DNA of 64,000 nt. Origin: Clostridiales bacterium. Its GTDB lineage: Bacteria; Bacillota; Clostridia; Christensenellales; Aristaeellaceae. The notes beneath the pieces were generated by a model, which worked only from the letters and a program-made list of their open reading frames with translations, was not told the DNA's origin and did not search any database. A program made the translations under genes and the position numbers. Below are positions 1-64,000 of this stretch, in pieces. Where the stretch lies: NCBI GenBank assembly GCA_012517815.1, contig JAAYUF010000133.1, forward strand, positions 1 to 64,000. Direction: 5' to 3'. Within the stretch, counting starts at the first letter, position 1. Each line of letters begins with the position of its first letter.

Positions 1-1122
1 CTTCTGACCATCGTGATGATTCTCACGCTGGCTGTCCTCCCCGCGACGGCGGAAAGCAAGGGCACCATCAAATTGGGCGGGCTCGCGCCGCTGACCGGCA
101 ACTACGCCGAGTACGGCAAGGGCTTCCAGATCGCCTGGCAGATGGCGCTGGATGAGATCAACGCCAACGGCGGCGCCAACGGCTATCAGCTCACCATCGA
201 CGTGAAGGATACCCAGGGCGACCCGGTGGTCAGCTCCACGCTGGCGACCGCCTTTGCCGAGGATGACGAAATCCTGGCGATCCTGGGCGATTTCTCCTCC
301 GGCTGCTGCAAGGCCAACGCCCCCATCGTGGACCGTTACGGTCTGGTTCAGCTCTCCCCCACCGCTTCGGCTCCCGACTATGCCGTGATGAGCCCGTTCT
401 GCTTCTCCATCATGGGCCGGCAGGACCGTGAAGCGCCCTTCCTGGCCAAGTACGTGCTCAAGAAGTACCTGGGCGTGACCAACGTCGCCGTGATCCGCGT
501 GGACAGCGACTGGGGCATGGCCGCGTTCAGCAACTTCAAAAAACAGGCCGACGTAGAGGGTCTGGTCGTCACCGAAGAGAAGTATAAGAGCGATGAAACG
601 GACTTCAGCTCCATCATCACCAAGGTGAAGGCTTCCAACCCCGAGGTGCTGGTCGTGATGGATCAGGGCCTGCCGGTGTCCGCCATCTTCAACGCCGCCG
701 ATTCGGCCGGCTGGAGCGTCAAGCATGTGTCCCTCGGACCAGGCACTTCCGAGCAGCTCGTCAGCCAGCTGATCGATCCCAACAACCTGATCGTGACCTC
801 CCCGTTCTTCTTTGATCCCACCAACGCGGAGCTGACCGCCTGGAAAGACAAGTTCTACGCGCAGGCCGGCTTCCAGCCCACCGTGCACCCCGCGTGCGCC
901 TACGACACCGCGTACCTCATCAAGGCTGCCATCGAAATGATCGGCGACCAGCCCGTGACCCGCGAAGCCATCAAGGACGCCCTGCTGAGCCTCGAGATGA
1001 CCGGCCTGACCGGCCGCATCAAGTTCGAGGAAGCCGGCGACATCACCCGCGATTACATGATCTGCGGCGTGGTCGACGGCAGCTGGACGGTGCTGGAAGG
1101 CTTCGGCTACGGCCAGGAGTAA
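1..1122 (+). CDS. livK: Branched-chain amino-acid type ABC transporter substrate-binding protein (5' partial)
   Basis: Periplasmic-type binding protein of the LivK/Leu-Ile-Val family (type I fold), expected to capture an amino acid or small amide outside the membrane and deliver it to the LivHMGF machinery that follows. The frame is open to base 1 and begins inside a hydrophobic signal peptide ending near ATA-ES, so the true start lies upstream of the window. The early LGGLAPLTGNYAEYGKG segment and the later VVMDQGLP and HPACAYDTAYL segments are typical of the family. About 100 bases separate it from livH. The ligand cannot be told from sequence; these families also carry urea or aromatic compounds. 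Confidence 0.9.
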   Translation, partial: LLTIVMILTLAVLPATAESKGTIKLGGLAPLTGNYAEYGKGFQIAWQMALDEINANGGANGYQLTIDVKDTQGDPVVSSTLATAFAEDDEILAILGDFSSGCCKANAPIVDRYGLVQLSPTASAPDYAVMSPFCFSIMGRQDREAPFLAKYVLKKYLGVTNVAVIRVDSDWGMAAFSNFKKQADVEGLVVTEEKYKSDETDFSSIITKVKASNPEVLVVMDQGLPVSAIFNAADSAGWSVKHVSLGPGTSEQLVSQLIDPNNLIVTSPFFFDPTNAELTAWKDKFYAQAGFQPTVHPACAYDTAYLIKAAIEMIGDQPVTREAIKDALLSLEMTGLTGRIKFEEAGDITRDYMICGVVDGSWTVLEGFGYGQE

Positions 1123-1231
1123 CAGCCGCCATCCCTGAAAACCGGTCGGGGGCGGACGGATCACCGCCCGCCCCCGCCGCATGCCCCCCGGTGAATCCTC
1201 TCAGTTCTTGCGCAGCAACGAAGGAGGCACT

Positions 1232-2119
1232 ATGGAATACTTGCTCAACCAGGTCGTCAACGGCGTTTGCCAGGGAGCGATCTACGCGCTGATGGCCATC
1301 GGATATTCGGTCATTGTGGGCGTCGTAGGCATGGTTACCTTCACCTACGGCGAAATCATGATGATCGGGGCCTTCGGCGCCTTCTACAGTTTCCAGTACT
1401 TCGGCAACAATCTCCCGCTGGCGATCCTTTTGGCGTTTTCAAGCTCCTTCCTGCTGGGCATCGTGGTGTATAAAGTCTGCTACGAAAAGTTCTTCAACGC
1501 GCCCCGCCACATTTCTCTGCTGTGCACCATCGGCTTCAGCATGCTGATGAAAAACCTCGCGCAGATCGTGTTCGGGCCGGAAACCAAGCCCATGATCAAC
1601 ATCATCCACAACGAGACGTTTACGCTCCGCCTGGCCGGCGTGGCTGTGGATTTCAAACTGCTGCAAATCATCGTGATGCTGCTGGTGGTTTTCTTCGCGG
1701 TCAGCCTCACGCTGTTTTTCAACCGCACGCGCTGGGGCGTGGCGCTGCGCGCCGTCAGCCAGAACAAGCAGGCCGCCTACCTCATGGGCATCAACGTGCG
1801 CCGCACGGCGATGCTGGGCAACTGCATCGGCTGCGGGTTCGGCGGCATCGCCGGCATCCTGCTTTCCATCTACTACTACGCGGTATCCGCCACCATTTGG
1901 GGCAACTTCAGCATGAAGGCGTTTTCCGCATCGGTGCTGGGCGGCCTGGTGGACCTGCGCCTTTCGGCGCTGGGCGGCCTGTGCATGGGGCTGATTGAGA
2001 ACCTCGGCATTACCGTCAGCTCCGCCACCTTCCGCGACGTGTTCTCCTTCAGCTTCCTCATCCTCATCCTGATCATCCGTCCGCAGGGCTTCGCGGCCAA
2101 GAAAGGGAGCAGGGTATGA
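1232..2119 (+). CDS. livH: Branched-chain amino-acid ABC transporter permease LivH
   Basis: Inner-membrane permease (295 aa) of the LivH family, forming the translocation channel with LivM. The start at 1232 is chosen because AAGGAGG lies at 1221-1227; an earlier in-frame start at 1181 has no ribosome site and adds a non-hydrophobic leader. The protein is mostly membrane segments and carries the family hallmarks NGVCQGAIYALMAIGYS near the N-terminus and a late AFSASVLGGL loop, the region that contacts the ATPases. Its stop overlaps the start of livM (ATGA), indicating translational coupling. Confidence 0.93.
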   Translation: MEYLLNQVVNGVCQGAIYALMAIGYSVIVGVVGMVTFTYGEIMMIGAFGAFYSFQYFGNNLPLAILLAFSSSFLLGIVVYKVCYEKFFNAPRHISLLCTIGFSMLMKNLAQIVFGPETKPMINIIHNETFTLRLAGVAVDFKLLQIIVMLLVVFFAVSLTLFFNRTRWGVALRAVSQNKQAAYLMGINVRRTAMLGNCIGCGFGGIAGILLSIYYYAVSATIWGNFSMKAFSASVLGGLVDLRLSALGGLCMGLIENLGITVSSATFRDVFSFSFLILILIIRPQGFAAKKGSRV

Positions 2120-3117
2120 ACAAGATTGCAGCCGTCGTCAACAGGTATCGGGCTCTCTTCCTGGTATTGGTCTTCGCGGTGCTCTGCGCGCTGCCGTTTG
2201 TGATACCCAAAGCGCTGTACGTGCGCTATGCCTGCAACATTCTGATGTTTACCACCCTGGCCGGATCGCTTAACGCCATCAACGGCTACAGCGGCCAAAC
2301 CTGCCTCGGGCAGGCCGGGTTTTTCGCCATCGGCGCCTATACCTGCGCCATTTTCTCCACCCGGTTCGGCCTGGATTTCTGGCTGCTGCTGCCCATCGCG
2401 GGCGTCCTGGCGGCGCTGGTCGGGCTGATCGTTTCCCTGCCGACGCTCAAGCTGCAGGGCATTTACCTGTCCATCGTAACGTTGGGCGCGTCGGAGATCA
2501 TCCGCATCATCGCGCAGACGTGGACCCCCGTCACGGGCGGGGCGCTGGGTATCAAGAACATCCCCTACCCGTGGCTGTTCGGGTTGGATACCTTCCGTCC
2601 AAAGTATTACTACTTCATCTTCCTGATCATCGGGGTGGTGTTCCTGTTTGTCACCAACCGGGTGCTGCGCTCCCGGGTTGGGCGCGCGTGGATTTCCATC
2701 CGCGAGGATCAGATCGCCGCGAAATCGCTGGGCGTGCAGACGAGCTTCTACAAGTCGCTCAACTTCATGTACGGCGCCTTCTGGGCCGGCGTGATCGGCT
2801 GCGCCTACGCGCCGTTTGTCAACTACATCGAGGCGTCGCAGTTCTCCACGGATACGGGCTTTAACGTGCTGGCGATGATCGTCATCGGCGGTCAGGGCAC
2901 GCTGGTGGGGCCGATCGTGGGCAGCGTGATTGTGACCGTGCTGACCGAGTCGCTGCGGTTCCTGGAAAACTGGCGCTACGTGATCTACGCCCTGATCATC
3001 ATCCTGATGATGTGGCTCCGGCCCCAGGGCATCGCGGGCGCGTCCCATTCCATGCTGGCCGGCGGCAAGATCAAGCGCAAGCCGATTCGGAAAGGAGGCG
3101 CGCAGGAGCATGTCTGA
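2116..3117 (+). CDS. livM: Branched-chain amino-acid ABC transporter permease LivM
   Basis: Second permease subunit (333 aa), LivM family. It has about nine hydrophobic segments, the motif NGYSGQTCLGQAGFFAIGAY near residue 55, and the cytoplasmic loop GRAWISIREDQIAAKSLGV characteristic of LivM. The C-terminus is basic (KIKRKPIRK). It overlaps livH by 4 bases and livG by 8 bases, so the whole cassette is probably one transcript. Confidence 0.93.
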   Translation: MNKIAAVVNRYRALFLVLVFAVLCALPFVIPKALYVRYACNILMFTTLAGSLNAINGYSGQTCLGQAGFFAIGAYTCAIFSTRFGLDFWLLLPIAGVLAALVGLIVSLPTLKLQGIYLSIVTLGASEIIRIIAQTWTPVTGGALGIKNIPYPWLFGLDTFRPKYYYFIFLIIGVVFLFVTNRVLRSRVGRAWISIREDQIAAKSLGVQTSFYKSLNFMYGAFWAGVIGCAYAPFVNYIEASQFSTDTGFNVLAMIVIGGQGTLVGPIVGSVIVTVLTESLRFLENWRYVIYALIIILMMWLRPQGIAGASHSMLAGGKIKRKPIRKGGAQEHV

Positions 3118-3919
3118 GCGGAACATGAACGGGCGGACCCCGCTGTTGGAGGCGCAGGGCATCTGCAAGTATTTCGGCGGCCTGAAGGCCGTGGAAAACG
3201 TGGATATGAAAATCTACGCCGGCGACATCTTCGGCATCATCGGGCCCAACGGCGCGGGGAAAACCACGTTCTTCAACATGTGCACGGGCAACTTCCAGCC
3301 TACCAAAGGCAAAATCTTCTTCGACGGGGAAGAGATCACCGGCATGAGCCCGGAAACGGTCGCGCAGAAACACATTGCCCGCACCTTCCAGAACCTGCAG
3401 ATTTTCAAGTTCATGACCGTGCTGGAAAACGTGAAAATCGGCTGTCACATCAAAACCAGAAGCAACCTTGCCGACGCGATCCTCCACACCCGCGCCTACC
3501 GGGAGGACGAGCGCTACACCACCGAAAAGAGTCTGGAAATTCTCAACCGCATCGGGCTTTCCAGCTACCGCGACACGCTGGCGGGCAACCTCTCCTACGG
3601 CACGCAGCGCAAGGTGGAAATCGCCCGCGCGATGGCGCTGGAGCCGAAGATCCTCCTGCTGGACGAACCGGCGGCCGGCATGAACCCGCTGGAAACCCGT
3701 TCGCTCATGGAGTTCATCCAGTCCCTCAACGCCGACGGGTATACCATCGCCGTCATCGAGCACGACATGAAGTTCGTGATGAACTCCTGCAACCGCATTC
3801 TGGTGCTGAATTTCGGGCAGAAGATTCTGGAGGGCACCCCCACGGAAGTGAAAAACAACCCCGAAGTGCAAAGCGCGTATTTCGGCAAGGGCATGGTAGC
3901 CGGGGAGGCGATTCAATGA
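3110..3919 (+). CDS. livG: Branched-chain amino-acid ABC transporter ATP-binding protein LivG
   Basis: ATPase subunit (269 aa) that powers transport with LivF. Walker A is GPNGAGKTT around residue 45, the ABC signature is degenerate (LSYGTQRKVEIARA), Walker B is ILLLDEPAAGMNP and the H-loop is VIEHDMKFV. The AAGMNP and degenerate signature are typical of LivG rather than LivF. The start at 3110 lies inside the livM end and follows GCAGGAGC. The 3' end overlaps livF (ATGA). Confidence 0.94.
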   Translation: MSERNMNGRTPLLEAQGICKYFGGLKAVENVDMKIYAGDIFGIIGPNGAGKTTFFNMCTGNFQPTKGKIFFDGEEITGMSPETVAQKHIARTFQNLQIFKFMTVLENVKIGCHIKTRSNLADAILHTRAYREDERYTTEKSLEILNRIGLSSYRDTLAGNLSYGTQRKVEIARAMALEPKILLLDEPAAGMNPLETRSLMEFIQSLNADGYTIAVIEHDMKFVMNSCNRILVLNFGQKILEGTPTEVKNNPEVQSAYFGKGMVAGEAIQ

Positions 3920-4638
3920 GCCAGACGATGCTGAAGGTCGAAAACCTGACCGTCTACTACGGGTACATCAACGCGCTGAGCCATGTGAACATCGAGGTCA
4001 ACGAAGGCGAAATCATCACCCTGATCGGCGGCAACGGCGCCGGCAAAACCACGACGCTGATGTCCATCTCCAATCTGGTGGAGAAAGCCGAGGGCAAGGT
4101 GACGTTTCGGACCACGGATATCACCCGCACCCAGCCGGATAAAATCGTGAAGCTGGGCATGAGCCACGTGCCGGAAGGCCGCAAGATTTTCCCGCAGCTG
4201 ACGGTATATGAAAACCTGATCGCGGGCACCTTCGGGCAGCCCAAGATCAGCAAGCCGCGCATCGCGGAACTGGTGGAGGAGAACTACGTCCTCTTCCCCC
4301 GGCTGAAGGAGCGCGCCAAACAGCCCGGCGGCAGCCTGTCCGGCGGCGAGCAGCAGATGCTGGCCATCGCGCGCGGGCTGATGATGGACCCGGCCCTGAT
4401 CATGCTGGACGAGCCCTCGCTGGGGCTCGCGCCGATCATCGTGGAAGAAATCTTCGAGCTGATCCGGAAAATTCGCAGCCGGGGCAAAACGGTACTGCTG
4501 ATCGAGCAGAACGCCTCCATGGCGCTCTCCATCGCGGACCGGGGCTACGTGCTGGAAACCGGCCGCGTGACCCTGACGGGAACCGGCAGGGAACTGCTGG
4601 TGAACCCGGAGGTCAAGCGGGCGTATCTGGGCGTATAA
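3916..4638 (+). CDS. livF: Branched-chain amino-acid ABC transporter ATP-binding protein LivF
   Basis: Second ATPase (240 aa) of the Liv cassette. Walker A GGNGAGKTT, signature LSGGEQQMLAIARG, Walker B LIMLDEPSLGLAP and switch LLIEQNA are all intact; the GLAP and EQNA motifs are diagnostic of LivF. A longer in-frame reading exists upstream, but it is the shadow frame of livG. The ATG at 3916 overlaps the livG stop and gives the normal LivF length. It is the last gene of the operon. Confidence 0.94.
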   Translation: MSQTMLKVENLTVYYGYINALSHVNIEVNEGEIITLIGGNGAGKTTTLMSISNLVEKAEGKVTFRTTDITRTQPDKIVKLGMSHVPEGRKIFPQLTVYENLIAGTFGQPKISKPRIAELVEENYVLFPRLKERAKQPGGSLSGGEQQMLAIARGLMMDPALIMLDEPSLGLAPIIVEEIFELIRKIRSRGKTVLLIEQNASMALSIADRGYVLETGRVTLTGTGRELLVNPEVKRAYLGV

Positions 4639-4952
4639 CCCACGTCGCGGGGGTGAGTCTTGCCGGCGGGGTGATCCGCCGATCCGGCCCGCCCCGGAAG
4701 GGCGCGCGTTGGAAATTGGGTTTTTATACACGGATGCAACTTGGCTCACGAGCGTTGTTTGTCTGGAGCGGGGAGCTGAAGCGAAGGCACGGCGGGGCTG
4801 TTTGCGTCGAGCTGCTGCGACAACGCCGCGGGAACCAAGCGCCGTGAGAGGAAGTCGCGCCTGGTTTGAAATCGGACCAGGCCCGCAAACCGGTCTTCGC
4901 GCCGCAGGGGGCGCAGAAAACCATCCCAGTGATGGAATGAAAAGGCGAGAAC
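4639..4952 (+). other. Intergenic region with a structured element ahead of the cysteine desulfidase gene
   Basis: A 314-base gap with no credible ORF. It contains copy 1 of a dispersed structured element (see 4745-4848), a small hairpin CTGGTTTGAAATCGGACCAG at 4861-4880, and a 5-bp hairpin CCATC/GATGG at 4921-4935 close to the start codon. No good sigma-70 promoter is obvious. No known riboswitch consensus was recognised. Confidence 0.5.
4743..4850. repeat. Dispersed structured intergenic element, copy 1
   Basis: Outer arms CTCACG (4745-4750) and CGTGAG (4843-4848) are complementary. Inner arms GCGTTGT (4752-4758) and ACAACGC (4820-4826) form a perfect second stem. Between them lie the linear motif GAAGCGAAGGC (4778-4788), a CGGC-GGG-GCTG mini-hairpin (4790-4800) and GCGTCGAGCT (4804-4813). 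The same order and spacing recur at 9752-9851 and in part at 39093-39143. The strand of function is unknown. Confidence 0.6.
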
Positions 4953-6248
4953 ATGCGAAATGAATCTTATGATGCCTATGTGCGCATCATCCATGCCGAA
5001 CTGGTTGCGGCGATGGGCTGCACGGAACCGATCGCCATCGCGTACTGCGCGGCCAAAACGGCGCAGGTGCTGGGCTTCCAGCCGGAGCGCATGCGTGTGG
5101 CCTGTTCCGGCAATATCGTGAAAAACGTGATGGGCGTGGTGGTGCCCAACAGCGGCGGGGAAAAGGGGATCGACGTGGCCGCGGTGCTGGGCGCCGTAGG
5201 CGGCAACGCGGACCTGGGGCTGGAAGTCATCTCCGGCGTGACGGACGGGCAGCGGGCCAAAGCCGCTGCCCTGCTCAAGGATAAGGACTACTGCCGGTGC
5301 GAGGTAATCGAGAACGGGGATAACCTGCACATCGCCGTAACGGCCGAGGCGCAGGGGCACACGGCGACCGTGGAGATCCGGGGGGATCACACCCACATCG
5401 TGCGCATCCAAAAGGACGGCGCAACCCTCTTCTCGGCGGACGCGCCGGCGGCCGAGGGCGCATCCGGGGAGGACGAGCTGACCGCGCTCAAGGAATACCT
5501 GAGCGTGGAGGAGATCCTCGAGTTTGCCGATCGCGTGGACCTGGAACAGGTGCGCCAGCCGCTGGAGCGGCAGATCGACAACAATTCCCGCATCTCGCTG
5601 GAGGGGCTGACCAACGATTACGGCGTGCGCGTGGGCAAATCCCTGCTGAAAAAGAACACCGGCGACGACCTGAGCACGCGCGCGCGCGCGATGGCCGCGG
5701 CGGGCTCCGACGCGCGCATGGGCGGCTGCGCGATGCCCGTGGTCATCAACTCCGGCAGCGGCAATCAGGGGATCACCGTCTCCATGCCGGTGGTCGCCTA
5801 CGCCAACGATATGGGCGTGCCGCACGACAAGCTCCTGCGCGCGCTGATCGTTTCCAACCTGATCTCCATCCACCAGAAGCGCTTTCTGGGGAACCTTTCG
5901 GCCTACTGCGGGGCGACGAGCGCCGCCTGCGGGGCGGTGTGCGGCATCGCCTACCTGTGCGGCTACGGGTACGAGACGATCGCCAACACCATCACCAACA
6001 CGCTGGCCACCATCAGCGGCATGGTGTGCGACGGGGCCAAGCCTTCGTGCGCCGCGAAAATCGCATCCGCGCTGGACGCGGCCTTCATGGCTTTTGAACT
6101 GCAACGGGAAGGCGGCGTTTTTGCCCCCGGGGAAGGACTGGTCCGTTCGGATGTCGAAAAGACGATCCGGGCTGTGGGCCAGATGGGCCGGGAAGGCATG
6201 AAATCAACCGATTCCGAGATTTTGGACATCATGCTGGGCGACGGTTAG
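4953..6248 (+). CDS. cyuA: L-cysteine desulfidase family protein (CyuA/YhaM, UPF0597; serine dehydratase alpha-like)
   Basis: Member of the SDH_alpha/UPF0597 family (431 aa), which includes archaeal L-cysteine desulfidase and enterobacterial CyuA. These oxygen-sensitive Fe-S enzymes convert cysteine to pyruvate, ammonia and sulfide. The N-terminal AAMGCTEPIAIAYCAAKT, the NIVKNVMGV stretch, the central SGSGNQGITVSMPV and the Cys-rich CGATSAACGAVCGIAYLCG late region are the expected motifs; the cysteines probably ligate the cluster. The start has only a weak ribosome site (AAAAGGCGAG). Its neighbours in this window include many sulfur-transfer proteins. A serine or related substrate remains possible. 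Confidence 0.85.
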   Translation: MRNESYDAYVRIIHAELVAAMGCTEPIAIAYCAAKTAQVLGFQPERMRVACSGNIVKNVMGVVVPNSGGEKGIDVAAVLGAVGGNADLGLEVISGVTDGQRAKAAALLKDKDYCRCEVIENGDNLHIAVTAEAQGHTATVEIRGDHTHIVRIQKDGATLFSADAPAAEGASGEDELTALKEYLSVEEILEFADRVDLEQVRQPLERQIDNNSRISLEGLTNDYGVRVGKSLLKKNTGDDLSTRARAMAAAGSDARMGGCAMPVVINSGSGNQGITVSMPVVAYANDMGVPHDKLLRALIVSNLISIHQKRFLGNLSAYCGATSAACGAVCGIAYLCGYGYETIANTITNTLATISGMVCDGAKPSCAAKIASALDAAFMAFELQREGGVFAPGEGLVRSDVEKTIRAVGQMGREGMKSTDSEILDIMLGDG

Positions 6249-6285
6249 GCACCGTGCCCGAACGGCCTCGCCACCCGATCGACGG

Positions 6286-7101
6286 ATGGCGATCGATGGA
6301 GGGATTGGCCTGGAACTGAACCTTACAGGGAAATGCGCCGTGGTAACCGGCGCGAGCAAAGGGATTGGGCTGGCGACCGCCCGCGCGTTTCTGCAGGAAG
6401 GCGCGCGCGTGGCGATCTGCGCCCGGGACCGGGCGGAGCTGGAAACGGCCGCGGCGGAACTGGCCGCGCTGGGCGATGTGTTTGCCCTCCCCGTGGACGC
6501 CACCGACGCGGACGCTGTCGAGGCTTTCGCGCAGGCCGTTGCGGAACGTTGGGGCGGCATCGACTGCTGGGTCAACAACGTAGGCGCGAGCATCGCGCGC
6601 GCGGGCGAAACCTACACGCCCGCGGAAGTTGCGGCAACCGTCGCCGTGTGTTTCAACTCCGCCGTATTTGGGTGTCAGTCCGCCTGCCGCCGGATGAAGG
6701 CAACCGGCGGGGCGATCGTCAATGTCAGCTCCCTGGCCGCACGCTGCGGCACGGCCGGTCGCAGCACGCTGTACGGGCCGCTCAAGGCGGCGGTACAGCA
6801 GCTTTCCGCCATGTTTGCCGCCGAATACGCGGCGTACGGCATCCGCGTTAACGCCGTGCTCCCCGGTTTTACCCTGACCCCGGCGGTCCGGCGCACCATC
6901 CCGGCGCCGGAGCTCACGCGGCGCGTGGAAGGAACGCTGCTCCGGCGGCCTGCGCGGCCGGAGGAAATCGCCGATCCGATTGTGTTCCTGTGCTCCGGGC
7001 GGGCAACCTATATCACGGCGGCGTCACTGGAGGTTTCAGGCGGAAGCAGCGTAGTGCTCAACCCCTCGTATTCCTATGAGCGGCGCGAGAAGGAGCGGTG
7101 A
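6286..7101 (+). CDS. SDR-family NAD(P)-dependent oxidoreductase
   Basis: Classical short-chain dehydrogenase (271 aa) with a Rossmann fold. The cofactor motif TGASKGIG lies near residue 20, NNVG near 96 replaces the usual NNAG, the catalytic serine sits in NVSSLAA, the catalytic pair is YGPLK (Y-x-x-x-K), and GFTLTP follows as the substrate loop. The start is uncertain. ATG 6286 lacks a clear ribosome site, whereas GGAGGG lies at 6298-6303 just inside the frame, so a non-ATG start near 6310 is possible. It runs into a GntR regulator and a DhaK/DhaL pair, suggesting oxidation of a polyol or keto-sugar. Confidence 0.88.
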   Translation: MAIDGGIGLELNLTGKCAVVTGASKGIGLATARAFLQEGARVAICARDRAELETAAAELAALGDVFALPVDATDADAVEAFAQAVAERWGGIDCWVNNVGASIARAGETYTPAEVAATVAVCFNSAVFGCQSACRRMKATGGAIVNVSSLAARCGTAGRSTLYGPLKAAVQQLSAMFAAEYAAYGIRVNAVLPGFTLTPAVRRTIPAPELTRRVEGTLLRRPARPEEIADPIVFLCSGRATYITAASLEVSGGSSVVLNPSYSYERREKER

Positions 7102-7108
7102 GAAACGG

Positions 7109-7741
7109 ATGGAACCCACGACGAAAAAGTTCATCTGCACCGATATCGTGCAGAGTATCATTCAGGGCGAATACCGGCCCAACGGCCTGCTGAGCGAGCG
7201 CAAGCTGATGGAAAAGTACGGCGTGAGCAAATCCATCGTGCGCGAGGCACTGGGCGAGTTGTGCAACGAAAACGTGCTGCGCAGCATCCCACGCTATGGC
7301 TACGAAATTGTCACCCTCACGGAAAGCGATGTGCGCAACATCCTGCAATTCCGCGTAATGATCGAGTGCCAGAGCCTGCCCATCGTGTTTCAGAAGGCCA
7401 GCCGCGAGGAGCTGAGCGAGCTTACGCGCAACCTGCAGCTGCTGGCCCCGGAGCATGATCAGGAAGTGTGGGAGGCCTGGGAAAACAACTCCAAGTTTCA
7501 CCTGCAGTTGCTGGCCCTGAGCGGCAACCGTTTCAGTTATGATCAGATCAAGCGTAGCCTCTCGATTCTCAAACGCGCCTACGCCCAGTTTTACTGGGAC
7601 AAATGGCGCAGGGTGCGCTTCCATTTTGACGGCGAAAAGCACCTGCGCGTCACCGAAGCCTTGCAGCAGGGCGATCTGGCGCTGGCCAGCTGCCTGCTGG
7701 AGCAGGATATCAACTCGTTTAACGCGGTTACCAACATCTAG
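7109..7741 (+). CDS. GntR/FadR-family transcriptional regulator
   Basis: DNA-binding regulator (210 aa) with an N-terminal winged helix: the recognition region LSERKLMEKYGVSKSIVREAL is a standard GntR helix-turn-helix. An all-helical FadR/FCD-type effector domain follows. The ATG at 7109 follows AAGGAGCGG at 7089-7097; a start at 7076 would lie inside the SDR gene. It sits 7 bases after the SDR gene and probably controls the SDR and the downstream DhaK/DhaL genes. FCD regulators usually bind small carboxylates, but the ligand here is unknown. Confidence 0.9.
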   Translation: MEPTTKKFICTDIVQSIIQGEYRPNGLLSERKLMEKYGVSKSIVREALGELCNENVLRSIPRYGYEIVTLTESDVRNILQFRVMIECQSLPIVFQKASREELSELTRNLQLLAPEHDQEVWEAWENNSKFHLQLLALSGNRFSYDQIKRSLSILKRAYAQFYWDKWRRVRFHFDGEKHLRVTEALQQGDLALASCLLEQDINSFNAVTNI

Positions 7742-8066
7742 GCCAAGCCGGACTTCGGCTTCCTGTGTATCCGCGGCCAACCCGCAGCCCGTCCCCCGCG
7801 CATCTGTACCCAGGCGAAACGGACGACGGGGCGCAGGCCCCGATTGCCGCCGTCGCTCCAGGCCGATCGCCGCAGGCGAGGCGGCATGAGGCATCCCGCG
7901 TGCACCGGCCGCACGGCGTCGGCATACGGGCGACCGTCGCGTTCGCTGGGCATGGCACCGCCGCCTGTCGGAGGGTACCGCCGCGCGCCGTATCCCCGGA
8001 ACAGACCATTTCAGGAACCCAAGCGTTCCCATGACGGGAGCGAGATCAACCAAGGAGGGTAAGGAA
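7742..8066. other. Intergenic region upstream of dhaK-like gene
   Basis: A 325-base gap without a convincing gene. Just after the GntR stop is a small dyad AAGCCG/CGGCTT (7745-7761) with no U-tract, a weak terminator candidate at best. The rest is GC-rich with no promoter that I would defend. AAGGAGG at 8052-8058 is the ribosome site for the next gene. Confidence 0.4.
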
Positions 8067-9077
<1,011 letters not shown>

Positions 9078-9099
9078 CCAAAAGGAGGATCAATCGGCC

Positions 9100-9723
9100 A
9101 TGCTGGATGCGAAAACGCTGCGCACAGCGCTTCAGGAGGTTTCCCGCACGATGACGGCCAACCGGCAGTACCTCATCGAGCTGGATCAGCGAAACGGCGA
9201 CGGCGACCTGGGCATTTCCATGGACGAAGGCTTCGCCGCTGCCAGCGCGTTCCTGGACGCGAGCGCGGAGACCGACCTGGGCAAGCTGTTCGTGGGCATG
9301 AGCAAGGCGTTCAACGAAGCGGCGCCCTCGTCGCTTGGCACCATCCTGTCCCTGTACATGATGGGCGCCGCCCGCGTGCTCAAGGGTCGTGAAACCGCCG
9401 ATACGGCCGCGCTGGGCGAGGCGCTGACCGCGGGCGTAGCAAAAATCATGGAGCGCACCGGCTCCAAACCCGGCGAGAAGACGGTGCTGGACGCGCTGGA
9501 CCCCGCCGCGCGCGCGCTGAGCGAACACGCGGCCGAGGGCGCGTCCGCCGCCCTCCAGGCGGCCGCCATGGCCGCCCGCGCAGGCTCGGACAGCACCGCC
9601 GCCATGAAAGCCGTGCACGGCCGCGCCGCCTATTACGGCGATAAGGCCATCGGGCTGGTGGACGGCGGCTCCATCGCGGGCGCGCTGCTGTTCGAGGCGC
9701 TGGCCCGGGTGGCGAACCAGTAA
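9100..9723 (+). CDS. DhaL-type ketose kinase, nucleotide-binding subunit
   Basis: All-helical DhaL domain (207 aa) that binds ADP/ATP with magnesium. The metal-binding motif appears as LDQRNGDGDLGISM, with Leu where DhaL usually has His (GDGDHG). The C-terminal membrane-barrel seal appears as YYGDKAIGLVDGGS where DhaL typically has VDPGA. Both changes parallel the variant DhaK partner and suggest a specialised kinase. The start at 9100 is preferred over 9064 because AAAGGAGG lies at 9081-9088. It is 22 bases after dhaK and followed by a strong terminator at 9904-9953. Confidence 0.85.
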   Translation: MLDAKTLRTALQEVSRTMTANRQYLIELDQRNGDGDLGISMDEGFAAASAFLDASAETDLGKLFVGMSKAFNEAAPSSLGTILSLYMMGAARVLKGRETADTAALGEALTAGVAKIMERTGSKPGEKTVLDALDPAARALSEHAAEGASAALQAAAMAARAGSDSTAAMKAVHGRAAYYGDKAIGLVDGGSIAGALLFEALARVANQ

Positions 9724-9751
9724 TGCCGTTTCCGCTCATGAAGGGATCGAA

Positions 9752-9851
9752 GCTCACGGCCGGTACCTTCTGTGGCAAGGAACGGAAGCGAAGGCGTAGC
9801 GGGGCTGCGTCGAGCTTTCACGTTAAGGTAACAGGAAAACGCTCCGTGAGC
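9752..9851. repeat. Dispersed structured intergenic element, copy 2
   Basis: Outer arms GCTCACGG (9752-9759) and CCGTGAGC (9844-9851) are an 8-bp perfect complement. Inner arms TACCTT (9764-9769) and AAGGTA (9825-9830) pair. GAAGCGAAGGC lies at 9785-9795. GCGTAGC (9794-9800) and GCTGCGT (9804-9810) form a hairpin with a GGG loop. Compared with copy 1 the inner stem has a different sequence but still pairs, which is compensatory change. It lies between the dhaL-like stop and its terminator. Confidence 0.6.
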
Positions 9852-9903
9852 GGGCGACGTTCCTGATTGGAAAACGTATCCGCGGCCCTTTCCCCTGAAA
9901 CGA

Positions 9904-9953
9904 AATCCCCATGCCGGCAGGCTGCAACGCCGCCTCCGGCACGGGGATTTTTC
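9904..9953 (+). terminator. Rho-independent terminator after the DhaK/DhaL genes
   Basis: AATCCCC-A-TGCCGG and CCGGCA-C-GGGGATT form a long stem separated by a 20-base loop and followed by TTTTTCTTT on the plus strand. On the other strand the hairpin is followed by a weaker T-rich stretch, so it may also serve the convergent gene at 10042-10545. Confidence 0.85.
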
Positions 9954-10041
9954 TTTGGGAAAGATCGCGGACGGGCGGAGCCGCCGCGGCGGCAAGCGCC
10001 GCGCTTGCCGGCAATCCGCCTGATCCGCGCAAGTCGGCGCC

Positions 10042-10545
10042 TTATGCCAAAACGCTTGGCGCATCGCCAATATCCAGATACGCCGCCAGCGCGTCCGCGA
10101 CCATCTGGTGGTCGTGCGTTTGCGGCAGGCCGGATACGGTCGCGGCGCCGATCACGCCCTGCCCTTTCACCCACAGGGGAAAGCTGCCGCCGCTCAGGGC
10201 GAACTCCTCCGTGCGCAGGCCGAACTCCTCGGGGGTTCTGCCCTTGAGGGTCATTTCCAGCATCACCCGCAGGGAGCTTTTCCAGTTTTCCAGCACCACG
10301 TTCGCCTTGCGGCGAATCCAGCGGCCGTTGTTGGGCGTGGGTACGCCCGCGCCGCAGCGGAAAAGCTGCACGCCGCCCACGGTGATGTCCATCGCCGCGT
10401 CCCCGCCGTGGTCCAGCACGCGCTCGCGCAGCAGGAGCCCCAGCCGCCAGGCGTCGTCGAAGGCAAAGCGTTCAAATCGGAGCATTTCTTCCTGTCGGAT
10501 CACCGTTTCCAGCATGGCGCCGGGGTTGGGAATTTCCAAGCTCAT
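10042..10545 (-). CDS. Haem-degrading-domain (GlcG/HbpS-like, UPF0303) protein
   Basis: Protein of 167 aa matching the DUF336/UPF0303 group, compact alpha/beta proteins related to HbpS and GlcG. The segments MLRFERFAFDDAWRLG, the WIRRKANVV turn and the C-terminal PQTHDHQMVADALAAYL are characteristic of the UPF0303 branch. Function is unsettled in the family; haem or small-molecule binding has been proposed. The start at 10545 follows AAGGGGAG; upstream in-frame starts have no ribosome site. It is convergent with the dhaL-like gene. Confidence 0.8.
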   Translation of the reverse strand: MSLEIPNPGAMLETVIRQEEMLRFERFAFDDAWRLGLLLRERVLDHGGDAAMDITVGGVQLFRCGAGVPTPNNGRWIRRKANVVLENWKSSLRVMLEMTLKGRTPEEFGLRTEEFALSGGSFPLWVKGQGVIGAATVSGLPQTHDHQMVADALAAYLDIGDAPSVLA

Positions 10546-10640
10546 GCGTATTCTCCCCTTCCGGGCGCGTCGCGCGCCCCCGCGTTTCCCAGACAGTGTA
10601 TCACAAAACGCAGTCGAATGGATCAATAAACGCAGCCGCG

Positions 10641-10676
10641 CGAAACGCCCCCGGCTGCCGATGGCTGCCGGGGGCG
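10641..10676 (-). terminator. Hairpin terminator downstream of rhodanese gene
   Basis: CGCCCCCGGC (10646-10655) and GCCGGGGGCG (10667-10676) form a perfect 10-bp stem with an 11-base loop. On the minus strand it is followed by TTTCG, a short U-tract, so termination is probable but not textbook. Confidence 0.6.
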
Positions 10677-10703
10677 CAGGGAGAGATCGCTTCAGGGTTC
10701 GAA

Positions 10704-11597
10704 TCAGTCGGTGGTCACGGCATAGCCCTTACCCAGCCAGCCGGAGCCGCCCTCTTTGCCCATGCCGCCGCTCAGGTTGTAGGCGTCGTAGCCCAGCAGC
10801 CGGAGGATCGCGGTGGTCTGCGAGGCGGTCTGGCCGGAGTAGCAGTACACGATGATCTTCTTATCGGTGGGCAGCTGGGCGGCAAAATTCTTCTCCATGC
10901 CCGCGCCGAAGGGATTGTTCACGGCGCCCTGAATGTGGCCGGTGGCAAAGTCGGCAGCCTGACGCACGGAGTAGATGAAGTAGTCGTCCATCTGGGCGTC
11001 GATGACTTCCTTGAGGCTGTCGGGCGCGAAATTGTTGTTGGCAAAAGCGGTGCCGGCTTTGGAAACCATATCGCTGTAATAGGCGGTGATGGCGGCCTGC
11101 ACGTCCGGGTCCACGGCGTAGGTGTCGGTGGGCAGCGCGGGGCCGGCGTCGGTGGTCACATACTTCTCAAAGCCTTCCGTCGCGGAGATGCCGTTGTTGA
11201 AGCCGCCCTGCACGTTGGTGGCGAACTTGCCGGCCACGTTGAGCAGCGCCGTGGTCTGGGAAGCCGTCTGGCCGGTGTAGCAGTACACGTAGAGGTGGGT
11301 ATCGTCCGGGATGTTGGCGAGGCTCTCAGCGATGGTCATGCCAAACGGCACGCTGACGGCGCCCTTCACGTGGCCCTCGGCGTACGCGTCCGCCTGCCGG
11401 ATGTCCAGAATCATCATGTCTTCGCCGGCGTCGATCTGGGCAAAGAATTCGGGAGCCTTGATGGTGTACTTGGTGCCATCGTAATTGGCGAGGTAGTTCA
11501 TGGCCTTTTCAGCCACCACGGGGGACACTTCCGCCAGCGCGGCGGTCACACCGACCAGCATCGTCAGGCAAAGCACCAGGGACAAGAGCTTTTTCAT
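10704..11597 (-). CDS. Exported tandem-rhodanese sulfurtransferase
   Basis: Protein of 297 aa with a signal peptide (residues 1-22, ending ALA) and two rhodanese domains, about 45-150 and 190-297. Each has a full active-site loop: CYTGQTAS with Cys106 and CYSGQTAS with Cys252, so both halves could carry a persulfide. The loop sequence with polar residues is common in GlpE/PspE-like rhodaneses. It is expected outside the membrane. It follows another exported rhodanese by 29 bases, forming a two-gene operon. GAAGGAGAG precedes the start. Confidence 0.9.
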   Translation of the reverse strand: MKKLLSLVLCLTMLVGVTAALAEVSPVVAEKAMNYLANYDGTKYTIKAPEFFAQIDAGEDMMILDIRQADAYAEGHVKGAVSVPFGMTIAESLANIPDDTHLYVYCYTGQTASQTTALLNVAGKFATNVQGGFNNGISATEGFEKYVTTDAGPALPTDTYAVDPDVQAAITAYYSDMVSKAGTAFANNNFAPDSLKEVIDAQMDDYFIYSVRQAADFATGHIQGAVNNPFGAGMEKNFAAQLPTDKKIIVYCYSGQTASQTTAILRLLGYDAYNLSGGMGKEGGSGWLGKGYAVTTD

Positions 11598-11626
11598 AGT
11601 GGTTTCTCTCCTTCAGTCAATGGGTT

Positions 11627-12556
11627 TTAGGACGCGTCTTTATTGCTGGGCGCAACCGTGCCCGAGGGAACGTCGATGGGGTAATTGGGATTACTGGACC
11701 ATTCCAGGTACGCGCCGTCGTAGATTTTCAGGTTCCGGTAGCCCGCGTCGTACAGCCTGAGGAAAACCGGCGCGGCGCGCATGGAGGTCTGGCAGTACAC
11801 GATGATGCTGTTCTCCGGCCGGATCCCCTGGTTGAGGTAGTTGATCCGGGTGGTTTCGACGGTTCTAAACGTCCCGTCCTTGTAGAAATTGTCGGCGTAG
11901 TCCCACAGGATGGAGGACGGCACCTTGCCGGATGCCTGGTATTCGGCTTCGGTGCGCACGTCCAGCAGGATGGTGTTCTTATCGGGTTCGTTCACCTGCG
12001 CAAGCACGTCCTCCGCCGTCGCCAGCCAGGCGGTGTCCTTCTCCCCGGCGATATATTCCGCGGGGACGATCGCGGGCAGCGCGTCGGTGAGCGTATTGCC
12101 GGCGGCTTTCAGGGCGGCGAGCCCGCCGTCGACCACCACGACGTTCTGGTTGCCGTACATCAGCATCGTCCAGAAGAAGCGCGCGGCGTTCATCCTGTTG
12201 TCGTCATAGACCACCAGCGTGGTGTCGTTGCCGATGCCGCGCTCGCTCAGGAGCTTTTGCAGCTTGTTTTTGGAGGTGAGCATGTTCTTGACGGGGATGT
12301 TGATGACGATATCTTCCTGCGTGATGTGGACCGCGCCCGCCACGTGACCGGCCGCGTAGGCTTCGGCGGACTGCATGTCCACAATCGTCACCTGATCCTT
12401 GCCAAGGTAGGCGGCGAATTTCTCGGCCAACATGGCGGGGACGATCTTCTTGCCGCTCTCCGCGTAGGTGGATGTGTTGCAGGCCGTCAGCGAAAAGGCG
12501 GACGAAAGCAGCAACAGCAGCGCGATTGCCGTTTTCCATGGACGTTTGATGGACAT
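11627..12556 (-). CDS. Rhodanese-family lipoprotein (SseA-like, N-terminal domain inactive)
   Basis: Protein of 309 aa with a lipoprotein signal peptide (lipobox SLTAC, Cys26), so probably anchored on the outer face of the membrane. Two rhodanese domains follow. The first has DDNRMNA where the active Cys loop should be and is probably structural; the second has CQTSMRA with Cys255. That arrangement is the thiosulfate/3-mercaptopyruvate sulfurtransferase pattern. GGAGGAGG precedes the start. It is the promoter-proximal gene of the rhodanese operon. Confidence 0.88.
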   Translation of the reverse strand: MSIKRPWKTAIALLLLLSSAFSLTACNTSTYAESGKKIVPAMLAEKFAAYLGKDQVTIVDMQSAEAYAAGHVAGAVHITQEDIVINIPVKNMLTSKNKLQKLLSERGIGNDTTLVVYDDNRMNAARFFWTMLMYGNQNVVVVDGGLAALKAAGNTLTDALPAIVPAEYIAGEKDTAWLATAEDVLAQVNEPDKNTILLDVRTEAEYQASGKVPSSILWDYADNFYKDGTFRTVETTRINYLNQGIRPENSIIVYCQTSMRAAPVFLRLYDAGYRNLKIYDGAYLEWSSNPNYPIDVPSGTVAPSNKDAS

Positions 12557-12591
12557 GGTATCCTCCTCCGTTCCCCTATGGGCTCTTGTGC

Positions 12592-12635
12592 TATTATACC
12601 GGATTCCCGTTTGTTAAGGTAATAACGATACCTTA
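12592..12635 (-). promoter_or_regulatory. Promoter and inverted-repeat operator candidate for the rhodanese operon
   Basis: TATAAT on the minus strand (12592-12597) is a consensus -10 box 36 bases upstream of the start codon. The region where a -35 box would sit contains a perfect dyad TAAGGTA (12615-12621), 7-base spacer, TACCTTA (12629-12635). A symmetric site over the -35 position suggests regulator binding. No regulator gene is adjacent. Confidence 0.55.
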
Positions 12636-12681
12636 TATACCATACCGCTTTGTAATGCCGCGAAACGTGCCCCGCCTGTGG

Positions 12682-12726
12682 TATAATGCGTTGACGGGAA
12701 ACCGGCCCGCGCCGGGCGTTTCCCGT
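12682..12726 (+). promoter_or_regulatory. Promoter -10 box and leader hairpin of the GT-C gene
   Basis: TATAAT at 12682-12687 is a -10 box for plus-strand transcription, with no strong -35. Immediately downstream, ACGGGAAAC (12694-12702) and GTTTCCCGT (12718-12726) form a 9-bp stem that would lie at the very 5' end of the transcript, with no U-tract. This may stabilise the message or be regulatory. Confidence 0.5.
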
Positions 12727-12770
12727 TCGCTCCCCCAGGCCCGGGGAAGCCGGAAAGGACGGATCGCCCC

Positions 12771-14324
12771 ATGCGCACGCACAGGAAGGAACGGACCCTC
12801 GTGCTCGGCTTTCTGGCCGTGTGGTTCGTTTTGAACCTTATCTTCCTGACCCGCTTTCCGCTGGTGCACTCCGACGAGGCCTGGCTGTCCGGGCTTACGC
12901 GCAACATGCTGGCCAGCGGTTCCCCGGCCGTCACGGAGCCGTTTTTTGATCTCAAGCCCCGCTACCCGCACGCGATCAAGATTCTGTTTCACCTGTTGCA
13001 GATGCCCTTCCTCCTGATTTTCGGCGATACGGTTTTCGCGGTGCGGCTGCCGTCGCTGCTGGCGGGGGTCGCGGCGCTGTATCTGGTGTTCCGCTGTGCC
13101 CGCGCGGTCGCTTCCTTTTGGCTTTCATTGGGCGTTGCGGTTCTGGTGTCGGTGTGCGGGCCGTTCATCGACGCGTCGCACACGGCGCGGCAGGAGATCC
13201 TGCTGTTTGTGATGCAGCTTATGCTGCTGTTGCCGCTCCTGCAAAGCGGGGGCCGCGTCACCGGGCGTCTTTGCGCGCGCCTGGGCCTGCTCGCGGGGCT
13301 TTCGGCCGGGCTGCACCCCAACGCGTTCCTGCTGGCGCTGGGCGGCGGCGGCGCGCTGGTGCTGATGATGCTGGTCCGCCGCCGTTTCAGGCTTCGGCCG
13401 CTGCTGGGGTATATCGCGGTCACCGGCGGCGTGGCGCTGGTTTTCGTCGGGCTCAGCTTCCTCTTTGATCCTCAGTTCCCCGCGCATTACGTGCGCTATG
13501 GCCAGACCGAATTTGACCTCGTGGTGCCGGTTGCCGACAAGTTTCAGGCGTTTGTGGGGTATCTGGGGCGGCTGTGGCGGGGCGAAAGCGGCACGTACGT
13601 CCTGCCCGATCTCCGGCCGCTGATGGCGCTGGCGGCGCTGCTGATCCCGTCGGGCATAGCGCGGGCCTTCCGCAAGAGAGATGCGGCGCCGGCCGTGATC
13701 GCGGGACTGGCGCTGGGCGCACTGCTGGGCACGATCCTCATCGGGCGGTACAATCAGCTGAGCGCCGCGCTGTGGTTGCTCCCCTGCCTGCTGCTGGTTG
13801 CGCCGCTGCTTTCCGGCAAGCGTCTGGCCGCGATCGCGCTGCCCGCCGTGACCGCCGTATTCGCGCTGGCGGCCGTCCCCGGCATCCGCACCGCCGCCGC
13901 GTACCCCTACGAAACGTACCTCTCCCAGATCGCCAGGTACGCGTCCCCGGAGGACAAGGCGCTGGCCAACCTCAACGCCGGCTTTTTCTTCGAGAACGGC
14001 CGTCTGCTGGATGTGCGCAACCTTTCCTATTTGAAAGAAAATGGGCTGACGTTCCAGCAGTACGTGCAAAGCCGGGGGATTGAAGTGATCCTCTGGTCTG
14101 GCGAGATGGACTACCTCTACCGCCGCCGCCCGGATTTCAACACCGTCTACGGCAACCTCCGCTATGTGGAGGAAGCGGAGGCGTTTTTCGCGGAACGCTG
14201 CACGCTGGTCGGCTCCTTCGAAAACCCGGGGTATGCCGTGCGCCTCGCGCAGGAAATCGGTAAGCCTTACCGCGTCGACGTGTATCGGGTGAATCCGTCG
14301 GCCGGTTCCGGGGTCGCGCCCTGA
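12771..14324 (+). CDS. GT-C fold membrane glycosyltransferase (GT39/ArnT-like)
   Basis: Large membrane protein (517 aa) with about ten hydrophobic segments and a C-terminal non-membrane tail. The first extracytoplasmic loop has FPLVHSDEAWLSG with the acidic pair expected to be catalytic in GT-C enzymes that transfer sugars from lipid-phosphate donors (PMT, ArnT, RgtA types). No substrate can be assigned. A GT2 polyprenyl-phosphate-mannose-synthase-like enzyme is encoded nearby at 18260-19012, which could supply the lipid-linked donor. The start follows AAGGACGG. Confidence 0.8.
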   Translation: MRTHRKERTLVLGFLAVWFVLNLIFLTRFPLVHSDEAWLSGLTRNMLASGSPAVTEPFFDLKPRYPHAIKILFHLLQMPFLLIFGDTVFAVRLPSLLAGVAALYLVFRCARAVASFWLSLGVAVLVSVCGPFIDASHTARQEILLFVMQLMLLLPLLQSGGRVTGRLCARLGLLAGLSAGLHPNAFLLALGGGGALVLMMLVRRRFRLRPLLGYIAVTGGVALVFVGLSFLFDPQFPAHYVRYGQTEFDLVVPVADKFQAFVGYLGRLWRGESGTYVLPDLRPLMALAALLIPSGIARAFRKRDAAPAVIAGLALGALLGTILIGRYNQLSAALWLLPCLLLVAPLLSGKRLAAIALPAVTAVFALAAVPGIRTAAAYPYETYLSQIARYASPEDKALANLNAGFFFENGRLLDVRNLSYLKENGLTFQQYVQSRGIEVILWSGEMDYLYRRRPDFNTVYGNLRYVEEAEAFFAERCTLVGSFENPGYAVRLAQEIGKPYRVDVYRVNPSAGSGVAP

Positions 14325-14553
14325 AGGACCAGCCGGTGTTCCCCGCCGCTAGCGGCCACGCCGGTTTGCCGCGCAGGTCGTATCGGCCATCGGTCATCCC
14401 TGTGCGTGCGCAACAGCCCCAAATCTCCCCCCGGCATCCGACGCCGTCGCCTGCCGGGCAGAAGCCCCAACGCAAAGGCGCGCCGGGCGTCCAAAACGTG
14501 CCGTAAACGCGGCGCGCAGCGACGGCCGGCCGGTTCCGCCCGCTTCCGGCGGT

Positions 14554-15258
14554 TCAGTCCCCCATGAGCCTGCGAAGCCGCTCCCCGACGTCCGGGCCCT
14601 GGTTCTCCACCATTGCGAAGATGCCGCGCGTTTCAGCCTTCATCAGGGCGATGCGCGTGCCCAGCGCCGCCGCCTCCTCCAAATCGTGCGTCACGATGAC
14701 CACCGCCGCGCCGGTCGCGGCCGCGAGCGTCGCCAGCGCGCCGCGCGCGCTCTCCCGCGACAGCACGTCGAGGCTGGAAAACGGCTCGTCCATGAGCAGC
14801 GCCTTGGGGGCCACGGCCATGGCGCGCGCCAGCGCACCGCGCTGCTGCATCCCGCCGGAAAGCTGATAGGGGTACTTGTCCCCGGCATCCTCCAGCCCCA
14901 TTTGCGCCAGACACTCCCCGGCGATCACCCGCGCCTCCCGCCCGGAAATCCAGGGGCGGGTTTTCCGCAGCGCAAAGGTCAGGTTCCGCCGGAGCGTAAA
15001 CCACGGAAAAAGCTGATCGAAGCTTTGGAACACCATCCACCGGTCCTTGTCGGGCGCGTCGACGGGAGAACCGTCCAGCGTCACCGCGCCGCCGTCGGGC
15101 TTTATAAACCCGGCCAGGATTCTCAGCAGCGTGGTTTTTCCGCAGCCCGACCGCCCGACGATCGCAAGCGTCTCCCCGCTTTGCACGACAAGGCTTACCT
15201 GCTCCAGCACGCGCTGTCCGCCGTAGGCGTGGTTGACGCCTTCCGCCGCGAGGATCAT
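14554..15258 (-). CDS. Nitrate/sulfonate/taurine-type ABC transporter ATP-binding protein
   Basis: ATPase (234 aa) of the SsuB/TauB/NrtD family. Walker A GRSGCGKTT, Q-loop in MVFQSFDQLFPW, signature LSGGMQQRGALARA, Walker B ALLMDEPFSSLD and H-loop VTHDLEEA are present. The QLFPW stretch after the Q-loop is typical of this family. It is the last gene of an operon with permease and binding protein, overlapping the permease by 4 bases. The start follows AAAGGGGG. The substrate could be a sulfonate, an aromatic or a thiamine precursor. Confidence 0.9.
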   Translation of the reverse strand: MILAAEGVNHAYGGQRVLEQVSLVVQSGETLAIVGRSGCGKTTLLRILAGFIKPDGGAVTLDGSPVDAPDKDRWMVFQSFDQLFPWFTLRRNLTFALRKTRPWISGREARVIAGECLAQMGLEDAGDKYPYQLSGGMQQRGALARAMAVAPKALLMDEPFSSLDVLSRESARGALATLAAATGAAVVIVTHDLEEAAALGTRIALMKAETRGIFAMVENQGPDVGERLRRLMGD

Positions 15259-16073
15259 ACGCCCGCCCCCTTTCCCGCGCCGGCGCTCCGCGTGCGCAGG
15301 GTGCGGCGTTCCAGCCTTTCAAAGACCAGGCCCTCCACCGCCATGCCGATCACCGCCACGGTCACGATTCCCGCGAACAGGCCGGCGGTGTTCATCATCG
15401 CGCGCTGTTTGAACAGGTACCAGCCAAGCCCGCCGTATGCGCCGATGGCTCCGAACACCATCTCCGCGCTGATGAGCGCCCGCCAGGCCCGGGCCCACCC
15501 GATCCTGAGCCCCGTAACCGCCTGGGACAGCGCGGCGGGCAGCAGAATTTCCAGCACGATTCCGATCCGGCTCATGGAAAGGTTCCGCCCGATATCCGTA
15601 TACAGCGGGGGCGCGTCGCGCATGCCGCCCTGGAGGCTGACCAGCAGCGGCCAAAGGCAGGCGTGCACGATGACCACCGTTACCGCCGGCGTGCCGGTGC
15701 CAAACCAGATGACGATCAGCGGCAGCAGCGCCATTCCCGGCAGGGGATGGGCCATTACGGTCAGGGCGTCCGAAAACCTGTCCGCGAAAGGCCAGAGCTG
15801 GGCGGCAACGGCCATCAGCAGCGCAAGCGCCGCCGCGATCGATAGCCCCAGGACGATCACGCCCAGCGAAAACAGCGTCTGCATCAACAGCGACCCCGTG
15901 ACAAACCCTTGCGCCAGCACGCGCGCCACCGTTTCCACCCGCGGCAGCAGCAGGGGGGAAACCGGCCCAAAGGCAGCCGTCAACTCCCACAGCAGCAACA
16001 GAAGTCCGAAGAAGAACAGCCGGCTCAGCCAACGCTTGCGGTAAAACGCCCCGCGTAACGTTTGCCGGTTCAC
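15255..16073 (-). CDS. Nitrate/sulfonate/taurine-type ABC transporter permease
   Basis: Permease (272 aa) of the SsuC/TauC family with about six membrane segments. The EAA-like loop GRNLSMSRIGIVLEILLPAALSQAVTGLRIG is followed by GWARAWRALISAEMVF, both diagnostic. Start codon is GTG at 16073 with AGGTGAG upstream; it overlaps the binding-protein gene by 4 bases. It forms the channel for the substrate captured by the upstream lipoprotein. Confidence 0.9.
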   Translation of the reverse strand: MNRQTLRGAFYRKRWLSRLFFFGLLLLLWELTAAFGPVSPLLLPRVETVARVLAQGFVTGSLLMQTLFSLGVIVLGLSIAAALALLMAVAAQLWPFADRFSDALTVMAHPLPGMALLPLIVIWFGTGTPAVTVVIVHACLWPLLVSLQGGMRDAPPLYTDIGRNLSMSRIGIVLEILLPAALSQAVTGLRIGWARAWRALISAEMVFGAIGAYGGLGWYLFKQRAMMNTAGLFAGIVTVAVIGMAVEGLVFERLERRTLRTRSAGAGKGAGV

Positions 16074-17023
16074 GGGCTCACCTCGACGCCGGGAAAGGCG
16101 TATGCGTCCGCAGACGGGGCCCGGGTCAGCAGCCCGATCTCCGCCATGGCGGCGGCAAACCCGTCCACGCCCTCCAGCGCGGTGCCGTAGATGGAGCCGT
16201 TGTAGGTCATCTCTGCCAGCAGCGTCCCTTCCGCCACGCCGTAGCCCGGCGCGAGGCGTTTGGCGGCGGCGGGCAGGTCGGCGTTGATGCCGTCCACAGC
16301 GGTTTGCAGGCAGGCCCGGAAGGCGTCGTACAGCGCGCGCCGGTTCAGGTACAGGTCGGTCATCGCGACGCCGCAGATGAACGTGAACGGCCTGCCCGTC
16401 ACCTGCTGCCCGGTCAGGATTTTGTGCATGCCGGCGGCCAGTTCCATCTCCGCGTACGGCGGGGTGGTGATGTGCAGGGCGATTTCCCCGCCGGCCAGCA
16501 TGGCGCTCATCGCGTCCGGGTGGCTCAGGGACACCAGCCGGCTGTCAAACGCGTCCGCGCTTCCCAGCTGCTGTTGGGCCGCCATGCACAGCAGGATGTG
16601 CTGGGTGCTTCCGGGGCTCAGGATCGCGATGCGGTCCTCCGGCCCCAGGTCGGCCAGGGTGCGGATATCCTTCCGGTTGGTGATGAAGGATACCTCGTTG
16701 GCGGACAGCGCGGTGAAGCACTTCCACGGCATGCCCGTATCCACGCCGATCAGCATCGGGCCGATGCCCATGAAGCCGATATCGATATCGCCGGAAAGCA
16801 TCCCCTCGCGGATCGCGGTCGGCCCGCCCATCTGCACCCAGCGCACCGTGACATCCGGCAGGGCTTGTTCCAAAAGCCCGTCCTCCTTCATGACCTGCAG
16901 GGGCGCGTAGGCAATGCCGAACTGCTCCGCGATCGTAAGCGTTTTGCGCGGCGCCGGGCCGCAGGCGGTCGCCGCAACCAGCGCGGCCCAAAGGCAGGGG
17001 ATCAGCAACAACCGTTTACGCAT
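16070..17023 (-). CDS. ABC transporter substrate-binding lipoprotein, NMT1/SsuA-like
   Basis: Binding protein (317 aa) with lipobox AATAC (Cys21). The fold is the NMT1/SsuA type: AEQFGIAYAPLQVMKEDGL early, GGPTAIREGMLSGDIDIGFMG as the ligand-domain signature, and ILSPGSTQH. Such proteins bind sulfonates, nitrate, pyrimidine precursors or other small acids. It overlaps the ATP-grasp gene by 8 bases. The tight coupling to a GT2 and an ATP-grasp gene is unusual and leaves the ligand open. Confidence 0.88.
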   Translation of the reverse strand: MRKRLLLIPCLWAALVAATACGPAPRKTLTIAEQFGIAYAPLQVMKEDGLLEQALPDVTVRWVQMGGPTAIREGMLSGDIDIGFMGIGPMLIGVDTGMPWKCFTALSANEVSFITNRKDIRTLADLGPEDRIAILSPGSTQHILLCMAAQQQLGSADAFDSRLVSLSHPDAMSAMLAGGEIALHITTPPYAEMELAAGMHKILTGQQVTGRPFTFICGVAMTDLYLNRRALYDAFRACLQTAVDGINADLPAAAKRLAPGYGVAEGTLLAEMTYNGSIYGTALEGVDGFAAAMAEIGLLTRAPSADAYAFPGVEVSP

Positions 17024-18278
17024 CGGACAACCCTTCCCCGTCGTAGGTTCTTGGTATCGCCAGATTATCTCCCCGGGCGTCCTCGATCCGCAGCGCGCGG
17101 TACAGGGCGCGCACCCGCGCGTCCATATCGCCTCGGTCCGTCGTCAGCACGCAGTGACCAAACCGTGCGGTCGCGTTTTCCATAGCCGAAAGGCGCGCCC
17201 CGACCGGGTAATTGTAGCCCGCCGCCAGCACGCCCGGCAGGGTCAGCAGTTCCTTCACCGCCGTGTAGGCCGCGACGGTTCCGGGCTTGCAGAACAGCAT
17301 CTGCACCGACGCCTGAAACCCAGGCGCGGCGGCCTGCGGCCGTTCCAGCGCATCGGTGGGGACGGGCTGTCCCAGCGCCTCGCCGATTACCGCCCGCAGC
17401 ATGTCAAAGCCCGTCAAGTGCGGGATGATCACATCCTCAAACGCCCCGCCGAGGCGGCATGCCGCCTCGTTGACCCAGACGCCCCGCGCCCCGATGAGCA
17501 GCTGGATATACAAAGGCCCCTCCATTGCGCCCAGCGCCCGCGCCACGTCCCATGCGATCCGGTTGATTTCGGCCGCCTGCGGCGCGTGGATGCTTGGGTA
17601 ACGGTGCGCCGCGCAAACGCCGATGTGCACCGGGTCGTTGAGCAGTTGCCGGTCGGTCAGCATCAGCGGGTAGACGCGGCCGTGGTGCGCCCACGCGGAG
17701 AGGGTCACCTCGTCGGAGGGGTAGAAGGTTTCCACCAGCGCCGCGTCTTCGCGGGAGAAGGAGAGGGTTTCTTCCAGCCGTTCCAGCGCCTGGCGGGCTG
17801 TCGTCACCCGGAACACGCCGCGCTGCCCCTGCGAGTCCAGCGGCTTGATCACCAGCGGCGGCGTCAGCCCCGCAAGGGCTTCTTCGCCCTGCCCGCGCCG
17901 CAGGTAGGCAAACGGCGCGTGCGGCACTCCCTCCCGCCGGAAGGCCTCCTTCATCGCGCGCTTGTTGGTGGCCCGTAGCGCCGTTTCCACCGTGATGGGC
18001 GAGGGCAGCTCCAGCGCCTTTGCCACCCGCGCGGCCGTGTACACCGGCTGATCCGTTCCAACGGTGAAAACCCCGTCGATCCGATGGCTTCGCGCGGCCC
18101 GGATGCAGGCTTCCGTATCAAATGTGCTCACGCGCTCGTGCCTGTCGCAAAGGGCCGCGGCGGGCGGGTTGGGCAGATAGTCCGCGAGGATCAGGCGGTG
18201 TCCCATGGCCTTGGCCGTCCGGGCTGCGGACAGCTGGCAGTTGGAGCCGCCCAGCAGCATCAGGGTTGCCACAGCCAT
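17016..18278 (-). CDS. ATP-grasp carboxylate-amine ligase-like protein
   Basis: ATP-grasp enzyme (420 aa). The N-terminal PreATP-grasp Rossmann-like segment has LLGGSNCQLSAARTAKAMGHR, then VIKPLDSQGQRGVFRV for nucleotide binding and GVWVNEAACRLGGAFEDVI with the metal-binding Glu/Asn residues. This resembles carbamoyl-phosphate-synthase-like ligases that form amide or peptide bonds on small molecules. GGGGAGGGG abuts the ATG at 18278; a GTG at 18272 has better spacing. It overlaps the GT2 gene by 19 bases and the binding-protein gene by 8. The product is unknown. Confidence 0.85.
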   Translation of the reverse strand: MAVATLMLLGGSNCQLSAARTAKAMGHRLILADYLPNPPAAALCDRHERVSTFDTEACIRAARSHRIDGVFTVGTDQPVYTAARVAKALELPSPITVETALRATNKRAMKEAFRREGVPHAPFAYLRRGQGEEALAGLTPPLVIKPLDSQGQRGVFRVTTARQALERLEETLSFSREDAALVETFYPSDEVTLSAWAHHGRVYPLMLTDRQLLNDPVHIGVCAAHRYPSIHAPQAAEINRIAWDVARALGAMEGPLYIQLLIGARGVWVNEAACRLGGAFEDVIIPHLTGFDMLRAVIGEALGQPVPTDALERPQAAAPGFQASVQMLFCKPGTVAAYTAVKELLTLPGVLAAGYNYPVGARLSAMENATARFGHCVLTTDRGDMDARVRALYRALRIEDARGDNLAIPRTYDGEGLSDA

Positions 18279-19012
18279 CCCCTCCCCGCGACGGTTTCAT
18301 ACGCGCACGGCTCCGCGCAGGCGCCGCGCCGCCGGAACGCCTTGAGCGGCGTGTAGTGCGTTGCCAGTCCCCCGTACATCCTCAATAGCGCGGGCAGCGT
18401 GTAGGTCGACGGTTGCGCGCCCGCGCCGGCTTCGTAGCGCACGCAGGCAACCGTCGGTTTTAACGCCAGCGCCGCCGCGGAAAGGTAGATGTAGCCGTCC
18501 GGCTCGGGCTGCAGCTGCCGGGCCAGCGCGCGGGTCATCACCCGGTACGCGCCGACCCTCGCGCCGTCGCGCGCGCCCAGGCAGAGGGCGAACAGCATAT
18601 CCCGCGCCAGCGCGCCCAGCCTGCGGTGCAGAGGATACCGTCTGCGCCGCGCAACCGCATAGCATACCTGCGCGCCCTCGTGAATTCGGCGGAGCATTTC
18701 GTCCAGCAGCGCGACGGGATGCGCGCCGTCCTGATCCATGGTGGCGATCACGTCGCAGTCCGCCAGGTGCCGGATGCCCAGCCAGAGCGCGCGTTGCTGC
18801 CCGACGTTTTCCGGCAGCAGCAGCGCGGTCACACCCGGCCGCCCGTTGGCCAGGGTTTGCACCGCTTCGCGGCTTGCGCCGCCGCTCCCGTCCTCCACCA
18901 GCACCACGCGGCAGCGGAGTTCCCGTTCCCGGGCGTATCGCGCCAGCGCTTCCACCACCGATCCCACGCTCTCCCCGCCCCGATAGACGGGGATCACAAC
19001 CCCTAACGTCAC
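18260..19012 (-). CDS. Family 2 glycosyltransferase (polyprenyl-phosphate glycosyltransferase-like)
   Basis: GT2 catalytic domain (250 aa). It starts LGVVIPVYRGG, has VVLVEDGSGG and the metal-binding ATMDQDGAHP (DxD region), and the acceptor region has GAYRVMTRAL, like dolichol-phosphate mannose synthases and ArnC. There is no C-terminal membrane domain. The start is GTG at 19012 because GAGGAGG lies 8 bases upstream (about 19020-19026); the frame is open further upstream but codes for low-complexity Gly/Ala/Arg. First gene of an operon with ATP-grasp and Ssu-like transporter genes. Confidence 0.85.
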   Translation of the reverse strand: MTLGVVIPVYRGGESVGSVVEALARYARERELRCRVVLVEDGSGGASREAVQTLANGRPGVTALLLPENVGQQRALWLGIRHLADCDVIATMDQDGAHPVALLDEMLRRIHEGAQVCYAVARRRRYPLHRRLGALARDMLFALCLGARDGARVGAYRVMTRALARQLQPEPDGYIYLSAAALALKPTVACVRYEAGAGAQPSTYTLPALLRMYGGLATHYTPLKAFRRRGACAEPCAYETVAGRGWLWQP

Positions 19013-19156
19013 CCTGCGACCTCCTCGGCCCGCCGCGGCTGCCGGCGCGCCTGCCGCCCGGCCTCCCTCGGCGGGGCGGCAATGGATTCCCCGCCCCGCG
19101 GGGGGTTTTTCCTGTCTGCGCAGGCGCAGCCCCGAACCGGCAGGCGCGGCGCCGGC

Positions 19157-19185
19157 TTGTGCCGGCCTTCCCTTCATGGTACAAT
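19157..19185 (+). promoter_or_regulatory. Promoter of the first tusA-like gene
   Basis: -35 TTGTGC (19157-19162), 17-bp spacer, -10 TACAAT (19180-19185). Transcription would start about 15 bases ahead of the start codon, so the leader carries little beyond the ribosome site AAAGGAGGGG (19191-19200). Confidence 0.7.
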
Positions 19186-19206
19186 CGGGCAAAGGAGGGG
19201 ATCGCC

Positions 19207-19434
19207 ATGCGCCGTCTGGACTGCCTTGGGGATATGTGCCCCCTGCCGCTGATGAAGCTGATGCAGTGCCGCGAGCAGATCAACCGCGGCGAAACGGTCC
19301 TGATCGTGACCGATCACAGCTGCACCTGCGAATCCCTGATCTCCTACTGCCACAAGCAGCGCCTGCCCATCATCGTGGCGGAACCCGTCCCCGGCGTGTG
19401 GGAAATCTCCATCGCGCCGCCCCAAGAACCCTAG
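19207..19434 (+). CDS. TusA-family sulfurtransferase
   Basis: Small protein of 75 aa with the TusA/YeeD/YedF signature DMCPLPLMK (CPxP) near residues 10-18; the first cysteine normally carries a persulfide passed to partner proteins. Three further cysteines lie in SCTCESLISYC. The ATG at 19207 follows AAAGGAGGGG. It is convergent with the LysR gene, overlapping its 3' end by 4 bases, and close to a second tusA in the YeeE locus, suggesting a shared role in sulfur or selenium trafficking. Confidence 0.9.
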   Translation: MRRLDCLGDMCPLPLMKLMQCREQINRGETVLIVTDHSCTCESLISYCHKQRLPIIVAEPVPGVWEISIAPPQEP

Positions 19435-20330
19435 CAGATGGTGGTGGGCACCATGTTCTCAAAGTATTTCTTCACCATGGCCATCTGAAAATTCCCGTTC
19501 TCCGTCTTTTGCTTGTAGACGATGGACACGTCGTAGCGCAGGCAGAAGTTTTCGGTATCGACGATTTTCAGCTGCTGGAGGTAAATCTCCTTCTTGACTG
19601 CCATGTAGGGCAGGAAGGTAAGCCCGTTGCCGCTCATCACCATCGACTTGACCGACTCGGTGGAATCCAGGTGGTAGGACACCTTGAACTGATCCAGATC
19701 ATACCCCATGCTTTTCAGCTGGTCCGCCATCATGCGGTAGGAACTGAAGCTCTCGTCCAGCAGCACCAGCGGGTGATGCTTGAGCCCCTCCACCGAAAGG
19801 CTCTGGCGCACGGTGTAATCCTTGGCGGCCACCAGCACCACCTGATCGGAAAATACGTTTTTGCAGAACAGCTCCGATTCCTGCGTTTCGCCGACGATGA
19901 AGCCGATATCCGCCTGGCTGCCCAGCACCTGCCGCAGCACCTCCCGCGAGGGCATGGAGGCCAGGGTGAAGGTGAAATCCGGGAACTTTTCCTTCGCCTT
20001 GACCAGCGTGCAGGGGATGGCGTAATTGGCCGCCACCTGCGTCGCCGCCACGCGGCAGGTATCGTTGTGGTTGCGCAGGTTGTGCAGTTCTTCCACAAAC
20101 TGCTCATAGGTGAACATCAGCTGCGCGGCATAGCGTTTTGTTATCATGCCGGCATCTGTTAATTGTATTCCTCTATTGCTGCGTTCAAACAGGCGACATC
20201 CCAGCGCGTCCTCCAGCTTCTGCATTTGCAGGCTCAGCGCGGGCTGGGAGATGTGCGAGGCATTGGCGACCTTGGAAATGCTTTTTTCCTGAGCGATCTT
20301 CATGAACAAAGCCAGATGTTCCAGCTGCAT
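19431..20330 (-). CDS. LysR-family transcriptional regulator
   Basis: LTTR of 299 aa. The N-terminal winged helix reads QEKSISKVANASHISQPALSLQ, followed by LEDALGCRLFERSNRGIQLTDAG, the canonical LysR pattern. The C-terminal effector domain is periplasmic-binding-protein like. It is divergent from the YeeE/TusA/flavoprotein operon, so it probably controls that operon, in the manner of CysB-like regulators sensing a sulfur metabolite. The effector is not known. Confidence 0.93.
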   Translation of the reverse strand: MQLEHLALFMKIAQEKSISKVANASHISQPALSLQMQKLEDALGCRLFERSNRGIQLTDAGMITKRYAAQLMFTYEQFVEELHNLRNHNDTCRVAATQVAANYAIPCTLVKAKEKFPDFTFTLASMPSREVLRQVLGSQADIGFIVGETQESELFCKNVFSDQVVLVAAKDYTVRQSLSVEGLKHHPLVLLDESFSSYRMMADQLKSMGYDLDQFKVSYHLDSTESVKSMVMSGNGLTFLPYMAVKKEIYLQQLKIVDTENFCLRYDVSIVYKQKTENGNFQMAMVKKYFENMVPTTIC

Positions 20331-20436
20331 CCTTGTAGCCCCTTTCCGCCGTGCGTCGGATGTAATGACAATTCCTTAACGAATTTCATTAGCTTTTATT
20401 ATAGCACCATTCCACCATGCCATCAATGTTCGTAAT

Positions 20437-20554
20437 ATCAGATTGTGATAAATATATCTAATACAGTACAATCAACTTCGATGCTGCACTTGCCAGCCCC
20501 CATGCTATAATGGTCACCAGTGAAAGCCGCCGGAATTCCAACCTTTCCGGCGGC
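20437..20554 (+). promoter_or_regulatory. LysR-type operator, promoter and leader hairpin of the YeeE locus
   Basis: Between the divergent LysR and yeeE-like genes lies the dyad ATCA-GATTG-TGAT (20437-20449), a plausible LysR box. TATAAT at 20504-20509 is the plus-strand -10 box with no good -35, as expected for an activated promoter. The first bases of the transcript form a perfect 10-bp hairpin, GCCGCCGGAA (20526-20535) with TTCCGGCGGC (20545-20554), just ahead of the ribosome site. Confidence 0.6.
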
Positions 20555-20572
20555 AGCATGGGAGGTGCTTAC

Positions 20573-21253
20573 ATGTCTGAGCCTTCGACCGTCCGGGCGA
20601 GGCCGGCCCGCAAAAAGAAAAGGAACCAATTGCCTATCGGTATTCTGGTATTTGTAATCATGATCGCGATCGGGCTGCTGCTGAGCCTCAGGTCCGGCCA
20701 GCTTGGCATGTTCTGGCTGTTCGGCGGGTGTTTTGGCTTCATCCTGCAAAAGTCGCGGTTTTGCTTTACGGCGTCGCTGCGCGATCCCTGCATTACGGGC
20801 AGCACCTCTATCACCAAGGCGGTGCTGATCGCCTTCGCCATCACCACCGTCGGCTTTACCGCCATCAAGTACAGCGCCTTCGCGGCGGGCCTGCCGATTC
20901 CGGGGCAGAGCTACGTGATGCCGGTGAGCCTGGCGACGGTCGTGGGCGGCGTGATGTTTGGCGTCGGCATGGTTATCGCGGGCGGCTGCGCGTCCGGCAC
21001 GCTGATGCGTGTGGGCGAAGGCTTCGCCATGCAGATGCTGGCGTTGGTGTTCTTCGTGATCGGCTCGCTCTGGGGCGCCAAGGACATGGGCTGGTGGAAC
21101 CTCAACGTGATCGCCGGCGCGCCGCGCGTCTTCCTGCCGGACGTGTTCGGCTGGTTCGGCGCCCTCGTGATCCAGCTCCTGATCATCGGCTGCCTGTATG
21201 TGGCGGCCGACCTGTGGGAGCGCAAAAAGCTGGGCACAACCGACGAGTCCTAA
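20573..21253 (+). CDS. YeeE/YedE family membrane protein, first half-channel
   Basis: Membrane protein (226 aa) with about five hydrophobic segments. The YeeE/YedE signatures are FGGCFGFILQKSRFCF (Cys53, Cys64) and GMVIAGGCASGTLMR (Cys139). YeeE proteins import thiosulfate by passing it along conserved cysteines and hand it to a TusA-type partner; YedE has been linked to selenium. Full-length YeeE is about 330-350 aa, so this looks like one half with the other half encoded at 21596-22144. The ATG at 20573 follows GGGAGGT; a start at 20510 is unsupported. Confidence 0.85.
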   Translation: MSEPSTVRARPARKKKRNQLPIGILVFVIMIAIGLLLSLRSGQLGMFWLFGGCFGFILQKSRFCFTASLRDPCITGSTSITKAVLIAFAITTVGFTAIKYSAFAAGLPIPGQSYVMPVSLATVVGGVMFGVGMVIAGGCASGTLMRVGEGFAMQMLALVFFVIGSLWGAKDMGWWNLNVIAGAPRVFLPDVFGWFGALVIQLLIIGCLYVAADLWERKKLGTTDES

Positions 21254-21310
21254 GGCTCGCGGCGGACCGGCGCAACAGGCACCCAACAAAAATCATAGGA
21301 GGATACAAAC

Positions 21311-21532
21311 ATGGCTGAATTCGAACTGGATTGCATGGGCGAGGCTTGCCCCGTACCCCTGATGAAAACCGAAAAGAAAATGAACACCCTGAGCGCCGGC
21401 GACGTGCTGGTGGTGCACATCGACCACAGCTGCGCGATGAAGAATGTGCCCGAGTGGGCGCGCAAACAGGGCTACAACGTCGAGGTCGAGGAAGTGGACG
21501 ACGGCGAGTGGGACGTCATCATCGAGAAATGA
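21311..21532 (+). CDS. TusA-family sulfurtransferase, second copy
   Basis: Protein of 73 aa with the CPxP motif GEACPVPLMKTEKK (active Cys13) and a TusA alpha/beta sandwich. It sits between the two half-size YeeE genes, exactly where a YeeD/YedF-type partner would be expected, and AGGAGG precedes its start. It likely receives a sulfane sulfur (or selenium) from the channel. It differs clearly from the TusA at 19207 and has only one further cysteine (HSCAMKN). Confidence 0.92.
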   Translation: MAEFELDCMGEACPVPLMKTEKKMNTLSAGDVLVVHIDHSCAMKNVPEWARKQGYNVEVEEVDDGEWDVIIEK

Positions 21533-21595
21533 CGCCCCCGCGCCCCGGGTGTCCCCCGGCCGCCCGGCACCCTTTGAAAGGAAGGTAGTGGGACC

Positions 21596-22144
21596 TTGAA
21601 ACAGCTTTGGGAAAAGATCAGCAAAAACCGTTACTATCAGATGGTTTTTAAGAATCCCTTCACCTACATCACCGGCGCCGTGCTGCTCTCCATCACCCAA
21701 ATCGCCCTGTTCGCCTATTCCGGCAACCCCTGGGGTGTTTCGGGCACCTTCGCCAACTGGGGCGCGTGGCTATACCAGCTGTTCGGCGGCAGCGTGGAGA
21801 AGTGGTTCTACTTCTCCACGTCGGGCGCACAGGCCACGCTGGACGCGGGCATCCTCAGCCACACCGGCACGATGCTCAACGTGGGGATTATCTTTGGCGC
21901 GCTGCTGGCAACGCTTCTGGCGTCCCAGTTCAAGTTTAAAAAGATCAAATCCCTCAAGCAGGTAGTCGCGGCGGTGCTGGGCGGTCTGCTGATGGGGTAC
22001 GGCGCCCGTTTGGCCGGCGGCTGCAACATCGGCGCTCTGTACAGCGGCATCGCGTCGCTCTCCCTCTCCGGGTGGGTGTTTGCGGCCTTCCTGCTGGTCG
22101 GCGCCTTCATCGGCAGCAAGCTGCTGGCAAAATTCTTTATGTAA
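21596..22144 (+). CDS. YeeE/YedE family membrane protein, second half-channel
   Basis: Membrane protein (182 aa) with about four hydrophobic segments and the YeeE signature GYGARLAGGCNIGALYSGI (Cys143). Start codon is TTG at 21596, preceded by GAAAGGAAGG; no ATG in frame gives the full N-terminus. It presumably pairs with the protein at 20573-21253. The split into two polypeptides flanking a TusA gene is unusual compared with single-chain YeeE. Confidence 0.83.
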   Translation: MKQLWEKISKNRYYQMVFKNPFTYITGAVLLSITQIALFAYSGNPWGVSGTFANWGAWLYQLFGGSVEKWFYFSTSGAQATLDAGILSHTGTMLNVGIIFGALLATLLASQFKFKKIKSLKQVVAAVLGGLLMGYGARLAGGCNIGALYSGIASLSLSGWVFAAFLLVGAFIGSKLLAKFFM

Positions 22145-22168
22145 TCGTAGGAAGAAGGAACGGGTGAA

Positions 22169-23395
22169 ATGGATAAGAAAGTAGAAAATTACGACGTTGT
22201 GATCATCGGCGGCGGCGCGGCCGGCATGACGGCCGGCATCTACTGCGGCCGCGCGCGGCTGAAGACTTTGATCATCGAGAAGGCGCTGGTCGGCGGTCTG
22301 GCCACCTACACCAACGAGATCGAAAACTATCCCGGCTTCCCCGAGGGCAGCACGGGCCTTGGGCTGATGGAGCTTTTCCAAAAGCAGGCCAAGAAATTCG
22401 GCGTCACCTTCAAGCTGACCGACGTGCGCGACGTGCGGCTGGAAGGCAAGGACAAGGTTGTGGAAACCTTCCGCAACGAGTTCCACTGCAAAGTCGTCAT
22501 CATCGCCTCCGGCGGCAAGCCCCGCCTGACCGGCGCGCCCAACGAGGATAAGTACCTGTATGACAAGGGCATCTCGTTTTGCGCCACGTGCGACGCGGCC
22601 GCCAACACCGGCAAGACCGTCATGGTCATCGGCAGCGGCGACGCGGCCATCGAGGAAGGCATCTTCCTGACCAAGTTCGCCAGCCGGGTGATCGTATCCG
22701 TGCTGCACGACGAAGGCGTGATGGACTGCAACGAGATCGCCAAGGGCGAGGCGATGCGCAACGAGAAGATGGAGTTCCTCTGGAACACGACCGTCGCCGA
22801 GTTCAAAGGGGACGACGAGCACCTGCACGCCGTCGCGCTTAAGAATTCCAAGACCGGCGAGATCACGGACGTACCGGTGGATACGTGCTTCGTCTTTATC
22901 GGCTATCTGCCCAACACCGAGCTGTTCCGCGGCATGATCGACATGACGCGCGGCGGGTACGTGATCACCAACGAGAAGATGGAAACGCGCATCCCCGGCG
23001 TGTTCTGCGCGGGCGACGTGCGCGACAAGTTTCTCAAACAGGTGGCTACGGCCGTGGGCGACGGCGCCATCGCGGGCTACGCGGCGGAGAAATACATCGC
23101 CGAGAGCGAAATGTTCGAAAACCAGATCATGGGCGAAACACCCCGGCTGGTCTACGTGTACAACGCGGCTTCCGCGGGCGACCGCGAAACGCTGAGCATG
23201 ATGGAGCAGTACGAGCAGTGCCACTGCGACCTGCAGTTCATCAAAGCGGACGTGTACAAGTCCAACGGCATCGCGCAGCGCCTGAATGTGACACAGACGC
23301 CCTGCGTCGCCTACATTCGGGACAATCAGGTGGTCGGCTGCGTTTCCTGCGGCGACATCTGCCCCGCCGCAATCGATACGCTGGTCGGCCGCTGA
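22169..23395 (+). CDS. Thioredoxin-reductase-like flavoprotein with C-terminal thioredoxin-fold-like extension
   Basis: Pyridine-nucleotide disulfide oxidoreductase (408 aa). The FAD motif VVIIGGGAAGMTAGIYCGRA, redox CxxC in SFCATCDAAA (Cys138/Cys141), NAD(P) motif VIGSGDAAIEEG and FCAGDVRDK complete a TrxR core to about residue 322. The last 85 residues resemble a degenerate thioredoxin fold: VYVYNAAS in place of the usual CGPC site, and a cis-Pro-like TQTPCVAYIRD. That tail ends in a Cys-rich motif, GCVSCGDICP. It is 24 bases after the second yeeE half, suggesting it reduces the persulfide or a channel/TusA partner. Confidence 0.85.
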   Translation: MDKKVENYDVVIIGGGAAGMTAGIYCGRARLKTLIIEKALVGGLATYTNEIENYPGFPEGSTGLGLMELFQKQAKKFGVTFKLTDVRDVRLEGKDKVVETFRNEFHCKVVIIASGGKPRLTGAPNEDKYLYDKGISFCATCDAAANTGKTVMVIGSGDAAIEEGIFLTKFASRVIVSVLHDEGVMDCNEIAKGEAMRNEKMEFLWNTTVAEFKGDDEHLHAVALKNSKTGEITDVPVDTCFVFIGYLPNTELFRGMIDMTRGGYVITNEKMETRIPGVFCAGDVRDKFLKQVATAVGDGAIAGYAAEKYIAESEMFENQIMGETPRLVYVYNAASAGDRETLSMMEQYEQCHCDLQFIKADVYKSNGIAQRLNVTQTPCVAYIRDNQVVGCVSCGDICPAAIDTLVGR

Positions 23396-23403
23396 TCGGC
23401 CTG

Positions 23404-23438
23404 CCTCCAAAGCGCCCGGCGCCATGCTGGGCGCTTTG
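23404..23438. terminator. Strong hairpin after the flavoprotein gene
   Basis: CCAAAGCGCCC and GGGCGCTTTGG form an 11-bp perfect stem (about 23406-23437). No U-tract follows on either strand, so it could be a 3' end-stabilising hairpin or a weak terminator for the sulfur operon. Confidence 0.5.
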
Positions 23439-23574
23439 GCAACCGCCGGAATCCGACGAGCCCCGTTTGATCCGTCGTCCGGCCGTTCAACCGGTCACCC
23501 GCCTGTTCCGATCCCATACCGGAGCGCGAAACCCGCACGCGGGGCTCCGCTTCCGATTTTGAAGGAGGGGTACC

Positions 23575-24015
23575 ATGCAACAGTTCATCGACAACCGGCT
23601 TTACGACACCGAAACAGCCAAACCCATGGGCAACTGGCAGCGCGGCTTCAGTTCCGAGCGCGGCTATATTTCCGAAACCCTGTACCAGACGCCGGAGGGG
23701 GAGTATTTTCTCCACGGCGAAGGCGGCCCGCGCTCCCGCTACGCCCAGCGCACGGCGCCCAACACCTGGGGCTACGGCGAGCGCCTGATCCCCTTTTCCA
23801 ATGAGGAAGCGCACGAGTGGGCGGAAAACCACCTGACCGAGGACGCCGTGCACACGGCCTTTGTGAAAAAGGGCTACGACGGCTGCATGACGCCGATGAT
23901 GATCCACCTCCGTTGCGGCACGGCCGAAAAGCTGACCCGGCTCGCCGCCGAGCAGGGCCGCCAGCCTTCGGAGCTGGCCGAGGAAATGATCGCCAAGGGG
24001 CTGAGCGCCGAATAA
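23575..24015 (+). CDS. Conserved protein of unknown function
   Basis: Protein of 146 aa, start preceded by GAAGGAGGGG. The N-terminal half, with FIDNRLYDTETAKPMGNW, the SERGYISETLY turn, GEYFLHGEGGPRSRYA and IPFSNEEAHEWAENHL, resembles a small family common in Bacillota, often on mobile elements; I know no function for it. The C-terminus (LRCGTAEKLTRLAAEQGRQ onward) looks like a ribbon-helix-helix or short helical segment. No neighbour clarifies its role. A 14-bp stem with a single T-G wobble (24067-24101) follows. Confidence 0.7.
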   Translation: MQQFIDNRLYDTETAKPMGNWQRGFSSERGYISETLYQTPEGEYFLHGEGGPRSRYAQRTAPNTWGYGERLIPFSNEEAHEWAENHLTEDAVHTAFVKKGYDGCMTPMMIHLRCGTAEKLTRLAAEQGRQPSELAEEMIAKGLSAE

Positions 24016-24065
24016 TCTGCGACGCTTGACCTGCCATCACCCAAAGATGAGGAACGGACGTTACG

Positions 24066-24102
24066 CAGGCCCGTCTGCCGCCATGGCAGGCGGGCCTGTT
24101 GA
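24066..24102. terminator. Hairpin after the 23575-24015 gene
   Basis: CAGGCCCGTCTGCC and GGCAGGCGGGCCTG pair over 14 positions with one T-G wobble and a 5-base loop. Only TTG follows, so intrinsic termination is uncertain. Confidence 0.5.
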
Positions 24103-24285
24103 TCCCTGACGGCGGCACGGTGCGGCGATCCTCCGGCCGGCGAACAGGCGCGCGTCGAGCGCCACCAGGCGTTCGCAGCAGGCCGAAGCCGCCCGGCGCG
24201 GACTTGCCAGGCAGGGGCCGACCGGCCGCACCCATGACAATCGCCCTGGACTGTGGTATATTGTAACCATCCGGGAGGGAGGGGA

Positions 24286-25125
24286 ATGGCTGTGGCGGTG
24301 GACGAGCGTTACCGCGCCGATGCGGAGGCGATCCTTGCGCGGCGCGGCCAGCACGGCGCCGATCTGTGGGCGACCGCGGACCGCCGGCTGATGAAGGGCG
24401 GAGCCTTTTCCACGCTTTCCAGCGCGATGCTGCTGGCGGAACTCGGGTATCCTTTGGATGATCCGCTCCTGCGGGATGTCGCCGACCTGATCTGGAGTGT
24501 CCGGCGGGATGACGGCCGTTTTCGGGTATCGCCCGACGGCGCGATCTACCCCTGCCATACCATTCACGCGGCCAATACGCTGTGCCATCTGGGCTATGCC
24601 GACGATCCGCGGCTGGCGCGCACGTTTGAGCACCTGCTCCAGACTCAGCAGCCGGACGGCGGTTGGCGCTGTCTGAAATTCAGTTACGGCCGCGGCCCGG
24701 AAACCGACTTTTCCAACCCCGGCCCGACGCTGACGGCGCTGGACGCGTTCCGCCTATCCCAACGCTATGGGCAGGAACCGGCGCTTGCCGGAGCGGTTGA
24801 GTTCCTGCTCCGCCACTGGACGCTGCGCCATCCCATCGGCCCCTGCCACTACGGCATCGGGACGCTTTTCATGCAGGTGGAGTACCCCTTTGGCAACTAC
24901 AACCTGTTCCAGTACGTCTGCGTGCTCTCCTGCTATCCCACAGCCCGGAAGGACGCGCGCTTTCTGGAAGCCCTCGCCGCGCTGGAGGCCAAGCTCTCCG
25001 ACGGTCAAATCGTGGTGGAGCGCGTCAACCCGAAGCTGGCCGGTTTCGCCTTCTGCCGCAAGGGTCAGCCCAGCGAGCTTGCCACGCGCGCCTACCGGCG
25101 TTTACGGGCCAATCTGGACGGCTGA
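24286..25125 (+). CDS. Terpenoid-cyclase/prenyltransferase-fold (alpha-alpha toroid) protein
   Basis: Protein of 279 aa, all-helical with repeats typical of the squalene-cyclase/prenyltransferase toroid: SVRRDDGRF near 65 and QTQQPDGGWRC near 120 are QW-like turns. It lacks the DxDD motif of class II cyclases and is short, so it is probably not a functional terpene cyclase; other toroid proteins are peptidase inhibitors or sensors. Cysteines and histidines (PCHTIHAANTLCH, PCHYGIG) could bind zinc. The start at 24286 follows GGGAGGGAGGGG; TATATT at 24257-24262 may be the -10 box. Confidence 0.7.
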   Translation: MAVAVDERYRADAEAILARRGQHGADLWATADRRLMKGGAFSTLSSAMLLAELGYPLDDPLLRDVADLIWSVRRDDGRFRVSPDGAIYPCHTIHAANTLCHLGYADDPRLARTFEHLLQTQQPDGGWRCLKFSYGRGPETDFSNPGPTLTALDAFRLSQRYGQEPALAGAVEFLLRHWTLRHPIGPCHYGIGTLFMQVEYPFGNYNLFQYVCVLSCYPTARKDARFLEALAALEAKLSDGQIVVERVNPKLAGFAFCRKGQPSELATRAYRRLRANLDG

Positions 25126-25367
25126 ACGGCCCGTCGCCGCTTTGCCGCCGACAAACCGGCGCGATCAGGCCTCGACACGAACCGGCCTAGCCTCCCGCGC
25201 GCCCGTCCGGCAGCCCTTTCGCCGCGGGTTTTCGTTCGTCGGTCGCAACGGTTGCTTTCTTTCTCACCGGATGCGCGCCGGCCTGTCCGAACGATTTTCC
25301 GGATCCCAACCCCGATTTGCGAGCGCCGCTGGCCGTGGCTTGGCGCCGTGGCCGGAAAGGAACCGAC

Positions 25368-26723
25368 ATGGGTCAAACGCTGCTGCTTAAGAACATCCGC
25401 CATCTGGTAACCTGCGATGAGCAGGATCGCATGCTGGAGCATACCAACCTGCTGATTGAAAACGGCGTGATCTCGCACATCGGCCCGGAAGCGCCTGCCG
25501 GTGTGGAGACGCTGGACGCCTCCGGGATGGCGGTCTACCCGGGGCTGGTGAACACCCACCACCACCTCTGCCAGATCCTGACGCGAAACCTGCCGGGGGT
25601 GCAGCATCTGGAGCTGTTCGACTGGCTGACCGCCCTGTACGGCCTGTGGAAAAACCTCACCGAGGAAGGCGTGTACCACAGCTCGCTGGCCGGCATGGGA
25701 GAGCTGGCGAAGCACGGCTGTACGACGGTGTTTGACCATCACTATGTGTACCCGCGGCAGAGCGGCGATCTGACCGCCGCGCAGTTTCAGGCGGCGCAGG
25801 AGGCGGGCGTCCGGTTTGTGGCGGCGCGGGGCAGCATGTCCCTAAGCCGGAAGGATGGCGGCCTGCCGCCGGATTCGGTGGTGCAGACGGTGGAGGAGAT
25901 CCTCTCGGATTCCCAGCGGCTGGCCGCGCGCTATCACGACGCCGCGCCATTCTCCATGCGGCAGATCGTGTTCGCGCCCTGCTCGCCGTTCAGCGTCACC
26001 GAGGATTTGATGCGCGAAACCGCCGGGCTGGCCCGTAGCCTCGGCGTACGCCTGCACACCCACCTGGCCGAAACCAGGGACGAGGAAGCCTTCGTGCTCG
26101 GCAAAACGGGCATGCGACCCCTTGCCTACATGCAAAGCCTTGGCTGGACCGGCCCGGACGTGTGGTTCGCCCACGGCGTCCATTTCAACGACGCGGAGCT
26201 TCGCCTGCTGGCCGAAACCGGCACGGGCGTCGCGCACTGCCCGGCTTCCAACATGAAGCTTGCCTCCGGTGTCGCCCGCGTGCCCGAGATGCTCGCGCTG
26301 GACGTGCCGGTCGGCCTCGCGGTGGACGGCAGCGCCAGCAACGACAGCTCCAACCTGCTGGCGGAACTGCGCGTCGCCTATCTGCTGCACCGCCTTGGGA
26401 GCGCCGCCCGCGCGCCCGGCGGCTACGCGTGGCTTAAGGTAGCCACCCGCGGCGGCGCGCGGGTGCTGGGCCGCGCCGATATCGGACACCTTGCGCCGGG
26501 TATGGCGGGCGATTTATTCGCCGTGCGGGAGAATCGGCTGGAACTCGCCGGCGCGACGGCCGATCCGGCCGGGATGCTGGCGACCGTGGGATTAGGCGGG
26601 CCGGTGGACCTCACGGTGGTGGAAGGCCGCGTAATCGTGCGCGACGGCCGCCTCGCCAACGTGGACGAAGAAAAGCTGAGCGAGCAGGTCGCGCGGGACG
26701 CGGCGCGGCTGGTTGGGGGATGA
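25368..26723 (+). CDS. 8-oxoguanine deaminase-like amidohydrolase
   Basis: Amidohydrolase-superfamily deaminase (451 aa) related to guanine/8-oxoguanine and triazine hydrolases. Metal ligands appear in NTHHHLCQ (near 63), HTHLAETRDEE, WFAHGVHF and the Asp of VDGSASND. The stretch LTRNLPGVQHLELFDWLTALY is characteristic of the 8-oxoguanine deaminase group. The reaction would convert 8-oxoguanine to uric acid and ammonia. The ATG at 25368 follows GGAAAGGAA. Another N-heterocycle aminohydrolase activity cannot be excluded. Confidence 0.82.
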   Translation: MGQTLLLKNIRHLVTCDEQDRMLEHTNLLIENGVISHIGPEAPAGVETLDASGMAVYPGLVNTHHHLCQILTRNLPGVQHLELFDWLTALYGLWKNLTEEGVYHSSLAGMGELAKHGCTTVFDHHYVYPRQSGDLTAAQFQAAQEAGVRFVAARGSMSLSRKDGGLPPDSVVQTVEEILSDSQRLAARYHDAAPFSMRQIVFAPCSPFSVTEDLMRETAGLARSLGVRLHTHLAETRDEEAFVLGKTGMRPLAYMQSLGWTGPDVWFAHGVHFNDAELRLLAETGTGVAHCPASNMKLASGVARVPEMLALDVPVGLAVDGSASNDSSNLLAELRVAYLLHRLGSAARAPGGYAWLKVATRGGARVLGRADIGHLAPGMAGDLFAVRENRLELAGATADPAGMLATVGLGGPVDLTVVEGRVIVRDGRLANVDEEKLSEQVARDAARLVGG

Positions 26724-26744
26724 GCGTCCGGATGAACGGCTGTT

Positions 26745-27262
26745 CGCCCGCCAGCCCGGCACCCGCCCAGTTCCAAGCGCCGCCCGGTGCTTGCGCAACA
26801 CAGGCGGCCGATTCACCAGCCGGTTTCGCTTATCAACCGTTCGGCGCTTGCGTAACAGAAACGGCAGTTTCACCCGTCCGGCGCCCGCCCAGTTCCAAGC
26901 GCCGCCCGGTGCTTGCGCAACACAGGCGGCCGATTCACCCGCCGGTTTCGATTATCAACCGTTCGGCGCTTGCGTAACAGAAACGGCAGTTTCACCCGCC
27001 CGCCCGGCGCCCGTCCAGTTCCAAGCGCCGTTTGTGCTTGCGCAACGCAGGCGGCTGATTCAGTCGCCTACCCGGCACCCGCCCAGTTCCAAACGGCGTT
27101 TTCGCTTGCGCAACGCAGGCGGCTGATTCAGTCGCCCGCCCGGCACCCGCCCAGTTCCAAACGCCGTTTGCGCTTGCGCAATACGAACGGCGGATAGGCT
27201 CGCCAGCCCGATGCCTGTCCGGTTCCAAAGGCGTTTTGCGCTCGCGCGAAACAGGCGGCGGA
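26745..27262. repeat. Tandem array of about eight hairpin-forming 61-68 bp units
   Basis: The core GCTTGCGYAA recurs about every 61-68 bases, near 26790, 26851, 26912, 26973, 27037, 27105, 27173 and, diverged, 27240. TTCCAA recurs at 26771, 26893, 27019, 27087, 27155 and 27223 (intervals 122, 126, 68, 68, 68). Each unit can fold with the core in an apical loop, but the arms differ: GCCGCC/GGCGGC, CCGTT/AACGG, GCGTT/AACGC, CGCCGTT/AACGGCG. Changed arms that still pair argue for a structured element. ORFs across it are repeat artefacts. Confidence 0.75.
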
Positions 27263-27598
27263 GGCGGCGGCAAACGCGGCGAATCGCAGGAGAACGCCGC
27301 CGTCTCCGAAGCCCTGCCCGCCCGGCCGGTTTTTCGTCCGCCCCTTCGCATGGCGCGTCGGCATCATGCGAGCGGCTGAGCCGGCGGCATACGGCGCGGC
27401 GGCATTCGGGCTTCTCCCTTCGCCAGCGCGCGAATCGGGCGGCATCCCTCGTCAACCGTTACGGCTCCGCCCTTTGGGGGCTACCCGGCAGAGCGTCCGG
27501 CCACCCGGCATTTTGCGGCGCAGACACGCGGGGAAAAACCCGGCCGTCCGGCGGCGGTCTACCCGCCGCCCAATCCATACCAGAACGGAGGCATCTCC
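27263..27598. other. Intergenic region upstream of mscS-like gene
   Basis: About 335 bases after the repeat array with no credible gene, promoter or known RNA. It is GC-rich and all frames stay open by composition only. GGAGG just upstream of 27599 is the ribosome site of the MscS gene. Confidence 0.4.
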
Positions 27599-28489
27599 AT
27601 GGCCGCCAAACCGACCGCGGTTCCCGAACTGCTCGATACCGTCAACGATACCCTGCAAAACGCCGGGCAGGCGGCCGGGCAGATCATCACCTACCTGCCC
27701 ATCTGGCTGAGCAAGCTGCTGCTGGCGGCCATCGCCGTGCTGCTGGGCGCGCTGGTCATCCGCCTGGGCCGCAGGCTCATCAACCGGCTGGTGCAGGGCC
27801 GGCGCGGCGCGACCGTGCGCAGCCCCGGGCAGCGGGAAACGCTCCGATCGCTGGTGATCAGCGTGTTCAACTACACCATGTACTTTATCCTGATCACGGT
27901 GGCGCTGGGCATTTTCGGGGTCAACGTCACCTCCATGATCGCGGTGGCCGGCGTGGGTGGCATCGCCATCGGTTTTGGCGCACAGACGCTGGTGAAGGAT
28001 GTGATCTCGGGCATCTTTCTCTGGGTGGAGGGTAACATCACCGTAGGGGACATTGTGGAGGTAAACGGCCTGTCGGGCGAGGTGGAAGCCATCGCCATCC
28101 GCACCACCACCATCCGGCACTACAGCGGCAACCTGTACGTCATCCCCAACGGGGACATCCGCACCGTGACCAACATGACCCGCTCGTTCAAGCGCGCCAT
28201 CGTGGATATTCGACTGCCCTACGAAGAAAAGCTAGACCGCCTGCTGGATATCCTGGCCGACGAGATGGAAAAGGCCGGGCAGGATGTGCCGGGCCTTTCG
28301 GAAACCCCGCAGGTGCTGGGCGTGCTTTCCTACAACCCGGACGCGATCATCGTGCGCATCGCGGCGATGTGCTCGGTGAAAGAGAACTGGGGCATCGAAC
28401 GCGAGCTGCGCAAGCGCGTGAAGAGGCGGTTCGATCAGGAAGGCATTCAGATGCCGCATGTGCTTACGGCCGTCAGCGCAGATCCGTGA
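27599..28489 (+). CDS. mscS: Mechanosensitive ion channel MscS family protein
   Basis: Small-conductance mechanosensitive channel (296 aa). An N-terminal part with membrane helices (about 27-50 and 90-110) leads to the pore helix, the glycine/alanine-rich AVAGVGGIAIGFGAQTLVKD near 120-140. The cytoplasmic beta domain with VEGNITVGDIVEVNGLSGEVE and VIPNG follows. It gates under membrane tension to release solutes on hypo-osmotic shock. GGAGG precedes the ATG and a strong bidirectional terminator follows. Confidence 0.94.
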   Translation: MAAKPTAVPELLDTVNDTLQNAGQAAGQIITYLPIWLSKLLLAAIAVLLGALVIRLGRRLINRLVQGRRGATVRSPGQRETLRSLVISVFNYTMYFILITVALGIFGVNVTSMIAVAGVGGIAIGFGAQTLVKDVISGIFLWVEGNITVGDIVEVNGLSGEVEAIAIRTTTIRHYSGNLYVIPNGDIRTVTNMTRSFKRAIVDIRLPYEEKLDRLLDILADEMEKAGQDVPGLSETPQVLGVLSYNPDAIIVRIAAMCSVKENWGIERELRKRVKRRFDQEGIQMPHVLTAVSADP

Positions 28490-28497
28490 CGTACGGC

Positions 28498-28543
28498 AAA
28501 CGCGCCCCCTCCCGATTTCCGGGAAGGGGCGCGTTTGCTTTTT
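28498..28543. terminator. Bidirectional rho-independent terminator
   Basis: AAACGCGCCCC plus TCCCG pairs with CGGGA plus GGGGCGCGTTT, giving about 16 bp interrupted by one unpaired C, followed by GCTTTTT on the plus strand. It lies between convergent mscS and GH39 genes; on the minus strand the A-rich 5' arm gives a short U stretch. Confidence 0.9.
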
Positions 28544-30055
28544 CTATTCCATGCGGCGAAGGATCAGCCGCACCACATCGTTTTCCCGCATCGAAACCGG
28601 CAGGGTGACGGCGCCGTCCGCCCCGACCGCCAGCCGCTCCATCGCTTCGGGCGCGCCGTCCGTCTGGCGGCGCAAGGCTTCGATCTGCTGCGGAGTCGGC
28701 GTTTCGCGGCCCGCCAGCGCCGGAAACCCGGCCTTGAGGTAGAGGGTGTACACATCGTTGCGCAGGTATCCGACCCGATACCGTTCCAGCGTGTAAATCC
28801 CGGGCTTCAGCCCTGTCAGGCGCACGCGCGCGTCCGGCAGATCTCTGGGCGGCAGGTCGCGGATATAGTAATCCTCGTTGGGCGCGTCCTGCGCGGGCTT
28901 GGAATAATCCCACAGGAGCACGTGCAATGCCGTATCGTCCAGCGCGGCGTAGCTGTCCTCATCCCCGGTGGGCAGCGCCGTATCCGGCAGCTCGCATAGC
29001 CAGCGGTAGGCATGGAAGGTCGGCTTTCTGAGCCCCTGCATGTTCATCAGGCCAAACCCGCCGTGAAAGGGCGACGGCCCCGGCCCCGCCTCCTCAAAGA
29101 TATCGGTAAACGTCCAGTAGCTCATGCTTTCGGCATAGCCTTCGCAGCGCTTGAGCGTGTAGAGGAGGAACGGGGCGCTCACGTAGCTGTCGTGCACGTT
29201 GTCCCGCGGAGTGTAGCTGTTGGACCATTCCGTGAAGATCACCGGCAGATGCGGCAGGGCGCTGTCCCGCACCAGCGCGCGCACGCCGCGCACATCCGCC
29301 GCCACGCAGGCCGGGTTTGGCTTGAGGGTGTGCCGGTCGCGGCCGAATTCGTCCAGCGCGCCGTCCACGCCGTAGCTGTGCGTGGAGATGAAATCGATCG
29401 GCATGGCCGCGCTTACGCAGTGGTCGATCATTTCGGTGATCCACGCGCCTTCGTCCAGCCCGGCCGAGGCGGGGCCGCCCACGCGGTAGCGCGCGTCCAC
29501 CGCCTTGATCGCGGCGACGGTCGCGTCGTACAGGGCAAAGTAATCCGCCTGTGTGCCGCTGAAAAACATCGGGAGGTTCGGCTCGTTCCACACCTCAAAA
29601 TACCATTGGAGTACTTCGCCGGTTCCGTACCGCGCCGTTACGTGGCGCACCAGCGCGGTGATCAGCGCCTGCCAGCGCGCCATCTCCCGCGGCGGAGTCA
29701 CGTTGCCCCGCCACCAGAAAACGGTCTGTTCCCCGCTTTTCAGGCGATCCGGCATGAAGCCAAGCTCCATCAGCGGCCGGATGCCGCACAGAAGCATCGC
29801 GTCCAGCACGAGGTCGACGTACTGCCAGTTGTAAACCGGTTCGCCCTTCGCGTCCTCGGCGTACACGGCCATATCGTCGCTGAGCAGGCCGTGAAACCGC
29901 AGGTAGCGGAAGCGGCAGGCTTTCTGCAATTCCCTGAGCTGGTCCAGCGCCTGCGCGCGGAGCATTTCCCCCGCGCGGCCCGCGCCTATGCAGTGGCTGA
30001 AAAACCGGTCGAGCGGTTGACGGGGGCCGTTGAGGTCGACGGATACGGTTCGCAT
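28544..30055 (-). CDS. Glycoside hydrolase family 39, beta-xylosidase-like
   Basis: GH39-type (beta/alpha)8 retaining glycosidase of 503 aa. The acid/base lies in FEVWNEPN (Glu158) and the nucleophile in VIFTEWSNS (Glu276), followed by a beta-sandwich-like C-terminal region. No signal peptide, so it probably acts in the cytoplasm on imported xylo-oligosaccharides, consistent with the adjacent transporter, GH8 and GH67 genes. CAAAGGAGGATC precedes the ATG. It is divergent from the two-component genes. An alpha-L-iduronidase or arabinosidase activity is less likely. Confidence 0.88.
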   Translation of the reverse strand: MRTVSVDLNGPRQPLDRFFSHCIGAGRAGEMLRAQALDQLRELQKACRFRYLRFHGLLSDDMAVYAEDAKGEPVYNWQYVDLVLDAMLLCGIRPLMELGFMPDRLKSGEQTVFWWRGNVTPPREMARWQALITALVRHVTARYGTGEVLQWYFEVWNEPNLPMFFSGTQADYFALYDATVAAIKAVDARYRVGGPASAGLDEGAWITEMIDHCVSAAMPIDFISTHSYGVDGALDEFGRDRHTLKPNPACVAADVRGVRALVRDSALPHLPVIFTEWSNSYTPRDNVHDSYVSAPFLLYTLKRCEGYAESMSYWTFTDIFEEAGPGPSPFHGGFGLMNMQGLRKPTFHAYRWLCELPDTALPTGDEDSYAALDDTALHVLLWDYSKPAQDAPNEDYYIRDLPPRDLPDARVRLTGLKPGIYTLERYRVGYLRNDVYTLYLKAGFPALAGRETPTPQQIEALRRQTDGAPEAMERLAVGADGAVTLPVSMRENDVVRLILRRME

Positions 30056-30133
30056 GGCAGATCCTCCTTTGATGGTACAGATGCCTTTGGACGTTCTTTT
30101 TGTAGGGTTGGCGCGCAGGGAGCGGTTTCGCCC

Positions 30134-30162
30134 TTGCGCGACACGGGCGCAGCGTGTATAAT
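30134..30162 (+). promoter_or_regulatory. Promoter of the xylan-locus two-component genes
   Basis: -35 TTGCGC (30134-30139), 17-bp spacer, -10 TATAAT (30157-30162). The leader of about 60 bases contains a tight hairpin GTGTGC-TCGG-GCACAC (30180-30195). Confidence 0.75.
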
Positions 30163-30227
30163 ATGGTTAGTAATCGACAGTGTGCTCGGGCACACCATCA
30201 ATTTCACAGACAGGCGGTGGCGTCGGA

Positions 30228-30656
30228 TTGTATCGTGTGATGATCGTGGACGACGAACCCTTCATGCTGGAAGGCATGCGCCTGATGATTGATTGGGCGG
30301 GATGCGGCTTCGAGCTTTGCGGCGAAGCCTCCTCTGCGCAGGAGGCGCTGCGCCTGATGGATACGCTCCGCCCGCACCTGCTGATTACCGACGTGCGCAT
30401 GCCCGGGATGCTGGGCACCGATCTGGCCGCCATCGTCAGCCACTACCATCCGGAAGTCATCCTCCTGTTTTTCAGCGTTTTCAGGGATTTCGCCTACGCG
30501 CAGTCCGCCATCCGCGCGCACGCTTTCGGCTATCTGGTCAAGCCCATCGACGCGCAGGAGGTGCATGAAACCCTCCGCCGCGTGCGGCAGGAACTGGACG
30601 CCCGCGCGACGCAGGAGGCAACCCTCGAGGGGCAGTCCATGATGCTGCGCGATTAG
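30228..30656 (+). CDS. Response regulator receiver domain, 5' part of an interrupted YesN-type regulator
   Basis: Receiver domain (142 aa before the stop): VMIVDDEP acidic pair, phospho-acceptor Asp55 in LLITDVRMPG, and the GYLVKPI lysine. The start is taken as TTG 30228 (LYRVMIVDDEP), which aligns with other YesN proteins; the preceding ribosome site AGGCGGTGG is weak. The frame ends in TAG at 30654-30656 right after the receiver and a short linker. The next ORF continues in the same frame with the remainder of an AraC-type regulator, so the gene is interrupted by one stop codon. Confidence 0.8.
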   Translation: MYRVMIVDDEPFMLEGMRLMIDWAGCGFELCGEASSAQEALRLMDTLRPHLLITDVRMPGMLGTDLAAIVSHYHPEVILLFFSVFRDFAYAQSAIRAHAFGYLVKPIDAQEVHETLRRVRQELDARATQEATLEGQSMMLRD

Positions 30657-31730
30657 GTGCTCCGGCGCATCGCCCTTGGGGATGACAGCCCCGAGAGCCT
30701 CATGCGCGCCGCGGTGCTGATGGACCTCAAGCGCGGCGATCCCTGTTACTGCGCCGTGCTCGAACGGGCGCACGGGCCGGTGCCCGAGAGCGTCAAGATG
30801 CTGCTGACCACCTGCGGGGGCGTCCCGTTCCTCCTCGCGCCCAACCAGTTCGGTTTGGGCTTCCGGCAGATCGAGCGCGATCTGCCCCTGCTGGAGCGGT
30901 TGCAAATCGGGCTTTCGGATACGGGAAGCTATACGCTGAGCGTCGGCCGCGTGCACCGCAGCGCCGAGGGCTTCGCCCAGAGCCTGAGGGAAGCGCTGGA
31001 TGCGCAGGGCGTATGGTTTGAACCATCCCGTTCTCTGCGGCTGTACCATCCGTTTGACGCATCCACCGCCGCCTGGCTGGAGGCGGTTCGTCCCGCCAAT
31101 CTCGCGCAGGCGATGCAAAACGCCGACCCCGCCTTGCTGGACAAAGCGCTCGCGGCGGTGCGCGAAGCCGCCCGACGGCTTGGCCCGAGTGTGTTTTCCC
31201 TGCGCTATATGGCCGCGGCGCTGGATTCCGAACTGCCGGCCGCCCTCCCCCACGCTGCGGACGCAGCCCGGCGGCCCCTCTGGCAGGAAGAAACCGAAGA
31301 CGCCGCCGCCTGGCTGGACGCGTTCTGCGCTCGGCTGCGCCAGGAGCAGGCGGTCGCGGCGGAAGCCGCCTGCGCCGAGCCCTGGCCCGCGCCGGTGCAG
31401 GCGACGCTGGAAGCCGTTCGCACGCGTTATCCCGAGGCGCTGTCCATGGCGGGCATCGCGGAGGAGCTGAGCATGAACCCCGCCTATCTGGGGCAACTGG
31501 TGCGGCGTTACACCGGGGCCACCTTTCACCGGAAGCTGCTGGATACCCGTATGGAGCGCGCTTGCGTGCTGCTGCGCCAGACGGTGCGCCCCGTGTGCAA
31601 TATCGCCCAGGAGGTCGGGTTCCGGGATGTGGATTACTTCTCCCAGCAGTTCCGAAGGCGCGTGGGCATGAGCCCGATCGCCTTCCGAAGCGCCGAAGGG
31701 ATCGGGGGTGGCCGCTACGCGCCGGATTAA
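30657..31730 (+). CDS. AraC-type output part of the interrupted YesN-type regulator
   Basis: In-frame continuation of the preceding receiver domain (357 aa): a variable central region, then an AraC helix-turn-helix pair at the C-terminus (EALSMAGIAEELSMNPAYLGQLVRR and VCNIAQEVGFRDVDYFSQQFRR). It begins with GTG immediately after the TAG, with no ribosome site, so independent translation would need re-initiation. Whole, the regulator would be about 500 aa, the usual YesN length. Either a nonsense mutation (CAG to TAG gives Gln), a sequencing error, or suppression explains it. Its 3' end overlaps the histidine kinase gene. Confidence 0.75.
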   Translation: MLRRIALGDDSPESLMRAAVLMDLKRGDPCYCAVLERAHGPVPESVKMLLTTCGGVPFLLAPNQFGLGFRQIERDLPLLERLQIGLSDTGSYTLSVGRVHRSAEGFAQSLREALDAQGVWFEPSRSLRLYHPFDASTAAWLEAVRPANLAQAMQNADPALLDKALAAVREAARRLGPSVFSLRYMAAALDSELPAALPHAADAARRPLWQEETEDAAAWLDAFCARLRQEQAVAAEAACAEPWPAPVQATLEAVRTRYPEALSMAGIAEELSMNPAYLGQLVRRYTGATFHRKLLDTRMERACVLLRQTVRPVCNIAQEVGFRDVDYFSQQFRRRVGMSPIAFRSAEGIGGGRYAPD

Positions 31731-33480
31731 CGACTGGCCCATCCGCAGCAAGTTTATCGTGCTGTTTCTGCTGGGGGTGCTGCTGCCCATCGCGGCACTG
31801 CTGGCGTACGTGCTCACCAACGTGGCCTCCGAAATCCGCGCGCGGGAAACTCTCAACGCCGAGCAATCCATGCAGCGCGTGTATTCTACGCTCAACGCGC
31901 AGTTTACCGGCGTCATCTCGCTGGGCAACGCCGTCTCCAGCGACGCGCAGCTGGCCGGGCTGATCGGCAGCACCTATCCCGATCCGACGGATTACTACGA
32001 TGCCTACTACAACGAGATTCGCCCGATCCTGAGCCGCTACTCGCTCGCCTACGCCCAGCAGGTCACAAGCCTTGCCCTGTACACCGACAACCCTTCGGTA
32101 GCCGACGGCGGCAGCGTGATGCGCATCACGCCGCAGGTGGAGGCGCAGGAGTGGTACCCCGCGACCCAGCCCACGGACGCGCGGCTGAAGGTCTATCTGC
32201 GAAAGCAACTGGGGCAGACGGGCATACTCCAGCTGTGTTTCACCCGCACGCTGCACACCGGCGCCACATACCGCGAGCTGCTCAGGATCGACCTGAACAT
32301 GGAGCCGATCAACCGTCTGGTCGCGGAAGAAAGCTCCTTTCTCGCGCTGTATCTGGTCGCGCCGGACGGCACCGCCGTGTGTTACCCCGGCAGCATGCAG
32401 GACAGCCGCATCGCGGACCGGAGCACCCGGCCGCCCGCCTCCAGCGATCTGAGCGTATCCTTCGGCGCGCGAACCGCCATGCGCGGCTGGCAACTGGTGG
32501 CCGATATCAACAGCGAGCCGATGAACCGCAACATCCGGGAAGCCATGTGGCTGGGAATCCTGCTGGGAGCAGTCTGCTCGCTTTTCGCGGGAGCGATGGC
32601 GCTGCTGTTCTCCCGTTCCATCGCGCTGCGCAGCCAGCGGCTGCTGCGGCACATGGACAGCATGACCGCCGAGCACTTCTCCCCCATTTCCCGCGACCCC
32701 GGCCGGGACGAGATCGGGGAGTTGACCGCCCATTTCAACGCCATGGGCACGCGGCTGAGGCAGCTGATCGACGATCTGTACGTGCTGCAGCTGCGCCAAA
32801 AAAGCATGGAGCTGGAAACCGTCCGCGCGGAGCTCAAGTATCTGCAGGCACAGATTGATCCCCATTTTCTGTTCAACACGCTCAACGCAATCCTGGTGCT
32901 GTGCGTGCGTAACGGCCACACCGAGGAAGCCGAGATCATCCGCGCCCTGTCCAAAATTCTCCGCCGCATGGTGGATACCAGCCGCGACGTGGTCACGCTC
33001 AGCGAGGAGCTGGAGTTTGTGCACATGGTGCTCAAGATCGAGCAGTTCCGCTTTGGGGATAAGCTCAGGTACACGTTTGACATCCGCGACGAAGCCCGCG
33101 CCCGCACCGTGCCGGTCATGAGCGTGCAGGGGCTTGTGGAAAACGCCTGCAAGCACGGCGTCCAGCACCTGACCGGGCCGGGCGAGATTCGCGTGACCGC
33201 GCAGGTGGAGCCGGACGGCACGCTCGCGGTGGAGGTCAGCGACAACGGCGTGGGCATCCCTCCGGAACGGCTCGCCCGCCTGCAAAAGCAGATCGTCAGC
33301 CCGGAGGATATGCCCGGGAGCGTCGGTTTGCAGAATATCTACCGCAGGCTCACGCTGCATTATGGCAAAGCGGTATGCCTGACCCTGCACAACGCGCTGG
33401 AACGCGGCATGGTGGCGACCATCCGCATCCCGGCGACGAAGGAGGAATCCCCCGATGTTGCGCGCCATGCTGGTGGATGA
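31708..33480 (+). CDS. Sensor histidine kinase, YesM/LytS type
   Basis: Membrane histidine kinase (590 aa). A first membrane helix at about 17-38, an extracytoplasmic sensor domain to about 270, a second helix, a HAMP domain, then the His_kinase domain with phospho-accepting His in LQAQIDPHFLFNTLN and an HATPase domain with LVENACKHG (N-box), VSDNGVGIP and SVGLQNIYRRL. Start is GTG at 31708 inside the preceding gene. It is flanked by two AraC-type response regulators and lies beside xylan genes, so it likely senses xylo-oligosaccharides. Confidence 0.92.
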   Translation: MAATRRINDWPIRSKFIVLFLLGVLLPIAALLAYVLTNVASEIRARETLNAEQSMQRVYSTLNAQFTGVISLGNAVSSDAQLAGLIGSTYPDPTDYYDAYYNEIRPILSRYSLAYAQQVTSLALYTDNPSVADGGSVMRITPQVEAQEWYPATQPTDARLKVYLRKQLGQTGILQLCFTRTLHTGATYRELLRIDLNMEPINRLVAEESSFLALYLVAPDGTAVCYPGSMQDSRIADRSTRPPASSDLSVSFGARTAMRGWQLVADINSEPMNRNIREAMWLGILLGAVCSLFAGAMALLFSRSIALRSQRLLRHMDSMTAEHFSPISRDPGRDEIGELTAHFNAMGTRLRQLIDDLYVLQLRQKSMELETVRAELKYLQAQIDPHFLFNTLNAILVLCVRNGHTEEAEIIRALSKILRRMVDTSRDVVTLSEELEFVHMVLKIEQFRFGDKLRYTFDIRDEARARTVPVMSVQGLVENACKHGVQHLTGPGEIRVTAQVEPDGTLAVEVSDNGVGIPPERLARLQKQIVSPEDMPGSVGLQNIYRRLTLHYGKAVCLTLHNALERGMVATIRIPATKEESPDVARHAGG

Positions 33481-34825
33481 CGAACCGCTCGCGCTGGAAG
33501 GTCTGCGCCTGATGATCAACTGGAAAGCCGAGGGGTTCTGCGTTTGCGCGGAATGCGCCGGCGCGCCGGACGCGCTGCAACGGCTCCCCGCCGACAAGCC
33601 CAGCCTGATCGTAACCGATATCAGGATGCCCGGCATGGATGGCCTCACCCTGATGCGGGAAGCCCGCAAAAGGGGGTTTGAGGGCGAGTTTGTGGTGGTT
33701 ACCGGTTACGGCGATTTTGAGTACGCGCAGCAGGCGCTGCGTGTCGGGGTGGCCGGATTTCTGCTCAAACCCGTGGAGCCGCTGGAAGCGTCCGATGTGC
33801 TGGCGCACGTTCGCCGCAGGCTGGTGGCCCGCGAAGCGGACGGTTCCCAGCTCACGGCCGGCCTGCAACGGAGCCTTACGTCCCACCTGTCCGGTCAGGC
33901 GGCGTTGCCCGGCAAGCTCCCGGAGGATTATCACTGGCGGCTGGGCGTATGGGGCGCTCCGCTCCCCTTTGACGCGGTTCGGGAGGTTCTTGCCGCCTTT
34001 GCGGAAGACACCGCGACCGCGCACATCGTGCAGGATAAGGAGTATCTGGCGCTGCGATGGCCCAAGGGCGGGCAGGAACCCGACTGCGCCGCGGCGGAGT
34101 CCCTCCTCCGCGGGCATCAGCGCAGGCTGACGCTGGCCGACCGGAGCTGTACGCTGGCCGATCTGCCCGCCGTACGGCAGATGCTCGCGGCCGCGCTCTG
34201 CCCGCACGCGGACGATCTTTCCGCGCGCGTCGACGCGCTCACACGGGCCGTTACCCTGCGGCAGGCCGATGAGTTTGAGCGCCGCTGCGCCGACCTGGAA
34301 GCCCTTTGCTGTACCCGCGGCGCCGACGCCAAAGCCACGGTCCGTCGCCGCTTCGTCGCGGATTGCGCGCGGCAGTTCGCCGACCGCCCGGAGTCGTTGG
34401 CCGCCTTTCTGGCCGCGCAGGAGAGCGACCTGCTCACGCTGGGCAGGCTGGCGATCCGCCTGCTGACCCCGGCGCAGGAACGCATCAGCGATCTGGTCGC
34501 CGCTTACGCGGAGCCCAGGCTCGCCCAACCGCTCACATTGGAAGGCGTCGCCTTTGCGCTGGGGTATCACCCGACGTATCTGGGGCGCGTTTTTCGGGAG
34601 GAGCAGGCGATTGGGTTTCGGGAATGGCTGAGCAACCGGCGCGTGGAGCGCGCCGCCGCGCTGCTCGCTGACCGGGACGATACCGTGTGCGATATTGCCC
34701 GGCAGGTGGGATACGCGCAATACAGGCGCTTTCTGGCGCACTTCAAGCGGCGCTACGGCTGTACGCCCGAGGAATACCGGCGGCAAAACGCGGCCCAGCG
34801 CCCGCCTGTGCCGCGGGTTCAGTAA
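33455..34825 (+). CDS. AraC-type response regulator, YesN-like
   Basis: Response regulator of 456 aa. Receiver: MLVDDEP, LIVTDIRMPGMDG phospho-acceptor, VTGYGDFEYAQQAL and FLLKPVEP. C-terminal AraC domain: LTLEGVAFALGYHPTYLGRVFR and VCDIARQVGYAQYRRFLAHFKRR. GAAGGAGG precedes the start, which overlaps the kinase gene by 26 bases, so it is the coupled partner of that kinase. It probably activates the divergent or neighbouring xylan transporter and hydrolase genes. Confidence 0.93.
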   Translation: MLRAMLVDDEPLALEGLRLMINWKAEGFCVCAECAGAPDALQRLPADKPSLIVTDIRMPGMDGLTLMREARKRGFEGEFVVVTGYGDFEYAQQALRVGVAGFLLKPVEPLEASDVLAHVRRRLVAREADGSQLTAGLQRSLTSHLSGQAALPGKLPEDYHWRLGVWGAPLPFDAVREVLAAFAEDTATAHIVQDKEYLALRWPKGGQEPDCAAAESLLRGHQRRLTLADRSCTLADLPAVRQMLAAALCPHADDLSARVDALTRAVTLRQADEFERRCADLEALCCTRGADAKATVRRRFVADCARQFADRPESLAAFLAAQESDLLTLGRLAIRLLTPAQERISDLVAAYAEPRLAQPLTLEGVAFALGYHPTYLGRVFREEQAIGFREWLSNRRVERAAALLADRDDTVCDIARQVGYAQYRRFLAHFKRRYGCTPEEYRRQNAAQRPPVPRVQ

Positions 34826-34991
34826 ACCCCGCCCTGCGAAACGCTCTGCGCGCACAGCCGGGAACGCTCCCGCCTGAGATTGTCGCCGCCCGGGGATGGC
34901 CCGCCCGGATATCGACAGCCCCCGGGACGACCGGCGCGGACCCTGCGAACCGCGCCGTCCACGCCGGGGGCAACCAGGGAGGAAGGGGAGG

Positions 34992-35909
34992 TCAGTCCTT
35001 CACGCTGCCTACGCTCAGGCCAACCACAAAATAACGCTGGAGAAACGGGTAGATCATCACGATCGGCGCGGCGGAAACCACGGTGATCGCCGCGCGCACC
35101 GTGACCGGGGTTGTGTTGGTGGTGCTGGAGGCGGCGTCCAGGCTGGTCAGGGCCGCGTTGGCGCTGTTGGTGGTCGTGGCGAGCTTCATTTTCAGCAGGT
35201 ATTGCAGCGTATGCAGCTGCACCTTGCCGGCGTTGTACAGGTGGGTGTCAAACCAGCTGTTCCAGGCGCCGACCGCCACAAACAGCGCCACCGTCGCCAG
35301 AACCGGCATGCACAGCGGGAAGATGATCGTCCAGAACAGGTAGAAATCCCCCGCGCCGTCGATCCGCGCGGATTCCACCATCGCCTCCGGCAGGGAGAGG
35401 ATGTAGGTACGCGTCACAATCATGTTAAAGCAGGAGAGCATCGTAGGCAGGATGTACACCCAGAAGCTCTTGCCCAGCCCCAGCGTGCGCTGGAGCAGCA
35501 GATAGTTGGGGATCAGCCCGGCGTTGATGTACATGGTCAGCACAAACACCGTGGTAATCAGCTTGCGCAGCACATACTCCCGGCGGCTGAGCGCGAAGGA
35601 GAGCATGGCCGTGATCACGACGTTTAGCACCGTCTGAATGGCGGTACGCGATACGGTGATGAAGAAGGCGTTGAAGATCGCCTCGTCGGAAAAGATGGTT
35701 TCGTAGCTTTTCAGGCTGAACTGCCGGGGCCACAGCCCGATGCCGCCCCGCACGGCGTCCGTCCCGTCGTTGAAGGAGATCGCAACGGTGTTGATCACGG
35801 GATACAGCGTGACAAACACCAGCAGCAGCATTCCCAGGGCGTTGAAAAACGGGAATACGGAGCGCCTGCGGCGTATGCCGTGGTCGGCTTTCGCGCGGAG
35901 GGTCGTCAT
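34992..35909 (-). CDS. Carbohydrate ABC transporter permease, LplC/YtcP-like
   Basis: Permease (305 aa) of the MalG-like BPD_transp_1 family, LplC/YtcP branch. About six membrane segments; EAA loop LPEAMVESARIDGAGDFYLFWTIIFPL and the terminal RYFVVGLSVGSVKD are diagnostic. Typical for aldouronate or pectin oligosaccharide importers of Bacillota. It follows the LplB-type permease by 13 bases and AAGGGGG precedes the ATG. The ATPase must come from elsewhere (MsmK-like). Confidence 0.92.
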   Translation of the reverse strand: MTTLRAKADHGIRRRRSVFPFFNALGMLLLVFVTLYPVINTVAISFNDGTDAVRGGIGLWPRQFSLKSYETIFSDEAIFNAFFITVSRTAIQTVLNVVITAMLSFALSRREYVLRKLITTVFVLTMYINAGLIPNYLLLQRTLGLGKSFWVYILPTMLSCFNMIVTRTYILSLPEAMVESARIDGAGDFYLFWTIIFPLCMPVLATVALFVAVGAWNSWFDTHLYNAGKVQLHTLQYLLKMKLATTTNSANAALTSLDAASSTTNTTPVTVRAAITVVSAAPIVMIYPFLQRYFVVGLSVGSVKD

Positions 35910-35922
35910 GGTGCCTGCCCCC

Positions 35923-36897
35923 TTATAACAGCGTGTCTTCCCCCATGCGTTTGGCGATGAAGTTCGCGCTGAGCATCAGGGTGATGGATACAAGGCTCTT
36001 GAAGATGCCGGCGGCGATCGCGCGGCTGTACTGGCCTTTGTTGATGCCGTATTTCAGGGCGAAGATGTCGATGGTCTGCGACCAGTCCATGACGACGTTT
36101 TGCCCCATCAGGTACTGGATTTCAAACCCGGCTTCCATCAGGTAGCCGATGTTCATGATCAGCAGCACCATAAACGTGCTCTTGATCCCCGGCAGGGTGA
36201 TATGGAACATCTTGCGGAAGCGCCCGGCTCCGTCCATCTCCGCGGCTTCGTACAGCGCCGGGTCGATGGAAGCCATCGCCGCCAGATAAATGATGGTGTT
36301 CCAGCCGCATTCCTTCCACAGGTTAATGCCGCCGACCAGCCACCAGAAATACTTGCCTTCTCCCAGGAAGAAAACCGGTTTTTCGGCCAGCCCCAGCGCC
36401 AGAATCATGCGGTTGATCGCGCCGTCGCCGGCGAAGATCGTCTGCGCGATGCCCACGACGATCACCCAGCTGAGAAAATGCGGCAGGTAGGTAACCGTCT
36501 GCACCGTGCGCTTGAAGCGCAGGCTGCGAATTTCATTGAGGAGCAGCGCCAGCGCGATGGGAAACACAAACCCGAAAACCAGATTGATGGCGGCCATGGC
36601 AAACGTGTTGCGGATGGCGCGCAGAAATTCCGGCTTGCCGAACAGCCAGACAAAATTCTGAAAACCCACCCACTCGTTTTCAAACAGGGGCACGGATGGC
36701 TTGTAGTTCATGAAGGCCGTAATCCAGCCCCAGAGCGGCGAGTAATTAAACAGCAGGATGTACAGCAGCATCGGCACGCTCATCAGCGCCAGCTGGCGCT
36801 GATGCCACAGCTTTCTGCCAAAGGGGGTGCGCCGGTATTCTCGCGTGACGGCCGTGGGGCTGCCGACGGTTGCTTTTGCGGTTCGCAAGAGGACCAC
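35923..36897 (-). CDS. Carbohydrate ABC transporter permease, LplB-like
   Basis: Permease (324 aa) of the LplB/YtcO? branch of sugar ABC transporters: FGRKLWHQRQLALMSVPM near the N-terminus, LFNYSPLWGWITAFMNYKP, EAA loop DPALYEAAEMDGAGRFRKMFHITLPG. About six membrane segments. Start is GTG at 36897; a TTG at 36888 with AGGTGG six bases upstream is an alternative and may be better. It lies between the solute-binding protein gene and LplC in one operon. Confidence 0.9.
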   Translation of the reverse strand: MVLLRTAKATVGSPTAVTREYRRTPFGRKLWHQRQLALMSVPMLLYILLFNYSPLWGWITAFMNYKPSVPLFENEWVGFQNFVWLFGKPEFLRAIRNTFAMAAINLVFGFVFPIALALLLNEIRSLRFKRTVQTVTYLPHFLSWVIVVGIAQTIFAGDGAINRMILALGLAEKPVFFLGEGKYFWWLVGGINLWKECGWNTIIYLAAMASIDPALYEAAEMDGAGRFRKMFHITLPGIKSTFMVLLIMNIGYLMEAGFEIQYLMGQNVVMDWSQTIDIFALKYGINKGQYSRAIAAGIFKSLVSITLMLSANFIAKRMGEDTLL

Positions 36898-37029
36898 CTC
36901 GCTTGGTCAAGTTACCGCGGCGCGGCGGCACGCGCGCCACGGGGCACGCCGCCGCCGCGAACGGCCCGGGCGTGCGCCCAAGAAACGGGCGGCGGGAGGG
37001 TGCCTCCCGCCGCCGCTTGCCGTACGGGT

Positions 37030-38688
37030 TTATTTCGCGGTGTTCTTCGCCACGAGGTTGAGGATCTGCTCCTGCATGAAGTCCACGAAATCGGTGATCG
37101 GGATATCCTTCACGGCGGTCACAAACGCGTCCCACTTGGCGTCAAACTCGCTCTCCTCGCACATGATGATCTGCGGAAGCATCTTGCGCTCGAGGTCCTG
37201 GAAGGCCAGCTTGGCGTCGTTGGCGTCCTGGTTGACGGTCGAGTCGATCTGCCAGGCTTCGCCGTAGGGCGCCAGCTTGATGGGATCGTTGAAGAAGTCC
37301 AGCGGCCGCTTCATGTTGTAGTGCGTGAGGAAATCCTTGTCGTAGTCGTTCATCATCAGGTAGTAGCACTCGGGCTGGACCAGCGGATCCCACTTGTTGC
37401 CGTCGTCCATCTCGCCCTGCTTTTTGGGCATGGAGTTGGTCAGCACATAGGCGCTGTTGGCGTTGCGCCACACAGCGTTGGCGGCGTTCTGGATCTGGTC
37501 GTAGGTGCGCACGAAACGGCCGTTCTCCATGGAATAGTCTTCGCCTTCCACACCCCACCAGATGATCTTCTGCCACTCGTCGTCCAGCATTTTCTCCATG
37601 AACTGCACCATGCGCTCGGGATGCTGGCAATTCACGCTGATGCCGAAGCCGCGGTTGACGTTGATCACGGTGCCGTTGAGGTAATGCTCGGTGATCTCCT
37701 TGCCGGCCTGTTCGGCGCTGTACACGATCGGGAGGCCCTGATAGGTGCTGTCAAACATCTCGGCAGCCTTCAGCGCGTCGGTCGCGTTGTTGAAGTCCCA
37801 CGCCTGGTCGAACATGCCCACCACCGTGCCGCTGGAGAGCTTGGCGATGTACTGGTCGTAGTTCATCACAAACGTATCCTGGGAGATCAGGCCCTTGTGA
37901 TACATTTCGTTGAGCTTCTTGTAGTAGGGCTTGGCGTAGTCCTGAATCACATACGCCTCGGTCTTGTAGTTGTTGTCGATGTCCACGATCACGTCGCCGT
38001 CGTTGGGGCGGCCCATCAGGTGCTGCACGGGGTTGAACAGGCAGAAGGCGCGCCAGTCGTCGCACAGAATCGCAAAGCCTTCGTTCTTGGCCCCTTTGTC
38101 ATTGGTGGGGTTGGCCGCCACGTAGCGCTCGATCAGGTCGAAATACTCGTCCAGGGTCTTGATCATGGGGTATCCCGCCCAGGCCAGCACTTTCTTTTGC
38201 AGGAAGAACGCGGGGCCGTTGACGTAGTTCATGCCGTACTCTTCGGTGTTGTAGTAGCGGCCGTAGTTGGGGATGATGAAGAGCTGTCCGGCGTCGTTAA
38301 GTAGGCGGCCCAGGTAGGGCTCGATGTAGGCGTAGATGTTGGGCGTCTTTTCCTGGCTGATGTAGGGCATCAGGTCGATCAGCGCGCCGGCCTCGATAAG
38401 CTTCTCGGCGTAGTTGCCGCCGTCCATCAGGTCCGCGTAGTCCTGCCCGGCGATCTTCACGCCGAGCGTCTCGTTCAGGTCGCCGGCCAGGAATTCGAAC
38501 TCGAACTTCAGCCCGAACTCCTCTTCGATCTTCTTGAAGATCTTGTTGTCCGACGTGGGCTGGTCGCGGGCCTCGCCCACGAACACCGTGACGGTCAGGG
38601 GCTCCTGCGCGCCTTCGGCCACGGCCGGCAGAACCGGCAGCGTGCCCAGCATGGCCACGAGCAGCAACAGGGAAACGAGTTTACGCAT
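37030..38688 (-). CDS. Extracellular solute-binding protein, LplA-like (oligosaccharide/aldouronate)
   Basis: Binding protein of 552 aa with a signal peptide ending PAVAEG (no lipobox cysteine). It is of the large LplA/family 1 type with DNKIFKKIEEEFGLKFEFEF, QDYADLMDGGNY and YGRYYNTEEYGMNYVNGPAFFLQKK. Size and partner permeases match importers of aldouronic or pectic oligosaccharides. The start at 38688 follows GGAGGAGGATGAG; the frame is open upstream but that region is non-coding. Neighbouring GH67 and GH8 genes make acidic xylo-oligosaccharides the likely ligand. Confidence 0.92.
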   Translation of the reverse strand: MRKLVSLLLLVAMLGTLPVLPAVAEGAQEPLTVTVFVGEARDQPTSDNKIFKKIEEEFGLKFEFEFLAGDLNETLGVKIAGQDYADLMDGGNYAEKLIEAGALIDLMPYISQEKTPNIYAYIEPYLGRLLNDAGQLFIIPNYGRYYNTEEYGMNYVNGPAFFLQKKVLAWAGYPMIKTLDEYFDLIERYVAANPTNDKGAKNEGFAILCDDWRAFCLFNPVQHLMGRPNDGDVIVDIDNNYKTEAYVIQDYAKPYYKKLNEMYHKGLISQDTFVMNYDQYIAKLSSGTVVGMFDQAWDFNNATDALKAAEMFDSTYQGLPIVYSAEQAGKEITEHYLNGTVINVNRGFGISVNCQHPERMVQFMEKMLDDEWQKIIWWGVEGEDYSMENGRFVRTYDQIQNAANAVWRNANSAYVLTNSMPKKQGEMDDGNKWDPLVQPECYYLMMNDYDKDFLTHYNMKRPLDFFNDPIKLAPYGEAWQIDSTVNQDANDAKLAFQDLERKMLPQIIMCEESEFDAKWDAFVTAVKDIPITDFVDFMQEQILNLVAKNTAK

Positions 38689-38805
38689 ATTCTCATCCTC
38701 CTCCATAAGAATCATCAGGCTTTCTACGGAAGCCTTTGTTACCCTGAGCATACCACGAGGTTCTCCGTTTGCGAAATGCCCCGTGTGCAACCAAAAACCG
38801 GACAA

Positions 38806-38834
38806 ACTATAGGTTGTTTGGCGAAAGGAGACAA
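38806..38834 (-). promoter_or_regulatory. Promoter of the LplA/B/C-like operon
   Basis: On the minus strand: -35 TTGTCT (38829-38834), 17-bp spacer, -10 TATAGT (38806-38811). CAAAC-N8-GTTTG arms overlap the -10 region and could be an operator. The leader would be about 110 bases. Confidence 0.65.
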
Positions 38835-39092
38835 CCGGCGCAGAAATGGGCCGGCCGGCCGGCCCAAGCCGGTACCGGAAGCCGGAAGTCACCTTCCGAA
38901 AGAGCGAAGCGGCGGCGGGCGACCGGCGCCTCCCTTTCCCCCGCCCTCGGTTTCGCGGCGTTCGCGGCTCTTCCGCCCGAGGTTTGGGGGCAGGCGCCCG
39001 GGTTCGCCTGTGCCCTGCGCGCGCCGCCCCACCGGCGTCGGGCGATTCCCTACGGTACCGTCGCACCCTCATCGTGTTTCAATGCATCCAGT

Positions 39093-39145
39093 CTCACGAG
39101 CCATTTTCGCCGTGGCGCGGTACGGAAGCGAAGGCCCGGCGGTGG
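39093..39145. repeat. Dispersed structured element, copy 3 (partial)
   Basis: CTCACG (39093-39098) is followed 32 bases later by GAAGCGAAGGC (39125-39135), the same spacing as in the copies at 4745 and 9753. GGCGGTGGCTACGTCTGCT then resembles the GCGGGGCTGCGTCGAGCT segment. The closing CGTGAG arm was not found, so this copy is degenerate or truncated. Confidence 0.5.
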
Positions 39146-39229
39146 CTACGTCTGCTTGCGCGATAGAATCCCCGCATCAAATCGCCGCCAGTAGGAGGCC
39201 TTCATGACTTGGCCTTGTATCAGAGCCGG

Positions 39230-40330
39230 TCACGCCAGCATCGCATAGCGCCCCGCCAGCATCAGCAGGGAAAAGAAATACAGGCAGTTATCGTAATATC
39301 TGCGGTTGCCCCGCCGCATGGGCGTTTCCCAGAACAGGCGCACCCACTCGCGGGAAAGCGGCGTATCGGTTGCCAGCGATGCTGCGGCCGTCGTGGCGAT
39401 GATGGCCGTCGGGTGCAGCGCGGGCGGATCCTTCTCCGTTCCGTCCACCGCATAGGTTCGAAAGGGTTCCCGTTTCCAGAGAAACCTCTGCAGGCGCTCC
39501 GCAATGGCCGTGTATTCGGGGCTGCGGCCAAACCAGCCGCAATCCAGCCCGATGTTCATCGCCACGCGGTAGGCGTCGCTGTAAAAATCTCCGTGCCCGC
39601 TCTCCTTCTCCGGCGTGCCGTCCAACAGGGCATATTCCGGCGCAAGCCCCGTAACCGGGTGGCACGCCCTGGCCAGATAGGCGCGGCTGGCCAGCGCCGC
39701 CCGGCTCCAGAAAACACGATCCTCCCGGTTGGCCAGCGCCGCGAAGCGCTCGTAAAAATGCGGCAGGTGATAGGAAGGGTCGCTGAACGGCAATTCGGGC
39801 ACAAATTTGATCAGCGCCGATTCCGGGTCCCACAGGGGATGCCCGCCGGGAACCAGCGCCTGCTGATGGACCGCGTGGTGCAGGATGTCGCGCGCCTGCG
39901 CGGTATAATCCAACGGAGGCTCGCCGTCGCCCCAGCGCGCGGAGGCGAAGAACAGTGCCATGGCGAAATATTCCTCCCCGTCGGGCGCGGGGCCGTCGCT
40001 GTTGCGCATGCCGTCCGGCCGTACCGACCAGGCGAAATACCCGGCATAGGGGCCGTCGCCGTTGTACATGTACCGTTTGCTGAAGCGCCAAAGCCGGTCG
40101 AAAAGATCCCTGCGGTTCATCTGAACGGCCATCATCATCCCGTAGCTCATGCCTTCGGTGCGGGCGTCCAGGTTCCCGGTATCCAGCAGATAGCCCGCGT
40201 CCCCGTCGGTTTCGAAATAAAAGCGCTCTTTCGCGTCGGTGAAAATCGCGGCAAAGGCTTCCTCAATGCGGGCGTCCGCCGCCGCCTGCGAAATGCCGAT
40301 GTCCGCAAGCCGGTTAGGGGTGGTTTTCAT
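39230..40330 (-). CDS. GH8 reducing-end xylose-releasing exo-oligoxylanase
   Basis: GH8 (alpha/alpha)6-barrel enzyme of 366 aa, Rex type. The motif NLDARTEGMSYGMMMAVQ carries the catalytic acid Glu59. AWSVRPDG, SDGPAPDGEEYFAMALFFAS and YSDAYRVAMNIGLDCGWF complete the pattern. The enzyme removes single xylose units from the reducing end of xylo-oligosaccharides with inversion. No signal peptide, so cytoplasmic. GGAGG precedes the ATG at 40330; upstream frame extension overlaps GH67. It lies 17 bases after the GH67 gene. Confidence 0.9.
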   Translation of the reverse strand: MKTTPNRLADIGISQAAADARIEEAFAAIFTDAKERFYFETDGDAGYLLDTGNLDARTEGMSYGMMMAVQMNRRDLFDRLWRFSKRYMYNGDGPYAGYFAWSVRPDGMRNSDGPAPDGEEYFAMALFFASARWGDGEPPLDYTAQARDILHHAVHQQALVPGGHPLWDPESALIKFVPELPFSDPSYHLPHFYERFAALANREDRVFWSRAALASRAYLARACHPVTGLAPEYALLDGTPEKESGHGDFYSDAYRVAMNIGLDCGWFGRSPEYTAIAERLQRFLWKREPFRTYAVDGTEKDPPALHPTAIIATTAAASLATDTPLSREWVRLFWETPMRRGNRRYYDNCLYFFSLLMLAGRYAMLA

Positions 40331-40347
40331 ACATCGAACCTCCGAAA

Positions 40348-42165
40348 CTATAGTCGGCCGTTTTCGTCGTCCATCCCGGACAGCCGATGGAAAAAGTCGC
40401 AGATCACGTCGCGCCATTCCCGGGCGTTGGCGAACTGGCGCGTCATGCGCTCGGCCGCCGTCCGGTAAACCTCGGCCGGAAGCGCATCCCGCAGGGACAG
40501 GAGCGCCTCCGCCATCGCCTCCGTTTCCCGCACGCCCTCGAAATGGTCGTCGTAAATGCGCTGGATCAGCGTGCGCCCGTCGCGCATGCGATAGCCGTAC
40601 GGCAGGCGGTGGAAGAACAACAGCAGCCGTTCCGGGCACCGGGCCGGATCCCGGTAGCGGGCCGCCAGCGCAGGCGGGTACTGCGCCAGAAACCCCGTGC
40701 CGCGTTCCGTGCGGTCGATGCCCACCGCAGCGCGATCGGCGCGGTGATAGGTTCCCCAGGCGGAGTATTCGTACCCCATGGGGCTAGGCCCGTCATGGTG
40801 GCCCGGGTTGACCATCCAGCACAGCCCCAGCGGCGCCGTGTACCGCTCATATACCTCACGGCTGGCAAGCAGCATCGCCGTGAGCGTTTCCAGAGGCTTG
40901 CCCGCCAGCCCGTAGGTGAGCCGTGCCCAGGTTGCCGTCACCCGCCCAAACGGGAGGCCCGGCCGCCACGCCGTCAGGCCGTACGCGAACAGGTTCAGCT
41001 GGGCGAACGGATGCCCCGTCCAGCAGGGGTCCCGGCCTATGTTTGCCACCGCCGCCACGGCTCTCAGGCTGCCCGGCGTCAGATCGGCAAACAGTTCGTT
41101 CCACATCCCCTGCATCGCGTACAGGTCGCGCTGCTGCCCCGTATACTCCTGGGTGAGCTGCACTTCCATCGCCTTGGCGGTGTTGGGCATCGCCAGCAGC
41201 AACGGCGAGAGCGGTTCCCGCACCTGAAAATCGAACGGTCCGTGCTTGATTTGCAGCAGCACGTTTTCCTCCAGCCTGCCGTCCAGTTCCGCATAGGTCG
41301 CATACGCGGCCATCGGTCGGTCGGTGCGCGTGTCGCGCCAGTCCTGCCGGCAGTTGTACACGAAGCACCGCCACACCAGCGTGCCGCCATACGGCTGAAG
41401 GGCCCGCGCCAGCACGTTCGCCCCCTGCGCGTGGTCGCGGCCGTAGGCGTTTGGCCCGGGCCGGCCCTCGGAATCCGCTTTCACGAGAAATCCGCACAGG
41501 TTGGGCACATGCCGGTAGACCGTCGCGGCCCGTTCCCGCCACCACGCCTGCACGCGCGTATCCAGCGGATCGGCCGTCGGCAAGCCTTCCTCAAGCGGCA
41601 TGGCGCAATCGACCGAAAGAAGCAGCCGGATGCCAAACGCGCCAAACAGCGCCGCCAGTCGCTCAACCTGCGGCAGAAACCGTTCGGAGATCAGTTCCTG
41701 CGCGGGCGGGTGCACATTGACGTTGTTCAGGCACAGGGCGTTCACGCCCACCGAGGCCAGCAGCCGCGCGTAGGCACGCCAGCGCGGCCGCGCGTCGCAG
41801 AACGCTCCGCCTTCAAAAAACAGCGACCGGCCCGCGTACCCGCGCTCGACCGTCCCATCCAGGTTGTCCCAGTGGTCGATCATCCGCAGCCGGTGCGCCG
41901 GCGTTTGCACACCCTCGGGAATCGGCAGCGCCGCGCGCAGGCAGGTAAGCAGGCAGTACGCGCCGTAGAGCATGCCGGTTTCCCCGCCGCGAATCCGGTA
42001 CGCCCCGGGCGCGCCGCCCAGTTCGAAGGCATCCTCCAGCGCGGGCTCCAGCTCCAGCGCCGGGTGAAGCCCGGCTTGCGCAAGCTCCCACGCAGCCACG
42101 CTCCGCGGCTGCTCCAGCGCCTCCGGCACAAGGCCTTCCGGTAACCAGCAAGGGTCGAATTCCAC
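40348..42165 (-). CDS. aguA: GH67 alpha-glucuronidase
   Basis: Alpha-glucuronidase of 605 aa that removes (4-O-methyl)glucuronic acid from the non-reducing end of aldouronic acids. Family motifs: MIDHWDNLDGTVERGYAG, GFLVKADSEGRPGP (acid Glu), QIKHGPFDFQVREP and VQLTQEYTGQQ (basic residues), MVNPGHHDGPSPMGYEY. The GTG at 42165 is chosen because GAAGGGGG is upstream and the promoter at 42192-42220 would start transcription near 42185, downstream of the alternative ATG at 42201. Cytoplasmic; feeds GH8 and GH39 with neutral oligoxylosides. Confidence 0.92.
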   Translation of the reverse strand: MEFDPCWLPEGLVPEALEQPRSVAAWELAQAGLHPALELEPALEDAFELGGAPGAYRIRGGETGMLYGAYCLLTCLRAALPIPEGVQTPAHRLRMIDHWDNLDGTVERGYAGRSLFFEGGAFCDARPRWRAYARLLASVGVNALCLNNVNVHPPAQELISERFLPQVERLAALFGAFGIRLLLSVDCAMPLEEGLPTADPLDTRVQAWWRERAATVYRHVPNLCGFLVKADSEGRPGPNAYGRDHAQGANVLARALQPYGGTLVWRCFVYNCRQDWRDTRTDRPMAAYATYAELDGRLEENVLLQIKHGPFDFQVREPLSPLLLAMPNTAKAMEVQLTQEYTGQQRDLYAMQGMWNELFADLTPGSLRAVAAVANIGRDPCWTGHPFAQLNLFAYGLTAWRPGLPFGRVTATWARLTYGLAGKPLETLTAMLLASREVYERYTAPLGLCWMVNPGHHDGPSPMGYEYSAWGTYHRADRAAVGIDRTERGTGFLAQYPPALAARYRDPARCPERLLLFFHRLPYGYRMRDGRTLIQRIYDDHFEGVRETEAMAEALLSLRDALPAEVYRTAAERMTRQFANAREWRDVICDFFHRLSGMDDENGRL

Positions 42166-42191
42166 GGCGGTTCCCCCTTCTCGCTGCAACC

Positions 42192-42220
42192 AGCATAGCA
42201 CCGGGGCACCGTCTTGCCAA
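42192..42220 (-). promoter_or_regulatory. Promoter of the GH67-GH8 operon
   Basis: On the minus strand: -35 TTGGCA (42215-42220), 17-bp spacer, -10 TATGCT (42192-42197). The predicted start of transcription near 42185 leaves a short leader carrying GAAGGGGG and supports the GTG start of GH67. Confidence 0.7.
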
Positions 42221-42599
42221 TGCCCGTTTGCAAAGGCAAACCCCGAAAAACTATGTTCGTGGCGCGTGCCCCGCCGTAGCCGACCGGCTCAACCGTTTCC
42301 GGAACCCCGGCATGAACCGGCACCCGTCCGACGCCCATCCGTCCCGCGCAGGCGCTCCTGTTGCCGCACGATTACCCCGCGTCCTTTAGGCCAACGCCCC
42401 GCTTCCAGCGGAACGCCTTCCCTTCTCCCCCGCCGCCCCGGGCCCCGTAGGACCGGCAGGTTGCTTCCCGCTTGCCGTGCTTGCCTTTTCTCCACCGTTT
42501 CGATATGATAGGGCAAGCCGGCATGCGGAAATCTACCGGCCGCATCGCGCGCGGTCCGGTTTCGCCGTCCAGGTTCGCGCGGCCGCAGGAGGCGTCAGG
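42221..42599. other. Intergenic region between GH67 and the SDR gene
   Basis: About 380 bases separating divergent genes. Apart from the GH67 promoter and the SDR ribosome site (AGGAGG 42588-42593) I see no gene or RNA. An in-frame extension of the SDR frame to 42477 lacks a ribosome site and adds a basic, non-homologous leader. Confidence 0.4.
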
Positions 42600-43307
42600 A
42601 TGGATATGCAAGGGAAAATCGCCGTGGTCACAGGCGGCGCGCAGGGCATCGGGAAGGCCATCTGCGAAGGGTTTACGGCCCGCGGAGCGACGGTATGCAC
42701 CATCGACCGGCAGCCAAACGACGGTTTCGTGGGCGATCTGGCGGATCAGCGGACGCTGGAGGCTTTCGCGGCGCACGTGCTGTACCGGCACGGCGCCGTC
42801 GACTACCTCGTACACAACGCGATGATCACCCACGGCGGGCTGGACCGCTGCACCTACGACGCGTTCAACGAAGTGCTGCGCGTGGGCGTGACCGCGCCCT
42901 ATTACCTCACGCGGCTGCTGGCCGATCATTTTCGCGCGGAGGGAGCGATCGTCCTGCTCTCCTCCACGCGGTATCAGATGAGCCAGGCGCATACCGAAAG
43001 CTATACGGCCGCCAAAGGGGGCGTTACGGCGCTCACGCACGCGCTGGCAATCAGCCTGGCCGGCCGTGTGCGCGTCAACGCTGTCGCGCCGGGGTGGATT
43101 CATGCGACCGACGAACCGCTCAGCGAGGCGGACCACCGGCAACAGCCCGTAGGGCGCGTTGGCGTGCCGGAGGATATCGTACAGGCGGTGCTGTTTTTGT
43201 GCGGCAGTGAGAGTGCCTATATCACCGGGCAAGTGCTGACGGTGGACGGCGGCATGTCCCGCCGGATGATCTACCACAACGACGAAGGGTGGAGCTACCG
43301 GCCCTGA
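42600..43307 (+). CDS. SDR-family oxidoreductase
   Basis: Short-chain dehydrogenase of 235 aa: TGGAQGIG cofactor loop near residue 11, a VHNAM variant of the NNAG motif, catalytic serines in LLSSTRY, catalytic YTAAK, and the APGW turn. C-terminal GGMSRRMIYHN. The ATG at 42600 is 6 bases after AGGAGG. It stands alone on the plus strand between two sugar clusters, so a sugar or polyol substrate is possible, but this is inference. Confidence 0.88.
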   Translation: MDMQGKIAVVTGGAQGIGKAICEGFTARGATVCTIDRQPNDGFVGDLADQRTLEAFAAHVLYRHGAVDYLVHNAMITHGGLDRCTYDAFNEVLRVGVTAPYYLTRLLADHFRAEGAIVLLSSTRYQMSQAHTESYTAAKGGVTALTHALAISLAGRVRVNAVAPGWIHATDEPLSEADHRQQPVGRVGVPEDIVQAVLFLCGSESAYITGQVLTVDGGMSRRMIYHNDEGWSYRP

Positions 43308-43490
43308 GCTTCCGCATCCCGAAGCCGCAGGGCCTGTTTCATCCCCGTCATCCGGCCGGATGGCCGAAGCGGCCATGCCCATGGCCCGCACGCATCGGCT
43401 CCCCCAGGCGGACGCGGGTGCACCGTTTGTATTAACCGGCATACGCCCTGATTTCCTTGGCTTCGGGCCGCCGTCCGTGCGGAATGCCCG

Positions 43491-43549
43491 GTGGAAACCG
43501 TTTTCGGTTTCCCTATGAAAAACCGGGCGGACGATCAGTCCTGCCCGGT
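43491..43549 (-). terminator. Terminator of the MalFG-like/DUF624 operon
   Basis: ACCGGGC (43522-43528) and GCCCGGT (43543-43549), with inner GGAC/GTCC pairs, form a hairpin followed on the minus strand by TTTTT (43518-43522). The arm includes the last codons of the DUF624 gene. Next to it, GGAAACCG-TTTT-CGGTTTCC (about 43493-43512) is a second perfect 8-bp hairpin. Confidence 0.75.
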
Positions 43550-44188
43550 AACGTCCACATCCCGCGGTTCGCTGTCCAGCGGTTTTCGGAATAGTTTCGC
43601 CGTGAGATACATGGGATAGGAAAACCCAAACATCACCCACAGCCAGCCCAGATAGTAAAACAGCGCGGGCACGAACAGCGGAAGCAGCCAGACCCCAATC
43701 TGGATCGCCAGCGCCAGCAGCGTTTGGGGGAACATCCCCGCCGTCATCAGAACGGCGTTCTTGATATGCCCGCGCACGCTGTTGTCAAACCGCGCCAGCA
43801 GCGGAAACAGCCAGGTAGCCGCCAGCAGCAGCAAAACGGCCATCACAAGGGAAAACACCAAAAAGAAGCGGTTGACCGGCTCGGCAATGGCGACGGCGTA
43901 GTAGTAGTCGCCGGCGACGATCAGCAGGCAGGCAAGCAGCAGCAGCCACGCCGCCGTCGCCCTGCGGAAGTTGGCGCGAAACGCCTCCCACCACGGCTGA
44001 AACGGAAGCCCGGTTTCCTCCCTGCGTACCAGGCGCAGCACATAGCCGTAGCCTGCCGTCCAGGCCGCGCCCGCGGTCACCACCGGGACGCAGCCAAGGA
44101 TCAGCAGGAGGTTGAGCGCCAGCAGATCGGCCGCGGTGTTCAGGGACCGCTTCATCCCCTCCATCATGGAGGCGAGCTGATCCCTCAT
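43535..44188 (-). CDS. DUF624 (YesL-like) membrane protein
   Basis: Membrane protein of 217 aa with about five hydrophobic segments. The N-terminal LNTAADLLALNLLLILGCVPVVTAGAA and the internal FRANFRRATAAWLLLL are DUF624/YesL features; the family is almost always encoded beside sugar ABC permeases and YesM/YesN regulators in Bacillota, though its role is not established. It overlaps the MalG-like gene (ATGA) and is the last gene of the operon. Confidence 0.85.
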   Translation of the reverse strand: MRDQLASMMEGMKRSLNTAADLLALNLLLILGCVPVVTAGAAWTAGYGYVLRLVRREETGLPFQPWWEAFRANFRRATAAWLLLLACLLIVAGDYYYAVAIAEPVNRFFLVFSLVMAVLLLLAATWLFPLLARFDNSVRGHIKNAVLMTAGMFPQTLLALAIQIGVWLLPLFVPALFYYLGWLWVMFGFSYPMYLTAKLFRKPLDSEPRDVDVTGQD

Positions 44189-45039
44189 CACTCTTTCACC
44201 GAGCCCAGCGCGACGCCGGCGATAATGTACTTGGACAGGACGAAGTAGACGATCAGGAGCGGCAACACCGACATGGTCAGCGCAAGGTACACCGCGCCGT
44301 ACTCGGTTTTGTAGATGTCGCCCTTGAGGAGGCTGACCATGATGGGCATGGTGTAGTTCTCTTTCTTGGTCAGCAGGATCATCGGGAGGAACAGGTTGTT
44401 CCAAGAGTTGACGTAGGTGAAGATCGCCTGCGTCGCCATCGCGGGTTTCATGATGGGCAGCACGATGCTGTTGAAGGTGCGGAACTCTCCCGCGCCGTCG
44501 ATGCGCGCCGAGGCGACAATGTCCAGGTTCAGCGCCGGCAGCATGTACTGCCGCATGAAAAACACGGTCATCGGCGCCGCGATGCTGGGCAGGATCAGCG
44601 CCAGCAGGTTGTTGGTCATGTGGATGCGGTACATGAACTGGTAAAACCCGATGCTGATCACCTGCGTGGGGATCATCATCACCGCGAGGATCAGGGTAAA
44701 GAACGGTTGGCGGAGCTTCCAGTCGTACGCCACCAGCGCGTACGCCGTCAGCGTGGAAAAGTACACCGCGCACAGCGTCGCGCCGGTCGAAATGATCAGC
44801 GAGTTGATGAAGCCGGTGGCGGGGTTGAAGATTTTGCCGTTGAGCACGGCCAGGTTGTTACTGAGGAAGCCCGAGGGGATCAGCGATATGGCGTGCTGCT
44901 GAATCTGATAGGTGCTGCGCGTGGCGTTGGCGATCATGATCCAGAACGGCAGGAGGCTCAGCAGCGCCAGAAAGATGCTGACGATGTAAACTGTGGCGCC
45001 GGCCCGGCGCTTGGTGTCTGGCATTCTGATACGGTTCAT
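44188..45039 (-). CDS. Carbohydrate ABC transporter permease, MalG-like
   Basis: Permease (283 aa) of the CUT1 class. Six membrane segments; EAA loop LNLDIVASARIDGAGEFRTFNSIVLPIMKP; C-terminus KYIIAGVALGSVKE. It works with the MalF-like partner upstream, with which it overlaps by 4 bases, and with the binding protein at 46131-47474. No ATPase is encoded in the cassette. The sugar is unknown. Confidence 0.92.
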   Translation of the reverse strand: MNRIRMPDTKRRAGATVYIVSIFLALLSLLPFWIMIANATRSTYQIQQHAISLIPSGFLSNNLAVLNGKIFNPATGFINSLIISTGATLCAVYFSTLTAYALVAYDWKLRQPFFTLILAVMMIPTQVISIGFYQFMYRIHMTNNLLALILPSIAAPMTVFFMRQYMLPALNLDIVASARIDGAGEFRTFNSIVLPIMKPAMATQAIFTYVNSWNNLFLPMILLTKKENYTMPIMVSLLKGDIYKTEYGAVYLALTMSVLPLLIVYFVLSKYIIAGVALGSVKE

Positions 45040-46028
45040 TGTACCGGCGCCTCCATTTCCTCTTTGCGCTGCCGGCGCTTCTCGCGCCGTATCCGTCTTT
45101 TGGCATTGGCTTCGTATTTATCCCGCATGAGGTAGAACACGAACACCGAAAGAATGGCGATGATCACGAACATGATCATGCTGGCCGCGGCCGCGCGGTT
45201 GTACATGTAGGTTCCGCTGAAAGCCTGGGCATAGATGAACACGCTGGCCGTCATGGTCTGGTTGGCGGGGCCGCCGTTCCAAATGTAGAGTTTCGGGATG
45301 TCGAACATGTTCAGGCCGCCGATCAGGCTGGTAATCAGGGTGAACAGCAGGATGGTGCGCATGCAGGGCAGCGTAATTCGAAAGAAAATCTGGCTGGGAG
45401 TCGCGCCGTCGATCTCGGCGGATTCAAACAGCGCCGGATTGATGCCCAGCACGCCGGAGATCAGGATAATGGTCGTGTAGCCGTACCACATCCAAAACTG
45501 GATGAAAGCGACGACCAGCTTGGCCCCCCAGGGGCTCGTCGTGAAGTCGAACGGGCCGTCGGTCAGGTGCAGCGATTGCAGGATATCGTTAACCGGGCCG
45601 ACCGGATACCCAAAAATCGCGGCGTATAATATAGCCACCGTCGCAGCGGTGATAATATTCGGCATATAGAAAAGTACTTTGAAGGCGCCCTGCGCGCGAA
45701 TCTTCCGGCTGCGGTTCGTATACCACGCCGTCAGCAGCAGGGCCAGGCTCAGCTGCGGGATGAAGTTGATGACCCAGATGATCAGCGTGTTCGTCAGCGA
45801 GTTCTGGAACGTTACGTTGTTGAAGATGCTGACAAAGTTGGCGAACGGGTCTTTCAGAAAGTGAAAGGCCGTGGCGGTGACGCCCTTGAAATCCGTAAAG
45901 CCGATGATCGCGGTAAACACCGTGGGGTAGAGCGAAAAAATCAAAAACGTGACGATGAACGGGATGCTGAACAGATAGCCGTACTTGGCATAACTGACGC
46001 TTTTCACTCGGTTGCCGCTTTGTCTCAT
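45036..46028 (-). CDS. Carbohydrate ABC transporter permease, MalF-like
   Basis: Permease (330 aa) of the CUT1 class. An N-terminal helix near 20-40, then periplasmic segment and five more helices; EAA loop NPALFESAEIDGATPSQIFFRITLPCM. Basic C-terminal tail of Arg/Lys/Glu. The ATG at 46028 follows AAGGGAGGAA; upstream frame extension to 46103 has no ribosome site. It lies about 100 bases after the binding-protein gene. Confidence 0.91.
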   Translation of the reverse strand: MRQSGNRVKSVSYAKYGYLFSIPFIVTFLIFSLYPTVFTAIIGFTDFKGVTATAFHFLKDPFANFVSIFNNVTFQNSLTNTLIIWVINFIPQLSLALLLTAWYTNRSRKIRAQGAFKVLFYMPNIITAATVAILYAAIFGYPVGPVNDILQSLHLTDGPFDFTTSPWGAKLVVAFIQFWMWYGYTTIILISGVLGINPALFESAEIDGATPSQIFFRITLPCMRTILLFTLITSLIGGLNMFDIPKLYIWNGGPANQTMTASVFIYAQAFSGTYMYNRAAAASMIMFVIIAILSVFVFYLMRDKYEANAKRRIRREKRRQRKEEMEAPVQ

Positions 46029-46130
46029 AGCCGTTCCTCCCTTAGAAATGGTGCGGCCCGTTTCATAAGCGTATGGACGGACGGAAGTGATCCGTCCGTC
46101 CATACGTCGTTTCCCAGCGGGATCGCGGGA

Positions 46131-47474
46131 TTATTGAGCGGCTTCGATGCCCAGCTGATCGGTCACGGACTGCTTGAACGCGGTGATCGCCTCATCGCGA
46201 GTCAGGTTGCCGGCGGTGTACTGCCGCACCTGGTCGCGCCAGATGTTGTTGATGGTTTCGTCGTACTGGGTCAGGTTTTTGCCGTTGGCAAACTGGTTGG
46301 CCGGGACAAACACGTCAAACATGTTCTGGCCGCCCAGGAAGTCCAGCGTGCCGTTGGACATCGCCATCACGGTGCCGGAGGCGACGGTATCCTTGGTGCC
46401 GCCTTCGCCGTTGAGGGTGCCGTTCGCCCAGTAGTACTGCAGGCCGTTCTCGTCGCACTGGAGGGTAATCCAGTCGATGAGCTTGCCAACAGCTTCCTTC
46501 TTCTCGGAATCCTTGTTGGCGATTACCCAGGTGCCGCCCCAGAAGAAGCCGACCGGCGGTTCGCACACGGCCCAGTCGCCGTAGGTGCCTTCGCCAATCT
46601 TGGTGCCGCCGCTGTTGCCGGCCATGACGTAGTTAATCAGCCACGCGGGGCCGAAGAAGCCGAAGATGGGCTGCGCGCCGATGCCCTTCATGTCGGCATA
46701 CCACGCATCCGTCCAGTCACGGGTGTCGTTGTAGTAGCCGTTCTGCCTGAGGCTCATGGACAGGTCCAGGAACGCTTCGCGGGCGGGGTCGATGTACAGC
46801 TGGCCGTCGACGATCCAGCCCTTTTCGGAGCTGTTCTCCACCGCGTGCCAGATGTCGCCGTCGCCGGACACGATGCCGTAGCCCTTCGCCTTCAGATCAG
46901 CGGCGGCCTTGAAGAACTGCTCCCAGCCGGGGCCGACTTTCTTGGCGATTTCAGCGGGATCATCGGTGCCCCAGGTGTCCTTGGCCAGGGAACGGCGATA
47001 GATGAACGCGCTGCCGGTCGCCTGATAGCCCAAGCCCACCAGCGCGCCGTCAGAGGGACGGGTGCCGATGTCGATGGTGTACTGAGCGATGTCGGCGGCC
47101 TTGGTTTCGCCGGCCACATCGATGACCAGATCAGCGTAGGGAGCGGCGTAGCTGCTCATGTCGCCCTGGGTGTACTTGAGCACGAACGCGGATTCGGCGC
47201 AGTACATGTCGGGGGCATCCGCACCGCCGGCGGCCAGCGCCTGGTCCAGCGCGGGCTGGTAGAGGCCGTCGGTCGTGGCAATGATGGTGGAGTTGATGGT
47301 ATAGCCGAAGTCAGGGTTGAGCTCGAGGTAACGGGCGAGCATCTTGGGGACTTCGTCGGTGAAGGTGTAGAGGTTGATGACACCCTTGCTGGCTTCCGCG
47401 GACGCGGAGCCCAACGTCATCATCATCGACAGGGTCATCGTCAGGCACAGGATGACAGACAATACCTTCTTCAT
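46131..47474 (-). CDS. Sugar ABC transporter substrate-binding protein, family 1
   Basis: Binding protein of 447 aa with signal peptide MKKVLSVILCLTMTLSMMM... ending GSASAEA and no lipobox cysteine. Family 1 sugar-binding fold: NLYTFTDEVPKMLARYLELNP, DAPDMYCAESAFVLKYTQG, GDWAVCEPPVGFFWGGTWV. The ATG at 47474 is preceded by AGGAGGT with a longish spacing. A near-consensus promoter lies upstream (47533-47561). High level of expression is likely for this receptor. Ligand unknown; the large family covers malto-, cello- and other oligosaccharides. Confidence 0.92.
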   Translation of the reverse strand: MKKVLSVILCLTMTLSMMMTLGSASAEASKGVINLYTFTDEVPKMLARYLELNPDFGYTINSTIIATTDGLYQPALDQALAAGGADAPDMYCAESAFVLKYTQGDMSSYAAPYADLVIDVAGETKAADIAQYTIDIGTRPSDGALVGLGYQATGSAFIYRRSLAKDTWGTDDPAEIAKKVGPGWEQFFKAAADLKAKGYGIVSGDGDIWHAVENSSEKGWIVDGQLYIDPAREAFLDLSMSLRQNGYYNDTRDWTDAWYADMKGIGAQPIFGFFGPAWLINYVMAGNSGGTKIGEGTYGDWAVCEPPVGFFWGGTWVIANKDSEKKEAVGKLIDWITLQCDENGLQYYWANGTLNGEGGTKDTVASGTVMAMSNGTLDFLGGQNMFDVFVPANQFANGKNLTQYDETINNIWRDQVRQYTAGNLTRDEAITAFKQSVTDQLGIEAAQ

Positions 47475-47532
47475 GGTTTTGATTGCACCTCCTAAATTTT
47501 TACCGGTTGAACGAACCACCTTGGTCGACCTC

Positions 47533-47561
47533 ATTATAGCTTCCTCAAACGATTTAGTCAA
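47533..47561 (-). promoter_or_regulatory. Near-consensus promoter of the sugar ABC operon
   Basis: On the minus strand: -35 TTGACT (47556-47561), 17-bp spacer, -10 TATAAT (47533-47538). This is the strongest promoter I see in the host part of the window. Confidence 0.85.
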
Positions 47562-48394
47562 GCGTTTTTTACCGATTTTCGCCGACGCTTCCGCGCAAGA
47601 CCCGGCCGTGTTCACAGAAGCAAGCCCTGTCTGGCTTTGACGCTCCTGCGGTTCCTCCGCCCCCGGTGTGCCTCGGTGTGCCCTGTCGGAGGCGCGCGCC
47701 GTTTCTCTTTCGGAAACCGGCTTCCGATTGCGATTTCCGGCCGTCTGTTTCGGAAAGCGGCCCGAAAGGCCGTTGCCTTTCCCGTTGGTCCGCGCCTGAT
47801 GATTCGTTCGTGCCCAAAGCATTATGTTGTCTGCATTTTTCCGTATCTGTCACCCGGTTGATGACCGCGGAGGCCTCCCGGTCATAAGTCGATATTCCTA
47901 AACCGCGCCGTCATCCTTAGTGCATATCCGACATGATCCCGGGCGTCCCACGTCCCGAAAATCTGTTCGCTGATCGCTTCCAGTCCCCACGCTGGTGATG
48001 AAACCGATTTCATCTTCCATTCCGTCCATCCGCACCGGCTTTCCGGCTGTAAGACCCTCTCCCCAGTCCACGCAAGCCGTCGTCCGGCGCGCACGCCCGA
48101 TTTCGCTAAACTGCCGGGAGCCGGTTGCCTGAACGCTTCCGCGTCAACGCCGCAGACCGCCGCAAAGCCTGTGCCCGCCGCGCGAAGGACAGGCGGTTTG
48201 CCGCGAAACGTCGCAGCCGGGATACGAAACAGCGCGTTTTATCGAAAGCCGCGGTTATCCCGGCGATCGGACGGCGTGCGTCAACCGTTCCCGGCGAACC
48301 GCGAAAAGCGTGTTGAAATCGGTTCGGCATCCGCTGCGAATGGGACGGCGGTTCGAAAAACGCAACGCCGACCGGATGGAAAGGCGCGCCGTTT
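47562..48394. other. Long gene-poor region with a possible gene remnant
   Basis: About 830 bases with no convincing gene. A minus-strand frame at 47882-48094 (71 codons) encodes a natural-looking tail, with GLEAISEQIFGTWDARDHVG and YALRMTARFRN, but no upstream homologous part or ribosome site. It may be the decayed 3' end of a gene. No tRNA, riboswitch or repeat was recognised. Confidence 0.4.
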
Positions 48395-48396
48395 TA

Positions 48397-48445
48397 CAAA
48401 AAAGGGGCGGCCCGTACGGAGGGGTGCGCATCCGTACGGGCCGCC
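48397..48445 (-). terminator. Rho-independent terminator of mglBAC
   Basis: GGCGGCCCGTACGGA (48406-48420) and TCCGTACGGGCCGCC (48431-48445) form a perfect 15-bp stem with a 10-base loop. On the minus strand it is followed by CCTTTTTT. Confidence 0.93.
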
Positions 48446-48464
48446 GGTGAGAGGAGGGTTTCGC

Positions 48465-50288
48465 TTACTTCTTGCTCATGTACTTGCGGATGTCCACCGC
48501 AACGGCGCTGGCGATGATGAGACCTTTGATGATCTGTTGCCAGTACGGGTCCACGCCGATGAAGGTCAGGCCGTAGTTGATCACCTGGAAGATGAACACG
48601 CCGGATACCACGCCGCCCACCGTGCCCACGCCGCCGGAGGAGGATACGCCGCCCACCACGCAGGCCGCGATGGCGTCCAGCTCATACCCTACGCCGTAGT
48701 TGTTGGTCGCGCCGCCGGTACGGGCCGCTTCCAGCACGCCGGCCATGCCGATCAGCGCGCCGGCCAGCGCGAAAATGGTCACGACCGTAAACGCCACGTT
48801 GATGCCCGAAACCTTGGCCGCCTCACGGTTGCCGCCGATCGCATACACGTTTTTGCCAAACACGGTCTTGTTTTGCAGGAACCAGACCGCGATGCAGACC
48901 ACCAGCGCGATGATCACGATAATCGGGATGAAGCCGTACACCTCGCCGGTGCCCAGATAGGTGAAATCCTCCCGGAGGCCGCCGATGGGCTGGCTGTTGT
49001 TGGGGGGCATGTTAAAGTAAATGGAGTTTGCGCCGTAGACGATCACCATGGTCGCCAGCGTCGCGATGAAGGGAGGGACGTTGAGTTTAGCTACGATAAA
49101 GCCGTTAAGCAGCCCAAACAGCAGCGCGACGAACACCGCCAGCAGGAACGGCAGGATCACCGGCAGCTGCGGCAGGTTGGGGAAGAACAGGCGGGAGTAA
49201 TCCGAATTTTGCAGCATGGAGGCGGAGATGACCGCCGTCATGCCTACCACGCGGCAGGCGGACAGATCCACGCCGCCCGTGCCGATGATGACGAAGCTCA
49301 TGCCCATGGCGATGATCAGTCGCGTGGAGGACTGCTGGATGATGTTGATGAACGTTTCGGTGTCGATGAACCGCGGGTTGATCGCGGCGATCGCGCACAC
49401 CAGCGCCAGCAGCACCAGATAGATGGCTTTGTCCGACGCGAAGCGGAACAGGTTTTTCCGGGAAAAATCCAGTTCCTTGTTCTCAAACAGGATGCTCACG
49501 AGCAGCAGGAGGCTTAGGACGATGCCGATGACGTACCCCCAGCCGAAGCCGTACACCTTGGCGATCTCCCCCAGTTCCTTGTTGCCCGCCGTTTCGATGC
49601 GCAGCGCCGAGAAACAGTACAGGAGCGAGCTCACCATCAAAATCGGCTTGCGTACCTTAAGGGACGTGTTCATCAGCGTCAGGAACAGCCCCAGCGCCGC
49701 CAGTGCCATGCCGGGGAGCAGCGTCCACAACACGTTGAGCGCGTTGGCCGCGGACAGGTTGCCCATGAGGATGCCCAACCCCGAAACCGCGTACGTCGCG
49801 GTTTCCTTTTCCTTGGCGGCGGCGGGCACCGGGTTTTGCACCGGCACCGGTGCGACCAGGTTCTGTAACCCGGAAAGCACCTTGCGCGCGTCGGTGAGCG
49901 TGGTTTTCGCGGTATCGGTGGCCGTTTGCAGCTGGGCCAGCTGTGCCTCGGTCACGGCGCCGGTGGTGTCCGCCTGGGCATCCTTCAGGGCGCGGTTGGC
50001 GTTATCGTAAGCCGGTTGCAGTTCCTGGCTGATCTGCTTTTGGGTTTCGTCCCGAAGGACGATTTTCGCCTCATACTCCTGCACCGCGGTTTCGTAATCG
50101 GCTTGCGCCTGCGTCAGGGCCGCCTGCGCATCGTATCCCTCGCCGTTGGGCACGCGGTAGGTAATGTAGGGAAAAACCAGCGTGAGCAGCAGGAGCGCCG
50201 CCAGCACGATGGTGATCGTTTTGCGCAAGGCTTTGGAGTTGATCGGGTTCGCCTTGATGCCAAGGGCGTTTTCGGAAATCGTGCTCAT
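48465..50288 (-). CDS. mglC: Galactose/methyl-galactoside ABC permease MglC with a long N-terminal extension
   Basis: Permease (607 aa) of the CUT2/BPD_transp_2 family. The MglC core is in the second half: FIDTETFINIIQQSSTRLIIAMG, IIGTGGVDLSACRVVGM, NVYAIGGNREAAKVSGI and the C-terminal GLTFIGVDPYWQQIIKG. Ahead of it are about 280 extra residues: a membrane helix (24-44), a coiled-coil-like, presumably external stretch (52-145) rich in Ala/Gln/Thr, a Pro/Ala linker and additional hydrophobic segments. Typical MglC is about 330 aa, so the extension is striking. Last gene of mglBAC. Confidence 0.88.
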   Translation of the reverse strand: MSTISENALGIKANPINSKALRKTITIVLAALLLLTLVFPYITYRVPNGEGYDAQAALTQAQADYETAVQEYEAKIVLRDETQKQISQELQPAYDNANRALKDAQADTTGAVTEAQLAQLQTATDTAKTTLTDARKVLSGLQNLVAPVPVQNPVPAAAKEKETATYAVSGLGILMGNLSAANALNVLWTLLPGMALAALGLFLTLMNTSLKVRKPILMVSSLLYCFSALRIETAGNKELGEIAKVYGFGWGYVIGIVLSLLLLVSILFENKELDFSRKNLFRFASDKAIYLVLLALVCAIAAINPRFIDTETFINIIQQSSTRLIIAMGMSFVIIGTGGVDLSACRVVGMTAVISASMLQNSDYSRLFFPNLPQLPVILPFLLAVFVALLFGLLNGFIVAKLNVPPFIATLATMVIVYGANSIYFNMPPNNSQPIGGLREDFTYLGTGEVYGFIPIIVIIALVVCIAVWFLQNKTVFGKNVYAIGGNREAAKVSGINVAFTVVTIFALAGALIGMAGVLEAARTGGATNNYGVGYELDAIAACVVGGVSSSGGVGTVGGVVSGVFIFQVINYGLTFIGVDPYWQQIIKGLIIASAVAVDIRKYMSKK

Positions 50289-50320
50289 GTTTCACCCATC
50301 CCTCGTCTGTTTCGTTCCCG

Positions 50321-51847
50321 TCAGGATACTTTGGAGGAAAACTGCGTCGCCAGGCGCATCACATCTTCCTGCGTGGCCTCGGCGCCCGGCAGGATGCCGG
50401 CAAGCCGGCCTTCGCACATGACCATGATGCGGTCGGACATGCCCAGGAGTTCCGGCATTTCCGAGGACACCATGATGATGCTCTTGCCGCGCCTGGCCAG
50501 ATCCGCGATGATGGTGTAAATTTCATATTTCGCGCCCACGTCGATGCCGCGAGTCGGCTCGTCCAGAATCAGGATCTCCGGCTCGATCAGCAGCCAGCGG
50601 GCCAACAGCACCTTCTGCTGGTTACCGCCGGAAAGATCCTTGATAAGCGTTCTCACCGAAGGCGTTTTAATGCGGAGCTGGCGGACGGAATCCTCCGTGT
50701 CGCGGATGCGCTGGCGATTGTCCAGCGCGAAAAACGGACGCCGGACATAGGCCCTCAGTTTGGCCATCACGGTGTTCTCCATGACGTTGAGCATCGGGAA
50801 AATGCCGGTGGCGCGGCGCTCTTCGGTCAAAAGCGCCATCCCGTGGCGCATCGCGTTGCGCGGCGCTTCGATTTTCACCTCGGAGCCCTTGATGATCACG
50901 CGCCCTTCCCTGACCGCGCGAAGGCCGAACAGGGCTTCCAGCATCTCGGTGCGCTGCGCGCCCATCAGGCCGCCCACCCCCAGTATCTCGCCGCGGCGGA
51001 GGTCAAAGCTCACATTGCGGAAGGACCTGGGGTTGGGACTGGTGAGGTTTTCCACGCGCATCACGGTATCGGCCGGCACGTTCTCCCGCGGCGGGAAGCG
51101 GTGCGTCAGATCGCGCCCCACCATGCGCTTGATGATGAGGTCGGTCGTCAGCTCGTTTGCGGGCCAGGTGCCCACGCTGCGGCCGTCCCGCATGATGGTC
51201 ACCTCGTCGGAGATGCCCAGGATTTCCTCCATTTTGTGGGATATATAGATGATCGCCGCGCCTCTGTCCCGCATCCGGCGGATGAGCTTGAACAGGTGGG
51301 CGACCTCGTTTTCCGTCAGGGACGAGGTGGGCTCGTCCATGATGATGATCTTGGCGTTATAGGAAATCGCCTTGGCGATTTCGATGGTCTGCACGGTGGA
51401 TACCGACAGCGTGCGCACCATGACTTTGGGATCGATGTTGATTTCCAGATCCTCCAGCAGGGCCTTGGTTTTCAGGTACATCGCCTTTTCGTCCACCATT
51501 GCGCCGCGGGTAGGGTATCGCCCCAGCCAGATGTTGTCCATCACGTTGCGGTAGGGAATCGGATGCAATTCCTGATGGATCATGGCGATGCCCAGATCCA
51601 GCGCCGTCTTGGAATCGTGGATTTCGACCTCCCGGCCTTCCAGCAGGATATCGCCGCTGTTGGGATGGTAGATGCCAAACAGGCACTTCATCAGCGTCGA
51701 TTTGCCGGCGCCGTTTTCGCCCATCAGCGCGTGCACCGTGCCCGGACGCACCTGCAGGCTCACGTCGTCCAGCGCCTTCACGCCCGGGAATTCCTTGCTG
51801 ATGTTGCGCATTTCCAGCAGGTATGAGGTTTGATTCTGCCCGTCCAA
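50321..51847 (-). CDS. mglA: Galactose/methyl-galactoside ABC transporter ATP-binding protein MglA
   Basis: Double ABC ATPase (508 aa) of the CUT2 class. First domain: Walker A GENGAGKST, Walker B IIMDEPTSSL. Second domain: degenerate Walker A (GGLMGAQRTEML) and LSGGNQQKVLLARWL, with ILILDEPTRGIDVGAK. HQELHPIP is an MglA/RbsA motif. Start is TTG at 51847 with AGGAGG about 10 bases upstream. It sits between mglB and mglC, 32 bases ahead of the permease. Confidence 0.93.
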   Translation of the reverse strand: MDGQNQTSYLLEMRNISKEFPGVKALDDVSLQVRPGTVHALMGENGAGKSTLMKCLFGIYHPNSGDILLEGREVEIHDSKTALDLGIAMIHQELHPIPYRNVMDNIWLGRYPTRGAMVDEKAMYLKTKALLEDLEINIDPKVMVRTLSVSTVQTIEIAKAISYNAKIIIMDEPTSSLTENEVAHLFKLIRRMRDRGAAIIYISHKMEEILGISDEVTIMRDGRSVGTWPANELTTDLIIKRMVGRDLTHRFPPRENVPADTVMRVENLTSPNPRSFRNVSFDLRRGEILGVGGLMGAQRTEMLEALFGLRAVREGRVIIKGSEVKIEAPRNAMRHGMALLTEERRATGIFPMLNVMENTVMAKLRAYVRRPFFALDNRQRIRDTEDSVRQLRIKTPSVRTLIKDLSGGNQQKVLLARWLLIEPEILILDEPTRGIDVGAKYEIYTIIADLARRGKSIIMVSSEMPELLGMSDRIMVMCEGRLAGILPGAEATQEDVMRLATQFSSKVS

Positions 51848-51898
51848 TCGCGTCAGCCTCCTGCCCGCAGGAAGCCCTGCGGAATGGTATCGAAATGA

Positions 51899-51931
51899 GG
51901 GGAGGGAGGGAATGCTTTCCCTTCCCTCCCC
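51899..51931 (-). promoter_or_regulatory. Intra-operon hairpin between mglB and mglA
   Basis: GGGGAGGGAGGGAA and TTTCCCTTCCCTCCCC pair over about 14 positions (one mismatch), without a clear U-tract. Such hairpins after a binding-protein gene usually protect the upstream message or attenuate transcription so that the receptor is made in excess over the ATPase and permease. Confidence 0.65.
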
Positions 51932-51980
51932 GGTGTATCATGGGGCGATATACGCCCGGTGCCGATGCTGCGCGCGGGGC

Positions 51981-52985
51981 TTATTCGAAGTCCGCGGCGT
52001 TGTCGATGGTCACTTTCTGGTAAGGCACCCAGACGTACTTGCCATCGCTGATGGTGTAGGGGAAGTTGTCGGCGGTGACTTCCTCGCCGGCGCCCAGCAG
52101 GGCGGCGAGCAGCAGGGTGGCTTTGCCCTGGTTCACAGCGTCGTTGAGCACGGTGCACAGCAGCGTGCCTTCCTTGAGGGCAGCCAGCGCGGGAGCGGTG
52201 GCATCCACGCCGACGACCGGCATGAACTTGCCTTCGGAGAAGTAGCCGGCGGCTTTCAGCGCTTCGATCGCGCCCAGCGCCATATCGTCGTTGTTGGCCA
52301 GCACGGCCTCGATCTTGTCGCCCTGAGCGGCAAGGAAGGCAGCCATCTTATCCTGGCCCTTGACGCGATCCCACATGGCGGTGTCTTCGGCAACCTTCTC
52401 GACCTTGAAGCCGGCGGCTTCGATGGCCTTGATGGAGTACTCGGTGCGCAGCTCGGCATCCTGATGGCCCGGCTCGCCCTTGAGCATCACGTACTGGATG
52501 ACGCCGTCGCCGTTCTTGTCGGCTTCGGGATGCGCGGTGAAGTAATCCACGATGATCTGGCCGCTCATGGTGCCGGACTCTTCAGCCTTGGCGCCCACGT
52601 AGTACACCGTATCGGACTTGGCCATATCTTCCGCAAGGGGCTCACGGTTGAAGAACACCACGGGGACGTCCTTATCCATCGCCTTGTCCAGGATCACGCC
52701 GGCGGCCGTGCGGTCCACGGGGTTGATGGCCAGCGCGTTCACGCCCTTGGAGAGGAACAGGTCGACCTGGTCGTTCTGGGTGGCCTGGTTGTTCTGGCTG
52801 TCGGCGATCTCGATGGTGGCGACGTCCTTGGCGGCGTCTTCAATGGCGATGCGAACGCCGGTCATGAAGGTGTCGTCAAACTTGTAAATGGTAACGCCTA
52901 CGCTGGGCAGATCCGCGGCCATGGCGACAGACGCCATGCTCAGCACCATGGCAAGAGCCAACGCGAGAGTGAGCACCTTTTTCAT
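51981..52985 (-). CDS. mglB: Galactose/glucose-type periplasmic binding protein MglB
   Basis: Binding protein of 334 aa with signal peptide ending AMAAD. Family 4 (type I) fold. The calcium-binding loop DKNGDGVIQYVMLKGEPGHQDAE is that of MglB, and VGVTIYKFDDTFM and NNDDMALGAIEALKAAG match galactose-binding proteins. CAAGGAGGTC precedes the start. Likely ligands are galactose, glucose or methyl-galactosides. First gene of mglBAC. Confidence 0.92.
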   Translation of the reverse strand: MKKVLTLALALAMVLSMASVAMAADLPSVGVTIYKFDDTFMTGVRIAIEDAAKDVATIEIADSQNNQATQNDQVDLFLSKGVNALAINPVDRTAAGVILDKAMDKDVPVVFFNREPLAEDMAKSDTVYYVGAKAEESGTMSGQIIVDYFTAHPEADKNGDGVIQYVMLKGEPGHQDAELRTEYSIKAIEAAGFKVEKVAEDTAMWDRVKGQDKMAAFLAAQGDKIEAVLANNDDMALGAIEALKAAGYFSEGKFMPVVGVDATAPALAALKEGTLLCTVLNDAVNQGKATLLLAALLGAGEEVTADNFPYTISDGKYVWVPYQKVTIDNAADFE

Positions 52986-53131
52986 GGAATGACCTCCTTG
53001 TTGTTCTGGGCGGTATTCCGCCTGATCTGTCACTCAGTATGCCATTCCCCGACAAAAATTGGAATGCGAAAACCTTCTGTGAAGTTTAGAAATCATTCGG
53101 TGTTGAAAAAACCTTTTCGGAAGCGGTCCGG

Positions 53132-54097
53132 TCATTGCAGCATCGGGAACACCAGTTTCTGGTTTTCCGGCAGGTACATGTTGTCCAGGTCGATCACCCG
53201 GCTTTCCGTACCGTAGCGCGCGGGGATTTCCTTCCCGGCGATCGCCTGCGAAGCGAACTGCACGCCCAGGTAGCCCATGGCGAACGGCATGCCCAGCACC
53301 ATCGCGTCCACCTGCCGGTTTTCCAGGTAGGTGGTCCTGTTCTGGCCGCAGTCCATGCCCACCAGCACGATCTCCCGGGTGGTGCGGCTCATGGCCTTGG
53401 CGGCGATCTCGGTCGCCTCGCCGGTCAGGCACAGGATGCCCTCCGCGTGCGGGTAGAGCGAAAGCAGGGTGAGCAGATCGTCGGGGGTTTGCCCGTCCAG
53501 CGCCACCGTGCGCAGCACCGAAGGCGCGCCCTCCGCCTCCAGCGCCCGCCGGGCGCCTTTCAGGCAGAGCGCCGCCGCGGTATCCTCCGCCGCGCCGGTG
53601 ATCAGCAGGATGTGCGCGTCCTCAGGCAACCTCTCCCGCAAGGCCAGGGCGGCCATCTCCCCCGCCTGCTCGCTGTCCCCGCTGATGACGCAGGCGATGT
53701 TCCCCGGGTCTGCGCCATCCCCCAGGCTCAGCACGGGCACCTTGCGCTGCGCGGCCATCGCCAGGGGGAGGGTCAAATCCTCCCCGCTGACGGGCACCAG
53801 CAGGATTGCCTTCACGTTTTTCTCCAGCAGCTGTTCCATCAGCGCCGCCTGCGAGAGCACCGTACCCCCCGCGTAGTCCGGCGCCGCGGTGATCAGGTCC
53901 AGCCGGCGTTCCTTTGCCGCCAGCTTCGCGCCCAGCTTCATCTGCAAAGCGCCCGTGCCGATATCGGTATCCAGCAGCAGCGCCACGGTATCGCTTTGCA
54001 CCTCCGCCTGCGTGTTGGTCGTCGGCTGCACGCCCCACCACAGCAGAAGCGCGGCCAGCGCCACGCACACCAGCGAAAACCAGATGCGCAGCCTCAT
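53132..54097 (-). CDS. Membrane-anchored sugar-binding protein, probable sensor partner
   Basis: Type I periplasmic-binding-protein fold of 321 aa: ILLVPVSGEDL, LLITGAAEDTAAALCLKGARRAL, IVLVGMDCGQNRTTYLENRQVDAMVLGMPFAMGYL. The N-terminus is an uncleaved-looking membrane helix (4-23) with no lipobox. It overlaps the histidine kinase gene by 4 bases and precedes mglB. Position and anchor suggest a receptor that presents sugar to the kinase, as in known three-component systems, rather than a transporter receptor. Confidence 0.8.
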   Translation of the reverse strand: MRLRIWFSLVCVALAALLLWWGVQPTTNTQAEVQSDTVALLLDTDIGTGALQMKLGAKLAAKERRLDLITAAPDYAGGTVLSQAALMEQLLEKNVKAILLVPVSGEDLTLPLAMAAQRKVPVLSLGDGADPGNIACVISGDSEQAGEMAALALRERLPEDAHILLITGAAEDTAAALCLKGARRALEAEGAPSVLRTVALDGQTPDDLLTLLSLYPHAEGILCLTGEATEIAAKAMSRTTREIVLVGMDCGQNRTTYLENRQVDAMVLGMPFAMGYLGVQFASQAIAGKEIPARYGTESRVIDLDNMYLPENQKLVFPMLQ

Positions 54098-55839
54098 TCT
54101 ATCGCCTCCCTCAGGGCGGGCAGGCGGATGAGCACCTCGGTGCCCTCGTCCAGCGCGCTGCGGATGGTCAAGCCATATTGCCTGCCGAAGGTCAGTTGGA
54201 TACGCTCGTGCACGTTTTTCACCCCGATGCCCGATTTGCCGGCGGGCGTGTGCAGAATCGTGGCCACCTGTGCGGGCGGCATGCCGCCCCCGTTGTCCCG
54301 GACCCGCAGGATCAGGTCCCCGTCCTCCAGGCTGGAACTGATCTCCACCAGCCCCTCGTCCACCGGGTATTCCTCCAGCCCGTGCTGGATGGCATTTTCC
54401 ACGATCGGCTGCACGATGAGCTTGATGGTGCGCAGTTCCAGCGTGTCGGGGTCGGGGGAGATGGTGAAGGTGAACTTGTTCTTAAAACGCATCTGCTGGA
54501 TGATCAGGTAGTTGCGCACATGCTCCAGCTCTTCGCGCACGGAGATCATGTTGCGGCCCTTGCTGATGGAAATGCGGAAGAGCCTTGCCAGCGCCGTGAC
54601 CATCACGATGGCTTCGCGGCCGCGGCCGCGTTCCTCCATCCACACGATCGAATCCAGCGTATTATAGAGGAAGTGGGGGTTGATCTGCGCTTGCAGGGCG
54701 TTGAGCTCGTGGAGGCGCTTAACCTCCTGCTCGTGCACGATCTGGTCCATCAGCCGCCGGATGCGGATGAGCATATGGTTAAACGTCCGGCTGAGGGAGC
54801 GGATCTCCGCAAACCCCTGTTCCTGAATGGATACCTCCAGATTGCCGGCCTCCACCTTGGACATGACCTGTTCCAGCATCCGGATGGGCTTGGATACGTA
54901 CGCGCCCGACAGGGTCGCCACCGCCATGGAGAGCAGCACGCCCGCCAGCAGCACCGACAGCGTGATGCGGATCAGCTCCGGCTGGATGGAGAGAATCTCG
55001 TCCAGATAGGCCACGCCGACCATTCTCCAGCGGGTATAATCCACCGTGGTGATGATCAGCAGGCGTTCCCGTCCGTCCAGCTCGTCCCGGCAGCGGCCGA
55101 AAACCTGCCCGCGGACCGCATCGAGGTTTTCGCGCTTCAGCCCGGCGTAGATCAGCTGCTGCTGGGGGTGGTACACCAGCTCCGTCTCGGTATCCACCAG
55201 ATAGACATAGCCGCTTTTCCCCAGGCTGATGTTCTCGCACAGGCTGGTGATGGCCGTAAAGTTGAAATCTGCCATCAGCACGCCGGTTTCCCGCTGCCCG
55301 TCGCGCAGGTATTCCACGCGGCGGCTCAGGGTGATCACCCACGCGTACTGGCCGGCAAAGATGTTTTGCACATAGGGTGAGGAAAAGTACACCGTGGCCG
55401 TGCTGGCGCGGATCGCCTTCTGAAACCAGCCGTAGGAGCTCACTTCCCGCGGGGATTTGGAAAGCTCCCCGGCGGTGCTTACCAGCAGGCGGCCGTCCGG
55501 CGAGAAAAGCGCCATGGCCGCCACATCCTTGCGGCTGGATTTAAGGAAGGCCATCACCGTGCCCAGCGCCTCGGGCGAGGCCTCGGAGGCGCCGGATACC
55601 AGATTGCCGAAATAGTCCATCGTTTCCAGCATGGTGTTGACGTACACGCCCAAGCTTGCGTTGCCCTGATCCACCGTCTGGCGGGTGCGCTCCATCGCGT
55701 TTTCTTCCAGCAGCACGTTCAGGCGCGTCACCAGGCTTACGCTTACCAGCAGCAGCAGGATCATCCCGACCATGAAAAAGCCGGTGATGACCATCTGCAG
55801 GCTCTGCCCCCGGCCCCCCGCCGCCGCGCGCGCCTTCAT
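54094..55839 (-). CDS. Sensor histidine kinase, YesM type
   Basis: Membrane histidine kinase of 581 aa: helix near 15-38, dCache-like sensor domain (IRASTATVYFSSPYVQNIFAG, YVYLVDTETELVYHPQQQ), second helix, HAMP, His in LNALQAQINPHFLYNTLD, HATPase motifs IVENAIQHGLEEY, RDNGGGMPP and GIGVKNVHERI. It overlaps the response-regulator gene (ATGA) and the sugar-binding protein gene. Likely controls mglBAC. Confidence 0.93.
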   Translation of the reverse strand: MKARAAAGGRGQSLQMVITGFFMVGMILLLLVSVSLVTRLNVLLEENAMERTRQTVDQGNASLGVYVNTMLETMDYFGNLVSGASEASPEALGTVMAFLKSSRKDVAAMALFSPDGRLLVSTAGELSKSPREVSSYGWFQKAIRASTATVYFSSPYVQNIFAGQYAWVITLSRRVEYLRDGQRETGVLMADFNFTAITSLCENISLGKSGYVYLVDTETELVYHPQQQLIYAGLKRENLDAVRGQVFGRCRDELDGRERLLIITTVDYTRWRMVGVAYLDEILSIQPELIRITLSVLLAGVLLSMAVATLSGAYVSKPIRMLEQVMSKVEAGNLEVSIQEQGFAEIRSLSRTFNHMLIRIRRLMDQIVHEQEVKRLHELNALQAQINPHFLYNTLDSIVWMEERGRGREAIVMVTALARLFRISISKGRNMISVREELEHVRNYLIIQQMRFKNKFTFTISPDPDTLELRTIKLIVQPIVENAIQHGLEEYPVDEGLVEISSSLEDGDLILRVRDNGGGMPPAQVATILHTPAGKSGIGVKNVHERIQLTFGRQYGLTIRSALDEGTEVLIRLPALREAIE

Positions 55840-57452
55840 GCCTTGTTCTCCCGGGCGTTACGCCGCGCCTGCGAGGGCGAGATCCCAAAGAATTTCTTGA
55901 ACGAATAGCTGAAATAGCTGGGCTCCCCCATGCCGACCATGGCGGCGATATCGGCCGTTTTCAGGTCGCTGCCGGTCAGCAGGGTCATGGCTTTGCCCAT
56001 GCGAAGCTCCGTCAGGTACTGGTGCAGGGTGATTTTCATCTCGCGCTTGAACAGCGTGCTGAAATAGGCCGCGCTGATGTGCAGGTGGCGGCAGACTTTT
56101 TCCAGGCTGATGTCGCTGCTCATGTAGTGCTCCTGCAGATATTCCGCCGCCCGTTGCGCCAGCCTGCGACCGCTTTCGGTACGTGAGTCCTGCACGTTTT
56201 CGGTAAGCCTCCGGCACAGGGCGCTCAGGAGCGCGTCCGCCTCCTCCAGTTCCTTGCAACGGAGGATCGCTTCCGGGGAGGCGGCTTCCTCGCCCTGTCC
56301 CGGCCAGTCCAGCCCCATATCGCGCGCCGTGCGCACGAGGGTCGTCAGCACCTCCATCAGGTACACCTGAAAATCCCGGTACGTGGCCTGCGAACGGCGC
56401 ACTTCCTCCATAAGCAGGTGCACCTGCTTTTCAGCCTCGGCCGTGTCCCCCAGCTTGATGGCGTTGGAAAGCGCGCGCAGCGCGATTTCCTCCGCAGCCA
56501 GCTGGTTGGCGCTGTCGGGTTCCATATCCGCGATCGCCAGCACCTGGTTTTTCCCCAGCAGCGCCGACTGGTTGAGCGCGGACTGCGCCTGTTCCGCCGC
56601 GTGGTGCAGCTGGCCCAGCTGTTCGCAGGGGTTGCTCACACCCGCCGCCAGATCGCAGTCCAGATAGCGTTTGACCGTCTGGCAGGCGGCGTCCAGCAGC
56701 GCCGGAATGCCCGCGAAAGGCTGGGTTTCCTCCCCTTCCAGCAGGAACAGCACCGCGACCAGCCGGTTGAAGTGGAACACCTGACATTCCGCTTCGCTCT
56801 CCAGCACTTCGGATACGATGTTGATCACGGCAAAGCGCATGAGATCGGGGTTGCGCAGCAGATCCTCGTCGCCCGTTTCCGCCGAGCCGATGCTTAAAAG
56901 GGCCACGGCGTAGCGCTCGCAGGCGAGCGGCAGCCCGTACTGTCTGGCGCTTTCCAGCGCCTCGGCCGCGGATACGCCGCCCGTGAGCAGCGAGGTGAGC
57001 AGCAGTTCGCGCAGGATGGGGAGGCTCGCGCGGAAATGCGCCTGCAGCGCCCGCACGTTGCCGCGCTGGGCAAAATCCTCGTCCAGATGCGCCTTGACGC
57101 GGCGAAGCACCTCGATAAACTCCTCGGAAGAGATGGGCTTGAGGATATAGTCCTTGATCTGGATCTGGACGGCCTGGCGGGCATACTCAAACTCATCGTA
57201 GCCGCTCAAGACGATAAACTGCACCGTGGGCAGTGTTTTCCGCATGCGGCGCGCCATCTCCAGGCCATCCAGAAAGGGCATCCGAATATCTGTGACTACC
57301 AGATCGGGGGTGACGGTCTCGGCGATCTGCAGCGCCTCTAAACCGTTTTCCGCAACCCCGACAATCTGGAAACCCTCCTGCGCCCAATTAATAATCTCCA
57401 GCAAACCGTCGCGGATCTCAGGCTCGTCGTCTACCAGCATCAGTCGGTACAT
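55836..57452 (-). CDS. AraC-type response regulator, YesN-like
   Basis: Regulator of 538 aa. Receiver: RLMLVDDEPEIRDG, LVVTDIRMPFLDGLEMA, VLSGYDEFEYARQAVQ and YILKPISSEEF. C-terminal AraC helices: ISLEKVCRHLHISAAYFSTLFKREM and TADIAAMVGMGEPSYFSYSFKKF. I prefer ATG 57452, since AAGGA is 9 bases upstream and YesN proteins start MY-L-VDDE; ATG 57464 is the alternative. First gene of the TCS/binding-protein operon preceding mglBAC. Confidence 0.92.
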   Translation of the reverse strand: MYRLMLVDDEPEIRDGLLEIINWAQEGFQIVGVAENGLEALQIAETVTPDLVVTDIRMPFLDGLEMARRMRKTLPTVQFIVLSGYDEFEYARQAVQIQIKDYILKPISSEEFIEVLRRVKAHLDEDFAQRGNVRALQAHFRASLPILRELLLTSLLTGGVSAAEALESARQYGLPLACERYAVALLSIGSAETGDEDLLRNPDLMRFAVINIVSEVLESEAECQVFHFNRLVAVLFLLEGEETQPFAGIPALLDAACQTVKRYLDCDLAAGVSNPCEQLGQLHHAAEQAQSALNQSALLGKNQVLAIADMEPDSANQLAAEEIALRALSNAIKLGDTAEAEKQVHLLMEEVRRSQATYRDFQVYLMEVLTTLVRTARDMGLDWPGQGEEAASPEAILRCKELEEADALLSALCRRLTENVQDSRTESGRRLAQRAAEYLQEHYMSSDISLEKVCRHLHISAAYFSTLFKREMKITLHQYLTELRMGKAMTLLTGSDLKTADIAAMVGMGEPSYFSYSFKKFFGISPSQARRNARENKA

Positions 57453-57464
57453 GTCAGGTTTCAT

Positions 57465-57736
57465 CCTTTTTCGCTCAGAAATCACAGTACGTAGAATATA
57501 GCATAAATCGGCGGCAATAGGAAGGGGCACCTCACGAAACCGGCGGCGAACCCTGTTGCGGCGGCGCCCGGGCATGCCGGGCGGGGGCCGCAGGGGCGGC
57601 GGCTGGCTTCCTGCGGGTTTCCCGCGGTTTGCCCAAGCCCGCAATGCCCCGCAAACGCTTGCCGCAGCGCTTGTTCAGCTGAAAAACCTTTCGGTGATGC
57701 ATACGCGGCAAATCGGTTGCGGATGAAAAATTAGGC
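57465..57736. other. Intergenic region upstream of the response regulator and tRNA
   Basis: About 270 bases without a gene. TATATT on the minus strand near 57495-57500 could be the -10 box of the response-regulator operon. The rest is GC-rich without recognisable features. Confidence 0.4.
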
Positions 57737-57765
57737 TTGCATTTTAACCGGAAGTTTGCTATACT
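57737..57765 (+). promoter_or_regulatory. Promoter of tRNA-Ala
   Basis: -35 TTGCAT (57737-57742), 17-bp spacer, -10 TATACT (57760-57765), about 60 bases upstream of the mature tRNA 5' end. Confidence 0.8.
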
Positions 57766-57823
57766 TTATAAGCTGGTTCAGGAGATCGGATCTCGGGACG
57801 CGCTCCGGACGGCATGGACAGGG

Positions 57824-59443
57824 TTAACGTATGGGGCTATAGCACAGTTGGTAGCGCGCGACATTCGCATTGTCGAGGCCAGGGGTTCGAATCCCCTTAG
57901 CTCCACCAAACCGCCCAGCGGTCGAACACTCTTTTGTTCGGCCGCTGGGCTTTTTTTCGTCCTCTTCCACATCGGCTAAACCTTCCAATTCGGACACGTT
58001 TTCGATCATATCGATGTAGGAAATCTGCTTTCCTTCCCGGATATTGTAATAAATGACGATCTTATCGTCGTACAGGTAAATGGAATTGATAAACACGTCG
58101 ATGATCCGCCGGCGGAAGGGTTCATCGAAGAGATCGCCTTTGCAGAACTGACGCAGCCACGCCATGATCTCTTCGCGGGTATAGCGGATGGAGGCGGCGA
58201 CGCGGAGCTTTGCCAGATCGATCTCCATGTCCGTCTTTTTCGTGTCGAGTTCTTCACAGCGCGCCTGGTATCGATCGGCCATCTTTTCGTTTGTGGTGGC
58301 CAGAATGCGATCCATCAGTTTCTGAATTTCGCCTTCCGCAAGGGCAATCTTCCGTTCCAGATCGCGCACGGTGGCCATATCGAATTCCTTGTCGTACTCC
58401 GCGAGGATCGCGTCGGCGATGTATTCGAGGCGATCCGGCGTGAGAACGTACTCCATCGTCTGCTCCACGACGTACCATTCGAGGAAGTCTTTCCGTTCGT
58501 TGAGCTTTTCGCACTCGTGAAGCTTCTTCTTTTTGCTGCAGGCGTAATAATAATAAACGGAACCGTTCTTACTGCGGCCACACTCGCCGGTGACGGGAGA
58601 GCCACACAGCGCGCAGAAGAGCTTGCCTTGCAATAGGTATTCCATTTTCGCGGACGCACGTCCTCCGCCGGAGCGCCGCATGGACGCGATCTTCCGCTGA
58701 ACGGTATCAAAAAGCACCGGTTCCACGATCGCCGGGCAGCCGCCTTCCACGGGAATACCGTCGTGCGTGTACTCGCCGATGTACTTCCGGTTTTTGAGAA
58801 CGGCCTTTAACCAGCTGTGGCCAATGGGAAGCCCGCGCCCGGAGCGCAGGCCCTGCGCGTTCAGCCAGTTGATGATCGCCTGCGAGCCTTCGCCGCCGGC
58901 GTACATGGCAAAGATTTTCTGGACGTATTCGGCGTTCACAGGATCGATTGTGAGCCGCTTTTCCTTGACGGCATAACCGAACGGCAAGGGGCCGCCCACA
59001 AACGTGCCTTTCAAGGCGGATTCACGCATACCGCGCTTGATCTTTACTTTCAAATCTTCACTGTAGTATTCGGCGGAGGCTTCCAGCAACGCCTCCAAAA
59101 GGATAGATTCAGGGTTGTCCCCTATGTTTTCGATAGCGGAGACAACCTTCACACCGTAGGCTTTCAGCTTGTGCTTGTACATGGCCGAATCGTACCGGTT
59201 GCGGGTAAACCGATCCAGCTTCCAGACAATGATCCGCTGGAATTGCTTTTTCGAGGCATCAGCGATCATCCGTTGAAAATCCGGCCGGTCGTCCGTTTTC
59301 CCGGACAAGGCACGGTCGATATACTCGCCGATCACGGTTAAGCCTTCACGCTTCGCGTAGGAGTAGCAATCGCGCAGCTGGCCTTCGATGGACTGTTCTG
59401 TTTGATTGTGCGAGGAATACCGGGCATAGATAACGGCGTTCAT
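57824..59443 (-). CDS. Large serine recombinase (site-specific integrase)
   Basis: Serine recombinase of 539 aa as annotated. Catalytic domain: IYARYSSHNQTEQSIEGQL (Ser10), VWKLDRFTRNRYD; recombinase domain LKGTFVGGPLPFGYAV; zinc ribbon CALCGSPV...CSKKKKLHEC; a coiled coil about 370-430 and a conserved C-terminal part to about residue 500. The last 40 or so residues (from KKPSGRTKE) are read through the tRNA terminator and the antisense strand of tRNA-Ala, so that tail is host DNA, probably acquired on integration. Likely mediates integration of the element to the right. Confidence 0.9.
   Translation of the reverse strand: MNAVIYARYSSHNQTEQSIEGQLRDCYSYAKREGLTVIGEYIDRALSGKTDDRPDFQRMIADASKKQFQRIIVWKLDRFTRNRYDSAMYKHKLKAYGVKVVSAIENIGDNPESILLEALLEASAEYYSEDLKVKIKRGMRESALKGTFVGGPLPFGYAVKEKRLTIDPVNAEYVQKIFAMYAGGEGSQAIINWLNAQGLRSGRGLPIGHSWLKAVLKNRKYIGEYTHDGIPVEGGCPAIVEPVLFDTVQRKIASMRRSGGGRASAKMEYLLQGKLFCALCGSPVTGECGRSKNGSVYYYYACSKKKKLHECEKLNERKDFLEWYVVEQTMEYVLTPDRLEYIADAILAEYDKEFDMATVRDLERKIALAEGEIQKLMDRILATTNEKMADRYQARCEELDTKKTDMEIDLAKLRVAASIRYTREEIMAWLRQFCKGDLFDEPFRRRIIDVFINSIYLYDDKIVIYYNIREGKQISYIDMIENVSELEGLADVEEDEKKPSGRTKECSTAGRFGGAKGIRTPGLDNANVARYQLCYSPIR
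57833..57908 (+). tRNA. tRNA-Ala (anticodon CGC)
   Basis: Cloverleaf of 76 bases with encoded CCA. Acceptor GGGGCTA pairs with TAGCTCC, the D arm is GCAC-AGTTGGTA-GCGC (one A-C mismatch), the anticodon arm is CGACA-TTCGCAT-TGTCG with anticodon CGC (57866-57868 region, reads GCG), and the T arm is AGGGG-TTCGAAT-CCCCT. It is followed by its own terminator and borders a serine-recombinase gene, so it is the probable insertion site of the downstream element. Confidence 0.93.
57913..57957 (+). terminator. Terminator of tRNA-Ala
   Basis: GCCCAGCGG and CCGCTGGGC, with inner GAAC/GTTC pairs, form a hairpin followed by TTTTTTT. It lies within the 3' part of the recombinase frame on the opposite strand. 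Confidence 0.92.
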
Positions 59444-59637
59444 GGCTTATACTCCATTACGGCATCATAAAGCCAGCGTTTCATATGATCGTCAACGCAG
59501 CGGCCTTTCAGTTCTTCCACGTCGAAGCCATTGTCGAGGAGCCAGAAAACCTTCTTCCGAAAAGCATACGAATAACCGCCCATGTAGGAAAGGCGGAGGG
59601 ACACAATTTGCTTTTCGTGATATGTGAGCTTGTTCAT
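59440..59637 (-). CDS. Small protein upstream of the recombinase
   Basis: Protein of 65 aa (HEKQIVSLRLSYMGGYSYAF, FWLLDNGFDVEELKGR, WLYDAVMEYKP), basic and probably helical. Its stop overlaps the recombinase start by 4 bases, implying co-translation. It could be an accessory directionality or DNA-binding factor, but I recognise no family. Confidence 0.65.
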   Translation of the reverse strand: MNKLTYHEKQIVSLRLSYMGGYSYAFRKKVFWLLDNGFDVEELKGRCVDDHMKRWLYDAVMEYKP

Positions 59638-59638
59638 A

Positions 59639-60232
59639 TTACGGCGTTAGAAGATCAACGACAGATGAATAATCGGGAGAAGGATCAACATCAAAAATCA
59701 AAAAGTACCACTCTATCAAAGAGCCGCCAAGATCAAAAGAGGTATAGTCTTGACGAAGCGTATACATTATATCTCCGTTTACAACGGAATATGAATGGTC
59801 AAAGCTACCAGAAGTAGATAAACCGTCAGACATGGAACTGATGATTTCTTTGGAAATGGAACTTGCCATTTTTTCATCAGGGGACGGAAGCGAATATAAG
59901 ATCATCGTGTTGATGATGGGCAAAACTATATCGGTATTTTCGGGAACCGCTTTGAATTGAGCTTGATAACGGACAGGTTCACCAGCGTCGTTATAAAGCA
60001 CGTGAAAACTGGCGGGATACTTTTCAAAGTCAACACTTTTCGCATAAACAGCGCATTCTGGATCGTCTGGCGTGTATTCCTCCATGCTAGAAGAAAGTGC
60101 AATGTCAGAATCGAAGAACGAATTTACAACGTTTTCAACATAATCACTTTGCAAGGGAATGGCGAAGGACGCGAAGGCTGGAAAACAGAAAAACACCAAT
60201 ACGAGAAGTGAAACGAAAAACGATTTTTTCAT
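59639..60232 (-). CDS. Secreted protein of unknown function
   Basis: Protein of 197 aa with a signal peptide (FFVSLLVLVFFCFPAFASFA). The mature part is acidic with Ser/Asp-rich stretches and no recognised domain. AAAGGGGTG precedes the ATG at 60232; an ATG at 60250 lacks a ribosome site. AT content is higher than in the host genes. It lies between the repressor gene and the recombinase and may be a lysogenic-conversion or element-encoded cargo gene. Confidence 0.7.
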   Translation of the reverse strand: MKKSFFVSLLVLVFFCFPAFASFAIPLQSDYVENVVNSFFDSDIALSSSMEEYTPDDPECAVYAKSVDFEKYPASFHVLYNDAGEPVRYQAQFKAVPENTDIVLPIINTMILYSLPSPDEKMASSISKEIISSMSDGLSTSGSFDHSYSVVNGDIMYTLRQDYTSFDLGGSLIEWYFLIFDVDPSPDYSSVVDLLTP

Positions 60233-60253
60233 AACAGGCACCCCTTTCATTAT

Positions 60254-60625
60254 TCAGGCTTCCTCACTCTCCACATAGGGAACACAATCAGTTTTTTTGT
60301 ACGTATTTACCGCCATGACAAGGGTTTGCTGCATATACTCCTTGCCTTGCTGCGACAAAGAGCGGTAACCTTCCAGAAGAATAGATTCATCGGACGACAA
60401 ATTCGATTCAGGAGAAGCGCCTGAACCAGTTAAAACCCATTCAATAGAAACATTGTATTTATCACATAGCAGAATTAAAGAATCGGAATCAATGCGTGAA
60501 ACAGCGCGTTCGTAATTGCTAATCGACTGGGGTTTAACAGAAATTGTTTGAGCTGCTTCTTCTTGTGTTATACCGGCTTTTTCACGTGCAAACTTCAAAC
60601 GGTTTGCAATATCTTGCCTTCCCAT
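60254..60625 (-). CDS. XRE-family repressor (CI-like)
   Basis: Helix-turn-helix repressor of 123 aa: IANRLKFAREKAGITQEEAA, then QTISVKPQSISNYERAVSRI is the HTH, followed by a C-terminal dimerisation region without a LexA-like peptidase. The ATG at 60625 follows AGGTGG. Divergent from a small Cro-like gene across a region with three related operator sites, so it is the probable element immunity repressor. Confidence 0.85.
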   Translation of the reverse strand: MGRQDIANRLKFAREKAGITQEEAAQTISVKPQSISNYERAVSRIDSDSLILLCDKYNVSIEWVLTGSGASPESNLSSDESILLEGYRSLSQQGKEYMQQTLVMAVNTYKKTDCVPYVESEEA

Positions 60626-60671
60626 ATCAATCACCACCTGAATGCATTATATACAAACATCTGGAAAAAGT

Positions 60672-60756
60672 AAATAATTCTTTGAGTATTCTATAAAAAA
60701 CGGTTGACATTAAAAGAATCTTTGTTTATTATAAATACGAACACAAAGATTCTTTG
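60672..60756. promoter_or_regulatory. Divergent switch region with three operator-like sites
   Basis: Three related 13-bp sites: AAATAATTCTTTG (60672-60684, right half only), AAAAGAATCTTTG (60712-60724) and CAAAGATTCTTTG (60744-60756, a perfect 6-1-6 palindrome). The plus-strand promoter TTGACA (60704-60709), 17-bp spacer, TATTAT (60727-60732) contains the second site in its spacer. On the minus strand TATAAT near 60645-60650 serves the repressor. This layout matches a phage-type lysis/lysogeny or maintenance switch. Confidence 0.75.
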
Positions 60757-60773
60757 AGATCGGAGGATGAAGC

Positions 60774-60992
60774 ATGAAAGCATCTTATGCGGTAAACGAG
60801 CGGATTGCGCGGATTATAAAAGAACGCGGGATCAGGTGCGCTCATGTGGCAAAGATGAGCGGGCTTACAAACAGCGACGTTTACAGGATCACACGAAACG
60901 AAAGACCTGTTTACGCCGAGGAGATCATACCGATTGCGGAGGCTTTGAACGTGGGATTGAACGAGCTTGTGCCCACCACCAAGACCGCCTAA
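60774..60992 (+). CDS. Small XRE-family (Cro-like) regulator
   Basis: Protein of 72 aa, single helix-turn-helix: VNERIARIIKERGIRCAHVA, SGLTNSDVYRITRNERPVYAEEI. Preceded by GGAGGATG and by the strong promoter at 60704-60732. Divergent from the CI-like repressor. The tail ends TTKTA, directly followed by a fragment of another XRE protein (60997-61083). Confidence 0.85.
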   Translation: MKASYAVNERIARIIKERGIRCAHVAKMSGLTNSDVYRITRNERPVYAEEIIPIAEALNVGLNELVPTTKTA

Positions 60993-60996
60993 CCCC

Positions 60997-61083
60997 CGCA
61001 AGCAGCTCCGCGCGGAGCACATCCCGCAGATAGCCAACGCACTGGGCGTAACACCGAACGACATCTTTCAAAAGAGCGCGTGA
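60997..61083 (+). pseudogene. Orphan C-terminal fragment of an XRE-family protein
   Basis: In a frame different from the gene before it, codons read RKQLRAEHIPQIANALGVTP and then NDIFQKSA before a TGA at 61081-61083. That is the usual end of an HTH_3 domain (IPQIANALGV-NDIF), but the N-terminal part and a start are missing. It looks like a relic from recombination or a frameshift between two HTH genes. Confidence 0.55.
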
Positions 61084-61138
61084 CGCGCCATACAGCGCGT
61101 GAGCGAATACACACCCACAACAGAAAGGAGCCTACACC

Positions 61139-61336
61139 ATGGAAAACACGACGGTAAGGATCAAGGTAACGGGGATGAAGGAACTGGACGCGGCCATCAA
61201 AAGGCTGGAGGACGCACGCGAGGCAATGGTCGCGGCGATTAACGGGGTAAGCCACACGATCTTTGGGAACACGATCAAAGTGGAATGCGACGTGGAGCTG
61301 AACGTGAACGAAGAACCCGCCGACAGCGGCAACTGA
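61139..61336 (+). CDS. Small phage-type protein
   Basis: Protein of 65 aa, first half predicted helical (MKELDAAIKRLEDAREAM), second half likely strands (NTIKVECDVELNVNEE). GAAAGGAGCC precedes the start. No function recognised; a small early gene of the mobile element. Confidence 0.7.
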   Translation: MENTTVRIKVTGMKELDAAIKRLEDAREAMVAAINGVSHTIFGNTIKVECDVELNVNEEPADSGN

Positions 61337-61350
61337 CGGCGGGCGGAGGA

Positions 61351-61482
61351 TTAACGGGACGACTGTTTGCGAAGATCGGTAATCATGTTCAGGATCGGGA
61401 TCAAGTCTTTGGCGGTAAGCGGATCGTTCGGGTGGTTTGAAGCAAGCTCAACGAGATAAGCCATGGACTGATCGTAAGACAT
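61351..61482 (-). CDS. Possible small minus-strand gene
   Basis: A 43-residue frame (SYDQSMAYLVELASNHPNDP then TAKDLIPILNMITDLRKQSS) with protein-like composition, but no ribosome site and opposite to its neighbours. It may be the end of a gene or noise. Confidence 0.35.
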   Translation of the reverse strand: MSYDQSMAYLVELASNHPNDPLTAKDLIPILNMITDLRKQSSR

Positions 61483-61633
61483 AAGCCGGAAGCATACCGC
61501 GGCGGGGGCGTTGAGCCTTCGCCGCGGAGAAGCCGAAGAAGGTAATGGGCCACGGCGTGCGCAAGCCGTGACGGTTGCAAGCCCGTAATGCCGAAGAGGC
61601 AAACACAGAGCACCTAACAAGGAGGACAACAGC

Positions 61634-61888
61634 ATGGCCGAACGATTGAAACGCGGGGAAGCGCTGGTGCGGATCGGACAGACCGCCTTGCGCGCGCCGG
61701 ACGGAACCTACCTGCCGGCGGTGCCGCTCTACATCAAGGTAAAAGCTTCGGAGGTGGACAAGACCGAAGTTTCGGAAGGCGAACACGGGCTGGCGGCGGA
61801 CATGGCCGGGGTGTTTGCAAAGAAATACAAACAGTACGTAGACGGAACGAAACCAACAAAGAGGACGCAGAAAGGGAAAGCGTCCTGA
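61634..61888 (+). CDS. Small protein of unknown function
   Basis: Protein of 84 aa preceded by AAGGAGGACA. RIGQTALRAPDGTYLPAVPL then IYIKV-like strand and a basic C-terminus (TKPTKRTQKGKAS). Probably a phage or conjugative-element early gene; no family recognised. Confidence 0.7.
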   Translation: MAERLKRGEALVRIGQTALRAPDGTYLPAVPLYIKVKASEVDKTEVSEGEHGLAADMAGVFAKKYKQYVDGTKPTKRTQKGKAS

Positions 61889-61905
61889 AAGGAGGCGAAC
61901 CGTGC

Positions 61906-62064
61906 ATGATGTGCCCAAAGTGCGAAGCGCGCGGCTACGTAGTTACCACAGAACCCAAAGACGATTGCACATTGCGATATTACCGGTGCCATGAGTGCGG
62001 GAACCGATGGAAAACCATAGAGCGGATCGTGAAAGCGGGGAAAACCGATGAACAAAAAGGATAA
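61906..62064 (+). CDS. Small zinc-ribbon protein
   Basis: A 52-aa frame with CPKC near the start and CHEC later (MMCPKCEARGYVVTTE, YRCHECGNRWKTIERIV), a classic small zinc ribbon such as in Ogr/Delta-like regulators. AAAGGAGG lies 11 bases upstream. Its 3' end overlaps the next gene by 17 bases. Confidence 0.75.
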   Translation: MMCPKCEARGYVVTTEPKDDCTLRYYRCHECGNRWKTIERIVKAGKTDEQKG

Positions 62065-62539
62065 GCGTTTTCTGGTATTCCTGATCGCCGCCGCGTGGTT
62101 GACGCTCTTGTTTGCGGGCCTATATGATGCGGCGCGCGCCGAAGGAACCACGACCATGTACGTGCATGTAAGCAGCGATACCTACCTGAACGGACGGCAC
62201 AACCCACAAAAGGACAGCACCGTGGAAATGCGGTTATACAGCGGGGACGCGGTGGACGTAATCACGGTTGAGAACGGGTGGGCGGAGATCGAAGGCGGAG
62301 AAGCCGGAACGGCGTGGTGCTGCATCGATTACCTAGCATCATACCAGCCGGGAGAAGCCGCACCGGAATACACGGTGGTTTCAAACGGGCGCGTCCGAGT
62401 GCGGACAGCACCGGACGGGGAAACGGTGCGATACGTAAGCAACGGGGATACCGTCGAGGTTCGGTTTGTGATCGGAGGGTGGGCATACATCGGAAACGGA
62501 TACATCATGACGGACTATCTGGAGGTGAAGCAGGAATGA
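62048..62539 (+). CDS. Secreted or membrane-anchored bacterial SH3-like domain protein
   Basis: Protein of 163 aa. N-terminal signal/anchor helix (FLVFLIAAAWLTLLFAGLY), then two SH3b-like repeats: VHVSSDTYLNGRHNPQKDST ... DVITVENGWAEIE and VVSNGRVRVRTAPDGETVRY ... EVRFVIGGWAYIGNGYI. Such domains bind cell-wall peptides or glycan. It overlaps the zinc-ribbon gene and, by 4 bases, the following small gene. Confidence 0.8.
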   Translation: MNKKDKRFLVFLIAAAWLTLLFAGLYDAARAEGTTTMYVHVSSDTYLNGRHNPQKDSTVEMRLYSGDAVDVITVENGWAEIEGGEAGTAWCCIDYLASYQPGEAAPEYTVVSNGRVRVRTAPDGETVRYVSNGDTVEVRFVIGGWAYIGNGYIMTDYLEVKQE

Positions 62540-62655
62540 GCGTGTTCTGGATCATCGGGTTGCTGGCGATAGGGGCATTCGTCGGAATGATCCTGATGGC
62601 GGCGGTAAGCGTTGCGCACGGCCCAGACGACAAAGACGACCGGAAGGATGAGTAA
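62536..62655 (+). CDS. Small single-pass membrane protein
   Basis: A 39-aa frame: SVFWIIGLLAIGAFVGMILM membrane helix followed by an acidic/basic tail (HGPDDKDDRKDE). It overlaps the SH3 gene stop (ATGA) with GGAGGTGAAGCAGGA upstream. Function unknown; size and position are compatible with a phage-type small membrane protein. Confidence 0.65.
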   Translation: MSVFWIIGLLAIGAFVGMILMAAVSVAHGPDDKDDRKDE

Positions 62656-62658
62656 GAC

Positions 62659-62949
62659 GTGAACAACGACAGGATCATCCCGATCCTTGAAACACTAGAA
62701 CCGTTTTGCAAGGGATGTCCGCACCTGGGAATCACGACGCAGCCGGTATACGCAAACGAGTTCACGATCAAGGTAACGATCTCTTGCGACAAGATCGAGC
62801 CATGCCGGAGAGCATACGCCATAGGAAAAAGCGAGCCACAAGGAGGACAAGGACATGCGGAAACTGCTGCGGAGCATCGCACGGGCGAACATGGAAGCGC
62901 TGGGAGTAACGACGCAGAACAAAAAGCGCGCCTACCAAACGAAGGATAA
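62659..62949 (+). CDS. Small cysteine-containing protein
   Basis: Frame of 96 aa from GTG 62659. The first 55 residues (RIIPILETLEPFCKGCPHLG, FTIKVTISCDKIEPCRRAYA) hold four cysteines in a CxxC ... C ... C pattern, possibly metal binding. The last 40 overlap the next gene in another frame and may be out-of-frame extension, but no earlier stop exists. No family recognised. Confidence 0.6.
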   Translation: MNNDRIIPILETLEPFCKGCPHLGITTQPVYANEFTIKVTISCDKIEPCRRAYAIGKSEPQGGQGHAETAAEHRTGEHGSAGSNDAEQKARLPNEG

Positions 62950-63055
62950 GAAGTGGGTGAGCAGCTACTTCGCGGAGAACTGGCGCAAGTTCGCAACGCC
63001 GCAGGCGTGCCGGAAGGCACAGAAAGCGAGGATCATGAGGAGGGCGGCACAATGA
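62855..63055 (+). CDS. Small basic protein
   Basis: Protein of 66 aa, rich in Arg/Lys (RKLLRSIARANMEALGV, KWVSSYFAENWRKFATPQAC). AAGGAGGACAAGGAC is its ribosome site. Its stop overlaps the next start (ATGA). Possibly DNA or RNA binding; no family recognised. Confidence 0.6.
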   Translation: MRKLLRSIARANMEALGVTTQNKKRAYQTKDKKWVSSYFAENWRKFATPQACRKAQKARIMRRAAQ

Positions 63056-63570
63056 CAAAGGTAAGAAAGCAACTTTCGCTTGAAACGATCGAGGCGGGGT
63101 TGAAGGACAGCGACTGCGACGTGCGGCAGGCCGCCATGAACGCCTGCCAAGGCCGGGACGTACCGCTCACCGTGATCGAGGCGGGGTTGAAGGACAGCGA
63201 CTGCGACGTGCGGCAGGCCGCCATGAACGCCTGCGTAAAGAACGGGTATCCGATTCCGGTTATCCGTACCATTGAACCGCCGGAAACGGTTTACAAAAAG
63301 TGCGTCGGAGACGTGATCGTATGCGCGACGATACCGGAAACGGCACAGGTACGCGGGAAGAAAGGGAGCAAATGCCGGGCATCCGCAGCGCATATCACAG
63401 AGATCATCGGGACGTTCGGAGGCGAAAGCGTCGGAATCTCCGTGTGGGATAAGAAAACAACGTACTTTGTCGGGGACGACGTGCTGATCGAGGATTACGA
63501 CATGAGCGAAGACGAGTGCTCGCAAGGGTTCCACTTCTTTTGCACGATCGAAGAAGCGAAGAAATACTGA
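63052..63570 (+). CDS. Protein with duplicated HEAT-like unit and C-terminal unknown domain
   Basis: Protein of 172 aa. Two 29-residue repeats (IEAGLKDSDCDVRQAAMNAC twice, residues about 13-32 and 42-61) resemble helical HEAT-type units. The C-terminal half (VCATIPETAQVRGKKGSKCR, FFCTIEEAKKY) resembles phage/ICE proteins with a DUF7666/DUF5758-like end, a tentative match. At DNA level the repeated block is an exact copy of about 60 bases spaced 87 bases apart (from about 63089 and 63176). Confidence 0.7.
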   Translation: MTKVRKQLSLETIEAGLKDSDCDVRQAAMNACQGRDVPLTVIEAGLKDSDCDVRQAAMNACVKNGYPIPVIRTIEPPETVYKKCVGDVIVCATIPETAQVRGKKGSKCRASAAHITEIIGTFGGESVGISVWDKKTTYFVGDDVLIEDYDMSEDECSQGFHFFCTIEEAKKY

Positions 63571-63587
63571 CGGCGGAGGGAAGCACA

Positions 63588-63908
63588 ATGACAGAAAAGC
63601 TGAAACAGCGCGCGGAGATCAAGAAAGAGCTGCAGGCGGTTCTGGCGGAATGCCGGGACGAAAACGGACTGAAAGGATGGCCAAAGGCAACGATCACGCT
63701 GGAAAGCCTGCAGGCGGAGCAGATGACGGCGACGATCTATTGCGGGAAAGGCGAAACGGACAGCGTGAACGGAGCGCCGAAGGTGCGCAATCACAAAGGC
63801 TTCATCCGTTTCGTGCGCAAGTACGGATGCGGAGTAAAGATGCAGACCGTGGCACAGGGAACGAAGCGCACCGTACAGATCGCGCTGACGTTCGATACGC
63901 GGATATAG
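63588..63908 (+). CDS. Small phage-type protein of unknown function
   Basis: Protein of 106 aa (EKLKQRAEIKKELQAVLAEC at the N-terminus, then mostly beta strands with FIRFVRKYGCGVKM). GGCGGAGGG precedes the ATG at 63588, which is preferred over an upstream in-frame start at 63516 inside the previous gene. No family recognised. Confidence 0.65.
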   Translation: MTEKLKQRAEIKKELQAVLAECRDENGLKGWPKATITLESLQAEQMTATIYCGKGETDSVNGAPKVRNHKGFIRFVRKYGCGVKMQTVAQGTKRTVQIALTFDTRI

Positions 63909-63917
63909 GAGAAGAAC

Positions 63918-64000
63918 ATGCAATACGTGCGCTGGAGACTGGAAAGGATCGGGAAAGGGTTCGGAAAGCTGATCCTGCTGCCCGTGCTGATAGCGACAGC
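63918..64000 (+). CDS. Partial membrane protein gene (3' truncated by window)
   Basis: ATG 63918 preceded by TAGGAGAAGAAC; 27 codons are visible (YVRWRLERIGKGFGKLILLP then LIATA), a basic start followed by a hydrophobic segment. It runs off the window. Confidence 0.55.
   Translation, partial: MQYVRWRLERIGKGFGKLILLPVLIAT

Follow-up and report, generated by a model that had tools for sequence, protein, structure and literature searches.

Gene content of the locus

The window analyzed here, a stretch of 64,000 nucleotides from a Clostridiales bacterium, harbors an operon of four genes, all on the + strand. Their order, as the initial annotation had it, is YeeE-N (20573-21253), a TusA/TsuB-like sulfur carrier (21311-21532), YeeE-C with a TTG start (21596-22144) and a thioredoxin reductase (TrxR)-like flavoprotein (22169-23395), with intergenic gaps of 57, 63 and 24 nt. 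YeeE-N had been given an ATG start at 20510, but this codon overlaps a candidate -10 box (TATAAT, 20506-20511, + strand), and judging from the sequence the more likely start is at 20573, behind GGGAGG. A LysR-type regulator is encoded upstream on the - strand (19431-20330), convergent with a second TusA gene (19207-19434, + strand) in which CPxP and DHSC are kept. This second TusA and the rest of the gene island described below were missing from the initial annotation.

A YeeE channel in two halves and its sulfur carrier

The two YeeE halves match Pfam family PF04143 over profile positions 1-157 (YeeE-N) and 164-310 (YeeE-C) of 310, with scores of 104.3 and 124.6 bits that pass the cut-off of 27. 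Together they cover nearly the whole profile, and the family is therefore cut in its middle. Numbered from 20573, the cysteines listed by the initial annotation (53, 64 and 139 in YeeE-N, 143 in YeeE-C) are at their places, and Cys64, Cys139 and Cys143 are each invariant in 20/20 aligned rows. When aligned by profile to the solved YeeE of Spirochaeta thermophila, YeeE-N covers residues 7-130 and YeeE-C approximately residues 229-328, and all three transport cysteines of that protein are matched: Cys64 and Cys139 correspond to Cys22 and Cys91, and Cys143 to Cys293. Cys91 and Cys293 are named in the available part of PMC11582611, and Cys22 in that of PMC11073785.

Curated models were matched below their cut-offs. 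The TsuA models NF041049/NF052577 gave 70.6/66.5 and 58.4/38.6 bits against cut-offs of 400/645, each half being only a part of the model. Among the curated models, both halves scored highest against YedE/FdhT (NF033796), with 107.8 and 103.3 bits against a cut-off of 350. YeeE-N aligned to profile positions 180-383 and YeeE-C to 4-159, which is opposite to the order of the genes; YedE runs C half then N half. A structure model of YeeE-N, TusA and YeeE-C as a linked chain was of low confidence (mean pLDDT 52.4, pTM 0.39) and came from a 9-row alignment in which three rows were junk in the TusA part. In a 64-row alignment of the separate halves, YeeE-N rows were misaligned with the C half, to which they are homologous, and this alignment was left out.

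The operon TusA passes the PF01206 cut-off (88.9 bits against 28.6). Its Cys13, within CPxP, is invariant in 20/20 rows, and Cys41, within DHSC, is conserved as well. These are the two cysteines, the CPxP one and a later one, that are important in E. coli YeeD (PMC11073785, available part). According to the same part of that paper, YeeD, a TusA-type partner, is essential for uptake by YeeE and cleaves thiosulfate.

YeeE had been described as normally one chain, which is misleading, as split forms are common in the genomes surveyed and already published. We surveyed the best 80 named relatives of YeeE-C with mechanical ORF calls, counting only loci with enough sequence. YeeE-N was present in 71/71 loci and the complete N-TusA-C arrangement in 70/71. 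TusA lay between the halves in 69 of the 71 by script and also in L089, whose N half is spread over two ORFs; in L110 TusA is missing. Cultured carriers include Eubacterium callanderi, Fusibacter tunisiensis and Acidaminobacter hydrogenoformans. The split is thus no oddity. Gene fission by sequencing error was ruled out, because between the halves come a stop codon, a ribosome-binding site and the complete TusA gene, and the arrangement is common to 70/71 relatives.

From a larger sample of genomes of the class, those with the split form were also chosen by eye, 22 genomes plus the window's own. One of these (G326) ends after TusA and another (G128) has the operon spread over two contigs, while N-C pairs with no TusA between them (G122, G222, G199) were left out of the split count. 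The flavoprotein gene is not adjacent in six sampled N-TusA-C genomes, and a seventh ends before that position. In G191 the N-TusA-C set occurs twice, and the second copy lacks the flavoprotein. In G302 (locus L062) the flavoprotein is present, with a 68% match over 406 residues. Single-chain YeeE has a flavoprotein neighbor of a different kind, CoA-disulfide-reductase-like and about 565 aa long, in parallel to the pairing seen here.

The flavoprotein and its thioredoxin-fold tail

The flavoprotein occurs in 71/73 loci with enough sequence, across phyla. The protein has a Pyr_redox_2 fold match and reaches 313.7 bits against TIGR01292, just under the cut-off of 343.45. Residues 1-319 have the fold of the TrxB structures 2q7v and 7aaw (Z 35.4-35.5, rmsd 3.6-3.7, 309-311 residues), as retrieved by a fold search that covered residues 3-315. 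Its dithiol, CATC (Cys138/Cys141), is found in 67/67 homologues. TrxR enzymes carry the NADPH motif HRRxxxR(A). This motif is replaced by HDExxMDCN, in which H180, D186, C187 and N188 are invariant in 67/67 homologues. The operon TrxRs form one clade (98/99, 31 rows) in a tree whose root is unsure and whose outgroup branches are long, and the window's genome has further TrxR-like matches.

A degenerate thioredoxin-like domain had been proposed for the last ~85 residues, with structure prediction as the check. Both the structure model and the profile search agree with this. The tail (23123-23392, + strand) is predicted to fold as beta-alpha-beta-alpha-beta-beta-alpha (pLDDT 88-93), a thioredoxin-like secondary structure, and its profile matches the designed Trx-3 (5.6e-21), a reconstructed ancestral thioredoxin (1.1e-13) and thioredoxin 7xao (1.8e-11). 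Pfam Thioredoxin matches 31/33 scanned tails at E <= 0.1, that of the window at no better than E 0.06. The alignment of tail-bearing flavoproteins contains 66 sequences of 395-430 aa, with cut, longer or broken ORFs left out.

CxxC is absent from the tail in the window, which has S-A-G-D at that place, and from 66/67 aligned homologues. L114, from Spirochaetales, is the sole row (1/67) with CxxC at the thioredoxin place, and in L140 and L141 a CxxC is found three residues downstream of it. The tail itself is absent in two otherwise orthologous operons (L046 and L049). The relay by way of the thioredoxin-like tail, as the initial annotation suggested, is therefore not supported. The Cys-rich end of the flavoprotein is present in the window, but elsewhere its full form is seen only in the nearest relatives (L071/L078 and L072, partly L085). 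Cys394 occurs in 4/67 rows and Cys398 in 7/67, and this sparse conservation rules out a conserved redox site.

Regulation

The nearest curated model for the regulator is NF040786, a selenium metabolism-associated LysR, with 187.8 bits and the cut-off of 250 not reached. Among the named relatives surveyed, a LysR gene accompanies the operon in 52/62 loci. A pattern match identified a candidate LysR box of the form TTATACwGYATAA, TAATACAGTACAA, at 20459-20471. The pattern was picked after viewing seven leaders, five of which match, and 21 of the other 48 also match, giving 26/55 against a mean of 1.4 in shuffled leaders. Control by LysR is consistent with this, as roughly half of the leaders examined have such a candidate box ahead of the operon.

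The hairpin at 20526-20554 (+ strand), previously suggested as a possible control element, is real, with a 10 bp stem, and would belong to the 5' leader, given 20573 as the more likely start codon. Folding of this 57-nt leader gives -25.6 kcal/mol (z -2.84), and 1/200 shuffles was as stable. A general regulatory role was rejected: L078, which belongs to the same genus, keeps part of the stem, and inspection of five other leaders by eye did not reveal it.

The surrounding gene island

Several genes near the operon recur near YeeE in other families, namely those for a second TusA, rhodaneses, an SsuABC-like transporter, an ATP-grasp ligase, a GT2 glycosyltransferase and a PMT-like protein. Two two-domain rhodaneses are encoded on the - strand of the window, one with a signal-peptide-like N-terminus (10704-11597) and one with a lipobox-like N-terminus, LTAC (11627-12556). 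A rhodanese is present in 19/58 of the named loci with 4.5 kb downstream; most of the N-termini, including both in the window, look exported by eye, many with a lipobox-type Cys. The PMT-like protein is a 517-aa membrane protein (12771-14324, + strand). By BLAST, it and L105:414-2081 match ORFs at the same loci, and L105:414-2081 has a weak Pfam PMT_2 match. The transporter comprises a TauB/SsuB-like ATPase (14554-15258), a TauC/SsuC-like permease (15255-16073) and an SsuA-like substrate-binding protein (16070-17023), followed by the ATP-grasp ligase (17016-18278) and the GT2 glycosyltransferase (18260-19012, likely GTG start at 19012), all on the - strand.

Of the 48 named loci for which 11 kb or more of sequence was available, 36 have GT2 and/or ATP-grasp and 32 have DegT. 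A strong ATP-grasp match occurs in 15 genomes of the class sample; YeeE is present in all 15 and within 10 kb in 11 (hypergeometric 4e-11, with kinship ignored and five of the genomes from one family). The stretches analyzed from Paenibacillus (L134, L142, L153) and Eubacterium callanderi (L111) have the core operon without the ATP-grasp, GT2, DegT and PMT-like genes. The larger island is widely conserved in anaerobic bacteria and apparently unstudied, and no description of it or of the operon was found in titles or abstract openings among the open-access matches listed.

Proposed function and alternatives

We propose, with moderate confidence, that the operon encodes a LysR-controlled system for import and reduction of sulfane sulfur, most likely thiosulfate. 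YeeE-N and YeeE-C would make one channel, in which Cys64, Cys139 and Cys143 pass the sulfur species inward. TusA may dock at the cytoplasmic exit and take the sulfur on Cys13, and the flavoprotein, presumably NADH-linked, could reduce loaded TusA through its CATC dithiol and free sulfide. The tail without CxxC may dock a partner instead of carrying electrons. The second TusA would pass sulfur to other users, and the exported rhodaneses may prepare or present sulfur at the outer face. The idea of an import-to-reduction unit, already present in the initial annotation, is reasonable because of the channel and TusA cysteines, the stable reductase partner (71/73) and the LysR box; the part that does not stand is the relay through the thioredoxin tail. 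Points against the proposal are the sampled N-TusA-C genomes with no adjacent flavoprotein, the two orthologous flavoproteins without a tail and the CxxC in the tail of L114, which speaks against docking as the only role of this domain there.

Selenium is an unlikely substrate. In a selenium importer, a reduced selenium compound would enter through the YedE-like halves and be carried by TusA, the TrxR-like protein would keep it as selenide for SelD and LysR would sense selenium status. The best curated matches, YedE/FdhT for the halves and the selenium-associated LysR model, fit this, although none reached its cut-off, and Lin et al. reported in 2015 that YedE and one subfamily of LysR are associated with selenium (PMC5322559, available part). 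The window's genome contains selD, which is enriched in carriers (15/22 sampled N-TusA-C genomes against 50/268 others, Fisher p 2e-6; 8/15 against 57/275, p 0.007, for carriers having the flavoprotein; the Fisher tests ignore kinship). These matches and the selD enrichment are points against the thiosulfate model. However, selD is not over the cut-off in 7/22 carriers, including G062 and G141 (both 99% complete) and G169 (96%), and selenium is therefore not the general role, although it might be the substrate in the window's genome. E. coli SelA, SelB and SelD also had no match in the flanks of the 80 loci, where rhodaneses are recurrent neighbors.

The same machine might instead take up zero-valent sulfur or polysulfide delivered by the exported rhodaneses, which we regard as improbable. 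Exported-looking rhodaneses do lie near the operon, and similar proteins take up zero-valent sulfur (PMC11582611, available part). AsrC would consume sulfite. This enzyme was not found in the window's genome among the 7 of 34 candidates scored, which favors zero-valent sulfur and counts against the thiosulfate model, as does its absence over the cut-off from 16/22 carriers. Its enrichment in carriers, 6/22 against 18/268 others (p 0.005, same test), supports the thiosulfate model. On the other side, the three channel cysteines are the same as in the solved thiosulfate transporter, and that relative transports thiosulfate, which its TusA-type partner cleaves (PMC11073785, available part).

A more speculative and quite doubtful extension is that the operon is one arm of a sulfur-scavenging island. 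The ATP-grasp, GT2, DegT and PMT-like proteins would build a surface lipid- or protein-linked amino-sugar conjugate, perhaps a thiol, which with the exported rhodaneses would capture extracellular sulfane sulfur and feed split YeeE, TusA and the non-NADPH reductase, while the SsuABC-like transporter would return the product. Less probable still is a biosynthetic supply line, with the imported sulfur going to the product of these enzymes and not to sulfide: their frequency in the named loci and the presence of YeeE in every genome with a strong ATP-grasp match agree with it, but the core occurs without them in Paenibacillus and Eubacterium callanderi, the linkage may reflect shared regulation only, and no family name found for the island proteins is that of a sulfur-inserting enzyme. 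Finally, a housekeeping thioredoxin reductase located there by chance is hardly credible, since in spite of its near-threshold TIGR01292 score and its kept core CxxC the flavoprotein accompanies the operon across phyla and has its own clade and an altered NAD(P) motif, in a genome with other TrxR-like matches.

Comparison with known systems

Uptake by YeeE and TusA is best known from single-chain assimilatory transporters. Here, in several bacterial phyla, a two-chain YeeE is linked to a dedicated reductase. Such a system would let gut and subsurface fermenters draw sulfur from thiosulfate or polysulfide, or dispose of electrons on these compounds, making sulfide. In the reductase, an unusual and conserved Cys stands where the NADPH motif was lost, the predicted thioredoxin fold, mostly without an active site, is a testable case of a docking fold, and the tight link between a specific ATP-grasp ligase and YeeE is directly testable.

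TsuA-TsuB (YeeE-YeeD) of E. coli and Spirochaeta thermophila (PDB 6leo/8k1r) is similar in its N-then-C order and three channel cysteines, and its TusA-type partner likewise has CPxP and, in E. coli, a further Cys. Unlike it, the system described here has two chains with the TusA gene between them, does not reach the TsuA cut-offs and includes a flavoprotein. Bacterial TrxB (2q7v, 7aaw) shares the fold of residues 1-319 and the CATC dithiol, whereas our flavoprotein has lost the NADPH motif, carries the degenerate tail and belongs to an operon-specific clade. In Thermotoga maritima, with its yeeE/dsrE/tusA cluster, the NSR is likewise a cytoplasmic NAD(P)H flavoprotein that reduces thiosulfate or sulfur; it was found by its likeness to archaeal NAD(P)H-dependent enzymes and is upregulated with yeeE, but nsr and yeeE carry distant locus tags, unlike the genes here (PMC9431562, available part).

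PmpA/PmpB also has its halves on separate genes and is proposed to form a heterodimer, but PmpB has one conserved Cys while YeeE-N has both N-half cysteines (PMC11582611, available part), and our operon has TusA between the genes and its own reductase. The selenium-associated YedE/FdhT and YedE (TIGR04112) include the best curated model for both halves, but YedE has the order C then N, its cut-offs are not reached here and no sel genes were found in the flanks. Split YedE was reported in archaea (PMC5322559, available part). The term circular permutation was absent from the open-access matches listed. The YeeE family occurs as an N-C single chain, a C-N single chain and split halves, and its forms therefore bear the record of a circular permutation in which split genes were possible intermediates.

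Operon organization and YeeE halves

Four successive genes on the forward strand, separated by gaps of 57, 63 and 24 nt, form a real and conserved operon. Their order is the one first proposed for this region: YeeE-N (20573-21253, 226 aa), TusA (73 aa), YeeE-C (182 aa, TTG start) and, last, a thioredoxin reductase (TrxR)-like flavoprotein (22169-23395, 408 aa). The start initially placed at 20510 falls inside a TATAAT sequence; one at 20573 comes with a ribosome site and agrees with the cysteine numbers of the initial annotation. The PF04143 (Pfam) profile is matched over positions 1-157 by YeeE-N and 164-310 by YeeE-C, thus a single family is cut mid-way, and a genome search found no further PF04143 places in this genome. 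At E <=0.01, profiles from 20 YeeE-N and 20 YeeE-C relatives matched only chains from the solved structures of S. thermophila YeeE and YeeE-YeeD (four distinct sequences for each half). In the profile alignments, Cys64, Cys139 and Cys143 align with the three transport cysteines of S. thermophila YeeE, each invariant in 20/20 rows. Cys13 (CPxP) and Cys41 of TusA are also invariant (20/20), and in E. coli YeeD both matching cysteines are reported to matter when cells grow on thiosulfate (PMC11073785). A second TusA gene (19207-19434), convergent with the LysR gene, has CPxP and DHSC cysteines that are invariant in 18/18 aligned rows. At L067 two TusA ORFs with equal scores lie in a row 3' of YeeE-N (6904-7414), and a double TusA was seen at L112, L116, L120, L133, L136, L137, L139, L148 and L157. 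A 146-aa ORF 3' of the operon (23575-24015, +) has no Pfam match and a weak, below-cut-off RelB-like match.

The flavoprotein and its tail

The flavoprotein core is TrxR-like, with a Pyr_redox_2 domain, TrxRs as top fold matches (Z about 35) and CATC in 67/67 homologues. At the place of the TrxR NADPH motif, HRRxxxRA, it reads HDExxMDCN. H180, D186, C187 and N188 are invariant across the 67 rows, while three more distant operon flavoproteins have Ala for C187. Since an acidic residue follows the strand at the altered motif, the sequence suggests NADH as the cofactor. The operon flavoproteins form one clade in the tree (support 98/99). A second tail-bearing TrxR of the family (L006, 1462-2670, -) shares the HDEG..DCN motif and adjoins a thioredoxin gene; we take its other neighbour to be a GrdX-like protein. 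At L072 (1449-3222) a flavoprotein with 83% identity has a TusA-like gene 5' of it, and no YeeE halves are present in the stretch examined.

The proposed thioredoxin-like nature of the last ~85 residues was supported by a predicted structure with a confident thioredoxin fold and by a tail profile matching thioredoxins. Pfam Thioredoxin matches 31/33 scanned tails (E <=0.1), and all 67 rows keep P378, which occupies the cis-Pro position. CxxC at the thioredoxin position occurs in one row of 67 and the second Cys of that position in 15, so the tail looks like a decayed thioredoxin; two further rows have CxxC shifted three residues on. The sole tail with CxxC in place belongs to a Spirochaetales MAG (L114, 6545-7768) and is possibly of ancestral type. 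The Cys-rich end described initially is real in the window, but its full form is limited to the closest relatives. The tail-less orthologues L046 and L049 group with tail-bearing L044 and L050 (support 91/87), which fits a loss of the tail.

Distribution and regulation

PF04143 is above cut-off in 58 of 291 class genomes, and N-TusA-C split loci were found in 22 of the class genomes plus this one. Among the 22, the flavoprotein is present in 15 (two tail-less), none is adjacent in six, and one locus lies at a contig end. The best 80 of 399 YeeE-C relatives in named genomes include Clostridia from many different families, 17 whose titles name Spirochaetes, two Halanaerobiales, three Paenibacillus and two Anaerolineaceae MAGs. 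Where these 80 loci have room, YeeE-N is found in 71/71, TusA in 70/71, the flavoprotein in 71/73 and LysR in 52/62. A LysR-type box, TTATACwGYATAA, occurs in 26/55 LysR-YeeE leaders versus a mean of 1.4 after shuffling (at most 5). Seven of these leaders (five match) served to derive the pattern, which is matched by 21/48 of the remainder; the candidate box of the window, a pattern match, is at 20459-20471.

The island

The island genes (10704-19012) encode two rhodaneses whose N-termini are of the exported type, a PMT-like membrane protein (12771-14324, +; also L101, 10521-12083, and L105, 414-2081), an SsuABC-like transporter, an ATP-grasp ligase (LAL_C2; 17016-18278, -) and a GT2. Over the 48 named loci for which 11 kb or more of sequence was available, GT2 and/or ATP-grasp occur in 36 (fused in 13), DegT in 32, the PMT-like protein in 16, the binding protein in 16, rhodaneses in 12, the permease in 10 and the ATPase in seven. 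No DegT was seen in the window at its usual place. The order rhodanese, PMT, ATPase, permease, binding protein, ATP-grasp, GT2 is repeated in three sampled genomes (G191, G222, G149) and reversed in G243. Counting itself, the window ATP-grasp has 15 strong class-sample matches, all scoring 203 bits or more against 143 for the next, and all 15 genomes (of 291) carry YeeE above cut-off, 11 within 10 kb. Where YeeE in these islands is a single chain, a CoA-disulfide-reductase-like protein accompanies it. The PMT-like protein frequently adjoins exported-type rhodaneses. The GT2-ATP-grasp fusion (L079, 254-2230, -, and relatives) has 626-696 aa in 12/13 fusion loci and 446 aa in L089; its gene adjoins a DegT sugar aminotransferase.

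Substrate and proposed mechanism

Sulfur is favoured over selenium as the substrate. asrC was found in 24/291 class genomes, with 6/22 split carriers versus 18/268 others (p 0.005) and 4/15 flavoprotein carriers versus 20/275 (p 0.03; both Fisher, kinship ignored); it was not found in this genome among 7 of 34 candidates scored. In Halanaerobium, rhodanese and Asr were proposed to convert thiosulfate to sulfide, a proposal backed by proteomics and cultures (PMC5497025), and Halanaerobiales MAGs occur among the split-operon carriers. Selenium as the substrate in this genome is less likely. selD is above cut-off in 66/291 class genomes, this one included, and in 15/22 split carriers versus 50/268 others (flavoprotein carriers, 8/15 versus 57/275). 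It is below cut-off or missing in three split carriers of at least 96% completeness, and E. coli SelA, SelB and SelD had no match in the flanks of the 80 loci (best 80 of 399).

From the observed gene content, order, conservation, predicted tail fold and motif loss, we infer a probable route for the sulfur. A model of YeeE-N, TusA and YeeE-C linked into one chain came out at low confidence (mean pLDDT 52.4, pTM 0.39). The outer-face rhodaneses may ready the sulfur, which the YeeE halves would move inward via three cysteines; TusA would take it over and be reduced by the flavoprotein, whose tail may serve for docking.

Comparison with known systems

In E. coli YedE (L013, 10278-11483), residues 180-319 are matched by YeeE-N and 32-164 by YeeE-C; in E. 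coli TsuA (L014, 3468-4526), the matched residues are 12-120 for YeeE-N and 251-336 for YeeE-C. These crossed positions place the halves in opposite order in YedE and TsuA, which, judging from the matches, is a circular permutation within PF04143. Split genes were found in both orders (C-then-N in L074). PmpA/PmpB are described as the two YeeE-like halves (PMC11582611) and split YedE in archaea was reported by Lin et al. (PMC5322559), therefore the split itself is already known. No description of an operon with its own reductase and island was found in open-access titles and abstract openings among the matches listed, and the operon is apparently unstudied so far. What appears to be new is a variant of YeeE-TusA uptake that has its own reductase and is set in a larger island with a sugar-ligase module.
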